Origin: Cyclobacterium plantarum
Lineage (GTDB): Bacteria; Bacteroidota; Bacteroidia; Cytophagales; Cyclobacteriaceae
DNA length: 64,000 nucleotides
Reading direction: 5' to 3'
NCBI RefSeq assembly: GCF_011290685.1
Contig: NZ_JAANYN010000005.1
Span: forward strand, 248,001-312,000
Shown: positions 1 to 64,000 of the stretch, in pieces
Layout of the letters: each line of letters begins with the position of its first letter
How positions within the stretch are numbered: position 1 is the stretch's first letter
Notes under the pieces: model-generated
Databases searched by the model: none
What the model was told of the DNA's origin: nothing
The model's input: the letters and a program-made list of their open reading frames with translations, nothing else
Program-made: the position numbers and the translations under genes

Positions 1-246
1 ATCCACCAAATCAACCAGCGAATGGTTGGAAAACCATATATGGTCCAAACTCACATAAAGGATTTCAGTACTTCGGGGGTATTTTTTTTTAATCCTCTGG
101 AGCAATAGGGTGGTTTTACCTGTTCCCCTGGCACCGATAATGCCGATCAATCGGTTACCCCAATCGATCTGATAATAGATACTACGTGTGAAAGTGCTTT
201 TTAGGGTAGCAATTAATTTGATATGCAATTCAACGAGTGTTTCCAT
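1..246 (-). CDS. AAA family ATPase, N-terminal part (runs off window)
   Basis: Reading the minus strand from the ATG at 246 gives 82 open codons to the window edge, so the gene is cut by the window, not by a stop. About 40 residues in is a Walker A P-loop (GARGTGKTTLL), followed by a strand ending LYVSLDH. This layout, with a short N-terminal helix, then the P-loop, then a Y-V-x-x-D strand, is that of the AAA_14/DUF4143 ATP-binding proteins common in Bacteroidetes, which are often strain-variable. The C-terminal DUF4143 half would lie outside. The ATP-binding call is firm; the subfamily is inferred from the N-terminus only. Confidence 0.8.
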   Translation of the reverse strand, partial: METLVELHIKLIATLKSTFTRSIYYQIDWGNRLIGIIGARGTGKTTLLLQRIKKKYPRSTEILYVSLDHIWFSNHSLVDLVD

Positions 247-537
247 TTTGTTTGTTATAGTAAACAATAATACTTAAAAATGGTGGTTACAACAAACAAA
301 AATGAATAAAATTATAGTGTGTATAATAAACATTTTTTAAAAAATAAGTGATTGGGCAAGCTATTATTTATTTTTAAGTTGTAAGAAATAAATTTAAAGG
401 TCGGTTTAAAGTTACCAAACCCTAAAATTCAGTGTAAAAACCCAATAATTTGTTTATTTTTATCAGGTATAATTTTGATTAAAACTACTGGGAATGAGTA
501 TATATAAAGCCAAATAAGCTTTGACGAGCCATTGGGA

Positions 538-1002
538 ATGAATAAAAACAAGAAGCATTTTCGGTTACCAAGAAAAGTCAAAAAATCACTAAAAGGGAAC
601 CTTTGGTTGTATCCGGCTGATGAGAGGGGAAATTCCTTGATGGCCATGCCGACCAAGTCTCAGGAGGATTATTTGGCACTAAAAAATGGGATAGTCAGAA
701 ATCTCATTGACCCTAAGGGAGCAAAAGCCAGGAAAAAGGCTTATAGAGAAAAGATGGATAAAGAAACCCTGGTTTCTGATGAAGAACTTAAACGTTATGT
801 GGATGACATTATCCGGGAAGACCTCCAAGCCTCATCGTACCGTATTCTGGTAGCAGCAAAAAATCATCCGAAGGCAATTACTGCTTATTATAATTTCGTT
901 AATGCTTATCAAATGTTTGAAAAGGGAGAAGAGTCCTACGGAAATATTTGTTGTCTGGCCATAGACAGGGCAAAGGACCTTATGAAGAAAAAGAGAAAAT
1001 AG
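538..1002 (+). CDS. hypothetical protein, lysine-rich, about 154 aa
   Basis: A basic, soluble protein (many Lys/Arg at both termini) with no signal peptide or membrane segment. A TTG two codons upstream would also open the frame, but the ATG at 538 (MNKNKKHFRLPRK) is the more likely start. The middle is helical and charged, with a conserved-looking stretch ending in CCLAIDRAKDL. I do not recognise the family. It is unlike the secreted carbohydrate genes that follow, and lies between the ATPase and a decayed stretch, so it may be accessory. The coding call rests on length and codon use. Confidence 0.6.
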   Translation: MNKNKKHFRLPRKVKKSLKGNLWLYPADERGNSLMAMPTKSQEDYLALKNGIVRNLIDPKGAKARKKAYREKMDKETLVSDEELKRYVDDIIREDLQASSYRILVAAKNHPKAITAYYNFVNAYQMFEKGEESYGNICCLAIDRAKDLMKKKRK

Positions 1003-1339
1003 CCCCTGGGATACCATTTAAAAGGAGGTTTTGTAGTAGGAATTTTTTTTAATGGCAGTTTCCAAGTTAACGTAAAAAATTAGTGCCCTATTCCTGCCAT
1101 TGAACTGAAGAGGCTTCGAAGTTCTTGCTTTTCTTCCTTTCGGAAAAATTATCAGTGCTTCATCCTGTGGATGACAAAATATTTGGTATTTTAGTCGGTG
1201 TAAAGAAAACCCCTGTGCCCTAAACCTCCATTCCCTTTAGACCTATGGGGGCTATGTGGATTTTGTGAAAACCACCGACTGGGTGGCAGCAGATATTGCC
1301 ATTGCCAAACAGGAACAGCAGCTATAACAAAAATACGCA
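1003..1339 (+). other. intergenic stretch with a possible gene remnant
   Basis: This 337-bp stretch has no complete gene. At 1241-1327 the plus strand reads an open tail of 28 codons ending in TAA (TYGGYVDFVKTTDWVAADI and on), preceded directly by a stop. It has the look of the C-terminal end of a lost protein. I cannot assign the family. The rest is AT-rich with no recognised signal. Confidence 0.35.
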
Positions 1340-2098
1340 ATGAAACTGATTGTACTTTTATTACCCCTGCTCATCAGCTTAACATTCAGTCTGGTCGCTC
1401 AGGATTCTGGCTATGTCACATTGAATGACTCCCTGGTTTTGAAGCCTTCTTTGGTTTATTCGGAAGCATTTAATGACTTGAGCCATTGGATAGCAGAGCA
1501 GCAACCCGGAGGAAAGGTTGTTTTAAACAGGGGTGGGATGGAAATTGAAGACAAAGCAGGTTGCACTGTATGGTTCGATCAGCAGTTGCATCAACCTGTT
1601 ATGATCGAGTTTACCGCTACTGTGATTGATGAAGGAGGGCCGCAGGACCGGGTGTCAGACTTAAACTGTTTTTGGTTGGCTACCGATCCCTGGCACATGG
1701 ATTTTTTTGGGGATACGATCCCTCGTAGAGCCGGTAAATTTAGTCAGTATGATAGCTTAAAACTCTATTATGTAGGGCTTGGCGGCCATAATAACACCAA
1801 GACGAGGTTTCGCAGATATACAGGAAACGGACAAAAGCCCTTACTCCCGGCACACGATCTTTCAGATGAAGCTTACCTGATCGTACCGAACTTACCGAAT
1901 CGGATACGCATTATTGTGTACAATGGTACGGTCCAATACTGGAGAAATGAACAACTTATTTTTAATGTATATGATGCATCACCGTATGATTCCGGCTATT
2001 TTGCCGTTCGAACGGTGAATAATCACCTTATCATTGACGAATTTAACGTGTATGAGCTTTCAAAAATGGGAAAGGATTTTCGAAGCAAACCTAAATAA
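1340..2098 (+). CDS. secreted ConA-like (DUF1961/DUF6250-type) protein
   Basis: A 252-aa protein with a clean signal peptide (residues 1-21, ending LVAQ), so exported to the periplasm or cell surface. The mature part is beta-rich and resembles the lectin/glucanase-fold DUF1961/DUF6250 proteins found beside polysaccharide-degrading genes. Recognisable family-type pieces are a WFDQ strand, the WLATDPW..D..F patch near residue 115, the YYVGLGGHNNTKTRFRRY segment and a C-terminal IDEFNVYEL strand. Known members are associated with pectin and algal glycan loci as binding or lyase-like modules; catalysis cannot be shown here. It precedes the Kelch lipoprotein by 8 bp, which suggests co-transcription. 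Confidence 0.65.
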   Translation: MKLIVLLLPLLISLTFSLVAQDSGYVTLNDSLVLKPSLVYSEAFNDLSHWIAEQQPGGKVVLNRGGMEIEDKAGCTVWFDQQLHQPVMIEFTATVIDEGGPQDRVSDLNCFWLATDPWHMDFFGDTIPRRAGKFSQYDSLKLYYVGLGGHNNTKTRFRRYTGNGQKPLLPAHDLSDEAYLIVPNLPNRIRIIVYNGTVQYWRNEQLIFNVYDASPYDSGYFAVRTVNNHLIIDEFNVYELSKMGKDFRSKPK

Positions 2099-2106
2099 TA
2101 TAACCG

Positions 2107-3138
2107 ATGAGAATGAAGCAATACTTAATTCGTGCCGCATTGATTTCAGGAGTTTTCACACTGCAGTTTTGTGCGGAAAACAAACCTGAAGAAAGTGAAC
2201 AGGATCAGGAAATTCCAAAGGAAAAAAGCTGGGAAATTCTGGAATGCGAGGGCAGCCCGAACGCCAGACATGAGAACAGCTTTGTGGAGGTAAATGATAA
2301 ATTTTACCTGCTGGGGGGCCGGGGCATCAAACCCGTGGATATCTTTGATCCCGCATCCAACAGTTGGACATCCGGGGCTGAGCCACCAATGGAAGTACAC
2401 CATTTTCAGGCTGTGGCTTATGCCGGTAAGATTTATATCATTGGGGCCATGACGGGCAAATACCCCCGTGAAACTCCAGTAGAACGCATCATGATTTATG
2501 ATCCGGCCAATGATGCATGGGAAATGGGTGATACCATTCCGGAAGAAAGGCGCAGGGGTTCGGCAGGAGTGATTGTCACAGGCGACAAGGCCATCGTCCT
2601 GAGTGGTATCATCGATGGGCACTGGGAAGGGCATGTACCCTGGACAGATCAATATGATTTTAGTACCGGAGAATGGACAGTGCTGGCTGATGCTCCTCGC
2701 CCAAGAGATCATTTCCATGCAGCCATGAATGAAGGAAAGATTTATTGTGCTGGAGGAAGAAATTCCTCGGCCAAAACCGGTGATACATTTGAGCTGACCA
2801 TTCCGGAGGTGGATATTTATGATATTGCTGATAATTCCTGGACTTCCCTGCCGGAAGGGCAGCATTTGCCTACTGAAAGGGCAGGTACTTCAAGTGCATT
2901 TTTGGGGCAGCAGCTGCTGATTATCGGAGGAGAGAGTGCCAGTCAGGAAGCGGCGCATAGTGAAGTGGAGGCCTATCATACCGGTAACCAAACCTGGGAA
3001 AGCCTGGATCCATTGGTCAGAGGCAGGCACGGTTCCCAGGCCATCGTGTATAATGGGGCGATTTACATTGCCGCCGGAAGTGGCAACAGGGGAGGAAGCC
3101 CGGAGCTGAATACCATTGAAAGGTATGCTGAGGAATAA
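2107..3138 (+). CDS. Kelch-repeat beta-propeller lipoprotein
   Basis: A 343-aa exported protein. The N-terminus has a basic start, a hydrophobic stretch and a cysteine (LQFC, residue about 22) that fits a loose Bacteroidetes lipobox. The body is made of about six Kelch repeats, visible as repeated hydrophobic-GG/GA patches (FYLLGGR, IYIIGAM, IYCAGGR, LLIIGGE, IYIAAGS), each followed by a D-P-A-x-x-x-W type strand. Kelch propellers of this kind act as binding or galactose-oxidase-like domains; without the copper ligands and an N-terminal carbohydrate module, a structural or mutarotase-like (NanM-type) role is as likely as catalysis. It sits 8 bp after the ConA-like gene and is followed by a terminator. 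Confidence 0.75.
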   Translation: MRMKQYLIRAALISGVFTLQFCAENKPEESEQDQEIPKEKSWEILECEGSPNARHENSFVEVNDKFYLLGGRGIKPVDIFDPASNSWTSGAEPPMEVHHFQAVAYAGKIYIIGAMTGKYPRETPVERIMIYDPANDAWEMGDTIPEERRRGSAGVIVTGDKAIVLSGIIDGHWEGHVPWTDQYDFSTGEWTVLADAPRPRDHFHAAMNEGKIYCAGGRNSSAKTGDTFELTIPEVDIYDIADNSWTSLPEGQHLPTERAGTSSAFLGQQLLIIGGESASQEAAHSEVEAYHTGNQTWESLDPLVRGRHGSQAIVYNGAIYIAAGSGNRGGSPELNTIERYAEE

Positions 3139-3168
3139 TAGTCCCTTAAATAAATCAGTATTTCTCAT

Positions 3169-3193
3169 AATCCCAGATGATAATGGGATTTTT
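3169..3193 (+). terminator. rho-independent terminator after the Kelch gene
   Basis: A perfect 7-bp stem AATCCCA/TGGGATT with an 8-nt loop, followed by TTT, 30 bp after the Kelch stop codon. It separates the ConA/Kelch pair from the sulfatase-rhamnosidase gene. Confidence 0.6.
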
Positions 3194-3254
3194 AGGAAAA
3201 AGGAGTACTTTTAGTATTCCTTTTTCTTATTATTGAAAGAAAATAACCTGTTAC

Positions 3255-6200
3255 ATGCTTAAAACGATTTGTACCCTTTTGGTATTGATGGCCACAAACC
3301 AACTGTTTTGCCAGGCCCAATCCCAAAATGATCCGGACAAAAAACCCAATATCATCTTTATCCTTACCGATGACCAGCGCTGGGATGCGCTCGGACATGC
3401 CGGCAACGAATTGATCCATACCCCGGAAATGGACCGACTTGCCGAAGAAGGGGCCTACTTTAAAAATGCCCTGGTGACCACCCCTATTTGTGCGGCCAGC
3501 AGGGCCACCATTTTTACAGGCTTGTATGAAAGGACCCATGCCTATACCTTTCAGACCGGCCCCATCAAAGCCGAATACATGGAAACGGCCTATCCCAAAC
3601 TGCTGAAAGAAGCAGGATACCGGCTGGGGTTTTACGGAAAATACGGCGTCAATCACAAGGACCTTGCCGGGCAATTCGACGAATACGAATCCTACGACAG
3701 GAATGGACAATTTAAGGACCGAAGAGGTTATTTTTACAAAACCATTGGCAGCGATACCGTCCACCTGACCCGCTATACCGGACAACAGGCCCTGGACTTT
3801 ATCGAAAAGGCCAGTCCCGATGAACCCTTTTGCCTTTCCCTGTCTTTCAGTGCCCCCCATGCCCATGATCCGGCGGAGGATCAGTATTTCTGGCAGGATG
3901 AGACGGATCCCCTCTTGCAGGGCATTACCATCCCCGATGCCGACATCTCTGAAGACCGCTATTTTGAAGCCCAACCGGAGATCGTCAAGTCCGGCTTTAA
4001 CCGGCTGCGCTGGACCTGGCGATACGATACGCCGGAGAAGTACCAGCACAGCGTCAAAGGTTATTACCGCATGCTCTCAGGCATAGACCTGGAAATCGCC
4101 AAAATCAGACAGCAACTTAAAGCCAAAGGTCTGGACCAGAACACAGTCATTATCCTTATGGGAGACAATGGCTATTTCCTGGGAGAAAGGCAACTGGCCG
4201 GCAAGTGGCTGATGTATGACAATTCTATCCGGGTGCCATTGATGGTTTACGATCCAAGACTTTCCAGCCATGTGGATTCAGAGGAGATAGCTGCCAATGT
4301 GGATGTACCCGCCACCATTTTGGATTTGGCCGGTGTTCAGATACCCGATGCCTACCAGGGCAAAAGTCTGATGCCGGTGGTGAAGGGAGAGCGGCTCAAC
4401 AGGGATACCGTCCTGATCGAACACCTTTGGGATTTTGAAAATATCCCGCCAAGTGAAGGTCTTCGCACGGCAGAATGGAAGTATTTCCGCTATGTCAATG
4501 ACAAATCCATTGAAGAATTGTATCATCTGGGAGAAGATCCAAAAGAAATCAACAACCTGGCTGCTGATCCTGCCCATGCAGCGACTTTGCAAGCCTTCCG
4601 CATAAAGCTGGACGCCATGGGGGAGGCCTTATCCGATGAAAGCACGGCTGCTCCGGTAAGCCTTCATGTAGAAATGATCAGGAAACCTTCCGGTCTGGTC
4701 CTAAAAGACAGAACGCCTGAATTTGGCTGGCAAGTGCCTGAAGGCCTGGTTTTTCAGTCGGCCTACCAGGTTTTGGTCAGCAGCACAGTGGAAAAAAGCG
4801 AGCAGAATATTGGTGATGTCTGGGATAGCGGTAAAGTACAGGGATCAAAATCCTTCAATATTGCCTATGAAGGTCCGGACCTGAAGGAGAATACGGACTA
4901 CTTCTGGAAGGTGAGGCTGTGGGATGGAGACAACCGCACGGGTCGTTACGCCCAAAATCAGGCATTCCGTGTAGGGGGAGATGGGGGTTACCTGACCACT
5001 GCCAATGGTTTTATGCAGGAGGACATCCTACCTCAATCGCTTGAAAAAGTAGGAGGAGATACCTGGCTGGCTGATTTCGGTAAGGCGGCTTTTGCCAATT
5101 TGGCCTTCTCTTATTCCACGGATAAGCCGGAAACCCTGACCGTACGTTTGGGAGAGCAATTGGAAGGGGGGAGGATCAACCGGGACCCGCAGGGGCATAT
5201 CCGCTTTCAGGAAGTGGAGGTAGCGGTCAATCCTGAAAAAGACCTATATGTGCTGCAGTTGCCGCCAGATGAACGGCACACAGGCCCGGCGGCAGTGGCT
5301 CTTCCGGATTCTTTTCCGGTACTGCTGCCTTTCAGGTATGCCGAAATTGTAGCCCAAAAACAGCCCGAAGCACTTACCCAGCAAGCTTATTTTGGTTATT
5401 TTGAAGAAGATCAAAGTCAGTTCAGCAGTTCGGATACCATACTGAATCAGGTATGGGACCTGTGTAAGTATTCCATGAAAGGCACTTCCTTTGCAGGAAT
5501 ATATGTGGATGGGGACAGAGAGCGAATTCCCTACGAGGCCGATGCCTATATCAACCAGCTCAGTCATTATGCAGTGGATTGGGAATACCCCATTGCCCGC
5601 AGGAGTATCGAATACTTTATGGAAAATCCCACCTGGCCCACCGAATGGCAGTTGCATGTGGCGCTGATGTTTTATGAGGATTACCTGTACACCGGCAATA
5701 CCGAGCTGATTGAATACTATTACGATGAACTCAAGCACAAAACCCTGATGGAGCTGGCCCGTGAAGATGGGCTGATCAGTTCGGAGAGGGCTACACCCGA
5801 ATTCATGAAAAAGCTGGGTTTTAAAGATCCGGATGTGAAAATGAGGGATATCGTGGACTGGCCACCGGCCCAAAAGGACACCGGTTGGGAGTTGGCCACG
5901 GAAGAAGGCGAACGGGACGGATTTGTTTTCACTCCTATCAATACCGTAATCAATGCTTTGTATTTTCGTAACCTGGAAATCATGGGAGAATTTGCCCGGA
6001 TCCTGGGCAAAACCGGGGAAGCCATGGAATACGAACTGATGGCTGCAAAGGTAAAGAAAGCAGTGACCGAAAAATTGATGGATCCTGAGAAAGGCATTTA
6101 CCTGGATGGTGAAGGGGCCGGTCATTCCTCCCTGCACGCCAATATGATGCCGCTAGCCTTTAATATGGTTCCCGACGAAAACATTCCGGCCGTAGTGGAA

Positions 6201-6758
6201 TTTATTAAATCCAGAGGCATGGCCTGCAGCGTCTATGGATCCCAATACCTGATGGATGGATTGTACAATGCCGGGGAGGCCGACTATGCCCTGGAATTGA
6301 TGACAGCCACCCATGACCGCAGCTGGTGGAACATGATCGCTATTGGCTCCACCATGACCCTGGAAGCCTGGGACATGAAGTACAAGCCCAATGCAGATTG
6401 GAATCACGCCTGGGGAGCCGTGCCAGGGAATATCGTGGCCCGGAAAATGTGGGGTATTCTGCCCAAAATACCAGGGGGCAGCCTGCTGGAGATCCGGCCT
6501 CAGCTAAGCAGGCTGACGGAATCGGATATTATCGTGCCTTTTCTGCCAGGGAAGGTGCTGGCCTCCTATCAAAAGGTAAACAACCGCTTACAGCGCTATG
6601 TCTTTGAGCTACCGGCAAATGTCTCGGCCGATTTGTTTTTGGAATTTGGACCCAATGATGCGGTTTCGCTCAATGGAGAAAAAGTCAATACCCAGTTTGA
6701 CTCCATACGGCTGTCTCCGGGACGGAATGAAATTGAGTTACAGGTGAATTCTTTTTAG
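3255..6758 (+). CDS. bifunctional S1 sulfatase / GH78 alpha-L-rhamnosidase fusion
   Basis: A 1167-aa secreted protein (signal peptide about residues 1-22). Residues 30-460 are an S1 formylglycine sulfatase: the DD metal-binding pair (FILTDDQRW), the activation motif C79-A-A-S-R83, and a C-terminal DNGYFLGE...K patch. After a short linker, residues about 470-570 form the Ig-like N-domain of GH78 (the WDSGKV and YFWKVRLWD strands). The (alpha/alpha)6 catalytic domain follows, with the GH78 signature YVDGDRERIPYEAD near residue 755 and MASH/EAWDMK-like motifs towards the end. Rhamnosidases of this family release terminal alpha-L-rhamnose; sulfatases remove ester sulfate first. Joining both in one chain suggests sulfated rhamnose as target, as in ulvan. 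Comparable fusions are known from ulvan loci. Confidence 0.9.
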   Translation: MLKTICTLLVLMATNQLFCQAQSQNDPDKKPNIIFILTDDQRWDALGHAGNELIHTPEMDRLAEEGAYFKNALVTTPICAASRATIFTGLYERTHAYTFQTGPIKAEYMETAYPKLLKEAGYRLGFYGKYGVNHKDLAGQFDEYESYDRNGQFKDRRGYFYKTIGSDTVHLTRYTGQQALDFIEKASPDEPFCLSLSFSAPHAHDPAEDQYFWQDETDPLLQGITIPDADISEDRYFEAQPEIVKSGFNRLRWTWRYDTPEKYQHSVKGYYRMLSGIDLEIAKIRQQLKAKGLDQNTVIILMGDNGYFLGERQLAGKWLMYDNSIRVPLMVYDPRLSSHVDSEEIAANVDVPATILDLAGVQIPDAYQGKSLMPVVKGERLNRDTVLIEHLWDFENIPPSEGLRTAEWKYFRYVNDKSIEELYHLGEDPKEINNLAADPAHAATLQAFRIKLDAMGEALSDESTAAPVSLHVEMIRKPSGLVLKDRTPEFGWQVPEGLVFQSAYQVLVSSTVEKSEQNIGDVWDSGKVQGSKSFNIAYEGPDLKENTDYFWKVRLWDGDNRTGRYAQNQAFRVGGDGGYLTTANGFMQEDILPQSLEKVGGDTWLADFGKAAFANLAFSYSTDKPETLTVRLGEQLEGGRINRDPQGHIRFQEVEVAVNPEKDLYVLQLPPDERHTGPAAVALPDSFPVLLPFRYAEIVAQKQPEALTQQAYFGYFEEDQSQFSSSDTILNQVWDLCKYSMKGTSFAGIYVDGDRERIPYEADAYINQLSHYAVDWEYPIARRSIEYFMENPTWPTEWQLHVALMFYEDYLYTGNTELIEYYYDELKHKTLMELAREDGLISSERATPEFMKKLGFKDPDVKMRDIVDWPPAQKDTGWELATEEGERDGFVFTPINTVINALYFRNLEIMGEFARILGKTGEAMEYELMAAKVKKAVTEKLMDPEKGIYLDGEGAGHSSLHANMMPLAFNMVPDENIPAVVEFIKSRGMACSVYGSQYLMDGLYNAGEADYALELMTATHDRSWWNMIAIGSTMTLEAWDMKYKPNADWNHAWGAVPGNIVARKMWGILPKIPGGSLLEIRPQLSRLTESDIIVPFLPGKVLASYQKVNNRLQRYVFELPANVSADLFLEFGPNDAVSLNGEKVNTQFDSIRLSPGRNEIELQVNSF

Positions 6759-6815
6759 AGTAGCCTTAGAAAATTGGTCGTGAATAATGGCAGAAATGGT
6801 TTTGTTTGCTGCAAA

Positions 6816-7067
6816 CTATTGATGCTGCAATACGAAATTGAGAGGATCAATGACAGGAATGTCTAAGGCAAAGAAATCAGCGTTATTAGTGGTTAGAAAA
6901 ATCTCACATGCCCCGCTTTGTGCACAGCAGTATTGCAGGCCGTCTTCATAATCCGGCCAAACATCAATATTCAATGAAGAAAGAAACGAGGGATTAAAGT
7001 GGGTAATCTGGAGAAGATCCAAATAGGCATATGCACGTTTTGCAGCAGGGTTTAATTTATCAAACAA
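6816..7067 (-). pseudogene. PIN-domain (VapC-like) toxin, C-terminal fragment
   Basis: The minus strand encodes only the last 83 residues of a PIN ribonuclease. The typical C-terminal half is clear: a P-x-x-E-D-G-L-Q helix holding an acidic active-site residue, then the strand IFLTTNNADF with the final Asp, and the closing PVIDPLNFV. The N-terminal half, with the first catalytic Asp and the T/S-N-V start, is missing. Upstream in frame there is no ATG before a stop near 7110 and no matching sequence in other frames. It starts at a TTG only. I read this as the relic of a toxin-antitoxin locus; no antitoxin is visible. Confidence 0.6.
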
Positions 7068-7175
7068 ATAATAATTGGAGAAATTCCGTCTATTGTTTTC
7101 GATTATTATTTAACCTTTTGTTTAGAACTCCGTTAAATTTAGAGGATTTTGATTTTCAGATTAGAACATTCGGCC

Positions 7176-7649
7176 ATGAAAAATATATTTTTGCTTTTAA
7201 CAGGAATCTTTTTTTGCTCAGGGTTCGCTTTTGGGCAAAATTTGTTGGGGTTCAAGGCCTTTCCCCATAAACTGAATAAGCTCAAGACGTTTCCATCTAT
7301 TTCTGATCGGAGTATGCCAGGTTCTACTTGGTTCCCAAATTATTCGGGGATTATTGAGGGGGATTTGTCATTCCTAGAAAAACACCATCCATTGGCACTT
7401 GTCAATAAAATTAAGCTGTCTGGTAAGGGCAAGGCATTGGCGAGAACTTTTTCGGAACAAGACAATATGCCTATCATTGACCTTTCTAAAGGATTTTCTT
7501 CCAATTTGCCCATTAAAAAGTTTCCAGATGATTTCCCATCCAGAATGCCCATCAAAATACCTGGGATAGCGCCGATTTCGGAAATGTTTCAAGAGGGTTT
7601 GAATGATAGCGGTGCCCCAATTATTATTCCTGATGCCAGGAAGCCCTAG
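7176..7649 (+). CDS. hypothetical secreted protein, about 157 aa
   Basis: The frame is open from 7149, but the ATG at 7176 gives a proper signal peptide (MKNIFLLLTGIFFCSGFAFGQ), so that start is chosen. The mature part is short, proline- and lysine-rich with low complexity of secondary structure, and ends PIIIPDARKP. No domain is recognised. Position between a dead PIN gene and katG says nothing about function. It is probably a lineage-specific exported protein. Confidence 0.6.
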   Translation: MKNIFLLLTGIFFCSGFAFGQNLLGFKAFPHKLNKLKTFPSISDRSMPGSTWFPNYSGIIEGDLSFLEKHHPLALVNKIKLSGKGKALARTFSEQDNMPIIDLSKGFSSNLPIKKFPDDFPSRMPIKIPGIAPISEMFQEGLNDSGAPIIIPDARKP

Positions 7650-10312
<2,663 letters not shown>

Positions 10313-10364
10313 GGTGTTTCTTCGTAAGTCTTAAATAATTGGGTTATAAATCAACTTTATAGAA

Positions 10365-10392
10365 AGCCAGATCCTTGGGTCTGGCTTTTTTT
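10365..10392 (+). terminator. rho-independent terminator of katG
   Basis: Perfect stem AGCCAGA/TCTGGCT with an 8-nt loop and a run of seven T, 52 bp past the katG stop. Confidence 0.8.
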
Positions 10393-10786
10393 ATTCTTTG
10401 CCTGGTGTCTTTGTCAAACCTTGAGTGAGGGGGATTGGGTTTTGAGATAGGTCGATGCACAAAATAACATCATGGCAGTGGTTTTGTGAGGCTTTTTGTA
10501 ACGATAAGATAACTCAACAGACGAACCACATTAGCCAGAGGTGAAGGCTTGATTTCGCACTCTTGAATAGTTCTCAATGGTACTGCAATTCGGTACTGTC
10601 TAGTTATAGCGCCCAGACTTATTCAAATTTTTATGATGACCTATTTGCAATTCCTAGTTAAAAATTCAAAGCTTCACACTTTCAAAAATAATTATTGAAT
10701 AAAGAAATCAAGTATCTATGGGATTGAATTTAATATTCTTTTTTTGAACTAAAATAACATAGTAACTTTACAATAAATACTTAAAT
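10393..10786 (+). other. intergenic region before the FAD oxidoreductase operon
   Basis: Beyond the katG terminator there are about 390 bp without a supportable gene. The segment 10430-10620 has a slightly higher GC and could be decayed coding DNA on the minus strand, but every frame is interrupted and nothing is recognisable. A promoter-like stretch is at the end. Confidence 0.4.
10743..10770 (+). promoter_or_regulatory. possible Bacteroidetes-type promoter
   Basis: TTTG at 10743-10746 and TAACTTTA at 10763-10770 resemble the -33 TTTG and -7 TAnnTTTG elements of Bacteroidetes promoters, with one mismatch in the -7 box and a spacing of 16 that is a little short. They lie just before the first gene of the operon at 10787. 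Confidence 0.35.
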
Positions 10787-12205
10787 ATGAACCCTACATA
10801 TGATGCCGTAGTTGTTGGATCAGGTCCAAACGGACTTTCAGCGGCGATTGTTTTACAAAAGCATGGATTAAATGTTCTTTTAATTGAGGGAAAGGATACA
10901 ATTGGTGGGGGAATGCGAACAATGGAGCTTACGCTTCCCGGATTTAAACATGATGTTTGTTCAGCAATCCATCCCATGGCAGCGGCAGGTCCATTTTTTA
11001 AGACCTTACCGCTCGCTCAATATGGACTTGAATTTATCCACCCCAAAACGCTGGCAGGACATCCGCTACCGGATGGGACAGTAGTTTCCTTACACCGTTC
11101 CTTGTTCGAAACCGCTGATCAATTGGGCAGGGACAGGAAATCCTATATCGAATTATTTAAACCACTTGTAGATCATTGGGATGCTTTGTCCACCGATATT
11201 TTATCACCGTTAAAAATCCCAAATAATCCAATAAAACTTGGTTCTTTTGGGATTAATGCGCTTAAACCTTCCACCTATCTCGCCCAAAAATTCAAAGAAA
11301 CCAGAACCCGGGCACTTTGGGCAGGGATGGCAGCTCATGGAATACAACCACTCACCAATATCGCTACATCGGCTATTGGAATGGTGTTGATGGCAGCTGG
11401 GCATTATGGTGGTTGGCCAATGATAAAGGGAGGATCTCAAAGCCTGGCCGATGCTTTAGCCAATTATTTTAAAGCTATCGGAGGCAAGATTGAAACAGGG
11501 AATATGATATCTCACCTAAGCCAAATTCCTGATTCAAAATTGGTGATGTTTGACCTTAGTCCAAAAAACTTACTAAAAATTGCCGGAGAAAAGTTCTCTA
11601 AATTGTATTGCTGGCAACTGAATAGGTTTAGGTATGGAATGGGTGTTTTTAAAATGGATTTTGCGCTTTCCCAGCCCATACCCTGGAAGTCCGAAATGCT
11701 TAGGGACGCAGGAACAGTTCATTTAGGAGGGACGTTGGAGGATATAAAAAAATCAGAGAAACTGATCTGGGAGGGTAAATATAGCCAGAATCCCTATGTA
11801 CTTTTATCCCAACAAAGCCTGTTCGATAAAACCCGTTCACCAGATGGGTATCATACGGCATGGGCCTATTGCCATGTGCCTGCAGGATCTGAGGTTGACA
11901 TGTCAAGCAGTATTTTGAGCCAAATTGAAAAATATGCACCTGGCTTTAAAGAATCCATAATTGGGAAGCATACTTTCAACAGCAGGGAGATCGAAAATTA
12001 TAACCCCAATTATATAGGAGGAGATATCAATGCAGGGGTTCAGGACTGGTCTCAAATATTTACCAGACCAGCCCTGAGGATTTCTCCTTATAGAACCTCC
12101 TTCAAAAACTTTTATATTTGCTCCGCATCCACTCCACCAGGAGGTGGGGTTCATGGAATGGGTGGTTATTATGCCGCAAAGAGAGCAATTAAAGATTTAT
12201 TTTAA
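10787..12205 (+). CDS. phytoene desaturase-like FAD oxidoreductase
   Basis: A 472-aa cytoplasmic flavoprotein. The FAD dinucleotide-binding motif is at the extreme N-terminus (VVVGSGPNGLSAAI), followed by the acidic end of beta-2 (LLIEGKDTIGGGMRT). The C-terminus has the second FAD contact, in the CrtI/PYROXD2 style (CSASTPPGGGVHGMGGYYAA). The family catalyses desaturation or oxidation of lipid-like or isoprenoid substrates; the substrate here is unknown. It heads an operon: the next gene starts 22 bp downstream, and the third overlaps the second. The membrane partners suggest a membrane-derived substrate, which is inference. Confidence 0.85.
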   Translation: MNPTYDAVVVGSGPNGLSAAIVLQKHGLNVLLIEGKDTIGGGMRTMELTLPGFKHDVCSAIHPMAAAGPFFKTLPLAQYGLEFIHPKTLAGHPLPDGTVVSLHRSLFETADQLGRDRKSYIELFKPLVDHWDALSTDILSPLKIPNNPIKLGSFGINALKPSTYLAQKFKETRTRALWAGMAAHGIQPLTNIATSAIGMVLMAAGHYGGWPMIKGGSQSLADALANYFKAIGGKIETGNMISHLSQIPDSKLVMFDLSPKNLLKIAGEKFSKLYCWQLNRFRYGMGVFKMDFALSQPIPWKSEMLRDAGTVHLGGTLEDIKKSEKLIWEGKYSQNPYVLLSQQSLFDKTRSPDGYHTAWAYCHVPAGSEVDMSSSILSQIEKYAPGFKESIIGKHTFNSREIENYNPNYIGGDINAGVQDWSQIFTRPALRISPYRTSFKNFYICSASTPPGGGVHGMGGYYAAKRAIKDLF

Positions 12206-12227
12206 GTTTTCGGAAAAGACGAACGAG

Positions 12228-12812
12228 ATGAAAAGCTTCTTAAAGAAATATAAAATTACTCTGGTCTTCTATGGATCTGTTATTTTTCTTTTAGTATCGA
12301 TGGTATTTGCAAGGTTGGTAAGAGAGCCATATCCAAGTTTAAACATGCCTGCCTTTACGAGAAGTGGAATAAATGATGGCCTTTTACCAGCCAGTTATTT
12401 TGAAATTATTTATTTGAACAACGATGAAGAGGTTTGGAAAGGAAATTTACAGGACCTTTTTAATTCACAAAATTTGGTAAGGTATAGGAATAATATGCAT
12501 TTTATTTTTTTTAATCAGGCAGGTACAAATCTGGAAGAATCTAAAAAACAAAAGCGAAGAATTATATCGTTAATTCCCGGTGGAGTTAAAATCCATGAAA
12601 CTTTAAAAAAATGGACAACAAATAATGTGATTGGAGGAGCAGAGGAAGAAATACCTAAACTAATGTTTAAAAGGAGACCTTTTGAATCTAACGAGGTTAC
12701 TGGTTTTATTGTCAATGAGTACAAAGAATATTATCACCTGGTGGATGGGTTTCAATATAGGGAGATTGTTAGACAAAAAGAATTTTCATTTGATGATGAT
12801 ATTACAAATTAA
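12228..12812 (+). CDS. hypothetical single-pass membrane protein
   Basis: The frame opens earlier inside the oxidoreductase gene, but the ATG at 12228 (MKSFLKKYKITLVFYG) gives a positively charged start followed by one transmembrane helix (about residues 10-30). The remaining 160 residues are outside the membrane, mixed alpha/beta, and lack cysteines or known motifs. No family is recognised. It is the middle gene of the operon and overlaps the next one by 20 bp, so its product probably works with the HTTM-like protein, like the small subunit of a membrane enzyme. Confidence 0.7.
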   Translation: MKSFLKKYKITLVFYGSVIFLLVSMVFARLVREPYPSLNMPAFTRSGINDGLLPASYFEIIYLNNDEEVWKGNLQDLFNSQNLVRYRNNMHFIFFNQAGTNLEESKKQKRRIISLIPGGVKIHETLKKWTTNNVIGGAEEEIPKLMFKRRPFESNEVTGFIVNEYKEYYHLVDGFQYREIVRQKEFSFDDDITN

Positions 12813-13887
12813 TGAGAAAATTACCCGTTGGCTTGAAAATACCTGGAAGCCTACTTTTTTTCAGCTAGGGCTAACCAGGATTTTATTTTGTCTTGGGTTT
12901 TTTATTTTTGACCTTCCGCAATTTATTGAAATATCAGGTTTTGAATTGGTGTTTTTTGACCCACCTGTAGGGCTCTCTTTATTGATTGGGCCAATTACAT
13001 CAAGTGATTTTTGGTGGACTTTTGATTTGATGTTAAGAATCGTTTTTGCCTCTTTATTAGTCGGGTTTCGAACGAAGGAATCCTCTATAATTTTTGGATT
13101 ACTCTTACTTTTTGGTTTTACTTATGTCTACAGTTATGGAAAAATTAATCATAACATTTTTCCCGTTATTTTTCCAATAATTATGGCCTTCACCAATTGG
13201 GGAGGGGCACTCTCGATCGATTCGATAATGAATAGGACAACAAAAATCGAACCCAGGGGATGGCCATTAACCTTTTTTTCTTTTTTGTTGGGATGGGGTT
13301 ATTTTACGGCAGGTTTGCCAAAACTAATCGGAGGATGGTTGGATCTTTCCTACTCAACTACAGCCGGTTTTATGTTAAGAAGGTATTATTCAGGTGCAGA
13401 CCCCTTGTACTTAAATGAAATGTTTGTGAAAATAAACAATTTATTTATTTACAAAGTGTTAGACTACGGTACTTTATTGTTCGAATTGGGGTTTATAATT
13501 ACAATATTTTGGTCTGCCTTATTTTTGAGAGCCATTGGAATGGCAGCCATGTTTCATCTAGGGGTATTATTGACAGTAAATATACCTTTTTCACTACACG
13601 TCCTGGTATTTTTGCCTTATATCGTTTATTTTTATTTCGACAATACAAACCAATTGTCAGAAAATTTCCAACTTTTTTTTAGCCGGAATAAAAAAATATT
13701 TTTACCGATCTTTTTTATTTTAGCATTCGTGATTATCACCGACTACTATCCCAAACTATTTCAATTCCACCAACATTTTATATTATTTCTAATTTGCATT
13801 CCCTCTGTATTTATGGTTTCTCCAAAATTTGTACGTGACTTTTTTAATAAAATGACCAGACGATTAGAGAAAAATTTAACCAAATGA
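12793..13887 (+). CDS. HTTM-like (vitamin K carboxylase-related) membrane protein
   Basis: About 364 residues with roughly eight to ten hydrophobic helices. The chosen ATG at 12793 follows the internal TTTGATGATG and overlaps the previous gene by 20 bp, which indicates translational coupling. The pattern (an ENTWKPTFFQLGLTRI start, a GWGYFTAGLPKLIGGWLDL segment and late helices with a FHLGVLL motif) fits the horizontally transferred transmembrane (HTTM) domain related to vitamin K-dependent gamma-carboxylase. It lacks the large lumenal domain of the animal enzyme. The reaction is unknown; the neighbouring CrtI-like oxidoreductase could supply or recycle a quinone-like cofactor, which is speculation. 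Confidence 0.7.
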   Translation: MMILQINEKITRWLENTWKPTFFQLGLTRILFCLGFFIFDLPQFIEISGFELVFFDPPVGLSLLIGPITSSDFWWTFDLMLRIVFASLLVGFRTKESSIIFGLLLLFGFTYVYSYGKINHNIFPVIFPIIMAFTNWGGALSIDSIMNRTTKIEPRGWPLTFFSFLLGWGYFTAGLPKLIGGWLDLSYSTTAGFMLRRYYSGADPLYLNEMFVKINNLFIYKVLDYGTLLFELGFIITIFWSALFLRAIGMAAMFHLGVLLTVNIPFSLHVLVFLPYIVYFYFDNTNQLSENFQLFFSRNKKIFLPIFFILAFVIITDYYPKLFQFHQHFILFLICIPSVFMVSPKFVRDFFNKMTRRLEKNLTK

Positions 13888-13912
13888 GGTTAATCGTAAT
13901 TGATCTCTTTTT
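13886..13912 (+). terminator. terminator overlapping the HTTM gene stop
   Basis: A 9-bp stem GAGGTTAAT/ATTGATCTC with two G-T wobbles, loop CGTA and five T. It begins within the stop codon and closes the three-gene operon. Confidence 0.65.
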
Positions 13913-14285
13913 ACTTTCCTCCTTGTTTAATGTAGGGCCCGATAGGAAAATATTTAAGCCATAATTTAGTTCTTTTGGGCTATTTTTCTTGGAAGTAAGC
14001 TGGGCAAGTTGAAAGGAATCATACGAAAAAGAGCATAAGTTTTACCTTTCCATCCATGGCTGATTCTTTTCAGAGGGGCTAACCAGATACTACCCTCCGA
14101 ATTCCCCAAATTTTTTGAGATTTTTCCTGTCTCAAATCTTTACGATTTTCCCGGTATTTCCAACTTCTAAAGAATAGCAAGGGGTAAACTCAGTATTATA
14201 ACTTGAGAAAACAGTTTTCCACATAAAAATGAGTAGATTTATTCTTGTAAATTAAACCTAAACAGATACGCTGATAACCAAGGTT
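13913..14285 (+). other. intergenic region, nothing recognised
   Basis: About 370 bp with no open frame of note on either strand and no clear promoter or hairpin beyond the terminator at its start. Confidence 0.4.
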
Positions 14286-14666
14286 ATGGGAATATTCAAT
14301 TCAATATTAGGCAATGCAGGTGCTGTCAATAAAGAAAGCCTCCAAAGGGATTTCGGAAGAATACTGACTGCAGAAGAGCAAATAGAAACGGGATTTAAGC
14401 TTTTCAGGGATACGTTCATTTTCACCAATAAACGACTGGTCCTTGTGGACAAGCAAGGACTTACGGGAAGAAAATCCGAATACCTTTCCTTGCCTTACAA
14501 GAGCATTTCCCGCTTTAGTATAGAGACGTCCGGGACTTTTGATTTGGATGCAGAATTAAAAATATGGATTTCCAGTGACCCGCAGCCTGCGGTAAGTAAG
14601 AAGTTTAATAAATCCGTGGATGTCTATGAAGTACAGAAATTACTGGCGGGTTTTGTACTAGGGTAA
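14286..14666 (+). CDS. bacterial PH domain protein (bPH_1 type)
   Basis: A 126-aa soluble protein covering a single bacterial pleckstrin-homology domain (PF08000 type). The pattern is an N-terminal amphipathic helix, the strand RDTFIFTNKRLVLVDKQG, then LPYKSISRFSIETSG and a helix at the end (VYEVQKLLAGFVLG). Members form oligomeric rings, and their exact role is not established. Stand-alone gene; length matches the family. Confidence 0.85.
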   Translation: MGIFNSILGNAGAVNKESLQRDFGRILTAEEQIETGFKLFRDTFIFTNKRLVLVDKQGLTGRKSEYLSLPYKSISRFSIETSGTFDLDAELKIWISSDPQPAVSKKFNKSVDVYEVQKLLAGFVLG

Positions 14667-14803
14667 TCGACACGACCTTTTACCCCATGCCTGCTTTTTA
14701 CAGCTTCATGTATATCTCTTTAACCTGGCAAACCAATATAACTAGCGATGTAGTGAATTTATTTTGTATAATGATAATTTTCCAGAATTATATACTATTT
14801 CCC

Positions 14804-16255
14804 ATGAAAAACCTGATAATAACCTTTCTATCCATTTGTTTTATTTTGCTTTCCTTTTCATCAATGGCACAAAAACGGCCAAATATCGTGCTGATTATGG
14901 CTGATGACCTCGGCGGTAGAGACTTGCCGGCCTATGGAAATCGATTCAACGAGACGCCCAATATTGACAAATTGGTCAGTCAGGGAATGCTGTTTCACAA
15001 CGCTTATGCTGCTCCGGTTTGTTCGCCAACCCGGGCCAGTATACAAGCTGGTCAATATCCCGCCAGAGTAGGCATATTCGACTTTATTCCCGGTCATTGG
15101 CGCCCTTACGAAGAGGCTACCGTTCCTCACCACCAGGTTCAGCACCTGCCAGATAAGATTGTTACTATCGGCAATGCCATGCAATCGGCAGGCTATACCA
15201 CCGGTTATTTTGGCAAGTGGCATTTGGGAAATAACCCCGAGCACCTGCCCCACAACAGGGGATACGATAAAGCCCATATGTATGCAGGTGGAGGCTTCTA
15301 CCAGCCCCGATTTGTTCCGGAATATACGTCTGCTGAAGGGGCCCGACTGAGTGAAACCCTCACCAGCATGGGGGTTGATTTCATCGCTGAGAATAAAGAA
15401 AATCCATTTTTTCTCTTCATCTCTCATTACGATGTGCACGTGCAGCTGGACGCAGACAAAGACCTGATTGAAAAATTCCTCAACAAACCGAAAGATCCGG
15501 ATTATGCAAGTAATGCCGTGTATGCGGCGATGATTTCCCATGTGGACCAAAGTGTAGGTGCTGTCATGAAAGCGATTGATGAAATGGGCCTGGCGGAGAA
15601 TACAGTATTTATTTTCTATTCCGATAACGGAGGAGTGGATAACCGGTTTGACAATGTCCCACTATTGGGAGGGGATAGCAAAGACGTTTATCCGGAAGGT
15701 CATCCCCTCCGCTATATTGCCACAAGCAATGCGCCGCTGCGTGCAGGAAAAGGAACGCTATATGAAGGAGGGGTCCGTGTTCCGTTGATTGTTCGCTGGC
15801 CGGAAAAGGTAGAAGCTGGGAGTACTTCTGAGGCAATTGTTTCCAGTGTAGACTTTTACCCTACTTTTTTGGACCTGGGAAAGGGAGCAAGACCGCCAGA
15901 TCAGGTGCTTGACGGATATTCAATGGTGCCGTCTCTGACAGAAAACAGGTTTGACCCGGAGCGGGAAGTTTTCACCCATTATCCCGTATATCATCACGAA
16001 CAGCCAATGTCGGCTTTGAGAAAAGGCTCCTGGAAAATCATAGAAAACCTGGTTTCCGGAGATTTTGACCTGTATAATCTGCGATACGATGTCAACGAAA
16101 TGACTGACCTTAAATTTAGTTATCCCGAAAAGTTGGCTGAAATGAAGTCCGCATTAAAAAAATGGCAAACGGAAACCAATGCCCAAAACCCGGTTCCTAA
16201 TCCAGATTTTGACCCGGTAAAAAGGTACGAATGGGGTACAAATCCATTCAGGTAA
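14804..16255 (+). CDS. secreted S1 sulfatase
   Basis: The open frame begins at 14687, but the ATG at 14804 gives a standard signal peptide (MKNLIITFLS...SSMAQ), so the protein has 483 residues. The formylglycine motif is C73-S-P-T-R77, preceded by the DD metal pair (LIMADDLGG) and followed by GKWHLG and the SDNGG metal site. The late K in APLRAGKGTLYEGGVRVP matches the sulfate-binding lysine. It hydrolyses sulfate esters of carbohydrates and needs an FGE-type activating enzyme, which is not in this window. It leads a trio with the TIM-barrel and DUF4838 genes at 39- and 47-bp gaps. Confidence 0.93.
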   Translation: MKNLIITFLSICFILLSFSSMAQKRPNIVLIMADDLGGRDLPAYGNRFNETPNIDKLVSQGMLFHNAYAAPVCSPTRASIQAGQYPARVGIFDFIPGHWRPYEEATVPHHQVQHLPDKIVTIGNAMQSAGYTTGYFGKWHLGNNPEHLPHNRGYDKAHMYAGGGFYQPRFVPEYTSAEGARLSETLTSMGVDFIAENKENPFFLFISHYDVHVQLDADKDLIEKFLNKPKDPDYASNAVYAAMISHVDQSVGAVMKAIDEMGLAENTVFIFYSDNGGVDNRFDNVPLLGGDSKDVYPEGHPLRYIATSNAPLRAGKGTLYEGGVRVPLIVRWPEKVEAGSTSEAIVSSVDFYPTFLDLGKGARPPDQVLDGYSMVPSLTENRFDPEREVFTHYPVYHHEQPMSALRKGSWKIIENLVSGDFDLYNLRYDVNEMTDLKFSYPEKLAEMKSALKKWQTETNAQNPVPNPDFDPVKRYEWGTNPFR

Positions 16256-16294
16256 TCGAAGGAAAAAATACTTCATTAACAAAATAAACTTACT

Positions 16295-17143
16295 ATGAAA
16301 AAGAAAATGTGGCTATTTGTAGCCGTACCGGTACTTTTGTTGGTTATGGGAAGCATGGTAAAAAGCCCTGTTCGCGAACTGTCGCTGAAAAAAAGCGCCT
16401 GGCGCATGGGCGTAGCTTTGTACTCCTTTAACCGTTTTCCTTTTTCCATCTCCTTAGAAAAAGCGAAAGCTGCTGGGGTAAAATACGTTGAAGGATTTGA
16501 TTTTCATAAAATGGGTAGCGATTTTGGCGACAAAGCCATGACCGATCTTAGCCCCTCAGAGGCAAAAACAGTAAAAATGCTATTGCGGGATAAGGAATTA
16601 AAAATGAAATCCATGTACGTAGGAACAGCTCAGACTGAAGCCGACTGGCGCAAAGCCTTTGAACTTGCCAAATCCCTGAAGGTCCAATACCTGGTCACAG
16701 AACCCAAAAGAGAACATTGGGATCTGGTGGATGAGCTTGCCGGAGAGTTCAGAATTAAAGTTGCGCTTCACCAGCATTCCAGAGAGGCCGGAAGCATTTA
16801 CTGGCATCCCGATTCGGTATTGTCGGCGATCAAAAACCACCCCAATTTCGGTGCTTGTGGAGATTTGGGGCACTGGGTCAGAAGCGGACTTGATCCCGTG
16901 GAAAGTTTAAAAAAGCTCGACGGTCACCTGATGAGTCTTCATCTCAAGGATCTGGATGCTTACGGCCAATCTGCCAAAGACAGGATGGTGGGCGAAGGGA
17001 TCGTTGATTTCGAAGCGGTGGTTGCAGAACTCGGTAGGCAGGGATTTGATGGGGAAGTCTATGTGGAGTGCGAACATAATATGGAGGATAACCTGAAGGA
17101 TGTAAGGCATGCGGTAACCTTTTTTGACAGTCTAAGTCCTTGA
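16295..17143 (+). CDS. exported sugar phosphate isomerase/epimerase-like protein
   Basis: A 282-aa xylose isomerase-like TIM barrel with a hydrophobic N-terminus (residues 4-20) that acts as a signal or anchor. The metal-site residues of the family are visible: E..F near residue 66 (VEGFDFHKMG), HQHS around 170, GDLGHW, the HLKD strand and the C-terminal VECEH. These proteins isomerize or epimerize sugars; many exported Bacteroidetes copies have no known substrate. It lies in a probable operon between a sulfatase and a DUF4838 protein, and so is linked to use of the same glycan. Confidence 0.8.
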   Translation: MKKKMWLFVAVPVLLLVMGSMVKSPVRELSLKKSAWRMGVALYSFNRFPFSISLEKAKAAGVKYVEGFDFHKMGSDFGDKAMTDLSPSEAKTVKMLLRDKELKMKSMYVGTAQTEADWRKAFELAKSLKVQYLVTEPKREHWDLVDELAGEFRIKVALHQHSREAGSIYWHPDSVLSAIKNHPNFGACGDLGHWVRSGLDPVESLKKLDGHLMSLHLKDLDAYGQSAKDRMVGEGIVDFEAVVAELGRQGFDGEVYVECEHNMEDNLKDVRHAVTFFDSLSP

Positions 17144-17190
17144 GGCAAGGTCCGTGATTTCTTTTCAATAAACATTAAACCCAATTTGTA

Positions 17191-19077
17191 ATGTACGCCA
17201 AAGTAACTCATTTTGCAATCAGCTATCTGCTTGTGGCTGTTTATTCCGGACCTTTGTCCCTGGCTCAGGATTTGAATTTGGTGGAGAAGGGAAATAGCGA
17301 ATACCAAATCGTGCTTCCCGAGGATGCAGCTGTCCAGGAGATTCAGGCGGCCATGGTTTTGCAGGATTATTTGCAACGCATTTCGGATGCTATTATTCCG
17401 GTAAATCACGATGATGAAGGTATTTCCGACTTAGAAATCCTCATTGGAAATGTAAACAGACCAGAGGTAAAAGGTATTTCCCTTGAAGACCTGGGTCCGG
17501 AAGGTCATTATATAGGGACCCGGGGCAAGAAACTGATTATCCTTGGCGGGCCGGAGAAAGGGGTTATATATGGGGTTTATGCCTTTCTGGGAAATTATCT
17601 GGGCTGTAGGAAGTATACCTCCAAAGTGGATCATATTCCGCGGCAATCTACCATCCACCTGGGACAGATAGATGAGCTGGAGGTTCCGGTATTTTCTTTC
17701 AGGGAGGTGTTTTATCAGGATGTTTATGATCCTGAATTCATGGATTGGCACAGACTTCATTCCTTTTCCGGCAAAGGTTCTTCTCCCACAGCCTGGGGAT
17801 ATTGGGTGCATACCTTTCACCAACTTTTGGACCCAAAAGAATACGGAGAATCCAATCCGGAATATTTCAGTTATTATGAGGGAAAACGACATGCCGGGCT
17901 GGTGCCATCCTGGGATGGAAAAAGTGAACAGCCCGAGGCACAGCTTTGTCTTACCAATCCTGAGGTATTGGAGATCGTCTGCGAAAACCTGCAAAAGGCA
18001 ATTGACCAGAATCCCGGTGCGAAATACTGGTCGGTGAGTCAAAACGATAATGTCAATTACTGCCGTTGTGAGCACTGTGCTGCCTTAGACGCACAGCATG
18101 CAGCTTTTTCCCCGGAGGAAAAGCTCTACGAAACCCATGGTAGCGAATATCCTGCCCTGGGAATGGGTTCCATGCTAACCTTTGTCAATAAAGTGGCTGA
18201 AAGATTTCCGGATAAAATTATTTCTACCCTGGCCTACCAATACACCCGTGTACCCCCCAAGGATCTGGTTCCTGCAGATAATGTGAATATCATGCTTTGT
18301 AGCATAGAGAGCACCAGAAATGAACCCCTTGAGTCGGGAGATCCCGCATTCAGTGAAGACCTGAAAGGCTGGGGTAAGTTGACAGATAATATCTTGGTCT
18401 GGGATTATAACATTCAGTTTTCAAACCTGCTTTCCCCCTTTCCAAACCTGCGCACCCTTCAGCCCAATATCAGGTTCTTAAAGGAGAATCGGGTAAGTGC
18501 TGTTTTTGCTCAGGGAAATATCCAATCGGGAGGGGAATTTGCTGCTCTGAGGGCTTACTTATTGACCAAATTGGTCAATGATCCGGAGATAGATCTGGAA
18601 AAAGAAATGACCGAATTTCTACTGGCTTATTATGGGCAGGCAGCTGGCCATATCAGGGCATATATCAACCTGATGCATGAGCACAACCAGGGGGGCACAG
18701 GAAGGAAACTCTCTATTTTTGGGGGACCTTCGCAGGAACAAGAGTCCTACCTGACACCGGACCTTATCGTAGCCTACAATGGTATTTTTGATAAGGCCGA
18801 ATGGGCGGTAAAAGATAATCCGGAACAGCTGGAACGTGTCAGAACTGCACGATTGCCGGTAAGCTATGCCATGCTGGAGATAGAAAAAGAAAATGAGGCT
18901 GAGCAGTGGGAAATTTTGGATTCAGGGGCAAAAAGGAAGTTGCCTGATGAAATAAGCGAACTGCTTTATAGCTTTATTTACCACTGTATTCGGACCGATG
19001 TAAGCCGGCTTTCCGAGTGGCATACTCCCCCGAAGGAATACCTGGAAAAGTATTCAATGGTCAGTTCAAAAGACTGA
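17191..19077 (+). CDS. secreted DUF4838 protein, GH20-like N-domain
   Basis: A 628-aa exported protein (signal peptide residues 1-25). Residues about 30-160 form the small alpha/beta domain also found ahead of GH20 and GH84 enzymes (AAMVLQDYLQRIS, then LIILGGPEKGVIYGVYAFL). The central region carries the DUF4838 signature WSVSQNDNVNYCRCEHC, with closely placed cysteines, and later FAQGNIQSGGEFAALR. DUF4838 proteins occur in many polysaccharide loci, look like TIM-barrel hydrolases and remain largely uncharacterised. Third gene of the sulfatase operon. Confidence 0.8.
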   Translation: MYAKVTHFAISYLLVAVYSGPLSLAQDLNLVEKGNSEYQIVLPEDAAVQEIQAAMVLQDYLQRISDAIIPVNHDDEGISDLEILIGNVNRPEVKGISLEDLGPEGHYIGTRGKKLIILGGPEKGVIYGVYAFLGNYLGCRKYTSKVDHIPRQSTIHLGQIDELEVPVFSFREVFYQDVYDPEFMDWHRLHSFSGKGSSPTAWGYWVHTFHQLLDPKEYGESNPEYFSYYEGKRHAGLVPSWDGKSEQPEAQLCLTNPEVLEIVCENLQKAIDQNPGAKYWSVSQNDNVNYCRCEHCAALDAQHAAFSPEEKLYETHGSEYPALGMGSMLTFVNKVAERFPDKIISTLAYQYTRVPPKDLVPADNVNIMLCSIESTRNEPLESGDPAFSEDLKGWGKLTDNILVWDYNIQFSNLLSPFPNLRTLQPNIRFLKENRVSAVFAQGNIQSGGEFAALRAYLLTKLVNDPEIDLEKEMTEFLLAYYGQAAGHIRAYINLMHEHNQGGTGRKLSIFGGPSQEQESYLTPDLIVAYNGIFDKAEWAVKDNPEQLERVRTARLPVSYAMLEIEKENEAEQWEILDSGAKRKLPDEISELLYSFIYHCIRTDVSRLSEWHTPPKEYLEKYSMVSSKD

Positions 19078-19646
19078 GTCAATTTTTACCCTTTACCGGG
19101 ATTTCGGTTATTACCTGGTATCCTTCTCCCCTCCGGTAAGAATTTACACCTTCGCAACTTTGGTATATTGGAATTCCACTACTGATGGAGAAGATGCCTG
19201 GTGGGTGGTTCCGATCCAAACCGGCACCGACCCACAATCCATGCCAACCGAAATGGCGGAAAGTATGGTAAAAAGCTATTGTTGGGTCGGTAACAATCAT
19301 GCGCATTCCGGGCCGAAGGGAAACCAGCTAAACAGTTGATGTTTTTTTAAACGGGTTAAGCTACTACGCTTAAGGTCCCTTTTAGGAGTTAATTTCGCAC
19401 ATTTCGGCGGCATACGGATCTATTGGTGAGGATTCGTGCCTTCTAAAAGAAAAGAATACCGAAAACTAACAGAAGGTTCAGCTATTGCGGAATGCTTAGC
19501 GAGGGCGAAGAAATGTAATAACCAGTTTATCCAAAAAGATGCGAACAAAGCCAAGGTATACAGCCTAAAAACCATTATATTGCTACTACCAGATAGCGTC
19601 CAGGAGGTGGGTGATTTAAGCGTTTATATGCTAAACTAAATTTCAA
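19078..19646 (+). other. intergenic region with possible decayed coding DNA
   Basis: This 569-bp region has no supportable gene. The minus strand at 19079-19306 is open for 75 codons and has a protein-like composition (RHFGWHGLWVGAGLD, then IPIYQSCEG), as if it were the tail of a lost secreted protein, but I cannot name the family. The 67-codon plus frame at 19436 starts with GTG and has no recognisable content. Confidence 0.35.
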
Positions 19647-20783
19647 ATGGTCAATTTTCGTATTTTTTTATTATCAATGATGGTATCGGTCTATGGGTGT
19701 ACCGACCGGACGAACCTCTCAAGCAAAAGTTCAGCGTCAAACGAATGGGAACTTGTGATTTTGGACTCTATTCAGGTAGATTACCTGGGGAGTGTTGGTG
19801 GTGGAGATTTTAGAAATGGGAAAGGGGTGTTTTTTAATTTTCAGGAAAATAAATTGATTGAGTTTGACTCCACTGGAAAGATTCATTATGAAAGGTCTTA
19901 CCCAACGGATGGCCCCGGAAAAGTTCAATACCCAACCCAACTACGGTACACGGATGACGGAAGGCTTTTTGCAGCGAGTTTCGTGGGATGGTTGTACGAG
20001 CTAAATAGGGATTTAACGTTGAAGCAAGAGATCACCCTTCCATTTCCAAGCCAAGCAAACGACGGAGGGGGCTTTTTTCGAAGTTTGGATTTTTGGAATG
20101 ATTCCTTGGTCAGTTACTATCCCGGCAGAGATGGGGCAAACCCTTACGATCCACATTTCATCCGAGACCATTTTTTGTTAGAAAAAATTGACCCGAAAAC
20201 AGGAGGTTCGGTGCCACTAATTAAGATTCCGAGTACCTCGAGATATTCGTCTGATAAATTCTTTGAAAGACCTTGGATCCAATTTGGCATTTCGAGTACT
20301 AGACTTCACCTGGCATTAAGCAATGAGCCGATGATTCATGTCTTCGACCTTAATGATGGAGGTTCTTTCCTACACACGGTAAACTTTAAACCTTCAAAGT
20401 TTTTGGATAATGGTGAACACCAAGAGAAATATCAATACATCTCTGGAAGCAGAATGCTTGATGGGGCGATAAGACAGCTTTTTGTGACAGAAAAAGGGAC
20501 AGTAGTTTACTATGAAGAAGGAATTGACGAAGAAATATTCGTTCAAAACGAATTGAACCTTCCAAAAAACTTCCCCAAATACAAGGATTTTCAGAACCAG
20601 GTGCTGAAAATCATTTCGCCAGATACCATTCTTTCCAATGAAATCATCGTTCCATACCGAATCGGGAGAATTATGAATATCGAAGGGCTAGACAAGCCCT
20701 TCTACGCCCTCAGGGATGATGACTTTGTCGGAGAGGAGCAAGAATACATCACCTTTTATAAACTTCTATTGGTGAAGAAATAA
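19647..20783 (+). CDS. six-bladed beta-propeller lipoprotein (DUF4221-like)
   Basis: A 378-aa lipoprotein: signal MVNFRIFLLSMMVSVYGC with the lipid Cys at residue 18. The mature chain has repeated beta-strand motifs typical of NHL-like six-bladed propellers in Bacteroidetes (GKGVFFNFQENKLIEFDSTG; IHVFDLNDGG). It ends with strands containing F-Y-A-L-R-D-D. Such proteins usually stand near SusCD or regulator genes and are thought to bind or sense ligands at the surface; no function is proven. A single gene between intergenic stretches. Confidence 0.7.
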   Translation: MVNFRIFLLSMMVSVYGCTDRTNLSSKSSASNEWELVILDSIQVDYLGSVGGGDFRNGKGVFFNFQENKLIEFDSTGKIHYERSYPTDGPGKVQYPTQLRYTDDGRLFAASFVGWLYELNRDLTLKQEITLPFPSQANDGGGFFRSLDFWNDSLVSYYPGRDGANPYDPHFIRDHFLLEKIDPKTGGSVPLIKIPSTSRYSSDKFFERPWIQFGISSTRLHLALSNEPMIHVFDLNDGGSFLHTVNFKPSKFLDNGEHQEKYQYISGSRMLDGAIRQLFVTEKGTVVYYEEGIDEEIFVQNELNLPKNFPKYKDFQNQVLKIISPDTILSNEIIVPYRIGRIMNIEGLDKPFYALRDDDFVGEEQEYITFYKLLLVKK

Positions 20784-20906
20784 TCATCTTCATGTTAATT
20801 GAAATTGTTTTATCGTAAACAAGCCCAATTGAAATATTTGAAGGTGGGTCGTGGGGCACAAAGTCATGTTTTTAATTCCTGACGTGGTGTTTGAACCTTT
20901 TTAATT

Positions 20907-20914
20907 TACTTTTG
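20907..20914 (+). promoter_or_regulatory. -7 promoter element for the GntR gene
   Basis: TACTTTTG matches the Bacteroidetes -7 consensus TAnnTTTG exactly, about 113 bp before the GntR start. A TTTG at 20890-20893 could be the -33 element but the 13-bp gap is short. The palindrome TGCATGCA at 20931-20938, just downstream, could be an autoregulatory operator. Confidence 0.4.
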
Positions 20915-21026
20915 CAAACCTAACACATACTGCATGCAATACTAACGGACATTGGGCAACAGCGGCCTATTGCTAACAAGCACATTAACAAACTATAAAT
21001 TAATACCTTTTTTAAAACCACAACAG

Positions 21027-21800
21027 ATGAAACCTAAATTCGTCAAGATCAGCGATTGGATAATTGATAAAATCAGGTCAGGGGAGCTCCTCCCCGGCGA
21101 TAAAGTTCCATCAGAAAACGAACTGATCCAAACTTTTGGCGTCAGCAATACGACCGCCCGTAAAAGTCTCCAGCAGATCGAATCCAAGGGTTATGCCCAA
21201 CGCATCAAGGGTAAGGGTACTTTTGTATTGAACAAAACGGAAGACCACCACCTGCTGCGGGTATTGGGTTCTATAGACGCAACGAGACGAGGGTTTGATG
21301 AAGGGCTCAAAGTGGAAGGATTTCAGCCAAAGACGGTGGTATTGGAAAAGACCATTCTGGACCACGGAATCTCTACTGAGATTAGCGGAAAACACTACAT
21401 CATGAAGGGACCGGTACTCAAGGTGCATCAGTTGAGGTATGCAGATGACCTGTTGCTCAAGGATGAAACCAAATACATTTCTATCAGGCTATGTCCCAGG
21501 ATAAACATGCTTTCTACCGATCTGTCTTATTTTAAGGTGTATGAGGACAAATACAATCACAAAATCTCTGATATCAAGCAAAATCTAAGTACCATCATCC
21601 TTCCTCCTGATGACAGTACCAATTATTTTGAAGCCCCGGAAGCCCTGCCGGTTTTCATATTGGATAGTGTGGTAATGTGCCAACCCGGAGACGTGCTGGA
21701 GCTGGAAAAATCATTGTACCGCGGTGACAAATACAAATTTGCCATTATTGCCCATCCGGAGTACAATGAGATTGTCCATTCAGGAACAAAAAAGGTATGA
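21027..21800 (+). CDS. GntR family transcriptional regulator with UTRA domain
   Basis: The start at 21027 (MKPKFVKISDWIIDKI) is preferred over the open upstream codons because it begins at the usual point of a GntR winged helix. Residues 1-70 form the DNA-binding domain (PSENELIQTFGVSNTTARKSL, then RIKGKGTFV). Residues about 85-250 form a UTRA ligand domain of the HutC/FarR subfamily. The 257-aa length is typical. These repressors release DNA on binding a sugar or metabolite. It precedes the MFS, isomerase and SusCD genes in the same direction, and so probably controls that locus. Confidence 0.88.
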   Translation: MKPKFVKISDWIIDKIRSGELLPGDKVPSENELIQTFGVSNTTARKSLQQIESKGYAQRIKGKGTFVLNKTEDHHLLRVLGSIDATRRGFDEGLKVEGFQPKTVVLEKTILDHGISTEISGKHYIMKGPVLKVHQLRYADDLLLKDETKYISIRLCPRINMLSTDLSYFKVYEDKYNHKISDIKQNLSTIILPPDDSTNYFEAPEALPVFILDSVVMCQPGDVLELEKSLYRGDKYKFAIIAHPEYNEIVHSGTKKV

Positions 21801-22111
21801 TTTTCCTCAAATATTTTTTCTGACCACCTTGAATTTTTTCTTTTCCTATTTCAGAATCATATTTGGATTTTAGGATTAAAAGCTCTCTCTTTCAATTGAT
21901 TATATTATAGCTTTGATCATTTCCAGTACCTTCTTTACCTTATCAATTTTTTACATAGTGCGTTAGGTTGGATTTTTATTTATAAAAATTAATAGATTTA
22001 TATTAGGAAAAATATCTTTTTGACAAAATAATATTGCAAATGGGTGCTTAACTCTTGTTTTTTAGCTTCAAAGGTTATATTATTGCTTTTGCAACTTAGA
22101 GCGTTAAGTAT
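21801..22111 (+). other. intergenic region between regulator and transporter
   Basis: A 311-bp AT-rich gap that must hold the promoter of the transporter operon. The only weak signals are a TTTG at 22019-22022 and an imperfect -7 element (TGCTTTTG) at 22084-22091. No clear operator was found. Confidence 0.4.
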
Positions 22112-23368
22112 ATGAGCCCAAAAATCCGCTGGTACATATTGATCCTGGTGTTTATAGCCACCGGCCTGAATTTTCTTGACAGGCAGGTGTTGTCTATGAC
22201 AATCATTAAAATTCAGGAGGAGTTGCAAATTTCTGATGTGGAATATGGCTGGGTCAATACTGGTTTTTTGATCAGTTATGCGCTAATGTTTACAGTAGGA
22301 GGTCGTCTGATAGACAAGGTAGGCGGAAAGTTGGGCCTGGGCTTGTCGGTAGGCATTTGGTCAATCGCCAGTGCGCTTCACGGTGTCATGAGCAATTTTT
22401 ACCATTTGCTGGGATTTAGGTTTCTTCTGGGCATGGGAGAGGGGGGCTGTTTCCCAGGGGCTGCCAAGACGGTGTACGAATGGTTTGATAAAAAAGAACG
22501 GGCACTGGCCAATGGAGTTGCCATTGGAGGAGCGGCTATAGGAGCGGTCGTAGCTCCTCCCCTGACCATAGTGATATCCGGACAATATGGATGGCGCTGG
22601 GCCTTTATCATTCCAGGAATTGTAGGAGTGGTATGGGTCATTGCCTGGTTTGCCCCATCCTGGAAAAAAAGCCTGCACGCGGTTTCACAAAGGGAAACAA
22701 AAAGAGAAGCAAGCCCATTTCAAGTTCCCTTGCTCCAATTACTAAAGAACCGAACCGTACTAGCGTTCATTCTGATCCGATTTTTATTGGACCCGGTATT
22801 TTATTTTTTGATGTTTTGGGTACCCAAATACCTCAACCAGGAACGTGACCTGTCTTTTGAAAGGATAGGAGAACTCTTTTGGATTCCTTTCCTGGCCCTC
22901 GGACTGTCAAATATCATGGGTGGATGGTTCTCGGACAAGCTGGTATCCCGAAACCTGACGATAAATGCTGCCAGGAAATGGGTCATGGGTTTTGCTGCGG
23001 CACTCACGCTGGTGGCTCCATTTATCTCCACTGTATCCTCTGTAGAAGTGGCCATTTTGCTCATGTCCCTGATGATGCTTGCCCATGGTTTCTGGATTAC
23101 CAACTACATCACAGCCATAACAGACATATTCGGTAAATATGCCACTTCCACGGTGGTGGGACTTTCGGGAACGGCGGGAGCGGTTTCCGGCATGATCCTG
23201 AATCCGGTGATAGGCTGGGTTGCCCAAAATCACTCTTACGGGCCTTTATGGCTGGTGGCGGGGATCATGTACCCATTGGCGTTTGTAATACTGCTGGTTT
23301 TTGTTCCGAAGATTACCTCAATGGAATTTGCAGCAAATGGGAAAATGGGCCATGTATTGAATGAATAG
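22112..23368 (+). CDS. MFS transporter, ACS (hexuronate/sugar acid) type
   Basis: A 418-aa inner membrane transporter with twelve hydrophobic helices. The family pattern of ExuT/GudP-like anion:cation symporters is visible: LNFLDRQVLS in helix 1, the GGRLIDKVGGK loop between helices 2 and 3, and the GMGEGGCFPGAAKTVYEWF motif around helix 4. Such proteins import hexuronates or related sugar acids with protons. Uronic acids occur in ulvan-like glycans, which fits the locus, but the substrate is inferred. The isomerase gene begins 33 bp after it. Confidence 0.88.
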   Translation: MSPKIRWYILILVFIATGLNFLDRQVLSMTIIKIQEELQISDVEYGWVNTGFLISYALMFTVGGRLIDKVGGKLGLGLSVGIWSIASALHGVMSNFYHLLGFRFLLGMGEGGCFPGAAKTVYEWFDKKERALANGVAIGGAAIGAVVAPPLTIVISGQYGWRWAFIIPGIVGVVWVIAWFAPSWKKSLHAVSQRETKREASPFQVPLLQLLKNRTVLAFILIRFLLDPVFYFLMFWVPKYLNQERDLSFERIGELFWIPFLALGLSNIMGGWFSDKLVSRNLTINAARKWVMGFAAALTLVAPFISTVSSVEVAILLMSLMMLAHGFWITNYITAITDIFGKYATSTVVGLSGTAGAVSGMILNPVIGWVAQNHSYGPLWLVAGIMYPLAFVILLVFVPKITSMEFAANGKMGHVLNE

Positions 23369-23401
23369 CCGTTGAAATTTCAAATTTTTAAACATAGAAA
23401 A

Positions 23402-24895
23402 ATGAAAAAGCCGATAAAAGATGTAAAGTCCGGGTCTGATACCTACCAGCTTGAAAGGCGCATGGAATCAAAACCCAGAATAGGGGTGTTTGGCGTTGGG
23501 TATTTCAAATATTGGTCTCAGTTTGACGGATTATTGGAAGATCTTTTGAAAAAGCAAGGGGTATTCCTGGAGAAATTAAAAAAGCACCAGGTAGAAATCG
23601 TTGATTTTGGACTGGTAGATGATGCCCAATCCGCCTATGCTTTGGTGCCTAAACTTAAAGCTGCTAATCTTGATTTGATTTTTTGTGACATGCTCACCTA
23701 TGCTACTTCCAGTACTTTTGGGGCCATTATCAAAAATATGGAGGTTCCCATTGTTCTGGTTGCCCTGCAGCCGGACAAAGCCATGGACTATTCCCGTGCC
23801 TCAACCTACATGCAATTGTATAATGACGATATCTGTTCCCTTCCGGAATTTGCCGGGGTGGCAGTAAGGTTTGGGAAACAGGTGCCCGAGGTCATCATAG
23901 GTACACTTCATGATGATCCGGAGGCAGAGGCTTTGATTGGGGAATATTGTCGGATTGCGAAAGTTTTGCATGGGCTGAAAACAGCCAGGATCGGCCATAT
24001 AGGGCATCCCATAGAAGCCATGCTGGACATGCATACGGATGCGACCATGCTTACTGCTCATTTTGGTGTACATGTGGTGCAGTGTGAGGCCAATCAAATC
24101 GTTCACCAGTATGTCAACCAGGTAAGCGATGCGGAAGTAACCCGGGAAGAAAAGCGCATACTTTCATTCTTTGATACGCCGGACCCGGTATCTGACCCCA
24201 TTTCCGAAAAATTAAAGCCAGCCGATTTAAGTGTGGCTGCAAAGGCATCTCTGGCCCTGAAGAAATTCATTGAGAGTGAAGAGCTAGATGGTTTGGCCTA
24301 CTACTATAATGGAGAGGACAACAGCCCTACCCAATTGGTCATGTCCAACCTGATCGTGGGCAACTCCCTGCTGACTAGTTCTGGTTTTCCGATGTGTGGG
24401 GAATCTGACCTTAAAACTTGCCTGGCCATGTTTATCATGGACCGCCTGGGGATCGGTGGAAGTTTTGCAGAGTTTCATCCCGTAGATTTTAAAGAAAACT
24501 TTGTACTGGTAGGGCATGATGGTCCGCACAATATCTCCATCGCTCAGGGGAAGCCAGTCTTGCGGAGTTTAAAGAAATACCACGGTAAGCCTGGCTTTGG
24601 TGCAGGGGTAGAATTCAAGATCAAGGAGGGGCCCATTACCATGCTGAGCATCAGTTCAACTTACCAGGGAAAATTCAAATTTGTAATGGCCGAAGGAGAA
24701 TCGGTGGAAGGCCCCATTCCTCCTACTGGGAATACCAATACCAGGGGCTTCTTTAAACCCGATGTGCGGACCTTTCTTACCAAATGGGTCAAGGAAGGAC
24801 CCACCCACCATTTTGCCCTGGGTATTGGTCATCATGCCGGCAGCATCCAAAAAATCGCCAATTACCTGCAAATCGAATCGGTGATTGTCTCATAA
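23402..24895 (+). CDS. L-fucose/L-arabinose isomerase family protein
   Basis: A 497-aa cytoplasmic protein with the AraA/FucI fold. The ATG at 23402 is used rather than the TTG at 23372. The N-terminal Rossmann part begins RIGVFGVGYFKYWSQF; the metal and substrate motifs are in the second half (CGESDLKTCLAMF, with an early E; FAEFHPVDF; VGHDGPHNISIA; then GIGHHAGSI at the end). It is likely to interconvert an aldose and a ketose released from the imported oligosaccharide; L-rhamnose, L-fucose and L-arabinose are all possible. Placed between the transporter and SusC, 29 bp before SusC. Confidence 0.82.
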   Translation: MKKPIKDVKSGSDTYQLERRMESKPRIGVFGVGYFKYWSQFDGLLEDLLKKQGVFLEKLKKHQVEIVDFGLVDDAQSAYALVPKLKAANLDLIFCDMLTYATSSTFGAIIKNMEVPIVLVALQPDKAMDYSRASTYMQLYNDDICSLPEFAGVAVRFGKQVPEVIIGTLHDDPEAEALIGEYCRIAKVLHGLKTARIGHIGHPIEAMLDMHTDATMLTAHFGVHVVQCEANQIVHQYVNQVSDAEVTREEKRILSFFDTPDPVSDPISEKLKPADLSVAAKASLALKKFIESEELDGLAYYYNGEDNSPTQLVMSNLIVGNSLLTSSGFPMCGESDLKTCLAMFIMDRLGIGGSFAEFHPVDFKENFVLVGHDGPHNISIAQGKPVLRSLKKYHGKPGFGAGVEFKIKEGPITMLSISSTYQGKFKFVMAEGESVEGPIPPTGNTNTRGFFKPDVRTFLTKWVKEGPTHHFALGIGHHAGSIQKIANYLQIESVIVS

Positions 24896-24924
24896 ACCAA
24901 GTTAATAACCAAAACCAAAATACC

Positions 24925-27900
24925 ATGAAAACAGCTTTCAAAATTTCGGTGGTTCTAATGATCCTGGGGATCTTTCCCGGCCATTATAACCTGTTTGCGC
25001 AAGTCGCTGATCGGTTGAACATCAGCGGAACAGTGACGGCCGCAGAAGACGGTAGCACTATTCCGGGAGTAACCGTATTGGAGAAAGGCACCTCCAACGG
25101 CACCGTGACGGACATTGATGGAGAATTTCAGATCGACGTAAGCAGTACCAGCTCCGTTTTGATCTTCTCTTACGTAGGGTACATTACTGAGGAGGTTCCG
25201 GTTGGCAGCCAGAATGTAGTGAATATTCGATTGCGGACTGATCAAAAACAACTGGATGAAGTAGTGGTAGTAGGTTATGGTACCCAACGAAGAAAGGATT
25301 TGAGTGGGTCCATTTCCCGGATCACATCTGAGGAGTTTTTACAGCCCTCCTCAGTTAGTTTTGACCAGATGTTGCAGGGAAAGGTTCCCGGAGTACAGAT
25401 CAACCAAACTTCAGGTGCTCCAGGTGGGAATGTGAATATTCTGGTAAGGGGCGTAAGTTCCATTACAGGAGGCAACCAGCCACTATATGTAATTGACGGG
25501 TACCCGGTCGATGGTGGAGGCAATACGGATATGAGTGGTTATGGCGGATCCAGCTTTTCTTCGGAAAACATGGCTTCCAACACATCCAACAGGATCAACC
25601 CTCTCACTTCCATCAATCCATCGGATATTGAGTCCATCGAAATATTAAAGGATGCTTCTGCTACGGCAATTTATGGTTCAAGGGGCTCCAACGGAGTGGT
25701 CATTATTACCACCAAAAGAGGATCTTATGAAAAGGCACAAATAAACCTGGATATATCACATGGTTACCAGGAAGTGGCTAACAAATTGGATATGATGAAT
25801 GCGCAGCAGTACGCAGAATTTGTAGCAGATGGCAGAGACAACGCCTGGGTATTTGCAGGAGGAAACATTGATGACCCCAATTCGGTGCGAAGTGTGGCAA
25901 CACGGGTAAGGCCGGAGTTCAGAAACCCTTCATCCATTACTACTGACACCGACTGGCAGGATGTCATTTTCAGGACAGCTCCTGTCAGTAATATTCAGCT
26001 TTCTTCCAGAGGGGGGACAGACAATACCAATTTTTTTATCTCAGCCGGCTATTTTTCTCAGGAAGGAATCGTCGTTAATTCTGATTACAACCGATTTAAC
26101 TTGCGGGTGAATTTTGATGCCCAGATCACCGATAATATCCGCGTCGGAACATCTACGTACGGTTCTTATGGTTATGGGCGTTTTGCCAATACCGAATCTC
26201 ATTACGGACAAGGAGGGCTTCTTTCAAATGCACTGGCCGCATCACCCACTATTCCTGTTTATGATGATGAAGGGAATTATTATTTTGACCAGGCGGATGT
26301 TACTGACGGCTTGGGCTTTCTGGCCAATGTGCTGGCAGTAAGTGAAGGGACACAGGACAGAAGGAAAGTGATGGATGTTTTTACCAATAACTACCTGGAA
26401 GTAGATTTAACAGAAAACCTGATGTTCAGGACTTCTGCCGGAGTAAATTTCACCTCCAATAATACGCGTTTATGGCGGTCAAATGCTGTTCCATTGTATA
26501 CCTCTCTGAATTACCCTGCGACCGCAGGTGCTACCAAAATCGAGAGTTTGAATTGGCTAAATGAAAACACACTTAACTATAATCGGATTTTTGATAACAA
26601 GCATTCTCTCAATGCAGTAGTTGGTTTTACCGCTCAGAAAAATAGCAGTGACAGGCTATCTGCAGGAGCTTCTGATTTCCCTACTAATTATGTGACTTAC
26701 CTGTCGGGAGGAATTGTGAATGCAGGTACCCAAACCTTGAATGAATGGTCACTGATGTCACTGATGGCAAGGGTTAATTATGCTCATGACGGCAAATATT
26801 TGTTTACCGCCACCATTAGACGGGATGGCAGTTCCCGGTTTGGCAGCAATTACAAATGGGGATCGTTTCCTTCGTTTTCAGTAGGATACAATATATCCGA
26901 AGAGGAGTTTCTTAGCAATGCAGATTTTCTCAGTAATTTAAAACTGAGGGCCAGTTATGGTATTTCGGGTAATAATCAAATCGGTAACTATACCCATATT
27001 GGGTTATTGTCTACCACACGCTATATTAATAATAGCGGATTGATTCCGGGTTTGGTGCCGAGCAGTTTGGCCAATGACGACCTTACATGGGAAATATCGA
27101 GACAAACCAATTTTGGTTTGGATTTGGGCTTGTTTCAGGACAGGATAAACCTCACGGCAGACGTGTACCGTGACCTCAAAACAGACCTGCTCTTGGCCGT
27201 TCAGTTGCCAGCGGCTTCAGGATTTACAAGTTCCACCCAAAACATTGGCGATATTGAGAACAAAGGGCTTGAGTTGGGGTTGAATACCATTAATGTCAAC
27301 CAAACCAATTTTGGTTGGAACAGTAACTTTACATTTACGGCCAATAGAAACAAAGTATTGAAATTGGCCACTGAGGGTGGAAGAATAGCTACCTCCTCCT
27401 TTCAGGTCACTCAGGTAGGATATCCTGTTTCCAGTTTTTTCCTAATCAACAAATTAGGCGTATTCATGACAAGTGAGGAGTTGGATGGTGCGGCGTTGTT
27501 TCACCCAAGGACCCAGGCTGGCGATCTTAGGTTTGAAGATGTGGACGGAAATGGTGTCATCAATCAAAACGACCGGAAAATAGTAGGAGATCCCTGGCCA
27601 GATTTTGTATGGGGAATGGATAATAATTTCAGGTTGGGGGCATTTAGCCTCAATGTTTCACTTGTGGGATCACAAGGTGCTCAAACTTATTTGATGTCTG
27701 GTGGCTCCTTGATGGGTTCTAATAGTGTGCAAAATGGGTTGGCGATTCAGGACCGGAGGTGGCGATCAGAGGAAAATCCCGGGGATGGGATTATCCCCAG
27801 GGCCATCCGAAGTAACTATGCCAACGGTTTTGGTACTTCTTCCCAATTCCTATTTGATGCCTCATTTGTGAGGTTAAGAAACGTCATGTTGGGATATGAA

Positions 27901-28104
27901 ATGCCGCAGGAGCTGGTGAGCAGGTTCAAGCTAACCAGATTAAATGTGTATGGCAATATTGCCAATCTTTACACCTGGACCGACTATCCGGGATACGACC
28001 CGGAATCTACTACTACGGGAAATAATGTGGTCAATGCAGGATTGGACTATTTGAACTACCCGCTTCCACGTACCTATACACTTGGTCTTAAAATAACCCT
28101 ATAA
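24925..28104 (+). CDS. SusC/RagA-type TonB-dependent outer membrane transporter
   Basis: The start at 24925 gives a signal peptide (MKTAFKISVVLM...LFAQ) and 1059 residues. In order: a carboxypeptidase D-like domain (residues 30-110, GTVTDIDGEFQIDV), the signature LDEVVVVGYGTQRRKDLSGS, the plug (residues about 125-240, with VPGVQINQTSGAPGGNVNILVRG and SIEILKDASATAIYGSRGSNGVV), and the 22-strand barrel. It imports oligosaccharides through the outer membrane using TonB energy, together with SusD encoded 16 bp downstream. Substrate is inferred from the surrounding enzymes. Confidence 0.95.
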   Translation: MKTAFKISVVLMILGIFPGHYNLFAQVADRLNISGTVTAAEDGSTIPGVTVLEKGTSNGTVTDIDGEFQIDVSSTSSVLIFSYVGYITEEVPVGSQNVVNIRLRTDQKQLDEVVVVGYGTQRRKDLSGSISRITSEEFLQPSSVSFDQMLQGKVPGVQINQTSGAPGGNVNILVRGVSSITGGNQPLYVIDGYPVDGGGNTDMSGYGGSSFSSENMASNTSNRINPLTSINPSDIESIEILKDASATAIYGSRGSNGVVIITTKRGSYEKAQINLDISHGYQEVANKLDMMNAQQYAEFVADGRDNAWVFAGGNIDDPNSVRSVATRVRPEFRNPSSITTDTDWQDVIFRTAPVSNIQLSSRGGTDNTNFFISAGYFSQEGIVVNSDYNRFNLRVNFDAQITDNIRVGTSTYGSYGYGRFANTESHYGQGGLLSNALAASPTIPVYDDEGNYYFDQADVTDGLGFLANVLAVSEGTQDRRKVMDVFTNNYLEVDLTENLMFRTSAGVNFTSNNTRLWRSNAVPLYTSLNYPATAGATKIESLNWLNENTLNYNRIFDNKHSLNAVVGFTAQKNSSDRLSAGASDFPTNYVTYLSGGIVNAGTQTLNEWSLMSLMARVNYAHDGKYLFTATIRRDGSSRFGSNYKWGSFPSFSVGYNISEEEFLSNADFLSNLKLRASYGISGNNQIGNYTHIGLLSTTRYINNSGLIPGLVPSSLANDDLTWEISRQTNFGLDLGLFQDRINLTADVYRDLKTDLLLAVQLPAASGFTSSTQNIGDIENKGLELGLNTINVNQTNFGWNSNFTFTANRNKVLKLATEGGRIATSSFQVTQVGYPVSSFFLINKLGVFMTSEELDGAALFHPRTQAGDLRFEDVDGNGVINQNDRKIVGDPWPDFVWGMDNNFRLGAFSLNVSLVGSQGAQTYLMSGGSLMGSNSVQNGLAIQDRRWRSEENPGDGIIPRAIRSNYANGFGTSSQFLFDASFVRLRNVMLGYEMPQELVSRFKLTRLNVYGNIANLYTWTDYPGYDPESTTTGNNVVNAGLDYLNYPLPRTYTLGLKITL

Positions 28105-28120
28105 CCTTAGAAAGAACGTC

Positions 28121-29554
28121 ATGAAAAGATATTACATATATATAGTTTGCTGCATATTAATGTCGGCTTGCTCTGATTTTCTGGAATTGGAGCCTGAGCA
28201 TCAGATCAGTGAAGGCTCGTTTTATCAAAATGTCAACGATTTCGAAACTGCTTTAATTGGGAGTTATTCCGGGTTACAAAACCTTCACAGCACCGCGTTG
28301 GTATATTTGGGTGAACTCACTACTGATAATGCGGAAATTCAATGGACATCGCCCACTGTTTCGGAAGTGGAGTTGGACGAAGTGAATTTTACCCCTGCCA
28401 ACGGCTTTCTGAATACCGTTTGGTCGCTGTGTTTTACTACCGTGTCCAGATCCAATAATATTCTCAACCGGTTGGACGATGTGGAAATGAGTGCATCGGC
28501 AAAGGATCAGATCCGGGGAGAGGCACTGTTTTTAAGGGCATACGGCTACTTTCACCTGGTAAGGACATTTGGACAGGTTCCTATAGTGGATGTTGCTTTC
28601 AGAAGTCCCGCAGCGATAAATTCGTACGACATGTCAAGAAAACCTATTGAGGAAGTATATGCCCTGATTGAGCAGGACCTCACCCAGGCTGCCATGCTAT
28701 TGGAAGGGGTAAATGGTTTGGGAAAATCCAGGGCTTCAACCGCTGCGGCAAAAACCTTGCTAGGGAAGGTCTACCTGACTACTCAGGAATATGACCTGGC
28801 CGCCAGCATTCTGAAGGAAGTGATAGATAGCAACGCCTACACCCTCAACGAGGATTACAAAAGCTTATTTAGTCCGGGAAATGATGATCTGGATGAATCT
28901 ATATTTGAAATTAAATTCATGTCTGGTAACCTGGGCGTGGGCAACGGTTTCTCCAGTATTTTTACGCCTGCCCGGTTTGATATGGATATTTTCCCGAATC
29001 AGATGCAAGGTTCCGGAAGGGTGCTTCCTACTCCTGATATGGCAAATGCCTATGAAACCGGCGATCTAAGGAGAGAGGCTTCGATTGGTGACTCGGTGCT
29101 TTTGGTTACCGGAGAATACGAAGATGAATTGTATGGACTTAAATTTGTAGATTTTACGACAGGTGTCCAGGGAGATGGAGGAGTGAATTTTACTGCGCTT
29201 AGGTATGCAGACGTATTATTGATGTACGCAGAGGCGATTAACCAGACAGGAAATACCGGGGAATCATTGGAATACCTGAATAGGGTGCGAAATCGTGCCG
29301 ATTTGGAAGATTTATCAGGCTTGTCTTCAGATGAGCTGTCATTGGCATTGGAACAGGAAAGGCGGGTAGAATTTTTCCTGGAGGGACACCGTTGGTTTGA
29401 TCTGGTAAGAACAGGCAGGCTTTTACCGGTTATGAACGGGTATTTTCAGCAGAATAACATGAATTTTACAGTGGAGGAGCATAATTTGGTGATGCCGATA
29501 CCCCTGAGGGAAATCGACATCAATCCTGACCTAGGACAAAACACCGGGTACTGA
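28121..29554 (+). CDS. SusD/RagB-type glycan-binding lipoprotein
   Basis: A 477-aa surface lipoprotein with the lipid cysteine at residue 17 (ILMSAC). The N-terminal FLELEPEHQISEGSFYQN and the TPR helices (RGEALFLRAYGYFHLVRTFG) are typical of SusD, as are LRYADVLLMYAEAIN and ERRVEFFLEGHRWFDLVRTG. It caps the SusC barrel and binds the glycan. The stop codon overlaps the next start (ATGA), so the 838-aa protein downstream is translationally coupled to it. Confidence 0.95.
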   Translation: MKRYYIYIVCCILMSACSDFLELEPEHQISEGSFYQNVNDFETALIGSYSGLQNLHSTALVYLGELTTDNAEIQWTSPTVSEVELDEVNFTPANGFLNTVWSLCFTTVSRSNNILNRLDDVEMSASAKDQIRGEALFLRAYGYFHLVRTFGQVPIVDVAFRSPAAINSYDMSRKPIEEVYALIEQDLTQAAMLLEGVNGLGKSRASTAAAKTLLGKVYLTTQEYDLAASILKEVIDSNAYTLNEDYKSLFSPGNDDLDESIFEIKFMSGNLGVGNGFSSIFTPARFDMDIFPNQMQGSGRVLPTPDMANAYETGDLRREASIGDSVLLVTGEYEDELYGLKFVDFTTGVQGDGGVNFTALRYADVLLMYAEAINQTGNTGESLEYLNRVRNRADLEDLSGLSSDELSLALEQERRVEFFLEGHRWFDLVRTGRLLPVMNGYFQQNNMNFTVEEHNLVMPIPLREIDINPDLGQNTGY

Positions 29555-32070
29555 TGACCACATTCATGAGGTACGGGTTACTTTTCGTGTGCCTGCTTAT
29601 TGCATGGCACACGAACGCACAGGATAATCTTAAGGGAAAGCCGTTCAACAACATTACGTTGGAGGCTTCCCTAAAGCCTTTTAAGGTTAACGAGAAGGCG
29701 TATATTCGGGCGGTCGCCCATGAAATGTTTACCCAGTGGCAATCCTTACTCCGGCATGCTGATACCGTTTCCGTCATGTTATGGACCGGCGACGGGTCAG
29801 AAATACTGGATTATAAGGGCAATAAGTTTCAACCTTTGGAATGGGCGATGTACATGGGAAACCCGAATACGGAACATGAAGTGGGATCAGGGCCAGAATC
29901 CCTCTCCCTTCATGAAAGAGCCCTTTTGTATCGGGAAAATCCTCCGGAATTCAATTATGGGGACCTGGCTTTTATCGTTAAATCCCTCAAAGAAGCAGGT
30001 AGAAGAATTACGGGTAAACCGATTCTGGTAGGAGCCACTTTTGATCCAGGGCCGGAATTCGCCAAATCCCCTTTTAAATATGAAAAACACCCGGAAATAT
30101 TGGGTGGCAATGCCATGGGGCACAAAACCTTTGTGAGCAGTTATGCTGTATTGGAAGGTGATTCCGAAACCTATGCTGGCTTTCCTGACGGTATTCCCGA
30201 CGAGACACCGTTTGGTACTTTCTTTGGCCGGCAGAGCCAACATTTTCTTACCGATTTAGGCTTTGATTATATCTGGTTCAGCAACGGGTTTGGGTTTGGA
30301 GCAGAAGGATGGTCTGCCACAGGGGCCATTTTTTCCGGGAAAGATTTTCAGGAAGAAAAGCTCAACCCTGCCGCAGGAAAAGTATTGGAATTCTGGAAGC
30401 TTTTTCGTCAGGAATGTCCGGATTTTCCCATTCAAACCCGCGGAACAAATCTTTCCGTAGGCACTGACCTGGCCAGGGATGCGGTCGATTTGAAAGGAAT
30501 CTATGAGGGAGGATTTAACATGTTGCCTCCGCCTAATTCTCCATGGGCTGCTCTGGATGGCGATTTTGGGTTAGAGTTGGCCGGATACATGTCCAGAATG
30601 GCTGAATTGCCTGATTCCAGGTTTCCTTTTAGGTACTACACGCATGACCCATGGTGGATCAATAGCCCTTGGCTCGACAGGTATGGGCGGGAACCGCATG
30701 ACATTTACCTGCCGATGTCAGTAGGAAGAATTGATGAAAATGGAGAAATGGGTGTTCCCAGCCATCTGAATTTCCTGACCATTGATGATACTTATGGGAA
30801 TATGCCTACGCAGGTACCTGATGAAGTGATCCCTCATATTCTAAAGGCCAGGTATGACCTGCCTACATCCCCAGGTCCGTTGGTTTGGGTGTACCCATTT
30901 GACGAGTACCATGATTGGGCAAAAAATGAGGACGGAAGGTTACCAGAGGTATATTATGGTGATTGGTTTATCCGGCAGGCCATCAATTCCGGTCTGCCAT
31001 TGAATACGGTTATTTCTACGACATCTTTTCAGGAAGTAAACGTAAAAAAGTCCGGGATATTTAAAGAATCGGTGCTGGTTACCATTGCCCCGGCAAAAGA
31101 TTCGCGCTATGAGAAGGCCTTAATGGAGTTTGTGAAAAATGGAGGCAAACTCATTGTATTCGGGCCGATGGATCATTCGGGCCCCGAATTTATGGATTTT
31201 ATCAATCTTACTAACTTAGCTCCTTTAAAAGGTGAAATGCGATTGGTTTCCAGGGTAAATGAAGATCTGGTGGAGAAGAATGCTCCTGGTTTGATTAACC
31301 ATAGGTCTTTATTTTCCGGCGGAGGGTTCCGTTCGAAAATGAGTGATCCCGAAGATGAATATTCAAGAAAACTGCTTCATGTGGAGCAATCGGGCCAGTT
31401 AAGAGACATGGCCTGGGTTCGGGCCCATCCGGATTGGAAGGGAGGTAAAGTTTTGTATTTTAGAGGGACCAACTCCAGTGATTTTACGGGAGGCAGGCTA
31501 TTGACCCCGGATGATCCGGAAGAATATGTAATTGTTCCAGGATTACTTCGAAAGATGTTGTCGGCATTTGGAATGAACCTCAAGGTTGAAAAACAGAATA
31601 TTTCGATTAAAGATCCGGTGCTGACCATCAACCGATCGGACAATGCCTTTATTTTCTCCGGGTATAATCCGAATTCTACCGTTAAGCAATATTTTAAATT
31701 TGAACAGGGGGCACCATTGCTGTTGGGTCTGGAAACGATACTTGAAGAGGGCCATTCCACATATACCATGCCTACCGCATGGCACAGGGAGTGTCGGGCT
31801 TTTGTGGAGCAGGAGTCTGGTATGCTCTCCTTTAAGGAGCTACATTCAGGTCAAAAAGGAATTGAAAAGCGGTACCAGGTGAGCGGATTAAAGAACGGCA
31901 CCCTAAGGTTTTATCCCCAGGACGCTGTCACGAAGGATGATTTGCAGGTTTTTCTTAATTCCGGCTATCCCTGGAAAAGCGGACAGGTCCAGTTTACTGT
32001 AATTAATGACGAAAGAGGATCCTATGTAGAAGTAAGTAATGTTACCGGAACAGTGGTGTTTGCCTGGTAA
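29554..32070 (+). CDS. secreted 838-aa protein of unassigned family, glycosidase candidate
   Basis: Exported (signal peptide residues 1-23; Met5 is an alternative start). I do not recognise a named family. Residues about 30-500 look like an alpha/beta barrel that begins with the strand ITLEASLKPF and contains several acidic or aromatic patches of the kind seen in glycosidase active sites (VMLWTGDGSEI, FDPGPEF, YIWFSNGFGFG, YTHDPWWINSPW, VWVYPFDEYHDW). Residues about 505-560 resemble a glutaminase-like Rossmann domain (VTIAPAKDSR...GGKLIVFGP), as follows the barrel in GH42-like and GH106-like enzymes, and the C-terminus is beta-rich. It shares a start/stop overlap with susD and precedes a sulfatase, so an enzymatic role on the same glycan is likely but unproven. 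Confidence 0.7.
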   Translation: MTTFMRYGLLFVCLLIAWHTNAQDNLKGKPFNNITLEASLKPFKVNEKAYIRAVAHEMFTQWQSLLRHADTVSVMLWTGDGSEILDYKGNKFQPLEWAMYMGNPNTEHEVGSGPESLSLHERALLYRENPPEFNYGDLAFIVKSLKEAGRRITGKPILVGATFDPGPEFAKSPFKYEKHPEILGGNAMGHKTFVSSYAVLEGDSETYAGFPDGIPDETPFGTFFGRQSQHFLTDLGFDYIWFSNGFGFGAEGWSATGAIFSGKDFQEEKLNPAAGKVLEFWKLFRQECPDFPIQTRGTNLSVGTDLARDAVDLKGIYEGGFNMLPPPNSPWAALDGDFGLELAGYMSRMAELPDSRFPFRYYTHDPWWINSPWLDRYGREPHDIYLPMSVGRIDENGEMGVPSHLNFLTIDDTYGNMPTQVPDEVIPHILKARYDLPTSPGPLVWVYPFDEYHDWAKNEDGRLPEVYYGDWFIRQAINSGLPLNTVISTTSFQEVNVKKSGIFKESVLVTIAPAKDSRYEKALMEFVKNGGKLIVFGPMDHSGPEFMDFINLTNLAPLKGEMRLVSRVNEDLVEKNAPGLINHRSLFSGGGFRSKMSDPEDEYSRKLLHVEQSGQLRDMAWVRAHPDWKGGKVLYFRGTNSSDFTGGRLLTPDDPEEYVIVPGLLRKMLSAFGMNLKVEKQNISIKDPVLTINRSDNAFIFSGYNPNSTVKQYFKFEQGAPLLLGLETILEEGHSTYTMPTAWHRECRAFVEQESGMLSFKELHSGQKGIEKRYQVSGLKNGTLRFYPQDAVTKDDLQVFLNSGYPWKSGQVQFTVINDERGSYVEVSNVTGTVVFAW

Positions 32071-32144
32071 TAAAATCTAAAAAACGATGTCGCTCAAATC
32101 AATGCTTAATACTGCTTAGGCACTACCAATAAATCCTATTTTCT

Positions 32145-33575
32145 ATGCGTTTCGATAACTTATCCTATCTGTTCTCAATCCTTATAATCGGGGTATTCTT
32201 ACCTGGATGTTCCGAAAAAGGCGAAGAGAAAGCAAAGCCAAATATCCTGATCATACTTACCGATCAGCAAACCAATGATGCCATCAGTTATTTGGGCAAT
32301 CCAAATTTACATACGCCTGCAATGGATCAGTTGGCAGCTGAAGGTACCTATTTTACAGCGTCTTATTGTACCAGTCCGGTGTGCGGGCCTGCCAGGAGCA
32401 GCCTGATTACAGGAATGATGCCTCATAAAACAGGTGTGGTCTGGAATTCCACACATATTGATTCCTCCGTGCCCACGATTGGCCATCTTTTTCAAGATGC
32501 AGGATATCAAACAGCCTGGGCAGGAAAGTGGCACCTGCCGCAATCCTACCCTGCCAAAGACAATATGGATTCCGTGTCGGGGTTTAAAGTGATTCCCTTT
32601 CAGTCTCTGGATGAGGCCTGGGACCTGGGTGAGGACACTGACGGACCTATTGCAGATGCAGCGGTAAATTATATTCGGGAGTATAACAGTGAAAATCCCT
32701 TTCTTCTGGCCGTTTCCCTTCACAATCCGCATGACATTTGCCATGTGCCGAGAAGGCCTGATGAGTATGCCAAAGCTGACGAGTTGGATACGCTCCCTCC
32801 TTTGCCTCCGAATTTTGGAATTGCCGAAGATGAGCCGGAATTCCTTGACGAAAAACGGTTGATGGACCATTATGGGGATGAGCTGTTGTTAACCAAAGAC
32901 TACAGCCCCGAAGACTGGCGGGCCTACCTGTACCATTATTACCGGTTTACGGAGATGGTAGACAAAGAGATAGGAAAAATAATGGAGGCACTTAAATCCG
33001 CAGGGCTGGATGACAATACAATTGTAGTCCTTACCAGCGAACATGGAGATGGTGCCGCTGCGCACCGCTGGGCAGCCAAATTGAGTTTATATGAGGAGGC
33101 AGCTACGGTTCCCTTTATTATTCGCTGGAAGGGGCATGTCCCCTCCCGAAGTATAAACCGGGATCAGTTGGTCTCGGGAGTAGACCTGGCGCCAACCTTA
33201 TTGGATTATGCCGGTGTCGGAAATAATGCCCAATTTACCGGCAAAAGCCTGAGGCCGGTGTTGGAAGATCCCCGGGAGAATTTAAGGGACTATTTGGTCG
33301 TGCAGTTGGCCGATGATAAACTGGATTCCACCAGGCATGCAAGAATGATTCGGAATAAGCGCTTTAAATATAACCTGTATAATCAGGGAGAAAGAAACGA
33401 GCAATTGTTCGATTTGTGGAAGGATCCGGGAGAAACAACCAATCTGGCCTATGAAGAAAATTATCTGTCTGTCAAAAACACCATGAAGGCAGCATTATCA
33501 GCATGGATCAGGGAAATCGGCGATCCGTTTCTGGAATGGCATCCCTTGCCGGAACACAGCTCGCTTACCCAATAG
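32145..33575 (+). CDS. lipoprotein S1 sulfatase
   Basis: A 476-aa sulfatase anchored as a lipoprotein (FLPGC, Cys22). The activation motif is C80-G-P-A-R84 in YCTSPVCGPARSSLITG, with the N-terminal metal pair LTDQQ (one Asp replaced by Gln, as in several S1 subfamilies), GKWHLP, LHNPHD and a C-terminal SEHGDG metal site. Surface anchoring beside SusCD suggests it removes sulfate before or during import. 74 bp after the unassigned protein and 32 bp before the GH106 gene. Confidence 0.92.
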   Translation: MRFDNLSYLFSILIIGVFLPGCSEKGEEKAKPNILIILTDQQTNDAISYLGNPNLHTPAMDQLAAEGTYFTASYCTSPVCGPARSSLITGMMPHKTGVVWNSTHIDSSVPTIGHLFQDAGYQTAWAGKWHLPQSYPAKDNMDSVSGFKVIPFQSLDEAWDLGEDTDGPIADAAVNYIREYNSENPFLLAVSLHNPHDICHVPRRPDEYAKADELDTLPPLPPNFGIAEDEPEFLDEKRLMDHYGDELLLTKDYSPEDWRAYLYHYYRFTEMVDKEIGKIMEALKSAGLDDNTIVVLTSEHGDGAAAHRWAAKLSLYEEAATVPFIIRWKGHVPSRSINRDQLVSGVDLAPTLLDYAGVGNNAQFTGKSLRPVLEDPRENLRDYLVVQLADDKLDSTRHARMIRNKRFKYNLYNQGERNEQLFDLWKDPGETTNLAYEENYLSVKNTMKAALSAWIREIGDPFLEWHPLPEHSSLTQ

Positions 33576-33607
33576 TAACGAATCTTAAATCCCAAAATCT
33601 CCAGACC

Positions 33608-36600
33608 ATGAATACAAAAATCAAATACATCCTTTTCCTTTCCGGTTTTTTTGCCGGGCTTATTTTGCCTGGTTTTGGACAAAATAGCCCGGAATATGAA
33701 AAGTTTCACAGAGGGTTTCAAACCCCGCCTCCCGATGCCCACCCCATCGTTTACCATTGGTGGCTGGGTGGGCATGTAGATAGCCTGCGGTTAAAGGAAG
33801 AAATACGTGCATTCAAGGAAGCCGGAGTATCTGGGTTTACCATATTTGAAATCGGATCCAGAGATACAATTCTGGTCGGCACAGGTCCGGAATTTTTGGG
33901 AGAAGAATCCTTGAAAACTATCCAATTTGCGGTGGAGGAAGCCGGAAAGTTGGAGTTGGAAGTAGGCTTAAATACGGCCAGTAGTTGGAATGCGGGAGGG
34001 AACTGGCTGACCCCAGAGCATGCCGCCAAATCCATTTATCAATCTAAGGTCAATCTTTCCGGTGGCAAAAGACAGAAAATTACCATTCCCTTTCCCGAAA
34101 TACCGGAAAGGGATCCAAGAGGAAGAAAGCGGATGATAGAATTCGGAGCGGATGGTAAACCGGTTTATGCAGCCGAAATCGCCCTGCTGGCGATTCCCGA
34201 ATTTCCCGGAGAAAGTCTGGCAGATACCAGCCAAATCAGGGATATTTCAGAATTTTTCAATCCTAAAACGGAGATTCTGGACTGGGAGGCTCCGGAAGGA
34301 GAATGGAAAATTGTACGATATGTGAGTTCTAATTCCGGTGAAAACCTGATTCTGCCCAGTAAATATTCCGCAGGCCCCATTGTGGACCATTACGATGCCG
34401 AAGCCACAGCCTTCCATTTTAATTATATCATCGACAGATTGCAATCGGTGTTGGGGGACCTGAGACAAACTGCCCTCAAAAGCCTTTACATGGCCAGTTA
34501 TGAAGCCAGGGGTTTTACCTGGACCCCCACGCTACCGGAGAAATTCAAGTCGATCAATGGATATGATGTCAAAAAACTCCTGCCAATCTTATTTGAAGAA
34601 GCGGAATTTTCAGCCGAAACAACAGCCAATTTCCAGGCTGATTTTCAGCGGACCTTGTCCGAACTGATGATCCAAAATTTTTACATGAAATCCAAAGAAG
34701 TCTGCAATGCCCATGGCCTCAAAAACAACAGTGAGGCCGGAGGACCCGGTCTTCCCCTGCACAATGTTCCCGTGGAACCGTTAAAAGCTTTGGGAAAAGG
34801 GCTCGACATCCCCAGAGGTGAATTCTGGATCAATCACGGCCGGTACAACGAAGACGGGATGGATATTTTACGGGTGGTGAAGGAAGTCTCCTCGGCCTCT
34901 CACATATATGGGCTGGGAATTGTTGAAATGGAAGCCTTCACTTCATTCCAACACTGGCAGGAAGGCCCTTTTGAGATGAAGCCGATCGGAGACCGGGCTT
35001 TTGCTGAAGGTATGAATAAAGTGGTGGTGCATGGATCTACCCACAATCCGGACGGAACAGGTGTGCCCGGTATCGTCTACCATGCAGGAACCCATTACAA
35101 TGACAAGAGGGTATGGTGGCCGAAGATCAGGCCTTTTAACGAATACCTGGCCAGGGTTTCCTATATTCTTCAGGAGGCTGATTTTAAAGCTGATTTCCTT
35201 TACTATTATGGGGATACCATTCCCAATTATGGCGGGCATAAACGTGGCAGGTTCTCCCCGGGGGCGGGTTATGACTACGAACTGGTCAATACGGAGATAC
35301 TCCTTGGGCTGGAAGTGCAGGAAGGCAAGATCATTAATCCCATAAATGGAGCGAAATTCAGCGTGCTGGCATTGACGGAGGAGCATAAAATCCATCCGGA
35401 AGTTTTGCTTAAGCTGAGAGATATGGTAGAAAAGGGGGCGGTAATCATCGGGCCCCGACCAAAAGAGATTGCTCGCAGAAAATTGAAGCCAGGAATGCCT
35501 GATATGAATGGATGGCTGGAAGAACTTTGGCAGGCGGATGGGCCAAAAGAATTTACGGAGGGAGCATCAATGATCTACCAGGATCGCGACCCTACAGGGC
35601 TGATGCAGGCAATGGGAATTGTGCCTGATTTCGATTATGCCGACAAGTCATTCTATACACTGGACTATACCCATTACCAAAAAGGGGAGATGGATTTCTA
35701 TTTTATCGTCAATACCACAGGGGATTGGCTTTCCAGAAATGTGCATTTCCGGCAGCAGGATAAGGTGCCGGAGATATGGGATCCGGTTAGCGGCCAAATT
35801 GTGCCGGTGGCTGTGTATGAACAAAAAGAAACCCAAATCAGCCTTCCCCTTACATTGGCTCCCTACGAAAGCAAGTTTGTCGTATTTGGGCCGGGAAAGG
35901 CTGAAGCGCATTATTCACAAATTGCAGGTGCTGGTTTGCATCCGCCAAAAATAACCTATTCGGCGGACGGCATAGAGATATGGGAAGAGGGGATCTTTGT
36001 ATTGAGTGAAGAAGCCGGTTCTCAGGAAATACATAGCAGTATTCATGAAAGTAATATTGATGGAGCCTGGGAGGTGTTTTTTCCGGAAGGCTGGGGTGCT
36101 CCCGAAAAAGCTGTGTTTCCGGAGCTGACATCCTGGACTTCATCTGATGTGGAGGGGATCAAATATTTTTCGGGAACAGCCCGTTATGAAAAGCAATTTG
36201 TACATGCCCTTCATCCTACGGACCAGGCCGGTGCCAAGACTTATCTGGATTTGGGAGATCTTTCACATGTGGCGGAGGTCTGGCTGAATGATGAGCGTTT
36301 GGGCATTACCTGGGCCAAACCTTATCGTTTTGATGTGACCGATCTACTTCGCCCGGGGATCAATACGCTACGCGTCGAGGTAGCCAATACCTGGTCCAAC
36401 CGGATTACCGGAGACGCCATTACTGGAGGAAACTTTACCCAAACGCATATCGAGGAAACCAATATCAAAGGGATCAGCCATATCCGGGTGCCCTGGGAGG
36501 AAGTGCCATTGATACCTTCGGGATTGTTTGGACCGGTTATGCTCCGTACGGTTGTCCCGGTCAGTTTACCCCAATCGCTACAGACCGCAAGGGTATTCTC

Positions 36601-36817
36601 CGATAATATGGTGCTCCAAAGGGATCAGCCGATCCCCGTTTGGGGTGTCGGGACAGCGGGTGATGAAGTGGCCGTCCGTATGGGAAACAAAACAGCCAGG
36701 GCAAGGGTGTCATCCAACGGAAACTGGGAGGTAGCTCTACCGGCCTTCCCAGCCGGCGGACCCTATTCCATGAACATCGAGGGGGCAAAAAAAAAGTCGA
36801 ATTCAACAACGTTCTGA
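33608..36817 (+). CDS. GH106 alpha-L-rhamnosidase, first frame of a split GH106-acetylesterase gene
   Basis: The ATG at 33608 gives a signal peptide (MNTKIKYILFLSGFF...GFGQ) and 1069 residues before the zero-frame stop. GH106 is recognised by WWLGGHVDSLRLKEEI at the start, ASYEARGFTWTPTLPEKF in the barrel, NNSEAGGPG, VVHGSTHNPDG and the C-terminal galactose-binding-like sandwich (LDLGDLSHVAEVWLNDERLG). The last 75 residues begin a sialate O-acetylesterase domain (ARVFSDNMVLQRDQPIPVWG) that breaks off at an A9 run (36787-36795). Reading continues in the -1 frame in the next entry. GH106 enzymes remove alpha-L-rhamnose from branched glycans. Without the shift, the product would be a complete GH106 with a short unfolded tail. 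Confidence 0.88.
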   Translation: MNTKIKYILFLSGFFAGLILPGFGQNSPEYEKFHRGFQTPPPDAHPIVYHWWLGGHVDSLRLKEEIRAFKEAGVSGFTIFEIGSRDTILVGTGPEFLGEESLKTIQFAVEEAGKLELEVGLNTASSWNAGGNWLTPEHAAKSIYQSKVNLSGGKRQKITIPFPEIPERDPRGRKRMIEFGADGKPVYAAEIALLAIPEFPGESLADTSQIRDISEFFNPKTEILDWEAPEGEWKIVRYVSSNSGENLILPSKYSAGPIVDHYDAEATAFHFNYIIDRLQSVLGDLRQTALKSLYMASYEARGFTWTPTLPEKFKSINGYDVKKLLPILFEEAEFSAETTANFQADFQRTLSELMIQNFYMKSKEVCNAHGLKNNSEAGGPGLPLHNVPVEPLKALGKGLDIPRGEFWINHGRYNEDGMDILRVVKEVSSASHIYGLGIVEMEAFTSFQHWQEGPFEMKPIGDRAFAEGMNKVVVHGSTHNPDGTGVPGIVYHAGTHYNDKRVWWPKIRPFNEYLARVSYILQEADFKADFLYYYGDTIPNYGGHKRGRFSPGAGYDYELVNTEILLGLEVQEGKIINPINGAKFSVLALTEEHKIHPEVLLKLRDMVEKGAVIIGPRPKEIARRKLKPGMPDMNGWLEELWQADGPKEFTEGASMIYQDRDPTGLMQAMGIVPDFDYADKSFYTLDYTHYQKGEMDFYFIVNTTGDWLSRNVHFRQQDKVPEIWDPVSGQIVPVAVYEQKETQISLPLTLAPYESKFVVFGPGKAEAHYSQIAGAGLHPPKITYSADGIEIWEEGIFVLSEEAGSQEIHSSIHESNIDGAWEVFFPEGWGAPEKAVFPELTSWTSSDVEGIKYFSGTARYEKQFVHALHPTDQAGAKTYLDLGDLSHVAEVWLNDERLGITWAKPYRFDVTDLLRPGINTLRVEVANTWSNRITGDAITGGNFTQTHIEETNIKGISHIRVPWEEVPLIPSGLFGPVMLRTVVPVSLPQSLQTARVFSDNMVLQRDQPIPVWGVGTAGDEVAVRMGNKTARARVSSNGNWEVALPAFPAGGPYSMNIEGAKKKSNSTTF
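36790..36796 (+). other. A-AAA-AAG slippery heptamer at the frame break
   Basis: Zero frame reads GCA AAA AAA AAG TCG. A slip of one base back on A AAA AAG gives GTC GAA TTC, exactly the frame of the acetylesterase half. The same heptamer works in dnaX of E. coli. A purine-rich GAGGGGG lies just upstream (36779-36785). A one-base loss from an A10 run, by mutation or sequencing error, would look identical. Confidence 0.5.
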
Positions 36818-38457
36818 TAGGAGATGTCTGGCTGGCTTCAGGACAATCCAATATGCAGCATCCCATTGGAGGTTGGGAATGGATCCCCCATTCTGAAATC
36901 AGGAATGCTGCTGAAGAATTAGCGGACAGCGATTACCCGGAAATACGGCTTTTCGATGTGCCCCTATTCCCCTCACCAGTTCCGGTGAAGGATCTTTCTG
37001 CTGGTAGCTGGGAAATGGCTGGCCCGGAATCATTGGCTAATTTTTCTGCACCTGCCTGGTTCTTTTCGAAAAAGCTCCACGGGGAATTGGACATTCCGAT
37101 TGGAATCATCCACAGTTCCTGGGGTGGGACCAGTATATTGACCTGGACCAATGAACAGACGCTGCAGGATTTTGTGGACTCCCTGCCACGACAACGGGAA
37201 ACCGATCTGCGGTATTTTCCTCAAACCTGGGGTAATCAGGTTCAGGCCGCAAATGAACATCACCGTATCCGGAGAAACAAGTTGAGTCATCCAGACCCTG
37301 AAGTTAAGCGCCAGATGCTTGAGCCCGGGTATTCCGCAACTGGTTGGAAAGATTTGGATCTTTTTGATGATACAGCGGCACATGGCCAGGTGCTGTGGAT
37401 AAAGCAGCAGGTAAACCTGGAGCAGGAGTTGGCAACCGCAGACCTGACCTTGCAGCTCGGATTCCTGGACAGGCAAAGTCATGTGTATTGGAATGGACAG
37501 GAATTGGGATATTTCCAATACCCAGCACCGATAAGCATCAGGGTGCCTGCAGCCTGGATAGCGGGTGGCATCAACGAAATCACCGTGCGTCTCTCCAACC
37601 CATGGGGAGGAGCTAGCTTTCATGGTGCCCCGGAAAAATATGCCTTAAACGAAACTTCCGGTAATTTTCAATTATCACTTGTTTCCGGCTGGAAAGGAAT
37701 CGAAAATCAGGAACCCATTCCTCCTGCAAGGCCCTTTTATGTAAACGAGCCTTCGTTTTTATTTAACGGTATGATCAGTCCGCTCATTCCCTACGGAATC
37801 AAAGGCTTTATTTGGGACCAGGGTGGTGCCGATGCCAGAAGGCCTGAATTGTATGCGCAGCTATTTAAGCGACTGATTCGGGACTGGAGAGCCTACTGGA
37901 AGAATGAAAAGCTGCCTTTTCTTTTTGTACAAAACACCGGAACCTATTCCAGCCATGAATTTGGAAAAAGGACGTTCGTAAGAAGTCCGCTCCGTGAAGC
38001 GCAGGAAACCGCATTGGAACTTCCTCATACCGGGATGGTAGTTTCCATCGATATTGGGGATCCCTTTGATGTCCACCCCAAAAACAAGCAGGAATTTGGC
38101 AGGCGACTGGCATTACAGGCACTCGAGAAAGTGTATGGACTGAGCGTGGAGGCCGATGGCCCCTATTATGGCTCTCATCAAGTCAAGGCGGATACGGTAA
38201 TTGTCCATATGAAGGATCCGGGGCAGCAATTGGTTTTGGATTGTACCGGTGAATCCTGCGGTTTTGAGCTTGCCGACGCTGATGGAGTATTTCATCCAGC
38301 GAATGCCGTCTTGCAGGGAAATACCATTCGGGTGCATTACGGAGAAGTCACCCAACCCACTGCCATTCGATACGCCTGGGGAGATTATCCGCAGGCAGGC
38401 GTTTTTAACCAGGAAGGTTTGCCGTTGGCGCCATTTAGGGTGACGTTGGCGGATTGA
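36796..38457 (+). CDS. sialate O-acetylesterase (SGNH) half, in the -1 frame of the GH106 gene
   Basis: From 36796 this frame reads VEFNNVLIGDVWLASGQSNM, the beginning of the SASA family with the nucleophile Ser encoded at 36847-36849. The first ATG (36853) lies after that serine, so independent initiation would give a dead esterase; only a frameshift product could be active. The rest is complete: a lectin-like inserted beta-domain (about 37350-37650), the WDQGG block (WYQGE in most relatives) and the closing Asp-His pair (DPFDVHPKNKQEFGRRLA). SASA enzymes remove O-acetyl groups from sugars. Joined to GH106 the product would be about 1616 residues, deacetylating and then cleaving rhamnose. 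Confidence 0.8.
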   Translation, partial: VEFNNVLIGDVWLASGQSNMQHPIGGWEWIPHSEIRNAAEELADSDYPEIRLFDVPLFPSPVPVKDLSAGSWEMAGPESLANFSAPAWFFSKKLHGELDIPIGIIHSSWGGTSILTWTNEQTLQDFVDSLPRQRETDLRYFPQTWGNQVQAANEHHRIRRNKLSHPDPEVKRQMLEPGYSATGWKDLDLFDDTAAHGQVLWIKQQVNLEQELATADLTLQLGFLDRQSHVYWNGQELGYFQYPAPISIRVPAAWIAGGINEITVRLSNPWGGASFHGAPEKYALNETSGNFQLSLVSGWKGIENQEPIPPARPFYVNEPSFLFNGMISPLIPYGIKGFIWDQGGADARRPELYAQLFKRLIRDWRAYWKNEKLPFLFVQNTGTYSSHEFGKRTFVRSPLREAQETALELPHTGMVVSIDIGDPFDVHPKNKQEFGRRLALQALEKVYGLSVEADGPYYGSHQVKADTVIVHMKDPGQQLVLDCTGESCGFELADADGVFHPANAVLQGNTIRVHYGEVTQPTAIRYAWGDYPQAGVFNQEGLPLAPFRVTLAD

Positions 38458-38654
38458 GTGGTTCTTTGCACAAACTGAAATTCTCCTGGTTGACGGAGCT
38501 CGATTCCTGATTGGTATTTTCTTTTGCTGTTTTCAGGTTCAGGTTTGAAGTCTCGCATTCACGGTTCGGAATTTTCAGGAAAAAAAACTAACTAGGAATT
38601 ACCAGGGTCAGAACTTATCTTACGCAGGACAATCAATCAACAAACAGATTTTGA

Positions 38655-39706
38655 ATGAAGCTATTTCAATACAATTTTCTTTTGCTTGCTGTGTTGGTTT
38701 TCCATATTTCCTGTTCTAAGGACCCGGAGGGAATTCCTGTTATTAAAGGAACCAATGTAGAGGGTGAAGAATTAATGCTTTCCGATATCGCTTCTTCTAT
38801 CAAAGAAATTCCATTGGAAACAGGAGATGAGATATAGGTTAAATCTCTTTCCAGCATTACCAAATCCGATGAACATTTATATATCTTGGATCTGGATAGG
38901 ATCATTAAATTTCGGTTGGACGGCTCCTATGTGGGTGAAATCGCAAAAAAAGGAGAGGCACCGGGGGAGTACCTGGGGGCTCAGGCAATCAGATATGATT
39001 CCGAAAGCAAAAGTTTATTGGTGGCCGCCCATTTTAACCATGCCCTGTTGAAGTACATTGAAGAAGGGGAATTATCGGTTCTGCTCATTTCCCTTTTCCA
39101 TTTTATGTAAACGCCACTGATAACGGAGTATGGGTGCTTTCCCATGGGGGGTTCATTCAGTCTGGAAATAATGGTAATGTGCTAAAGATCATGGGTTACC
39201 GCCTGGATAAGCATCTTGTAGTAACGGACTCCATCCTTGTCAAAAATGTACCCCTCTCCGGAAAGGAAACAATGGGAAGATATATTTTGCAACAATATAT
39301 CAGTTCTTTTGATCGTGAGCCTGGGATATTCCTCGCAGTGATCATGAATGAGGATTTGCAAAGGGATACTTTATATACTATAGAAGGGAATCACCTCAAG
39401 CCGCATAGTAGGTTAGATTTTGCTTTTACTGACAAGAGGGAAGAATTTAATATATTAGAAATCACCGGGCAGGGTGATTATTTTTTCATGACCTATCGTA
39501 GCGATAAGCATCCGATTTCCCAATTTGTATACAATAAGGAAAAGAATGTTGGCTATGATTTAAAGAAAGGATTCACGGTAGCAGATGGAACGAAGCAACT
39601 GTTACATGCTTTTGGGGACGGTGACTATTTTTATATCAGGAAGGAGACTGATGAAACAGGGTTCGAACTGAATCCCATCATCGTATGGGTAAAGTTAAAG
39701 GAATAG
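38655..39706 (+). pseudogene. six-bladed propeller lipoprotein, broken by stop and frameshift
   Basis: The N-terminus is a good lipoprotein signal (FHISC, Cys20), followed by KGTNVEGEELMLSDIASSIKEI. An in-frame TAG at 38835-38837 interrupts the chain; the same frame resumes at once (VKSLSSITKSDEHLYILDLD), and the propeller goes on to about 39075. There a one-base shift moves the reading frame: SAHFPFPFYVNATDNGVWV continues in another frame up to the stop at 39706. Two independent lesions argue for real decay rather than a single sequencing error. The intact ancestor was a BF3885-like or DUF4934-like six-bladed propeller of the kind paired with polysaccharide loci. Confidence 0.8.
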
Positions 39707-39794
39707 TCAGAAAAGTGAGACTCACCAATAGAATTGCCTATTCGCATTTAAAACCGAAATTGACTATCTTTAAAACCAGAAAAAGCGGATTAGT

Positions 39795-40355
39795 ATGGCA
39801 ACTGAAGTAGTAAAGGGGTTGATCAATGTAGCCGAATACCACAAAATGGCGGAGATGGGCATTCTAAAGCCGGATGACCGTTTGGAACTGATACACGGTG
39901 AGCTATATGAGAGGAACCCCATTGGAAGTATGCATGCAGGTATAGTCAATAAATTGGCCGGCTTGTCGAATGAGTTGTTTAAAGGTAAAGCAGTTACCGG
40001 TGTTCAAAATCCGGTTCAATTCGATGATAGGAATGAACATGAACCGGACATTTGCCTGTTAAAATACCGCCCTGACTTTTTTTATGCTTCCGCACATCCG
40101 GTTCCTGCCGATGTGCTGGCCATCATCGAAGTGTCCGATGCTTCTATTAGGTTTGATACAGAAGTAAAGGCACCCCTCTATGCTTTAGGCGGCATTCCGG
40201 AATACTGGATTATCGATCTGGATAACAATTGGATTGAAGTTCATACGAATCCGAAAAAAGGAAGCAATGCCAGTATACAACGATACCTGCCCGGTGAGGA
40301 AATTTCCCTGATGGAGCAAAGACTTTCTGTGAACGAATTGCTCATATTAAGTTAG
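39795..40355 (+). CDS. Uma2 family (DUF820) restriction endonuclease-like protein
   Basis: A 186-aa protein of the Uma2 family with a PD-(D/E)XK-like core: the N-terminal EYHKMAEMGILKPDDRLELIHGELYE, HAGIVNKLAG, then the catalytic-type EPDICLLKYR and ADVLAIIEVSDASIRFD..VKAPLYA, and the closing IPEYWIIDLDNNWIEV. Length and motifs are normal. The family is abundant in cyanobacteria and scattered in Bacteroidetes; the biological role is unknown. It stands alone between a pseudogene and the GH43 gene. Confidence 0.88.
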   Translation: MATEVVKGLINVAEYHKMAEMGILKPDDRLELIHGELYERNPIGSMHAGIVNKLAGLSNELFKGKAVTGVQNPVQFDDRNEHEPDICLLKYRPDFFYASAHPVPADVLAIIEVSDASIRFDTEVKAPLYALGGIPEYWIIDLDNNWIEVHTNPKKGSNASIQRYLPGEEISLMEQRLSVNELLILS

Positions 40356-40433
40356 GTTGGTGTCTTTTTTTTGAAAGCCATTCCGCCATTTCCTTTTTGC
40401 TCCTTTGCATTTCAATTTAACAGACCCAATCCT

Positions 40434-41444
40434 ATGAAACAGTTGATTACCTTATTACTTTTTATGCTGGCCCTGCAGCCTCTTGCCTATTCCCAAGACC
40501 GGCTGTCTGAAATCAGGGAAAATATCCCATTGGATTCCATTCGGTTAAGCGACCCCTGTATTTTGGCAGATCCCGAAACTTCCATGTATTACATGACCGG
40601 AACGGGAGCTTTGCTCTGGAAAAGCAGGGACCTTAAATTCTGGACCGGGCCGTTCCGGGTTGTCGAAACCGATCCTGATTCCTGGATGGGTCCCCGACCC
40701 ATGATCTGGGCCGCCGAACTGCATCAGTATAAAGACAAGTATTATAACTTTGCCACCTTTACCAATAGGGAGGTGAAAATCGATATGGTAAAAGGGAATG
40801 TGATCGAGCGCAGGGCCTCCCATATCTTGGTTAGCGATAAGGCAGAAGGACCTTACCGGTCCATGGAAGACCCTACCTACCTGCCAGCCGATAAACCGAC
40901 CCTGGACGGGACTTTTTGGGTGGATGAAGACGGGAAGCCTTATATGGTTTATTGCTACGAATGGTTGCAAAACTGGGACGGTACCATCGAAAGAATCGAA
41001 TTGAAACCCGATCTGAGTGGTTCGGTGGGAGAAAGCAAGCTCCTTTTCAAAGCCAGTGAATCCCCCTGGAGCCGGGAGCGGAATGAAAACGGAGACACCA
41101 TTCCCAACAAGGTCACGGACGGACCCTGGTTATTCAGAACCCAGACCGGAAAGCTGGGCATGCTCTGGACCAGTTGGGTGTTTGGTGATTATACCCAGGG
41201 AGTAGCCTATTCGGAAAGCGGGACTTTGGATGGTCCCTGGATTCACGATGAAAAGCCCTTTACTCCCCCAAACTATGGACATGGGATGTTGTTCAGGACT
41301 TTTGAGGGACAGTTGCTGATGGCAGTCCACAGCCATTGGGTAGGGGAGAACGGCCGGTACATACGTATCCCAAAACTTTTTGAAGTCGATGATTCTGGGG
41401 ATAAACTGGTCCTGGGACAGCCATTTAGTGGCAATGAATACTAA
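40434..41444 (+). CDS. secreted GH43-type five-bladed propeller glycosidase
   Basis: The start at 40434 gives a signal peptide (MKQLITLLLFMLALQPLAYSQ) and 336 residues. GH43 motifs: the base D40 (RLSDPCILADPETS), the pKa modulator D159 (LDGTFWVDEDG), and the acid position in VTDGPWLFRT, where residue 229 is Asp rather than the common Glu. Several Bacteroidetes GH43 branches share this TDGP form, so activity is not excluded. GH43 enzymes act on arabinosides, xylosides or galactosides. It is separated from the SusCD operon by a pseudogene and the Uma2 gene but belongs functionally with it. Confidence 0.83.
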   Translation: MKQLITLLLFMLALQPLAYSQDRLSEIRENIPLDSIRLSDPCILADPETSMYYMTGTGALLWKSRDLKFWTGPFRVVETDPDSWMGPRPMIWAAELHQYKDKYYNFATFTNREVKIDMVKGNVIERRASHILVSDKAEGPYRSMEDPTYLPADKPTLDGTFWVDEDGKPYMVYCYEWLQNWDGTIERIELKPDLSGSVGESKLLFKASESPWSRERNENGDTIPNKVTDGPWLFRTQTGKLGMLWTSWVFGDYTQGVAYSESGTLDGPWIHDEKPFTPPNYGHGMLFRTFEGQLLMAVHSHWVGENGRYIRIPKLFEVDDSGDKLVLGQPFSGNEY

Positions 41445-41449
41445 TAACC

Positions 41450-41472
41450 TTAACTAAGCGTTCTTTAGTTAA
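41450..41472. repeat. inverted repeat TTAACTAA/TTAGTTAA
   Basis: A perfect 8-bp AT-rich dyad with a 7-nt spacer, 13 bp before the next start codon. It may be an operator or a weak terminator; no T-run follows on the plus strand. Confidence 0.35.
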
Positions 41473-41484
41473 AAAAGGGGTTCT

Positions 41485-42132
41485 ATGGTAAGAAATACTG
41501 CCTTTCTTGTTTTATTGATGCTTGTGTTTTCGTGTTCTGAGGATATTTCCTCACCCGGGGAGCCGGAAGAAATGGAAGGGCCTGCGGAAGTGGAGGAGAC
41601 TACAGAAGACCCCGCCTATCCGGTCTGCGGATTTGATTTGGATCAGGAGGGAGACCCCATACCGCTGATAGGCAATTGGGAATTTGTCGGTTTTGAACAT
41701 CTGGAAACAGGCAATTTTTACCCCTATACCTGTACGGCGAGACTGGCTCATCTTACCCATTATCAGGGAGGATACGATAATAGGCTGGATGACTATGATT
41801 TTCCACTTTACCTGAAGTTAATGGATCAGGAATGGGCTGAGGAAGATCAAGCATGTCAGGGAAGATTTAAACTGGAAAGCAGGACCCATCTGGGGGTACT
41901 TCATTCCTGTTTTTCTTATGATGAGCAGGGAGCTATTGAGTTTGAAGTTGGCTTGCCCTATTGGGATTTTCCGGAAGGCGGCACCATTATTTTTCCGGAA
42001 GAAAGCCACCATATCTCCTATACAGAAGCGTTGAAGAATGCCGTCTACTTTGAAATTGATGCCAACAGGCTGTATGTTTATTTCGATAGTGAGGACTACA
42101 GAATGGTGTTTTTGGAGCTGAAAGAGAATTAA
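41485..42132 (+). CDS. hypothetical lipoprotein, 215 aa
   Basis: Signal MVRNTAFLVLLMLVFSC with lipid Cys17, then an acidic Pro/Glu linker (SSPGEPEEMEGPAEVEE). The mature domain contains four cysteines (YPVCGFDLD, YTCTAR, QACQGRF, HSCFSY) and ends in beta-strands. A GNWEF strand near residue 65 recalls the lipocalin-like META or DUF4377-type domains of Bacteroidetes, but I cannot assign one. Probably single-gene and surface-exposed. Confidence 0.65.
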   Translation: MVRNTAFLVLLMLVFSCSEDISSPGEPEEMEGPAEVEETTEDPAYPVCGFDLDQEGDPIPLIGNWEFVGFEHLETGNFYPYTCTARLAHLTHYQGGYDNRLDDYDFPLYLKLMDQEWAEEDQACQGRFKLESRTHLGVLHSCFSYDEQGAIEFEVGLPYWDFPEGGTIIFPEESHHISYTEALKNAVYFEIDANRLYVYFDSEDYRMVFLELKEN

Positions 42133-42213
42133 TGGAGCTATTTTTCAACCTCGCACTGGCCCCTCTTTGAATAGTGGTTTGTATCCTTCTTTGCCTTATT
42201 TATCAGGGAATGG

Positions 42214-43452
42214 TTAGAATTTTAAATCCATCACGGCAAATCCCAATTCATCGGCCACATTGACATGGCTCCATAGCTTACCATCCTTGAAAAATCCGCC
42301 CTTTGGCAAGGTAGACAGCCCCTTGATTTTTGTCTCTCCGATAAGTTCCAGATCTTCAGAATAGGCCATAAGGAAGATTTCGAGTTTGGCGGCGGTTGAT
42401 TCAGTTTCTGGGGACAGTACCCTAGTGGCAAACCGGAAATACCTTCCGCTTTTTTCGTCCCTGATAAAATTCCAGTGGCTGATTTGAGTAGACAGTTTTT
42501 CCAATTCTCTCTCAAATTCCTGCTGGCTATGAACCTGGTTTTTAACTTCTCCTGTTTTTTCCGGAGGAACCAATTTGAGCGGAAATCGCCTGTAAAAAAG
42601 ACTATCGGATCTGGACTCGTAGACGTAAATTCCGTTTCCGACCGTGCAGGAAATAAGTACCCTGTCATTAAAATGTTGTAAAAACGGCAACTCAATCTTC
42701 AGGCCACCGCCTTCAGGTCCACCTGTACGGATGGTGAATAAATGGGCTTTCTGGAATTCGGGTAGAGGCACCATCACTTTCCGCTCACCTATGGAGTCCA
42801 GCACTGTGAGGTAATAGTCCCGGGTTTCATAGTTAAAAGGTAGTGAATACAATTGGTCCAGGTTAGCGTCAAATACAATCCTGTTGTTTACTGTTGCCGA
42901 TTCTACGGGGAATCCTTCAATAATTTTTTCCTGATTCAGATTCCAGGATCGAACCTTGATTCCAGATTTCCGGATGATCGATGGTTTCCCGAAAGCGGGA
43001 AAGAAGAAAAGGCCCTCACCGAGTGGCTGAAAGGTAAACGTAAATCCCGGGCTATCGGGCCCGTCTTTTTCAAGAGAATATGTATCAATCAGTTTTAACG
43101 AGTCAAGATGTATCCGCTGAAATTCCAATGTTTTGTAGTCGAGGATATGGTAGTACAAGCCATTCGGGGAAACTGCCCCTATAAATGGGATGCCAAAGTT
43201 GATCAGTTGATCTCCTGTATCCACCATCAGGGTATCCATAGAAAAGGTGAAATTTTCAAGCAGATTGCTTTTTTGGACTGCAGCGCTGGCCCGTTCTGAG
43301 GCTTTTTTTCGTTGGCAAAAAGCAAGTGTGAAAAATAGAAAAATGAATAAAAGCCGGCCTCCCAGAGCACCAGGAAAAAGGAGCCGAAAAAGCAGCTTTG
43401 CTGAATCCCTACAGACTCTTTTTTTTTGAGATCGTTGATCAAGCCAATTCAT
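42214..43452 (-). CDS. DUF4221 beta-propeller lipoprotein
   Basis: A 412-aa protein with a long basic N-region, a hydrophobic stretch (LLFIFLFFTLAFC) and a lipid cysteine at about residue 46; a shorter start is possible but none is clearly better. The mature chain has the DUF4221 pattern: MDTLMVDTGDQLINFG at the start, LSPNGLYYHILDYKTLEFQRI-like strands, a YRRFPLKLVPPEKTG block and the closing VADELGFAVMDLKF. DUF4221 proteins are six- or seven-bladed propellers of unknown role, frequent in Cyclobacteriaceae. Convergent with the preceding gene. Confidence 0.75.
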   Translation of the reverse strand: MNWLDQRSQKKRVCRDSAKLLFRLLFPGALGGRLLFIFLFFTLAFCQRKKASERASAAVQKSNLLENFTFSMDTLMVDTGDQLINFGIPFIGAVSPNGLYYHILDYKTLEFQRIHLDSLKLIDTYSLEKDGPDSPGFTFTFQPLGEGLFFFPAFGKPSIIRKSGIKVRSWNLNQEKIIEGFPVESATVNNRIVFDANLDQLYSLPFNYETRDYYLTVLDSIGERKVMVPLPEFQKAHLFTIRTGGPEGGGLKIELPFLQHFNDRVLISCTVGNGIYVYESRSDSLFYRRFPLKLVPPEKTGEVKNQVHSQQEFERELEKLSTQISHWNFIRDEKSGRYFRFATRVLSPETESTAAKLEIFLMAYSEDLELIGETKIKGLSTLPKGGFFKDGKLWSHVNVADELGFAVMDLKF

Positions 43453-43667
43453 ATCCTTTTAGAAAGGGATTTCAAATCAAATAGTAACCGTCGATCGATT
43501 TGGGCCATGATTTTCCCTAAGGTACAACCAAATGAAGATTAAAACTAATTGAAACGTTTAATAATCAGCGATACTTTCTCTTTTGCCTGGCATTCCCGGT
43601 ATTCGTACAGATTAGTGACAACCATTTTTTTAAGGATTACGTGTAGTAAGGGTAAACTAGATCAGTT

Positions 43668-43985
43668 ATGATAAGAAGTCAGTTGTTTTTTGTGGTTTTT
43701 ATATTGATAATTCTTTCCTCCTGCTCACCGCATCTTTTTGCCTCCCTGAGAAGCAATAATATGAACCAACTGGAGCTGGGAATGTCCAGAGAACAGGTTA
43801 CCGGAATTCTTGGCAACAATTATACTATCGCGGAGAAGCGTCTCGAAGGGGGAGTGCCGCTAGAAGTGCTTTCCTACCGCAATTTTCCGAACGATGACGA
43901 ATTCTACCTGTTCGTGTTTAGGGGCAATGAGCTAGAAAAATGGTACAGGGAGCTGGTACCCAATTTTGAAAGCAGGAAGGATTGA
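43668..43985 (+). CDS. small BamE/SmpA-like lipoprotein
   Basis: A 105-aa lipoprotein (IILSSC, Cys19). The mature part follows the SmpA/OmlA fold: helix MNQLELGMSREQVTGILG, then strands LEVLSYRNF and FYLFVFRGNELEKWYREL. BamE itself supports outer membrane protein assembly, but Bacteroidetes have many small relatives of unknown role. Monocistronic. Confidence 0.65.
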   Translation: MIRSQLFFVVFILIILSSCSPHLFASLRSNNMNQLELGMSREQVTGILGNNYTIAEKRLEGGVPLEVLSYRNFPNDDEFYLFVFRGNELEKWYRELVPNFESRKD

Positions 43986-44411
43986 GATTTGTGCTCCATT
44001 CATTTTCCCAAAGTGAGTAAGTTTATTGCCCAAGTTTACAAAACAAGCATGGAAGGATAAGAAAGCCTTGTTTTTTATCAGTATGGCACTGGTACCAAAA
44101 AAGGCTTTCGTTTTCAATAGAAATTCCCTACAAAAAATTCTTTTAATCTGGCAGCAGGCAATATGGCTGTTGTGCTTTTGAAGGTTGCCTCACGGTTCCT
44201 TTCATTTAGGAAGATCAGAATCTTACAGATAGGTATGATGTGAAATTTGCTAACGGGGCGGAACTTTTCAAAATATCTAATATCATTTCCTTCCGAGGTA
44301 ACACCCCCAATTACCAAAAATTGCAGTCCCCCATTGGCGGGATTCGGCATGACAATTGTGTCGTTATATATTGTATTCAATAAATCTTAAATTTTAAATT
44401 TATTTAATATT
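43986..44411 (+). other. intergenic region, nothing recognised
   Basis: This 426-bp region is open on the minus strand at 44114-44380 for 88 codons, but that frame begins with TTG, has an irregular composition and resembles nothing known, so I do not call a gene. No hairpin or clear promoter is seen. Confidence 0.4.
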
Positions 44412-45149
44412 ATGTTCTTAGAAAAAATGAATAAATTTATAAAAAGGAAAAGATTTCCAATAATGTCCGCAATTGGTGTTGGCATGATAGCCGTTGTGAT
44501 ATCGGCTTGTGATGTAGGGGATGACGACCCTGTTCCCCTACCGGACATATCCTATGTAGGGCTATACAATGCCTCACCTGATTCCCCTCCATTGGATATC
44601 TTAATGGAAAACGGACGCATCAATTACTATCCACTTAGATATTCGGATTATTCCAATTATCTCAATTTCTATGCAGGAGAAAGGACCATGCGTGTTAGTC
44701 CGGTTAATGCTTCAAATGTAGTGGTGGATACTACTTTTAATTTTGAACCAGAAGCTGCATATTCATTATTCTATGTAAATGAATATGATGATATTCAGGC
44801 ATTTTTGGTAGAAGATGAAGTGTTATCCTTATCCTCAGGAGAGGCTGCCGTACGTTTTATTCACCTATCTCCCGATTCTCCGGAAGTAAATCTGGTCAGG
44901 TCGGTAGAAGATGAAACAACCGTGTTGGCAGATGGAAATGCTTATTTGGACCCGACCTCATTTATGGCTGTCGAAAGCGGGGTTCAATCTTTCCAGGTAA
45001 ATTTGACAGATAATGGAGAGGAAGTATTGTCCATTCCGGATTTAAATTTGAGATCTGGTGGAGTTTATACCATCCTGGCCAGAGGATACAATAATCCTCC
45101 TGCAGGTAATAACAACAACCTGAGCGCAGATGTATTGATCAATAATTAA
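44412..45149 (+). CDS. DUF4397 lipoprotein
   Basis: A 245-aa protein (start 44412; the ATG at 44427 is equally possible). A basic N-region precedes a hydrophobic stretch and the cysteine in VVISACDVGDDD. The DUF4397 repeat pattern is clear: YVGLYNASPDSPPLDILMENG in the first half and VRFIHLSPDSPEVNLV in the second, each followed by a conserved beta region. DUF4397 proteins are surface beta-sandwich proteins without assigned function. A strong terminator follows. Confidence 0.85.
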   Translation: MFLEKMNKFIKRKRFPIMSAIGVGMIAVVISACDVGDDDPVPLPDISYVGLYNASPDSPPLDILMENGRINYYPLRYSDYSNYLNFYAGERTMRVSPVNASNVVVDTTFNFEPEAAYSLFYVNEYDDIQAFLVEDEVLSLSSGEAAVRFIHLSPDSPEVNLVRSVEDETTVLADGNAYLDPTSFMAVESGVQSFQVNLTDNGEEVLSIPDLNLRSGGVYTILARGYNNPPAGNNNNLSADVLINN

Positions 45150-45177
45150 TAATTGAGTTAATTTGAATCTATTGCTA

Positions 45178-45217
45178 AAAGCCATGGTCAGGTAATTAAT
45201 CTGGCTATGGCTTTTTT
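45178..45217 (+). terminator. strong rho-independent terminator
   Basis: A 14-bp stem AAAGCCATGGTCAG/CTGGCTATGGCTTT with two wobbles, loop GTAATTAAT and a T-run, 28 bp after the DUF4397 stop. Confidence 0.85.
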
Positions 45218-45548
45218 ATTTCGAAAATGGTGAGGTGCATTTTCATCTCTTTTGGCTATTATTTGATATTTCCAAAAATGGAGGGGTTTAAATTTGATCC
45301 GGCTAATTTTATTACCTGATTCCGAACTGATTTTAGGCCAAATCTGTCTTAAATTGTCGTAAGAGGAGGTGAGAAAAATTCCCTCGAATCCATAACAGGA
45401 AGATACTACCATACATTATCCCACTAAGGCGAGTTAAATATCAGGGTATAAACTATTTTTTATCCATCACATATGACCTACTCTTGAAAGAGGAGTTAAC
45501 CCAAGGTAGGCATCAGACTTGCCATTAAGTGGTTAAATCACGTCAATT
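45218..45548 (+). other. intergenic region between convergent genes
   Basis: 331 bp between the DUF4397 terminator and the end of the STING gene. No gene. No clear terminator was found for the minus-strand operon. Confidence 0.4.
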
Positions 45549-46616
45549 TCAATCAAGGGTTGCTATTTCCGGATTCCACCGCCATACGATTCGAATTTTC
45601 TTTTTGGTGCTGGGGAATTCGGTTTCCAGTTTTTTACGAAACAATTCACACTTGGTGGCAAAGCGTTCAAGTTCCTGAGTTTCCAGCAAAAGCCATTCTG
45701 AATTGTCTATTTGCGTTTCCTGCAGACCGCGCCGGCGCTGAATGGATTCATTCAGGGTGACCAATACGGTGGGAATATCGATTAGCACCGGGGTTCCGGT
45801 TTCATCATACCGTAGATAAAGATTGAATGGACGGGAACGGCGAATGACTTTGGCACCTACAAAATCAATCAGTTTCCCCTCCTGGAGATTCCGGATGTAG
45901 TCATGGTTTGCCATGTGCATTTTATCAGGAATCAGGATTTCAAACTGCAACTTTTCCCGTTGTTTTTGATCCAGCTGCCGTTCAATGGGGTTGCCCTTGT
46001 CGTCCTTTCCAGTTACTTCATATACTTTCAGTTCGAAGTCATCGCTGTCTTCATACCTCATGAATACTTTGGGAAGAATCATGGAAAGGAAGTTTTTCAG
46101 GTAGTTTTTTGACAGGCCCACAGCTGTGGGAATTTCGGCGATTGGCGCATTGTAAAAACGGGTTACCGGATTGGGAAACCAGTCAATTTCACCCAATACC
46201 TTGATAATGTCCTCAAACCGGGGTTTCAAGAGGGCTTTTGATGCCTCAGTATCATCAAAAGGAAGGTCTAAAAACCTGTAGGCAGCGATGTCAAAAGGGG
46301 TTTGCTCCTGTTCATTTGAGACAGAACTGTCTTTGACGATCAAAGAAGGTTTACCGAAGGAATGGTAAATTCCCAATTCATACATGACGTTAGGGTTATT
46401 ACCCGTAATGTCTGCGACCAATATATCGGCTTGTTCCAGGTATAACAGGACCTGGTCCATGACCGAACCGATATTGCCTTCTTCGGGGGTGATCACCGTA
46501 AAACCATGGGGTCCTACCAGGGGTGCCACGATCTTTCTTGCCAGCAGGTTGAGCCTGCTCATGTCTTTCATGGGGCCAATGACAAAACAGCGTTTGATTA
46601 ATTCCTGTGAATTCAT
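45549..46616 (-). CDS. STING-domain effector with deoxyribosyltransferase/TIR-like N-domain
   Basis: 355 residues, cytoplasmic, no membrane helix. Residues 8-95 form a nucleoside deoxyribosyltransferase/TIR-like Rossmann domain: CFVIGPMKD, then ADILVADITGNNPNVMYELG, with predicted catalytic Glu80, and GKPSLIV. Residues about 163-335 match the prokaryotic STING domain. The alpha-1 helix VGLSKNYLKNFLSMILPKV parallels GLAxSYYxGYLRLILPEL of animal STING. KLQFEILIPDK parallels the I-L-L-P strand, PVLIDIPTVLVTLNESI parallels the ligand-lid block of bacterial STING (LLDIPSTLSTIVESL-like), and the closing helix is ELERFATKCELFRKKL. Bacterial STINGs bind cyclic dinucleotides and switch on an attached TIR NADase; here the attached domain is probably an NAD- or nucleotide-cleaving enzyme. 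It follows the SLOG-channel gene by 23 bp. No CD-NTase is seen. The STING call is by eye. Confidence 0.82.
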   Translation of the reverse strand: MNSQELIKRCFVIGPMKDMSRLNLLARKIVAPLVGPHGFTVITPEEGNIGSVMDQVLLYLEQADILVADITGNNPNVMYELGIYHSFGKPSLIVKDSSVSNEQEQTPFDIAAYRFLDLPFDDTEASKALLKPRFEDIIKVLGEIDWFPNPVTRFYNAPIAEIPTAVGLSKNYLKNFLSMILPKVFMRYEDSDDFELKVYEVTGKDDKGNPIERQLDQKQREKLQFEILIPDKMHMANHDYIRNLQEGKLIDFVGAKVIRRSRPFNLYLRYDETGTPVLIDIPTVLVTLNESIQRRRGLQETQIDNSEWLLLETQELERFATKCELFRKKLETEFPSTKKKIRIVWRWNPEIATLD

Positions 46617-46639
46617 AGTATTTGGGATGGATTGAATTT

Positions 46640-49126
46640 TTAAGAGCGGATGATGGCTTGTAACATTTTAGGGATAGTACGGATTTGGTCCAGGTCTTTT
46701 TGTTGCTCCTGTTCATCAAGAGCATCAAATGGGCGAAGGTCCAGGTGTAGTTTTTCTGCTTTCAGAATTTTTTTCCCTCCCTGTTTGTACCAATAGGCTT
46801 CCCATTGCTCCCAGGCTTCCATGACCCCGGGCTCATCCTGAAGGGGCCTGAAACCTTGAAGTAATAATTCTGCACACCAGCGCCGGTGTTCGGCCTGGCT
46901 TAGTCTTTTTTCATGAAAAGCAACGATGTCCGGGTCAAGCAGTGGCTCGAATGTTTCGGGATGAAATTTCCAGTCAATCTCCCTCCAAACTGATCGAAGT
47001 TTTACCCAAAGGTGATCTGCCGCATGCCTGTTGGATTCCTTTTCCTGTTCACTGCTCTCCTGCCAGACCCGGTCAATTTCCAAACTTCGGTCACCATAGC
47101 CTTGCATGTACCAGTAGGCGATTTGCCTGGGTAAAGCATCCAGGGCACGGTCGCGGATTGCTGAAGCGGTACATTCCTCAAGGAGATTGCCAAAACAGCG
47201 CACAGGAACCTCCGGGGCCAATTGGTTTAACCGGTATTCTGTGTTTTTTTCCTCTGTTTTGTTAGGGAATTTATAATAACAAAATACCTGTAGGTTACAG
47301 TCTTTTTGTTGCTTGTAACGATTGAGTTTGGGCAAAAGCAAAGAGAGGTAAGCACCGGAATTCAGATCATTCTCCAAACAGATGTAAAGGCTTACCGTGT
47401 TTTTCGTTTGCAGTATTTCGGCAAAAAGAGGAGATTTTCCGGAAAGCCTGGCGGCATCTTCCTGTGGAAGGTCATAAAATTCAAGACTGTCTTTTTCCCA
47501 GAGGTCCGCTATTAGTTCTTGTAGGTGATGTGCTTTAGGATGGGTATTGAACACGGGATAGCTATTTAAAAATTCTTCTCTGGCAGCCATGGCGTTGTGA
47601 CAAAAGACCCTGACTTTCAGGCGTTTTTTTCCGGGAAAGTGTCCCAGTCTTAAGGCGTTTAGTGCTATTTCCTTGCCTAGTTTCCCGAATCCCACAATGA
47701 CCACCATGGCTTGTTCCGCATTTGGACTTTGATAAAAGCGGTCAAATGGGAAGAACAATTGTAATCTTCGTGCGGTATTTTCACAGATATCAAAGATATG
47801 CATCCGGTCTCTGGATGAGCTTTCCAAATGACTATACAACAAGGTTTTGAGACTGCTGTCTTGTAGATGTACAAACCACCTTTGTCGTTTGGGAATGTTT
47901 CCGGAAATCCTGTCCAGTTCCAGTGTGGTTCGGACATTGTTGGTGTCATCCTCATCCAGCAGGTAGATTTCATCGGCCTTTTGGTGGTAGATTTTTTTTA
48001 AAAGGCTGGCAGCGTTTGTGCTCCCTTTGACCCATATTGCTCCTGTCCCTTGTATTTCGGAAGTAAAGGGTTGGTTTTCTTCAGGGCTAACCACCACTAC
48101 CTTTTTCCGGCAGGAACACAAATCCTTTACCAGTGTCAAGCTTTTCTCCCCGGCTCCCAGTACCACTATATATTGATGAGGATAGAAACGCTGCCAGAAA
48201 ATGAGTTTAAGCCTGCGCCTTTCCTGTCCAAGTGCAAAATACAGGGCAATGGTAAAGGCTGATAAAGCTGTTAGAAGTCCCATATATCTGGCCAGGTTTA
48301 AGGCAATGGGGACCGCAGAATTTTCGATCACTGAATTGTTGAATGTGATCAGGTTAACGGCCATGAAAAGGGCATTGTGGAAATCCAGATTAGGAAGGAT
48401 TTGTAGGAAGCCGAAGGTACCCAGTGCAAGGGTAGAAAGCACGAGAAGCATGGGTAATACAAAAGAAAGGAAAACCTGGGAGCCTAATTTTCGGCCGATT
48501 GGGTTCCATATCTTTTTAAAGAATTGTTCTTTTTTTACCAGGGGAAGCGCTACTTCAACCCAGCTAAAATGAACAGTAAAGGGTATACGGTGAAATTTTT
48601 CCTGAGTAAAAGCCAGGCTCTTTGGCAATAGACTTGCCAAAGGGTAGGGATTAATTGACCTTGGTACTACCAGGTGATGAAGGTTAAGTTTATAGTCTCC
48701 CTCCAAAGCCCATTTTACAACTGCTGAAGTACCTCCTCTTTTGCCATTGTAAACCCCGTCCCAAAGTACCAAAATATGCCTGGCTTCTGCAAGGAGGTGA
48801 TTTCCCAAAGCTTCAAAGTAGTTTTCTTCGTTCTCACTTGGATTATGAACCGGAAGGATGTGTCTGTCCAAACCCTTAGGTAATTCCATTGTCTGGTTTT
48901 GGGCTGTCAGTACTGCCGTAGAAGGAATTCCTATTTCCCTGGCTATTTCAACGACCAATTGGTCGGCCCCTTCGGCCATTCCACTTAATAACCTGAATGT
49001 ACCAAGGTCCTTATCCCGGGTGATCTGGATTAATTTTTCTTTTACCTTAACTTTTATTTCAGGTAAATCTTCAGGCCTGAGGTCCCGGTGTCCTGTAACT
49101 GCGATATAAGTGGTCGCCTTGGCCAT
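46640..49126 (-). CDS. SLOG - pore-like membrane - RCK (x2) - RyR domain protein
   Basis: 828 residues. Residues 5-160: a SLOG (Smf/DprA/LOG) nucleotide-binding domain, with VTGHRD at the start and LLSGMAEGADQLVVEIA. Residues 216-299: two transmembrane helices around a pore-helix-like ALFMAVNLITFNNS, laid out like a 2TM ion channel but with a non-potassium filter. Residues 318-430: a TrkA-N/RCK Rossmann domain (VVLGAGEKSLTLVKDL). Residues 474-640: a second one (VVIVGFGKLGKEIALNAL). Residues 735-825: a RyR domain (LSQAEHRRWCAELLLQGFR, then LRPFDALDEQEQQKDLDQI and TIPKML). SLOG and RyR domains are predicted in comparative genomics to sense or make nucleotide signals in conflict systems. I infer a ligand-gated channel. 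It is the first gene of the operon with the STING effector. Confidence 0.85.
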   Translation of the reverse strand: MAKATTYIAVTGHRDLRPEDLPEIKVKVKEKLIQITRDKDLGTFRLLSGMAEGADQLVVEIAREIGIPSTAVLTAQNQTMELPKGLDRHILPVHNPSENEENYFEALGNHLLAEARHILVLWDGVYNGKRGGTSAVVKWALEGDYKLNLHHLVVPRSINPYPLASLLPKSLAFTQEKFHRIPFTVHFSWVEVALPLVKKEQFFKKIWNPIGRKLGSQVFLSFVLPMLLVLSTLALGTFGFLQILPNLDFHNALFMAVNLITFNNSVIENSAVPIALNLARYMGLLTALSAFTIALYFALGQERRRLKLIFWQRFYPHQYIVVLGAGEKSLTLVKDLCSCRKKVVVVSPEENQPFTSEIQGTGAIWVKGSTNAASLLKKIYHQKADEIYLLDEDDTNNVRTTLELDRISGNIPKRQRWFVHLQDSSLKTLLYSHLESSSRDRMHIFDICENTARRLQLFFPFDRFYQSPNAEQAMVVIVGFGKLGKEIALNALRLGHFPGKKRLKVRVFCHNAMAAREEFLNSYPVFNTHPKAHHLQELIADLWEKDSLEFYDLPQEDAARLSGKSPLFAEILQTKNTVSLYICLENDLNSGAYLSLLLPKLNRYKQQKDCNLQVFCYYKFPNKTEEKNTEYRLNQLAPEVPVRCFGNLLEECTASAIRDRALDALPRQIAYWYMQGYGDRSLEIDRVWQESSEQEKESNRHAADHLWVKLRSVWREIDWKFHPETFEPLLDPDIVAFHEKRLSQAEHRRWCAELLLQGFRPLQDEPGVMEAWEQWEAYWYKQGGKKILKAEKLHLDLRPFDALDEQEQQKDLDQIRTIPKMLQAIIRS

Positions 49127-49302
49127 AGCCCTTCTTGGTGTTTCCGTTGATCGCTTTTTTCAAAGAAATTTCACATGCGTTTAATATCTTGTAAAATAAG
49201 GGTTTGTAATTAAAAATAGAATTTTAATTTAGACTATTGCTTAAAATAATCCCATAAGTGATTGAAAATTGGCCGAAATCCGGTCTTGAATTCCAGAAGG
49301 GG

Positions 49303-50748
49303 TTATTCCACTACCTTGATCAGTGTTCCTGCGGGCAGCTGTTCGTCCAGTAGCATGCCATTTAATATGGCCATTTCTTCCAGGCGGCTATCCGGAATCT
49401 TGTGATTTTTAAGTGCCTTCTCCAGGGTCATGGCCTGATTGATGCTTCGGATGGCTAACCTTTCGGGTTTGCGGTTCAGCTTATCTGCTGCGTTCAGTTC
49501 GCTGAAATTTTTCATGGTACCCAAAAAATCCTGCTCATAGCCTCCAAAATTACTACTCTCAGCCAGGCCCATCAACCTGTAGGTCATATCGTTTAGCTGT
49601 ATATAGTAAACCAAAAGCCGGATGTTATTGCCATTTTCCTGTTTTTGTTCTGCCATCAGCTGCAGGGAATTCAGGTTATTGACTTTTTCATCACTTAAAG
49701 AAAGCACTTCGAGTTGGTATTGCTTTACCATTTGGTCGGCCATTTCCCGGAGGTTATCGCCAGAACTAAGTGTCAGCGACATGACTGCTTCCCCGCTTTT
49801 TGGGGCCATTTGCACTTGTTGGGGACTGTTCTGAAGGCTCCATTCATTCGGCACGGGAAAATTAAACTTTAATTCCGGATGATAGAAAACCTGATTTTCC
49901 ACAAATCCTTGTCTTGGGTCTTCGCCGTATACCAGGCCTTCTATTCTTTTCAGATAAGCTTCCCTGTTGACTTTTGTGTCATTCAGGTCCAGTTTTTCTT
50001 TCCAATTTTGCGCCAGCCGGGCTACAGTTACATTTCTTTCTGCAGGAGAGGGGTGGGTGGAAAGAAATTCCGGTACTGGGCTACCCCCTTCCTTTGCCTG
50101 CTTTCTTTCCAGGGTTTCAAAAAAACCAGCCATTTCCACGGCATCATAACCTATTTTCGAAGAGTATTCTACGCCAAGCTCATCAGACTGGCGCTCAGCA
50201 TCTCTACCAAAACTCAGCAGCGCCAGTTGCATGCCTTGAGAAAGAGGTTCCACAAATTCAGAAAGTTGGGGTACCAATACGATTCCGGCAATCATTCCCA
50301 ATTGGCCCAGCATGGCATTGCGCTGCTGAATGACAGAATGCCGGGCCGTGACATGGCCGATTTCATGGCCCAGCACCCCGGCAAACTCTGCTTCATTGTT
50401 GAAATGGGCCATGATACCTCTTGTGAAATACACAAAACCACCCGGTACGGCAAAGGCATTGATGACGGGAGAATCAACGATTTTGAATTCATAATCCAGT
50501 TTTGGGCGGTGCGATACGGCTGCCATTTCATTCCCCTTTTCTGTAATAAATGCCTGTAATTCAGGATCATCGTACCGGCCAAAAAAAGCCATGATTTCGG
50601 GGTCAGAAGATTTACCCATTTCTACTTCCTGTTTTTCGGACATGAACACCAATTGCTTTTTGCCTGTGACCGGGTTTCGGGCGCAACTGATCTGAATGAA
50701 TAATAAGCCAAATAGAAAAAAGCGCTGAAAAATGAATAGAGCTGACAT
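49303..50748 (-). CDS. M48 zinc metalloprotease lipoprotein (BepA-like)
   Basis: A 481-aa periplasmic lipoprotein (IQISC, Cys22). The zinc site is H128-E-I-G-H132 (FAGVLGHEIGHVTARH) with the third ligand in DAERQSDELGVEY. Residues 20-260 form the protease; the C-terminal part (residues 290-440) is a beta-rich extension, and the last 40 residues read like a LysM-type end (NGMLLDEQLPAGTLIKVVE). This layout is common in Bacteroidetes M48 proteases, which control outer membrane protein quality. Same strand as the STING operon but about 180 bp upstream of it, so probably a separate unit. Confidence 0.9.
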   Translation of the reverse strand: MSALFIFQRFFLFGLLFIQISCARNPVTGKKQLVFMSEKQEVEMGKSSDPEIMAFFGRYDDPELQAFITEKGNEMAAVSHRPKLDYEFKIVDSPVINAFAVPGGFVYFTRGIMAHFNNEAEFAGVLGHEIGHVTARHSVIQQRNAMLGQLGMIAGIVLVPQLSEFVEPLSQGMQLALLSFGRDAERQSDELGVEYSSKIGYDAVEMAGFFETLERKQAKEGGSPVPEFLSTHPSPAERNVTVARLAQNWKEKLDLNDTKVNREAYLKRIEGLVYGEDPRQGFVENQVFYHPELKFNFPVPNEWSLQNSPQQVQMAPKSGEAVMSLTLSSGDNLREMADQMVKQYQLEVLSLSDEKVNNLNSLQLMAEQKQENGNNIRLLVYYIQLNDMTYRLMGLAESSNFGGYEQDFLGTMKNFSELNAADKLNRKPERLAIRSINQAMTLEKALKNHKIPDSRLEEMAILNGMLLDEQLPAGTLIKVVE

Positions 50749-51009
50749 ACCTTGAAGTGTTGATTAAGTTTAATACTACCTATCAAATGTTGTGCTATAA
50801 TTTTTAAAGAACTGGATTATTTGGGTCCTTCAAGTGCGTAACCTCCCGGATGTGGTTTCAGTTCAGGTATTTCTTTGGTTTTTACCAGTATGGACAAAAA
50901 TACTGTAATCAATTCCGGAAATGATATGATTGAGGGTTAGATGTTTTGATATGAGTACCATATTCTGATTTTTTCGTAGTAGCTTTAACCTTCCAAAAAA
51001 GATTTACCT

Positions 51010-52356
51010 ATGAAAAAAATAGCTGTCCTTTTGTTCTTTTTATTGCCTTTTTCAAATAAGGCCCAGGTTCCGGCCGTACACCGGATGCCTGCTATAGCGG
51101 CCATGGTGCAAGATATTTCCAAAGACAGTCTCGAATCCTACCTGGAGGGTTTGGTCAGCTTTGGTACCAGGCACAGTCTAAGCCAGGACGGGGAGGTCAG
51201 GGGTATTGAAGCGGCAAGGCAGTATGTTTTGCAGCAATTTCAATCCTTTGAAAATGCTGCAAATGGAAGGTTGACATCCGAAATCGACTATTTTACGGTG
51301 GAGGCTAACGGCAGGCGGGTTTTGGAAGACACCCGTATGGGAAATGTAATGGCAACACTGAAAGGCACTGATCCTTCGGATAACCGGGTCTTTATCGTTA
51401 GCGGACACATTGATAGCCGGGTGTCAGATATCATGAACGCCGAGGACGATGCGCCAGGTGCCAATGATGATGGCTCCGGTGTAGTGGCACTTATAGAGAT
51501 GGTAAGAATCATGTGCAGGAAATCCTTCCCCGCCACAATCGTTTTCGTTGCCGTGTCCGGTGAGGAGCAAGGCCTGATCGGAGCAGCGCATCTGGCCAGG
51601 AGGGCAAGGGAAGAAAATTGGAACCTGGTAGCCATGATCAATAATGACATGATCGGTAACAGTGCCTCCAGCGGTACCGAAATTAGGAATAATACCCAAT
51701 TGCGGGTATTTAGTGAGGGAGTACCATTAATGGAAACGGAAGAAATGGCAGCTTTGCGGCGCGCAACCAATGCGGAAAATGACAGTAAGTCCAGGCAATT
51801 GGCCAGGTACATCAAGGAAGTGGGACAACGCTATGTGGATCAACTTGAAATAAAATTACTTTACCGCAATGACCGATTTTTAAGGGGAGGGGATCATACC
51901 CCATTCTCCCGGGAAGGCTTTACGGCCGTTCGTGTGTGTGAGATGAATGAAAATTACTACCAGCAGCACCAGGACCTGCGAACCGAAGATGGGATCCGCT
52001 ATGGGGATGTAATTGAGCATATAGACTACGAATACCTGCGAAAAAATACCGCCGTTAACCTGGCTGTACTGGCAAATCTGGCCACGGCCCCATCGGTTCC
52101 GGAATCCGTGGGAGTGGATATCAGTGGGCTTAGCAATTCCACCTTACTGCGCTGGGAGGCTCCTGAGCATGGAACAGCAAGGGGGTATTACATATTGATG
52201 CGGGAAACGAGTTCGGCCATGTGGGAACGGAAATTCTATACCGAAGACCTGGAAATGGAACTGCCATATTCCAAAGACAATTACTTCTTTGCGGTGCAGG
52301 CAGTAGGTGAGCAAGGGGCTGAAAGTTTGGCGGTCTTTCCCCGGCCGGTTCGGTAA
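51010..52356 (+). CDS. secreted M28 family zinc aminopeptidase
   Basis: A 448-aa exported peptidase (signal MKKIAVLLFFLLPFSNKAQ). Zinc motifs of M28 are complete: VSGHIDSR, PGANDDGSG, VSGEEQGLIGAAHLA with the catalytic Glu pair, a later NNDMIG, and the final His in GGDHTPFSREGFTAVRV. The last 100 residues form a fibronectin III-like domain (STLLRWEAPEHGTARGYYILM). It trims peptides in the periplasm or outside. Transcribed away from the M48 gene. Confidence 0.92.
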   Translation: MKKIAVLLFFLLPFSNKAQVPAVHRMPAIAAMVQDISKDSLESYLEGLVSFGTRHSLSQDGEVRGIEAARQYVLQQFQSFENAANGRLTSEIDYFTVEANGRRVLEDTRMGNVMATLKGTDPSDNRVFIVSGHIDSRVSDIMNAEDDAPGANDDGSGVVALIEMVRIMCRKSFPATIVFVAVSGEEQGLIGAAHLARRAREENWNLVAMINNDMIGNSASSGTEIRNNTQLRVFSEGVPLMETEEMAALRRATNAENDSKSRQLARYIKEVGQRYVDQLEIKLLYRNDRFLRGGDHTPFSREGFTAVRVCEMNENYYQQHQDLRTEDGIRYGDVIEHIDYEYLRKNTAVNLAVLANLATAPSVPESVGVDISGLSNSTLLRWEAPEHGTARGYYILMRETSSAMWERKFYTEDLEMELPYSKDNYFFAVQAVGEQGAESLAVFPRPVR

Positions 52357-52456
52357 TTCCACAGTGGCCAGGAGATTTATAAATATTACCCTGGGAACGA
52401 ATTGAGACCGACAAAAACGGCCATAACCCTAGCTTTACCTTGTACCCTACACTCCC

Positions 52457-52478
52457 AAAAATCCTGCAGGATTTTTTT
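52457..52478. terminator. bidirectional terminator between convergent genes
   Basis: The palindrome AAAAATCC-TGCA-GGATTTTT followed by more T. It lies between the M28 stop (52356) and the end of the minus-strand serine protease (52572), and works in both directions. Confidence 0.75.
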
Positions 52479-52571
52479 AACCTTAAACAACTCTATAAAA
52501 AGTTATTTCCGTTGAAATCCCCTCCTGACTTGGGAAAGGACCCCTGGATTGGCATGCAAAGCAGTCTTGGT

Positions 52572-54128
52572 TCAATAAGCGAAATTGATCATGTGCGCTG
52601 CGGCAAAGGTCTTAAACACCTGGTTAAAATAGGTACAATACCCGGCGTACATACCGGGATTGTTGCAGTCCAGCCCATAGGTCATGGCCAAGGTCAGCAT
52701 TTCTACAGGAACCGGTATGGTAGCGATGGCCATAAATGTTTTTTCTTCCGTCATCAGCAGGGTCATGTACACATAAAACCCATATTGCAGGCCATCTTGC
52801 CCCATGAGGTATTCATTGCCCAAAGACAGGATCCATGCTATTTTTCTACCTCCTTCAAATTCGTCCCAGGTGGAATATTCCTCATCTATAGTAAATCCGC
52901 TCATGCCATAGCGAAGGGCAAAATTTTGGTTGATAATCTCTCCCATAAGCACCAGTAATTCCTCAAAATCGGTTTGGGAAAAATCACTTTGCATGCCGTA
53001 AAAATAAAGTTGCATGTCATTCCCATCAAAGTTGCTTACCTGAAAGGCCTCTTCAGCCGGGTTGAATTGCAGTGCGCGACCTTCTGGTATGGCGAGTACC
53101 ACGCCATTGTTGATGTCTTCATAAATATCAAAACGCATGTTTTCATAATCCAGCTGTATGTTGATATCCAATGAAAATTCATCCGCCAGTTTTTGAATAT
53201 TTTCAGGATCGTCGGAAGTATCCATCATTTCTATTAGGGAGCGATTTTTGGTGGCGTAAAACTCAAAACCTATGGCTTCTACGGGGAGATCATCCATTTT
53301 GCTATAACTACTTTCAAGAAATTGGTCGCTTACCCGGGTATTTTCCTCAATTTCCGGGGCATTTACTTCTATTCTTGCTGTCGCTGAAAAAAGTTGTGTC
53401 AGGTTTTCAAATCCGGCTGGAAGTGCAGAAATGGAGGAGTTTTCCAGTTCAGGCAGGTAGGTTGCGGGGATGATCCAGCTTACATTGCTGGCTCCTTTTT
53501 CCAATCCCCCATCGCCAATCCCTATGAGGCGGCTTTGGGCATCAAAAACCGGGGCACCTGAAAAACCCGGCAGCAGGCTGCCCTCAAGGTAAAAAATGTT
53601 CAGGTCCAGTGCAGGGAATCCTATTCTTTTCAAGGCATCTAAGTCCTTTTTGGGAATCAGTTCTGCCAGTGTTTCAGGATCTACATAGCCTTTTTTCATT
53701 TGCCTGGAAGAACTTCCGGTAGCCCCACCATTGTAGCCCAGGGCAAACACATCAGTGCCTATGGGTACTTTCTCTGGATGGAAGGCATTTATTGGGACCA
53801 TTCCTGCCGGAAGTGCAGGTTGGCCAGGCAACAGTTCCAGAAGCACAAGGTCTGCTTTTTGAAGTATTTTTTTTATCCGTGCTTTTCTCCAGGCCTGTCC
53901 GGAATACAAGATCCTGATTTCTCCTGTTGGGCTCATGCCATGCAGGGAAGTCACAATCTGGTCGGGAGTTTTCCAGAGGAAACCCGTCAGGGAGTTGGAT
54001 TCCCTGTTGTTGATCGATACAATTACCTTGACCAAAGAATTCTTTACTTTATTGGGATTAAAGTTTTGGGCGGATAGATGGGTGCTCCATAGCAAAAGCA
54101 GAAGCAATATCCAGGTACATTTATTCAT
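52572..54128 (-). CDS. secreted trypsin-like serine protease with long C-terminal domain
   Basis: 518 residues with a signal peptide (MNKCTWILLLLLLWSTHLSAQ). Residues 25-235 form a chymotrypsin-fold protease: His in IVTSLHGM, Asp in QKADLVLLEL, Ser in LLPGFSGAPVFD. Residues about 245-518 form a separate alpha/beta domain without a known name (DIYEDINNGVVLAIPEG, then YLMGQDGLQYGFYVYMTLL). It overlaps the upstream gene by 8 bp (ATG at 54128, stop of the partner at 54121), so both are co-translated. Export means it acts outside the cytoplasm, unlike trypsin modules used in cytoplasmic defence systems. Confidence 0.85.
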   Translation of the reverse strand: MNKCTWILLLLLLWSTHLSAQNFNPNKVKNSLVKVIVSINNRESNSLTGFLWKTPDQIVTSLHGMSPTGEIRILYSGQAWRKARIKKILQKADLVLLELLPGQPALPAGMVPINAFHPEKVPIGTDVFALGYNGGATGSSSRQMKKGYVDPETLAELIPKKDLDALKRIGFPALDLNIFYLEGSLLPGFSGAPVFDAQSRLIGIGDGGLEKGASNVSWIIPATYLPELENSSISALPAGFENLTQLFSATARIEVNAPEIEENTRVSDQFLESSYSKMDDLPVEAIGFEFYATKNRSLIEMMDTSDDPENIQKLADEFSLDINIQLDYENMRFDIYEDINNGVVLAIPEGRALQFNPAEEAFQVSNFDGNDMQLYFYGMQSDFSQTDFEELLVLMGEIINQNFALRYGMSGFTIDEEYSTWDEFEGGRKIAWILSLGNEYLMGQDGLQYGFYVYMTLLMTEEKTFMAIATIPVPVEMLTLAMTYGLDCNNPGMYAGYCTYFNQVFKTFAAAHMINFAY

Positions 54129-54984
54129 GTTTAAGCACTTTGATTAACGATAGATAGACCTGTTTCCTTTCTTCCTGGCTGTAGTGTTTGCCAAATTCCT
54201 CATGGAGCTTGTCCCAGGGTGGATCAGCCTTTTCAAAGGCTTTATCTATCTCCTGGAGGCTGCTTTCATTCCCCAGATTCCTGAGGTTTTCACTTACCAC
54301 TACGGTCCCCTGGCCAGCATTGCAGAAACTGTCTCTCAATGCAAGCAGTGCAGTGGCAGCGAGGGATTCAGGTAGGTCTTTTTTAAATTGATTCACAAAT
54401 TCGGTCCATATTCCTCCTGCCGTTTCAAAGGTATTGTAAACCTCTGAAGGAGCAGTTTCTACATTGGCATATACCAAAAAATCACATGCTCCAATCTCTA
54501 TTTCAGAAGAGTAAAGCACATTGGCTTGCCTGATGGCAAGGGAGGAGGAGTCTGCACGGATAAATCCTGTAACAAAAGCTTTGGCTTCAGCCTCCGTGTA
54601 ACCTATGGCCAGATATTCTTCCATTTTATCGGCAAGGGTGGGAGCAAATGGATCATTTGCTCTGATGTAAAGGCCTATGATAATTCCTACTACCGAAAAA
54701 AGGCCAAAGGCTCCAATCCGGAGGCTTTTGATGGGGTCAAGGAATTTCTCATTCAACCCTATAAGGATGGCCAGCAAGGAAGAAATGGATCCTATAACAC
54801 CACTGACGACCGGGGAAACAGAAAGTCCCAGCAAAATCCCCAAAAATAATCCTATTCCCAAGCCATTGAAAATGGCTGCCATTCCCTGCAAGAAATTAGG
54901 GTTGGTATTGTCAGATCCTTCAGGAAGCAGTTTTTCAAAATTGCTCATTGGGGATGTGCCTTCATTTTGACTTGAATCCTCCAT
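54121..54984 (-). CDS. hypothetical three-helix membrane protein coupled to the serine protease
   Basis: The frame is open from 55092, but the ATG at 54984 (MEDSSQNEGTSPMSNFEKL) is the likely start, giving 287 residues. Three hydrophobic helices lie at about residues 32-54, 57-77 and 88-106. The remaining 180 residues are helical and probably periplasmic, with two cysteines (GACDFLVY and DSFCNAGQ). No family is recognised. Its stop overlaps the protease start by 8 bp, so the two products likely form one complex, with this protein as the membrane partner. Confidence 0.7.
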   Translation of the reverse strand: MEDSSQNEGTSPMSNFEKLLPEGSDNTNPNFLQGMAAIFNGLGIGLFLGILLGLSVSPVVSGVIGSISSLLAILIGLNEKFLDPIKSLRIGAFGLFSVVGIIIGLYIRANDPFAPTLADKMEEYLAIGYTEAEAKAFVTGFIRADSSSLAIRQANVLYSSEIEIGACDFLVYANVETAPSEVYNTFETAGGIWTEFVNQFKKDLPESLAATALLALRDSFCNAGQGTVVVSENLRNLGNESSLQEIDKAFEKADPPWDKLHEEFGKHYSQEERKQVYLSLIKVLKHE

Positions 54985-55231
54985 AGTAGAATGTTGGGTT
55001 GGTTGTATAGCAATACCTTTCCTGAAAAAAGAGTGGAAGCAGGTTTGGCTGCTACAATATAAGTATTTATGGATCATAAATACAGGGAGCAATGTCTTTT
55101 TTAAGATTTAATTAGCTGAGCATAAGCGTACTGCTGGGTATATTTTCAATGTTTCACCAGACAAGGAGGGTAAATTTTAAAATGCTACCATAAATCCGTA
55201 GAATTGTAAGCTAAAGTTTAAACCTGATGAC

Positions 55232-55513
55232 ATGAACCATTATCTGCTTACCTATGAAGTAACCGAAGATTATGTGGAAAGAAGGACTCCCTTTCGGAAT
55301 GAGCACCTGGCACTTGCAGCCACTTTTTTCAGGGATGGACACCTCATTATGGGTGGGGCTTTGGCTAATCCAGCGGATAAGGCCGTGCTGGTGTTCCGTT
55401 GCGAAGACATTAAAACGGTAGAGAAATTTGTACAGCAGGATCCTTATATGCTAAACGGGCTGGTGAAATCCTGGAAAATCCGGGAGTGGACCGTGGTAGT
55501 CGGAGCTAAATAG
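55232..55513 (+). CDS. YciI family protein
   Basis: A 93-aa small alpha/beta protein of the ferredoxin-like YciI family: MNHYLLTYEVTEDYVERRTPFRNEHLALAA, FFRDGHLIMGGALANPADKAVLVF, and the closing VEKFVQQDPYMLNGLVKSW and IREWTVV. The His/Asp pair seen in the family is present. Function is not well defined (possible dehydrochlorinase-like or muconolactone isomerase-like activity). Single gene of typical length. Confidence 0.9.
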   Translation: MNHYLLTYEVTEDYVERRTPFRNEHLALAATFFRDGHLIMGGALANPADKAVLVFRCEDIKTVEKFVQQDPYMLNGLVKSWKIREWTVVVGAK

Positions 55514-55563
55514 GCTTTTGATTAGCTTAACTTTGGTTTTGTATCCCATACCTGGTTTTTTTT

Positions 55564-55577
55564 AGCTATATATAGCT
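55564..55577. repeat. palindrome AGCTATATATAGCT
   Basis: A perfect 14-bp palindrome in the gap between the YciI gene and the RES toxin gene. No T-run follows it on either strand. It may be an operator or chance. Confidence 0.25.
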
Positions 55578-55670
55578 GAAAAATACGAGGAATTTCTAAA
55601 GTTTCTTTATCAGGGATGTTGCCAAATTCAACACAAGAGGGAAACCAATTCAGCTGGGATTATGGTGCAG

Positions 55671-56126
55671 TTACCTGACAATCCGATGATCAAGTTGTAG
55701 CGGATAGACCTTAAAATGTATGGAATTGACCTTATCCGATAAGGGATTGATGACAAAATTCAAAGAGCTTGGATCGACTACAGAGGGTACGCCGAAGCAA
55801 AGCATTCCGGATTTCAACAAGTCAGACCCATATGCTTGTGACATTACCTTAGGAGGTATGGCATCCCATTCTGAGGGCAATTCCTCTACATCAGGAATGT
55901 GTATCCATTCACCTGGAACATCGATTTCCATAACCGAATATAGGATATAGCGCTCGGAGGAAAACAGTTCTGCGTCTATTGTAAACCGTTCCAGCAAGGA
56001 AGAAGAAACAGAAGAACTCCCATATAAAGCCGGACTACCAGGTAGATTCCATCTTCCACCATATAGTTTTGCCCCTTCACCACTGGCATCGCAGTATTTC
56101 GTCAAAGCAATCCTGTACACTTTCAT
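55671..56126 (-). CDS. RES domain toxin
   Basis: A 151-aa toxin of the RES family. The key residues are present: an Arg in YRIA near the start, GGRWNLPGSPALYGS, the Glu in SVSSSLLE and the Ser/Asn region VPSVVDPSSLNFVINP near the C-terminus. RES toxins degrade or ADP-ribosylate using NAD. The gene begins 8 bp after the antitoxin stop and is clearly cotranscribed with it. Intact length. Confidence 0.9.
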   Translation of the reverse strand: MKVYRIALTKYCDASGEGAKLYGGRWNLPGSPALYGSSSVSSSLLERFTIDAELFSSERYILYSVMEIDVPGEWIHIPDVEELPSEWDAIPPKVMSQAYGSDLLKSGMLCFGVPSVVDPSSLNFVINPLSDKVNSIHFKVYPLQLDHRIVR

Positions 56127-56134
56127 GGTTCTTG

Positions 56135-56596
56135 CTAAACTGCAATTCCATGCTGCAAACGCATGATTTCAGCCTTTAATAAATCAAGCCCCTCTGAAAC
56201 ATCAATTAATTCTATGGGTTTGATATTGCCAATGGAGAAAAGGGGCCGCTCCATCCAACGCCTAAACCCTTCTTTTCCAAAATAGTTATTGCCCAAGGCA
56301 TACAAAACTGCCAGTTTATACATTTTTTCGGACTGTATGGTATCAAAAACCTCTTTCCGTTGAAGGGTTTTGGCAGAAACTCCCAAAGCTGCAGCTAAGG
56401 TGTTATTATCCAGGCCGGAGACCTCTTTTAGGCTTTCAAAGGATTTTTTCCCCAATCCATGGCGGAAAGTCTCTACCCGATTTAAAGGCTCACTCAACTC
56501 ACTTACATCCAGCCCCAGAATGTCTTGAGCAGTGATTGTGGCCTTTTGATAGGTGGCAACTGCAGGTTCGTTTACTTTAGAGGACTTTTTGGCCAT
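56135..56596 (-). CDS. Xre/MbcA/ParS-type antitoxin (DUF2384)
   Basis: A 153-aa antitoxin: a helix-turn-helix in the middle (LKEVSGLDNNTLAAALGVSAKTLQRK) and the toxin-binding domain at the C-terminus (AVLYALGNNYFGKEGFRRWMERPLFSIGNIKPIELID). It neutralises the RES toxin and represses its own promoter. First gene of the pair, 8 bp from the toxin. Confidence 0.9.
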   Translation of the reverse strand: MAKKSSKVNEPAVATYQKATITAQDILGLDVSELSEPLNRVETFRHGLGKKSFESLKEVSGLDNNTLAAALGVSAKTLQRKEVFDTIQSEKMYKLAVLYALGNNYFGKEGFRRWMERPLFSIGNIKPIELIDVSEGLDLLKAEIMRLQHGIAV

Positions 56597-56923
56597 TACT
56601 TTAGTGGAAATTTGTCCCCTAATATAACGTAATTTGTCTGGTATTTCAATTTTTCTCTGAATTTTTTTCCGATTCGTATTTCTGGAATCAGCCTAAGATT
56701 TTCTAAAAAAAACTGAATGGTCAATGCCCGAAATAACATTTACAAACCCTGGAAATCTAGATAACGATAGGTGTTTAAAGCTGTTGAATTCCAATTTATT
56801 TACAAATAATAGGTACCACTAGTCAATTTGAGGGGAGGCTGAGACAGGAGACTTTGATTGGAAGAATGGTTTTTTTTGTCGAATCAGGCCGGATTTATGG
56901 TTTGATCAATTTGCTTGCCTTTT
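56597..56923 (+). other. intergenic region, nothing recognised
   Basis: A 327-bp AT-rich stretch between the antitoxin start and the end of the four-helix-bundle gene. It must include the toxin-antitoxin promoter; no definite element was seen. Confidence 0.4.
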
Positions 56924-57547
56924 TCAGTTCAATTTAAAAGGAAGCTTATGGCCCAGGTTGAAGCTTTTGGTAGAAATGATCAGGGTTTGGACCAGAACCA
57001 AAATAAGTAATAATGCGACTATTTCAAGTTGGGCGAGGCGTTCCCCTGAATGAATGATTCTCTCCGTTTGTGATATAATGGCCTTTCCTTCTTCCATTTG
57101 AATATGCGAGAGTGTTTGTAATTCAGCCAGGGAAAGCATAATGTGCTTTTCCATTTCAGATACAAGAAGCCTGCCCGATGGAGATTGTTTGATTTTCTCA
57201 ACCCGTTCTGCCAAATGGCGGAGATGTTGCTCCTCCGCCACTGTCAGTTGGGTTTTTTGAAACAATTCGATCCGATTATCTATGTATTCAATTTTCTGAT
57301 TGAGGTACTGGGGGTTTTCGGTTATGCTTTCCTGATATTGCTTGCTGATTTCTGAAAAAGCCCGTGAAATGTCATATATATATCCTTCCACCATCAGCCT
57401 GTCCTGATACATGGCAGTCATGGCTTTACTCATTTTCTCGGCATTACTCCTCTCCTTAAAATGGTTAAGAAGTACCACGCCAACAATGACCATAAGAAGC
57501 AATGAAAGTTTGCCTTTGTTTCTGATGCTATATGCCCATTTTATCAT
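56924..57547 (-). CDS. orphan four-helix-bundle (4HB_MCP) membrane sensor
   Basis: 207 residues with two transmembrane helices (about 13-30 and 172-190) around a helical periplasmic domain (EKMSKAMTAMYQDRLMVEGYIYDISRAF and after). This is the sensor half of methyl-accepting chemotaxis proteins. The cytoplasmic HAMP and signalling parts are absent: the chain ends 18 residues after helix 2. It may act by pairing with another protein, or be a conserved Bacteroidetes type of unknown role. 26 bp from the GreA-like gene upstream, so probably one operon. Confidence 0.75.
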   Translation of the reverse strand: MIKWAYSIRNKGKLSLLLMVIVGVVLLNHFKERSNAEKMSKAMTAMYQDRLMVEGYIYDISRAFSEISKQYQESITENPQYLNQKIEYIDNRIELFQKTQLTVAEEQHLRHLAERVEKIKQSPSGRLLVSEMEKHIMLSLAELQTLSHIQMEEGKAIISQTERIIHSGERLAQLEIVALLLILVLVQTLIISTKSFNLGHKLPFKLN

Positions 57548-57573
57548 TTTTTGACTGATTTAAGAAATTTATT

Positions 57574-57966
57574 TTAATTCACCTTGATGCATTCAGGGTT
57601 AGAAACCTTAAGGATGTGGATGGTTCTTTTCCCTCCGGGCAGGGACCATTCTATGCGATCTCCTTCTTTAAAACCGATCAAGGCAACGCCAAGAGGGGAA
57701 AAGAGGGACAGCTTTTGGTTGCTCAGGTCCGCAATTTTTGGGTGAACCAGACTCATGGCTATTTGCTGACCGCCTTGTTCAAAACGGGCTTCAAAGTAAC
57801 TGTTTAATTGAATGACATTCTGAGGCAGTTTATCATCAGGGACTTTTTTCGCTTTTTGAATTTCGTAAACCAATTGTTTTACTTCTTTCGTTTTTTCTTC
57901 CGGGGTGAGGTTGCGTACCATTTTCAGGATGGTTTCTACATCGGTTGCTTTGATAACTGGTATCAT
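57574..57966 (-). CDS. GreA/GreB-Rnk family protein
   Basis: A 130-aa protein with an N-terminal helical part (residues 8-45) and a GreA C-terminal FKBP-like domain (residues 50-130): LNSYFEARFEQGGQQIAMSLVHP, then SLFSPLGVALIGFKEGDRIEW and the closing GKRTIHILKV. The coiled-coil tip of real GreA is not present, so a Rnk-like or anti-Gre regulator of RNA polymerase is likelier than an elongation factor. Upstream of the orphan sensor gene. Confidence 0.85.
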   Translation of the reverse strand: MIPVIKATDVETILKMVRNLTPEEKTKEVKQLVYEIQKAKKVPDDKLPQNVIQLNSYFEARFEQGGQQIAMSLVHPKIADLSNQKLSLFSPLGVALIGFKEGDRIEWSLPGGKRTIHILKVSNPECIKVN

Positions 57967-58029
57967 GATTATAGTCTGTTAATAGATTGAACAATTATAT
58001 AGTGACAGTCATCCTGTAAAGGGATGCGT

Positions 58030-58072
58030 GTTAAAAATACGACCCTCTACCTGTATATGGGGAGTAGAGGGT
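58030..58072 (-). terminator. hairpin terminator downstream of the DUF421 remnant
   Basis: A perfect 9-bp stem ACCCTCTAC/GTAGAGGGT (58042-58072). On the minus strand it is followed by CGTATTTTT. Placed 90 bp past the decayed DUF421 gene. Confidence 0.55.
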
Positions 58073-58159
58073 TTAGCTGATGAAGGCTTTATTGTGCCCA
58101 CAAAGCAAAACTTTTGGATGCTTTTGAGAGCAACCACAAGATATTATACGATGGAAAAA

Positions 58160-58408
58160 TTTTGTTATCATGATTTCAGGTGAAGTTACAAAAAAAATAC
58201 CAACTTATCCGCTTTTGACGGGAAGATTTTTAAACACCCGTCAGTCAGAGTCCCGGGGCAAAGGTGACCATAAAATCAAAAACGTTCATTTTGGATCTGT
58301 TCTTTTTCCTGATACTCTCAATAGAAACACCATTGCAATGTATCCCATGGTCGTTGAACAAATTGTTCTGATCAGGCTTTCCCAGCTTTCAGACCAAATA
58401 TTTTCCAT
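58160..58408 (-). pseudogene. decayed DUF421 (YetF-like) membrane protein
   Basis: The ATG at 58408 on the minus strand reads MENIWSESWESLIRTICST, then AMVFLLRVSGKRT, an unmistakable DUF421/YetF start. A frameshift follows near 58287, after which the second frame continues KMNVFDFMVTFA and hits a TGA at 58245-58247. Further weak similarity decays towards 58160. The C-terminal cytoplasmic domain is not found. Confidence 0.75.
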
Positions 58409-58892
58409 TTTTTCATTAATATTTTTGTAAAGTCATTTAAAAGGGGGAGGTTGATAACCCTGCTCCCTGTTTGATTACTGATGCATGTCTGTGCAGCTGT
58501 ATTCAGTATTCCTGTTTAATTGTTTTCCAAACGCTTGATCATTGCTTTCGTTTCAGGTATTTCCTTTTCCCTGATAAGAGTCATCTTTTTCCTTGGCTGA
58601 GGTCATAAACTTATATGTGCTGTTCCATTAATTTTGTGGTAATAAAAAGATTATGATGAATGTAGTTGGGTAGTTAAATGCCTCAATTTCATGAAGAAAT
58701 GGGGTAGCACGGAAAATTCTCGGGAATATCAATAGTACCACTGTCTTAATCCAAATAGAAACTTTGTCCTGTAAGTTACACGCTTAAATATGATCCGTTT
58801 CTTCAATCCATTTACCATGAAATCAAATTGGATGAGGACGGGGAAGATATTGAAGCATTTGGAAGTATCCGGAAAAAAATAAAGCGTAAACC

Positions 58893-59993
58893 ATGAAAAT
58901 AATTGTGATTCTTGTACTGCTTATCCATGGAGCCATCCATTTGCTGGGTTTCTTTAAGGCCTTTGGATGGGCTGAAGTAACGCAATTGACAGCTGACATT
59001 TCCAAGCCCCTTGGTGTGGTATGGCTATTGGCGGCATTGTTGTTTTTCTTGTCAGTTTTCGGGTATTTGTTGAACCTCGAATGGTGGGTTTTTCCTGCCG
59101 CAGTGGCCGTCCTGGTATCGGTGTTTTTGGTGATCAGCTTCTGGACAGCTGCTAAATACGGTATGATTCCAAATTTGATCATTTTAGTCATTGTGGCCGT
59201 TGCTTTTGGCTCCTGGAGAATGGATGAAAAGATCAGTAGGGAAACCAGCCAGCTATTTTCTACCCTGGATTTTTCAGGGCAGGTATTGGTTTCAGAGGAG
59301 GATTTACACCATCTGCCCGATCCTGTTAGTCGTTGGTTAAAAACCACCGGCATCATCGGGAAACCGAAAATCAAAAATGGCAGGGTGAAGCAAAAGGCTT
59401 TGATGAAAATGAAGCCGGAGCAAAAGGATTGGTACCCTGCAGAAGCTTTGCAATATACCTTTATGGAGGCACCGGCATTTATCTGGACCGTAGATTTAAG
59501 CATGATGCCTTTGGTCCATATCAAGGGTCGGGATAGGTTTAAAGACGGAAAGGGGGAGATGCTGATTAAGCTGAATTCATTGGTCAGTATTGTTGATGAA
59601 AAGGGAGAAAAGATGGATGAGGGGACCCTCCAGCGATTCCTGGGTGAATTGGTATGGTTTCCATCACTGGCCTTAAGTCCCTATATCCAATGGAAAATCC
59701 TCGATGATTATTCTGCAGAAGCCATCATGACCTATAAGGGAACTTCGGGAAGTGGAAAATTTTACTTCGATGAGGCTGGAAATTTTGTCAAATTCATAGC
59801 CATGCGGTATAAGGGTAATGAGTCAGATGCCAGGAAATATGCCTGGGTGCTTACAGTAGATGCTTACAGTGCCTTTGACGGTATTAAAGTACCCTCACAT
59901 TTAAAAGCTACCTGGCAACTCGAGGAAGGGCCCTGGACCTGGCTGGATTTGGAGATCCTGGATATTCAATACAATACACCTCTTATTGATTAA
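58893..59993 (+). CDS. DUF6544/DUF6920 family membrane protein
   Basis: 366 residues. Four transmembrane helices occupy residues 1-110 (KIIVILVLLIHGAIHLLGF first). A soluble domain follows: LPDPVSRWLKTTGIIGKP, ALQYTFMEAPAFIWTV, FLGELVWFPSLALSPYIQW and the closing SFDGI-like VPSHLKATWQLEEG. This matches the DUF6544 family, which is widespread and uncharacterised. The ATG overlaps the end of an upstream open tail (ATGA), suggesting loss of a coupled partner. Convergent with the next gene. Confidence 0.82.
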   Translation: MKIIVILVLLIHGAIHLLGFFKAFGWAEVTQLTADISKPLGVVWLLAALLFFLSVFGYLLNLEWWVFPAAVAVLVSVFLVISFWTAAKYGMIPNLIILVIVAVAFGSWRMDEKISRETSQLFSTLDFSGQVLVSEEDLHHLPDPVSRWLKTTGIIGKPKIKNGRVKQKALMKMKPEQKDWYPAEALQYTFMEAPAFIWTVDLSMMPLVHIKGRDRFKDGKGEMLIKLNSLVSIVDEKGEKMDEGTLQRFLGELVWFPSLALSPYIQWKILDDYSAEAIMTYKGTSGSGKFYFDEAGNFVKFIAMRYKGNESDARKYAWVLTVDAYSAFDGIKVPSHLKATWQLEEGPWTWLDLEILDIQYNTPLID

Positions 59994-60051
59994 CTGTTTC
60001 GGATGTAAGCAGGGACAATAATAAAAACATTTCAACTTAAAATAAAGGCCG

Positions 60052-60993
60052 CTACTTTTTATCTGCTGGCTTTTCTCCCGATGCCCGAATGCTCATGACC
60101 CTTTTGAGCAGATCAAACCAGAATGGGGCTCCCAGGGTAATGGCAAAGGCGGTGATGATCCAGCCCAGCAGGCTATAGAGTACATAGCTCCACCAGGCAA
60201 TATCTGGCCATAAATTGGAAAAGAACCTGATATTGGCCCTGGGTGCATCGTTCCAGCCCATACCTAAAACCGAAGTGGTGGTTTCTATTTCTTCATCAAT
60301 TAAATCGTAAATCTTTGCTCTTAGCTGAACCAGATTGGAATCAGGCTCATTCGAAGTGGTTGAATTAAGCCCTTCTTCCTTTTCCATGTATTCATAGGCC
60401 ATAGCGACGATTTGCTGCCGGGCTTCAGGATCATTGGATATTTTTTCGGCCATGCGTATGGTGTCTGCATTGAATACAATGCTGATGATAAGCCCCAATA
60501 CAAACAAAACTTTTCGCACATTGACTTTGTACCAGCCTGTGGCCTGATCCATGACTTCCTGGTACCATTTTTCGATGTTTTCCTTAAACGTTTCGATATT
60601 TCCCCGGGCATCCCGGGCAAATGTTTGGAGCACTTCTTTGGTCTTGCCATCCGGCAGGTCATTGATGGCTGCTTCGATATTTTCCAGCTGACCATCATTA
60701 TCCTTGTATAGCAGCTCGATGAGCACTTTGGAAAAATATTCATTCCTGATGTAGGAAGGAAATCCTTTATCCCCTTTTTTCTTCAGTTTCTGGATCAGGG
60801 GATGGTCAAAAAACTTCTTGCAGAGTACGTCCTCTTCATCATCCAGCATGGTCTGAAGGGCAAGGTGCAGGTTTTTGCCCCGGGAATAGATCAGGTTCAT
60901 GGCCAGCTCGGAGACGGTGGTGGCCAAAAGGCTCAATAGCAGATAAATAAATATCAGTCCGATAACAACTTCCAGAATGACGGATCCGAACAT
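60052..60993 (-). CDS. conserved membrane protein of unknown function
   Basis: 313 residues with three hydrophobic helices: one at the N-terminus (residues 5-27), one near 160-178 (VRKVLFVLGLIISIVFNAD) and one near 270-295 (LYSLLGWIITAFAITLGAPFWFDLL). Between helices 1 and 2 is a charged helical cytoplasmic-type region. This arrangement is common to a broad family seen in many bacterial phyla without a named domain. Single gene. Confidence 0.75.
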   Translation of the reverse strand: MFGSVILEVVIGLIFIYLLLSLLATTVSELAMNLIYSRGKNLHLALQTMLDDEEDVLCKKFFDHPLIQKLKKKGDKGFPSYIRNEYFSKVLIELLYKDNDGQLENIEAAINDLPDGKTKEVLQTFARDARGNIETFKENIEKWYQEVMDQATGWYKVNVRKVLFVLGLIISIVFNADTIRMAEKISNDPEARQQIVAMAYEYMEKEEGLNSTTSNEPDSNLVQLRAKIYDLIDEEIETTTSVLGMGWNDAPRANIRFFSNLWPDIAWWSYVLYSLLGWIITAFAITLGAPFWFDLLKRVMSIRASGEKPADKK

Positions 60994-61388
60994 GCGTTTT
61001 TTTTTGCTTGGTTAAAGGGATAACCGTACCGGGTACTTTTGGGGTTCAGGTAGGGTTTGGCTATTATTGACGAAAGGGGTTTTAACCCTGAATTTTCTCC
61101 ATCAATTTCAAAAAAAGGGAAATAGAAAGCAAGAAGTAGTCCGCTTGTTTTTCCAAATCAATGATTAAAATATTTTATTGATAAGTAGCAACCGGGTATT
61201 TTTCCTGTCATGCTCTAAGCTTTACTGCAAATTCGGGACTATCCGGCATTGTAAAATATAGACCAGTCCAATGCGAACAGGACTATTGGTTAAAAAAAAA
61301 TCAGGACTGTAGTTTTAGAACAAACAGTCCTGATTAATCCTATTTTCGTTGTTCAAGGAACACGAAATAGTGAAATTTGACTTGCCTT
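60994..61388 (+). other. intergenic region with the efflux operon terminator
   Basis: 395 bp between two minus-strand genes. Apart from the terminator at 61292-61335 it contains only AT-rich DNA; no gene was found. Confidence 0.5.
61292..61335 (-). terminator. rho-independent terminator of the efflux operon
   Basis: A perfect 12-bp stem AATCAGGACTGT/ACAGTCCTGATT with a 13-nt loop. On the minus strand it is followed by a run of T (A9 on the plus strand at 61292-61300), 54 bp after the TolC-like stop. Confidence 0.9.
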
Positions 61389-62819
61389 TTAGTTCCAGCC
61401 TCCTCCCAGCGAACGATAGACATTTACTTTGGTTTGTAATTGTTGCCTTTTGATTTCCAACAAATCCATTTTAGCCTCCAGTGCTTCTCTTTGGGTCAGC
61501 AATACTTCTGCGTAATCGGCTCTTGCGGCATTAAACAAGCTGTTGGCAATGGAGATAGACTCCATCAGCAGTTCGACTTCTCTGGATTTGGTCTGATAGC
61601 TGTCTGTATAGTTGCGAATCTTAGACATCTGGTTAAGTACATCGGTGTACGCATTCAGTATTGTCTGTTCGTATTTCACCACTGCCTGTATCTGGCGTGC
61701 ATTGGCGCTGTTGTAAGCGGCTTTGATCGCATTTCTATTGACAAGCGGCGCCATGATATCGCCGGCTAAATTATAGAGAATGGATTCGGGTCGAACCAGA
61801 AATGCCGGATCAAAAGCCTGAAATCCAATTCCTGCTTTGATTCCCAGTGAGGGTAAGAAATTAGCCCTTGCCACCCTCAGGTCCAGGTTAGCAGCTTTCA
61901 ATTCTAACTCCGCTTGCCTTACATCCGGACGATTGACCAGCAATTGAGCGGGAATACCCGCCTGCAAACTGTCAACTGTAAGCTGATTCAGTTGGGCTGA
62001 ATTTCTTTTTATGGGATGGGGTATGCTTCCGGTCAAATAATTCAGCCGGTTTTCAGTTTCAACGATGTTTTGTTTGATGGAAAACTGCAGGTTCTGGGTA
62101 TTGAGCAATTGGGCTTCGAAGCGATTTACAGCAAGCTGCGTTACCCGGGCGGCAGATTTTTGCTGTCGCACCACCTTGACCGCATTGGACTGGATTTTGA
62201 TATTCTGTTCTATAATGTCAAGCAGCTTGTCCAATACCAACAGCTCATAGTACGATTCGGAGATGTCAGCTATTAATTGCGAAACCATGAAGTTTTTCCC
62301 TTCCCGGCTCGCCAGGTACCTGAACACTGCTGCTTTTTTCGCATTGTGCAGTTTTTTCCAAATATCCACTTCCCAGCTGGCAAAAGCCCCAATCAGTAAA
62401 TCGGAAAAAGGATCGGGAAAACTCCTGCCATCCCGGATTTCCAGTTGCTCATCAACAGCCCCATGCCGGGTGTATCTCCCTTCTTTTTCAAGGCCTGCAC
62501 CCGCCCGGATCTCTGCAAAAGGTAAATATTCACCCTTTCTGGATCTAACTTCTGCCTTGCTGATGTCAATTTCCTGAAGGATGATCTTCAGTTCCTGTTT
62601 GTTTTTCAAGGCAGTATCGATAAGTGCAATCAAATTTTCATCCCGGTAATAGGCCTTCCAGTCAAGTTTACCAGTATTGGTGGAATCTCCGGAATAAGGG
62701 TATGCCTCAGGAACCATCTTGTTTGCGGTTTTGACAGCCGTCTGCGGGACATTACAGCTCAATGCCAGCAGCAGGATGAAAAGCACTATAATGATTTTAT
62801 ATAATATGCGGTTATCCAT
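61389..62819 (-). CDS. RND efflux outer membrane lipoprotein (TolC/NodT type)
   Basis: A 476-aa outer membrane factor with a lipid cysteine at about residue 22 (LLALSC). It has the two repeated OEP domains: long helices with AEVRSRKGEYLPFAEIRAGAG and LRVARANFLPSLGIKAGIG, and ASWEVDIWKKLHNAKKAA, LVNRPDVRQAELELKAAN. Forms the tunnel of a tripartite drug or metabolite pump. Its start overlaps the pump gene stop by 8 bp; it closes the operon. Confidence 0.93.
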   Translation of the reverse strand: MDNRILYKIIIVLFILLLALSCNVPQTAVKTANKMVPEAYPYSGDSTNTGKLDWKAYYRDENLIALIDTALKNKQELKIILQEIDISKAEVRSRKGEYLPFAEIRAGAGLEKEGRYTRHGAVDEQLEIRDGRSFPDPFSDLLIGAFASWEVDIWKKLHNAKKAAVFRYLASREGKNFMVSQLIADISESYYELLVLDKLLDIIEQNIKIQSNAVKVVRQQKSAARVTQLAVNRFEAQLLNTQNLQFSIKQNIVETENRLNYLTGSIPHPIKRNSAQLNQLTVDSLQAGIPAQLLVNRPDVRQAELELKAANLDLRVARANFLPSLGIKAGIGFQAFDPAFLVRPESILYNLAGDIMAPLVNRNAIKAAYNSANARQIQAVVKYEQTILNAYTDVLNQMSKIRNYTDSYQTKSREVELLMESISIANSLFNAARADYAEVLLTQREALEAKMDLLEIKRQQLQTKVNVYRSLGGGWN

Positions 62820-64000
62820 TGTTCTTTCTTTTTCGATTGGCTACTTTTAATAGCAGACCCAACTTTCTCATTTTTTTAATCAGGGTAGCTTCCGAGTTGC
62901 TTTCCACAAAAGATTCGGTCAACGGATTTTCGTCCTGATCCTGAATTAATTTTTTACCATCGGCCATTCCACCGAAAATGTAGTACAGCCCGGGGACTAT
63001 GAGTACCCCGAATACGGTTCCGAATAGCATTCCACCCAGTGCTGATGCGCCAATGGTTCTGTTGCCAATTGCGCCGGGTCCGGTAGCCGTCACCAATGGA
63101 ATCAAACCTGCAATAAATGCAAAAGAGGTCATCAAAATAGGACGGAACCGGACTTTGGCTCCCTCAATTGCAGCATCCCAAATTGTGGCACCTTGCTGGT
63201 GTTTTTGCACGGCAAATTCCACGATCAGTACTGCATTTTTCCCCAGGAGCCCCACCAGCATGATCAATCCAATCTGGGCATAGATGTCGTTTGCCAATCC
63301 CATGGCTTTTAGCAATAGAAAGGAACCGAATACGCCGGCAGGAAGGGATACGATAACGGCCAGCGGTATGATAAAGCTTTCGTATTGGGAGGCCAGCACC
63401 AGGTACACAAAAATCAGTACAATGATAAAAATATACAGGGCCTGATTACCTCTACGGGATTCATCGTAGGAAAGACCCTCCCAGGCAATGTCATAGCCTT
63501 GGGGCAGGGTTTGGGCGGCAACCTCGCGGATGGCGTTGATGGCATCGCCACTGGTTTTCCCTGGGGCCGGTACTCCCCTTATCGAAGAGGAGGTATACAA
63601 GTTAAACCGGGTGATTTCATTGGGCCCCTGTGTTTTTTTCATGGTCATAAAAGAGGAATAGGGCACCATCTCCTCACGGTCATTTTTGATGAACAAATTC
63701 AGCACATCAGAAGGCATTTTCCGGTATTCAGGAGCCGACTGGGTATATACTTTAAAGAAAGTATTGAATCTCGTGAAGCCCTGTTCGTAAGTACTTCCGA
63801 TCAGAATATCCAAATTTTCCATGGCTTTGCCTATAGACACCCCCTTTTGCATGGCCAATTCATTGTCAATGAGGAGTTCATACTGGGGATAGTTGGCCGC
63901 ATAAAATGTAAATAAACCGGCTAGTTCATCCCGTTTGCCAAGGGCTTCCATGAAATCGGTATTTACCCTGTCAAACTCCTGATAATCAATGGTACTGCTT
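62812..64000 (-). CDS. RND (AcrB/MexB-type) efflux pump, C-terminal part
   Basis: The open frame continues through the window edge, so the 5' part is missing; about 396 residues are visible, roughly the last third of an HAE1 pump. The docking/porter region comes first (YPQYELLIDNELAMQKGVS; ITRFNLYTSSSIRGVPAPG), then helices 8-12: ALYIFIIVLIFVYLVLASQYESF, VGLLGKNAVLIVEFA, KVRFRPILMTSFAFIAGLIP and GALGGMLFGTVF-like. The family exports hydrophobic compounds with proton energy. The stop overlaps the TolC-like start by 8 bp. The periplasmic adaptor gene would lie further upstream. Confidence 0.93.
   Translation of the reverse strand, partial: SSTIDYQEFDRVNTDFMEALGKRDELAGLFTFYAANYPQYELLIDNELAMQKGVSIGKAMENLDILIGSTYEQGFTRFNTFFKVYTQSAPEYRKMPSDVLNLFIKNDREEMVPYSSFMTMKKTQGPNEITRFNLYTSSSIRGVPAPGKTSGDAINAIREVAAQTLPQGYDIAWEGLSYDESRRGNQALYIFIIVLIFVYLVLASQYESFIIPLAVIVSLPAGVFGSFLLLKAMGLANDIYAQIGLIMLVGLLGKNAVLIVEFAVQKHQQGATIWDAAIEGAKVRFRPILMTSFAFIAGLIPLVTATGPGAIGNRTIGASALGGMLFGTVFGVLIVPGLYYIFGGMADGKKLIQDQDENPLTESFVESNSEATLIKKMRKLGLLLKVANRKRKNNG

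Follow-up and report, generated by a model that had tools for sequence, protein, structure and literature searches.

The 838-aa protein P1 of Cyclobacterium plantarum, encoded directly downstream of susD in the window (the whole stretch of 64,000 nucleotides that was analysed), is on balance best explained as a glycoside hydrolase that is exported, acts in exo fashion, and belongs to a family outside Pfam and NCBIfam; it would release an aldose that the isomerase encoded nearby, ISO, takes on. The genes and the parts of P1 considered are as follows.

20952 to 21800, forward strand: GntR/UTRA regulator (PF00392, PF07702; start codon uncertain)
22112 to 23368, forward strand: MFS transporter, D-galactonate-transporter-like (PF07690; TIGR00893 at 225 bits, below the subfamily cut-off of 395)
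23372 to 24895, forward strand: ISO, a divergent AraA/FucI-superfamily isomerase by its profile matches (PF11762 and PF02952 over cut-off, PF24856 just under; start uncertain, 23459 to 24892 used as the query for searches)
24925 to 28104, forward strand: SusC-type TonB-dependent transporter (PF13715, PF07715; start inferred)
28121 to 29554, forward strand: SusD (PF07980, 1.3e-38; PF14322)
29554 to 32070, forward strand: P1, 838-aa protein (open reading frame; relatives; dN/dS 0.08 to 0.10 against two relatives)
29554 to 29619, forward strand: signal-peptide-like N-terminus of P1, codons 1 to 22 (sequence; hydrophobic N-terminus in relatives)
29644 to 30858, forward strand: TIM barrel of P1, aa ~31 to 435 (AlphaFold2 model; conservation)
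30646 to 30648, forward strand: codon of D365, after the strand numbered 7 here (invariant in 44/44 and 12/12 rows)
31006 to 31593, forward strand: Rossmann-like alpha/beta domain of P1, aa ~485 to 680 (AlphaFold2 model; sub-threshold GLMA_2nd)
31618 to 32067, forward strand: C-terminal beta domain of P1, aa ~689 to 838 (AlphaFold2 model)
32145 to 33575, forward strand: sulfatase (PF00884, 4.7e-50)
33608 to 36817, forward strand: GH106 (alpha-L-rhamnosidase family) protein (PF17132, 2.7e-111; start inferred)
36853 to 38457, forward strand: SASA-type carbohydrate esterase (PF03629; frame open from 36667)

The P1 reading frame is a genuine gene and not a chance one, because a single scan of species genomes found relatives encoded at 112 stretches in other genomes and dN/dS is 0.10 against the relative at locus L010 and 0.08 against that at L011. 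Relatives occur in the Bacteroidota, Hydrogenedentota, Planctomycetota, Verrucomicrobiota, and Armatimonadota (taxa from the sequence records) at 34 to 92% identity. The preliminary description of this DNA had placed the frame immediately 3′ of susD, with a sulfatase and a GH106 protein after it, and this arrangement was recovered. The ATGA overlap that it reported was not: the susD stop codon occupies 29552 to 29554 and the ATG of P1 29554 to 29556, so the junction is TGATG with one base in common; a second ATG at codon 5 (29566) is a possible alternative start. Nor is the overlap a family trait, since at the 46 of 80 loci where P1 directly follows a co-oriented susD the gap ranges from −29 to +349 bases, with start codons assigned mechanically, and is negative in only 6. 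Locus counts use the 80 loci L010 to L089 with flanks of at most 8 kb (under 7 kb upstream at 6 loci and downstream at 14). The clustering of neighbourhoods took 88 loci, including L001 to L008 with short flanks; L001 is the window itself, at least L002, L003, L005, and L008 duplicate L010, L011, L016, and L069, and L117 and L119, from the Armatimonadota group, represent the same genes as L084 and L085. Judged by hydrophobicity of the N-terminus, without a dedicated signal-peptide predictor, a signal-like start was seen in 70 of the 78 relatives scored and in 0 of the 14 Armatimonadota-group copies scored; these signal-less copies fit a small imported substrate.

The AlphaFold2 model of P1 (pLDDT 88.3, pTM 0.89) agrees with the layout first proposed, a barrel followed by a glutaminase-like alpha/beta domain and a beta tail, and the TIM barrel for which structure prediction had been suggested is present in it. 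Loops near the presumed active site are weakly modelled (250 to 252 and 371 to 377, under pLDDT 50), and a prediction of the barrel by itself had a lower pLDDT (77) and much the same neighbours. Among the matches listed, most structural neighbours are TIM-barrel glycosidases or related transferases. The best Foldseek matches were GH42 5e9a (1.9e-14), GH42 4uoz (1.1e-13), and GH164 7omi (2.0e-13), with TMq of 0.37 to 0.42 for the top matches; the domains of P1 are packed differently from these, because the top six have TM-scores below 0.5 and whole-length rmsd of 9 to 13 Å. In the VIA comparison, the highest Z over the barrel belonged to Cwp19 (18.8) and the highest spanning three domains to the beta-1,2-glucosyltransferase 7vky (16.1, over 29 to 749); GlmA 6jow reached 14.2, the fucosidase 6tvk 14.1, and GH164 6t6g 13.9.

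Conservation was read from an alignment, A1, of the window P1 and 43 of the 80 loci selected for spread (44 rows), with L016, L082, and L088 excluded for stop codons within the matched stretches. E37, D80, E83, D164, E168, E181, D365, and D411 are invariant in all 44 rows, and D365 and E181 are kept in all 12 rows of a wider set. The Asn-Glu that supplies the acid/base at the end of strand 4 in clan GH-A is absent from P1: N244-G245 stands there in 44/44 rows, the strand being located from the DSSP of the model without residue-level superposition, and in the wider set position 244 is N in 10 and D in 2, and position 245 is G in 9, Q in 1, and S in 2. At the presumed position of the strand 7 Glu of the clan lies D365, with strand numbers placed partly by eye and coordinates not superposed. 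Catalysis is therefore not transferable from the nearest folds and, the strand 4 acid/base being missing, the candidate catalytic pair is sought among D365 (strand 7), D164 (strand 3), D411 (strand 8), and E37 (strand 1). E251 was considered as the strand 4 acid/base and rejected, being invariant in the 44 rows but Glu in just 5 of the 12 in the wider set.

The same residues separate P1 from the enzymes that it most resembles. With the GH42 beta-galactosidases 5e9a and 4uoz the model shares the predicted order of TIM barrel, alpha/beta, and beta domains (aligned over about 28 to 749), yet TM is below 0.5, rmsd over the whole length is about 10 Å, and P1 has Asn-Gly after strand 4 and Asp where the strand 7 Glu is expected. 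The three domains are likewise ordered in the GH164 beta-mannosidase Bs164 (6t5o, 7omi, 6t6g), which PMC7105311 divides into a barrel, a trimerization domain, and a beta-sandwich, strand 4 bearing Glu160 and strand 7 Glu297; P1, in contrast, has no strand 4 Glu and carries Asp on the strand numbered 7. The archaeal GlmA, a GH35 exo-beta-D-glucosaminidase (6jow, 8oug; Z 14.2 and 14.0), also has three domains and carries Asp-Glu where the GH35 and GH42 beta-galactosidases carry Asn-Glu (PMC6566704), whereas P1 has neither pair and its domain 2 falls under the GLMA_2nd cut-off. The GHL10 domain of Cwp19 (5oq3) aligns with the P1 barrel over about 300 residues (Z 18.8 and 17.4), but at 9 to 10% identity and an rmsd of 4.3 to 4.4 Å. 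According to PMC5765458, the names GHL1 to GHL15 were given in 2011 to families of likely glycosidases with a TIM barrel, Gly replaces the strand 7 Glu in GHL10, and the solved part of Cwp19 is the barrel alone, whereas P1 has three domains. A barrel protein of Nonomuraea gerenzanensis (L090) was matched by the P1 profile over profile positions 53 to 229, with 25% identity in the wide alignment; it keeps E37, E181, and D365 but not E83 and E251 and, unlike P1, is a barrel alone, no second or third domain being in frame from a start picked by eye. Its neighbour, identified by eye, is a sugar-binding protein of ABC type.

P1 reached no curated Pfam cut-off, and the sole Pfam match listed at E ≤10 was PF22369 GLMA_2nd over aa 484 to 538 (E 0.049, 13.8 bits, cut-off 27.7), in a search whose HMMER filters discard the majority of hits weaker than about E 0.1, and such hits may have been overlooked; the GH42 and GHL10 profiles were absent from that list. 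P1 matched neither NCBIfam nor the GH106 profile PF17132 (2.7e-111 in the neighbour), nor any PDB sequence at E ≤10, and the P1 profile found one weak match among PDB sequences (E 0.16, a Rossmann 2x3 fold protein). A profile search of its own genome at E ≤1 returned no paralogue, plasmid searches gave one partial match that returned only itself when used as a query, and a search of open-licence papers found no description of the family. GH195 was rejected as a published counterpart; its paper ties GH195 to GH99 (PMC13063451). The earlier view of P1 as glycosidase-like and lacking a family signature stands as regards the model, the structural neighbours among the matches listed, and Pfam and NCBIfam; it is less secure as regards CAZy. 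We consider it unlikely, though worth weighing, that P1 is a divergent member of an existing CAZy family (related, for example, to GH42, GH164, GH35, or a GHL) beyond the reach of the Pfam and NCBIfam models. The shared order of three domains would suit such a placement, as would the sub-threshold GLMA_2nd match, listed at E ≤0.1 for 11 of the 44 members (at best E 0.0089); the otherwise empty Pfam list, the NCBIfam and PDB results, and the missing Asn-Glu oppose it.

ISO is the commonest enzyme neighbour of P1, an association that recurs across phyla: it is present at 58 of the 80 loci, and of the 15 Armatimonadota-group genomes that carry P1 proper, 11 have it within about 1.5 kb of P1. P1 was found in 8 of 99 genomes searched (its own included), all 8 of which hold ISO at ≥73% identity, while ISO at ≥70% identity occurs in 19 (one match partial). 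GH106 is present at 34 of the 80 loci and a sulfatase at 15; 28 loci have P1 and ISO without GH106 inside the flanks, and 18, some with cut flanks, have neither ISO nor GH106. The link drawn earlier to the sulfatase and GH106 is thus secondary family-wide; as defining partners of the P1 family they were rejected on these counts. A GDSL esterase occurs at 51 of the 80 other loci and was not found in the window. The idea of apiose as the sugar was set aside, because an apiosidase-like protein is present at few loci (13 of the 80) and none is in the window.

ISO would be, from its sequence, a divergent AraA/FucI-like isomerase; the ISO copies compared lack the first Glu of what we take to be the metal site of AraA. 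The sugar handled by P1 and ISO is probably not L-arabinose, because the genome encodes a true AraA on another contig (783 bits, cut-off 622), and ISO was rejected as its arabinose isomerase on that ground. Contig C6 of the genome carries another ISO-like gene (38% identity), whereas P1 is single-copy. Eleven genomes with ISO at ≥70% identity made up the P1-less set, of which 10 were fetched (G057 was left out), and in 10/10 of these loci ISO stays with MFS and GH106, so the ISO sugar may come from GH106 and not from P1. A reading compatible with P1 as an exo-glycosidase, to which we give a low probability, is that P1 and GH106 free the same kind of sugar, P1 complementing or replacing the alpha-L-rhamnosidase and ISO being the isomerase for that rhamnose-like sugar. 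The P1-less loci, the 28 loci without GH106, and the lack of any RhaA match in the genome agree with it; it is weakened by a RhaI-type L-rhamnose isomerase match in the genome (534 bits, under the cut-off of 646.75), by a GH106 activity taken from the family name, and by flanks of at most 8 kb.

If P1 is an exo-acting glycoside hydrolase, SusC and SusD would import glycans and P1 would remove a single sugar from the terminus; acyl groups would be stripped by an esterase (of SASA type in the window, GDSL at other loci), the MFS carrier would take up the freed aldose, and ISO would convert it to a ketose. A non-hydrolytic role in carbohydrate breakdown, as a transglycosylase, phosphorylase, or lyase, is rather improbable: the glucosyltransferase 7vky is the three-domain match of top Z and the catalytic residues depart from clan GH-A, but hydrolases are most of the structural neighbours among the matches listed and the signal-like N-terminus of 70/78 relatives makes a phosphorylase unlikely. 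A role for P1 in binding glycans at the surface without catalysis, like the proteins often found after SusD, is very doubtful despite its place directly 3′ of susD at 46/80 loci, given the invariant barrel carboxylates and the signal-less Armatimonadota-group copies that adjoin the isomerase.

A bolder proposal, held tentatively, is that P1 founds a new GH family with a GH42-type three-domain body and another catalytic pair, and forms with ISO an undescribed, phylum-crossing module for an aldose that AraA and the rhamnose isomerases do not handle. The P1 family is widespread and well conserved, has no name in Pfam or NCBIfam, and directs attention to a sugar and an isomerase, neither yet assigned. 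A joint study of P1 and ISO would bear on both, and on how a GH42-like body may use other catalytic residues.

P1, the 838-aa protein encoded after susD, and ISO, a divergent isomerase of the AraA/FucI superfamily and the commonest enzyme partner of P1, lie in the window as follows.

23372-24895 (+), ISO
29554-32070, P1, open reading frame of 838 aa (ORF call)

A Pfam scan of the window finds P1 surrounded by SusC, SusD, a sulfatase, GH106, a SASA esterase, GntR, MFS, and an AraA/FucI-like protein. The susD stop and the P1 ATG share a single base (TGATG), which corrects the ATGA overlap given in the preliminary description. P1 is 92% identical to its counterpart in locus L010 (Cyclobacterium sp.) and 85% identical to that in L011 (C. 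lianum), which sequence identity assigns to genomes G011 and G008, both of the window's genus. The dN/dS ratios are 0.10 (dS 0.39) and 0.08 (dS 1.14), respectively; synonymous sites are saturated in three more distant relatives. Elsewhere in the window, two further stretches resemble this sulfatase (3303-4637, 28.5% identity; 14813-16174, 25.4% identity).

The P1 family is real, conserved, and undescribed, with a glycosidase-like body. The sole Pfam match listed for P1 is GLMA_2nd, below threshold; among the 44 aligned members (the window and 43 loci), this family is weakly matched by 11 (best E value, 0.0089), DUF4350 by 5 (best E value, 0.0098), and three further Pfam families by one member each. 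NCBIfam profiles gave zero matches to P1, as did PDB sequences searched with the single protein, and the P1 profile found one weak match among PDB sequences (E value, 0.16), a protein of Rossmann 2x3 fold. Because only sub-threshold or weak matches were obtained from Pfam, NCBIfam, and PDB sequences, the earlier statement that no family signature is recognised stands for these three.

The TIM barrel for which structure prediction had been proposed is present in the AlphaFold2 model of P1 (44 sequences; pLDDT 88.3, pTM 0.89). Barrel strands are modelled at residues 31-39, 69-77, 157-163, 239-242, 293-295, 358-361, and 404-407, followed by an alpha/beta domain (~485-680) and a beta domain (~689-838); a strand near 320, undrawn by DSSP, was placed by eye through the alignment with the Nonomuraea gerenzanensis barrel protein, and the numbers of strands 7 and 8 depend on this placement. 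Foldseek ranked GH42 and GH164 at the top (TM <0.5, rmsd 9 to 13 Å over the whole length). In VIA, Cwp19 ranked first, for the barrel; next came a glucosyltransferase of Ignavibacterium, PgaB, a chitinase-like protein of an insect, and beta-amylases, and GH42, GlmA, and the fucosidase 6tvk scored Z of ~14. A barrel-only model (pLDDT 77) again placed Cwp19 on top, with a lead of 2.7 Z units. We take the beta-amylases to be GH14, 6tvk to be GH151, and the Ignavibacterium enzyme to be GH35-like. The neighbours listed include non-hydrolases or inactive enzymes (glucosyltransferases, CTP synthase, and a BZR1-type beta-amylase), and likeness of fold is no demonstration of function.

Acidic residues E37, D80, E83, D164, E168, E181, D203, D305, D365, D411, E424, and E451 are invariant in all 44 rows of the alignment. 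In a wider set of 12 sequences (20 to 57% identity), D365 and E181 are both kept in 12/12, position 164 is Asp in 11 and Glu in one, and E37 is present in 11 with a gap in one, followed by D80 (10/12), E168 (10/12), D411 (9/12), and E83 (8/12). E251, in the strand 4 loop and invariant in the 44 rows, was considered as the acid/base and rejected, being Glu in just 5/12 of the wider set. Catalysis in GH164 (PMC7105311) and GlmA (PMC6566704) relies on a strand 4 Glu together with another Glu, which in GH164 lies on strand 7. In P1, strand 4 is followed by Asn-Gly and strand 7 by Asp. P1 would therefore either use another catalytic pair or not be a catalyst of the clan GH-A type.

The distribution of P1 is widespread yet patchy. 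One scan of species genomes gave 112 stretches encoding relatives, of which the best 80 were retained, with flanks of up to 8 kb; the relatives listed share 50 to 92% identity across almost the full length, and their record titles name Bacteroidota, Hydrogenedentota, Planctomycetota, Verrucomicrobia, and Armatimonadetes. L025, whose record title names Sulfuricurvum, probably comes from a contig binned wrongly. P1 is present in 8 of the 99 genomes in the set of relatives, which includes the window's own genome, and, among 395 genomes drawn from the phylum, in the window's own only. Arenibacter palladensis (L054) carries a tandem pair of copies. In the phylum of L085 (record titled Armatimonadetes), the P1 profile matches 17/291 genomes, two of them through distant partial matches (L134 and L135), which resemble the barrel distantly and also carry an F5/8 C domain; a GH28-like ORF, named by eye, adjoins the barrel gene of L134.

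A tblastn search of the 80 loci (E ≤ 1e-10), for which the queries were proteins of the window plus three representatives, identified ISO in 58, SusC in 58, SusD in 56, MFS in 53, a GDSL esterase in 51, GntR in 48, GH106 in 34, sulfatase in 15, and Apiosidase-like and GH3 genes in 13 each. At E ≤ 1e-5, nothing in the window corresponds to the GDSL, Apiosidase-like, or GH3 genes. ISO and GH106 occur together in 30 loci, ISO alone in 28, GH106 alone in 4, and neither in 18; directly upstream of P1 stands SusD in 46/80 and ISO in 12/80. L029, L040, L042, L045, and L057-L063 hold varying sets of GH3, Apiosidase-like, and xylose-isomerase-like TIM barrel proteins and a GMC-type oxidoreductase with its small subunit (by eye).

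Within ~1.5 kb of P1, ISO was found in 11 of the 15 Armatimonadota-group genomes with P1 proper and not found in G489, G502, G769, and G709; contig ends interrupt the P1 loci of G489 and G769. G710 has two P1 copies, one with ISO and one without, and in L119 isomerase-like genes flank P1 on both sides. None of 14 copies scored in this group has a hydrophobic N-terminus, versus 70/78 in the 80-locus set, where 8 copies lack one, among them L082, L084, and L085, whose sequences start at the barrel.

The window's genome encodes a true AraA (783 bits; cut-off, 622) and a RhaI-type match under its cut-off (534 versus 646.75 bits); the RhaA profile gave no match there, and fucose-isomerase matches other than ISO itself fall below cut-off. 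It has one P1 and two ISO-like genes, the second (locus L110, contig C6, ~11065-12459) 38% identical to ISO, on a stretch where some ORFs, judged by eye, resemble SusC, SusD, and sulfatases. Aligned ISO copies keep the GE-D-K motif, and those extending far enough keep the C-terminal HH; at the position we take to be that of the AraA metal site, the first Glu is not kept in every copy.

A run of nine A marks the GH106-SASA esterase junction (36787-36795) and recurs in L010 (15234), L011 (15240), L019 (15795), and the P1-less L106. The GH106 frame stays open as far as the run in the window, L010, L011, and L106, where a different frame carries on the esterase; L019 has the run in frame, and a single 1607-aa ORF covers both. 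The run suggests slippage yielding short and fused products; alternatively, the gene may simply be split at this junction.

ISO at ≥70% identity occurs in 19/99 genomes (one match partial), including 8/8 with P1, a co-occurrence with a chance of 4e-7 if the genomes were independent; many are of one genus, hence this is no real probability. Ten of the 11 P1-less genomes were fetched (L100-L109), all of the window's genus or family. ISO adjoins MFS and a GH106 in 10/10 of these loci, with a sulfatase between ISO and GH106 in 5/10, and neither P1 nor the window's SusC was found in any of the ten; the only SusD of L105 lies farther away (30% identical), and L109 has a stop codon in ISO and a partial GH106 match. 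This pattern, in which MFS, ISO, and GH106 remain while SusC and P1 are missing, gives SusC-SusD-P1 the look of a block that was gained or lost and links ISO with GH106 as well, which counts against P1 as the sole sugar source of ISO. The fold of P1 is itself already known, and P1 probably represents a new glycoside hydrolase family.
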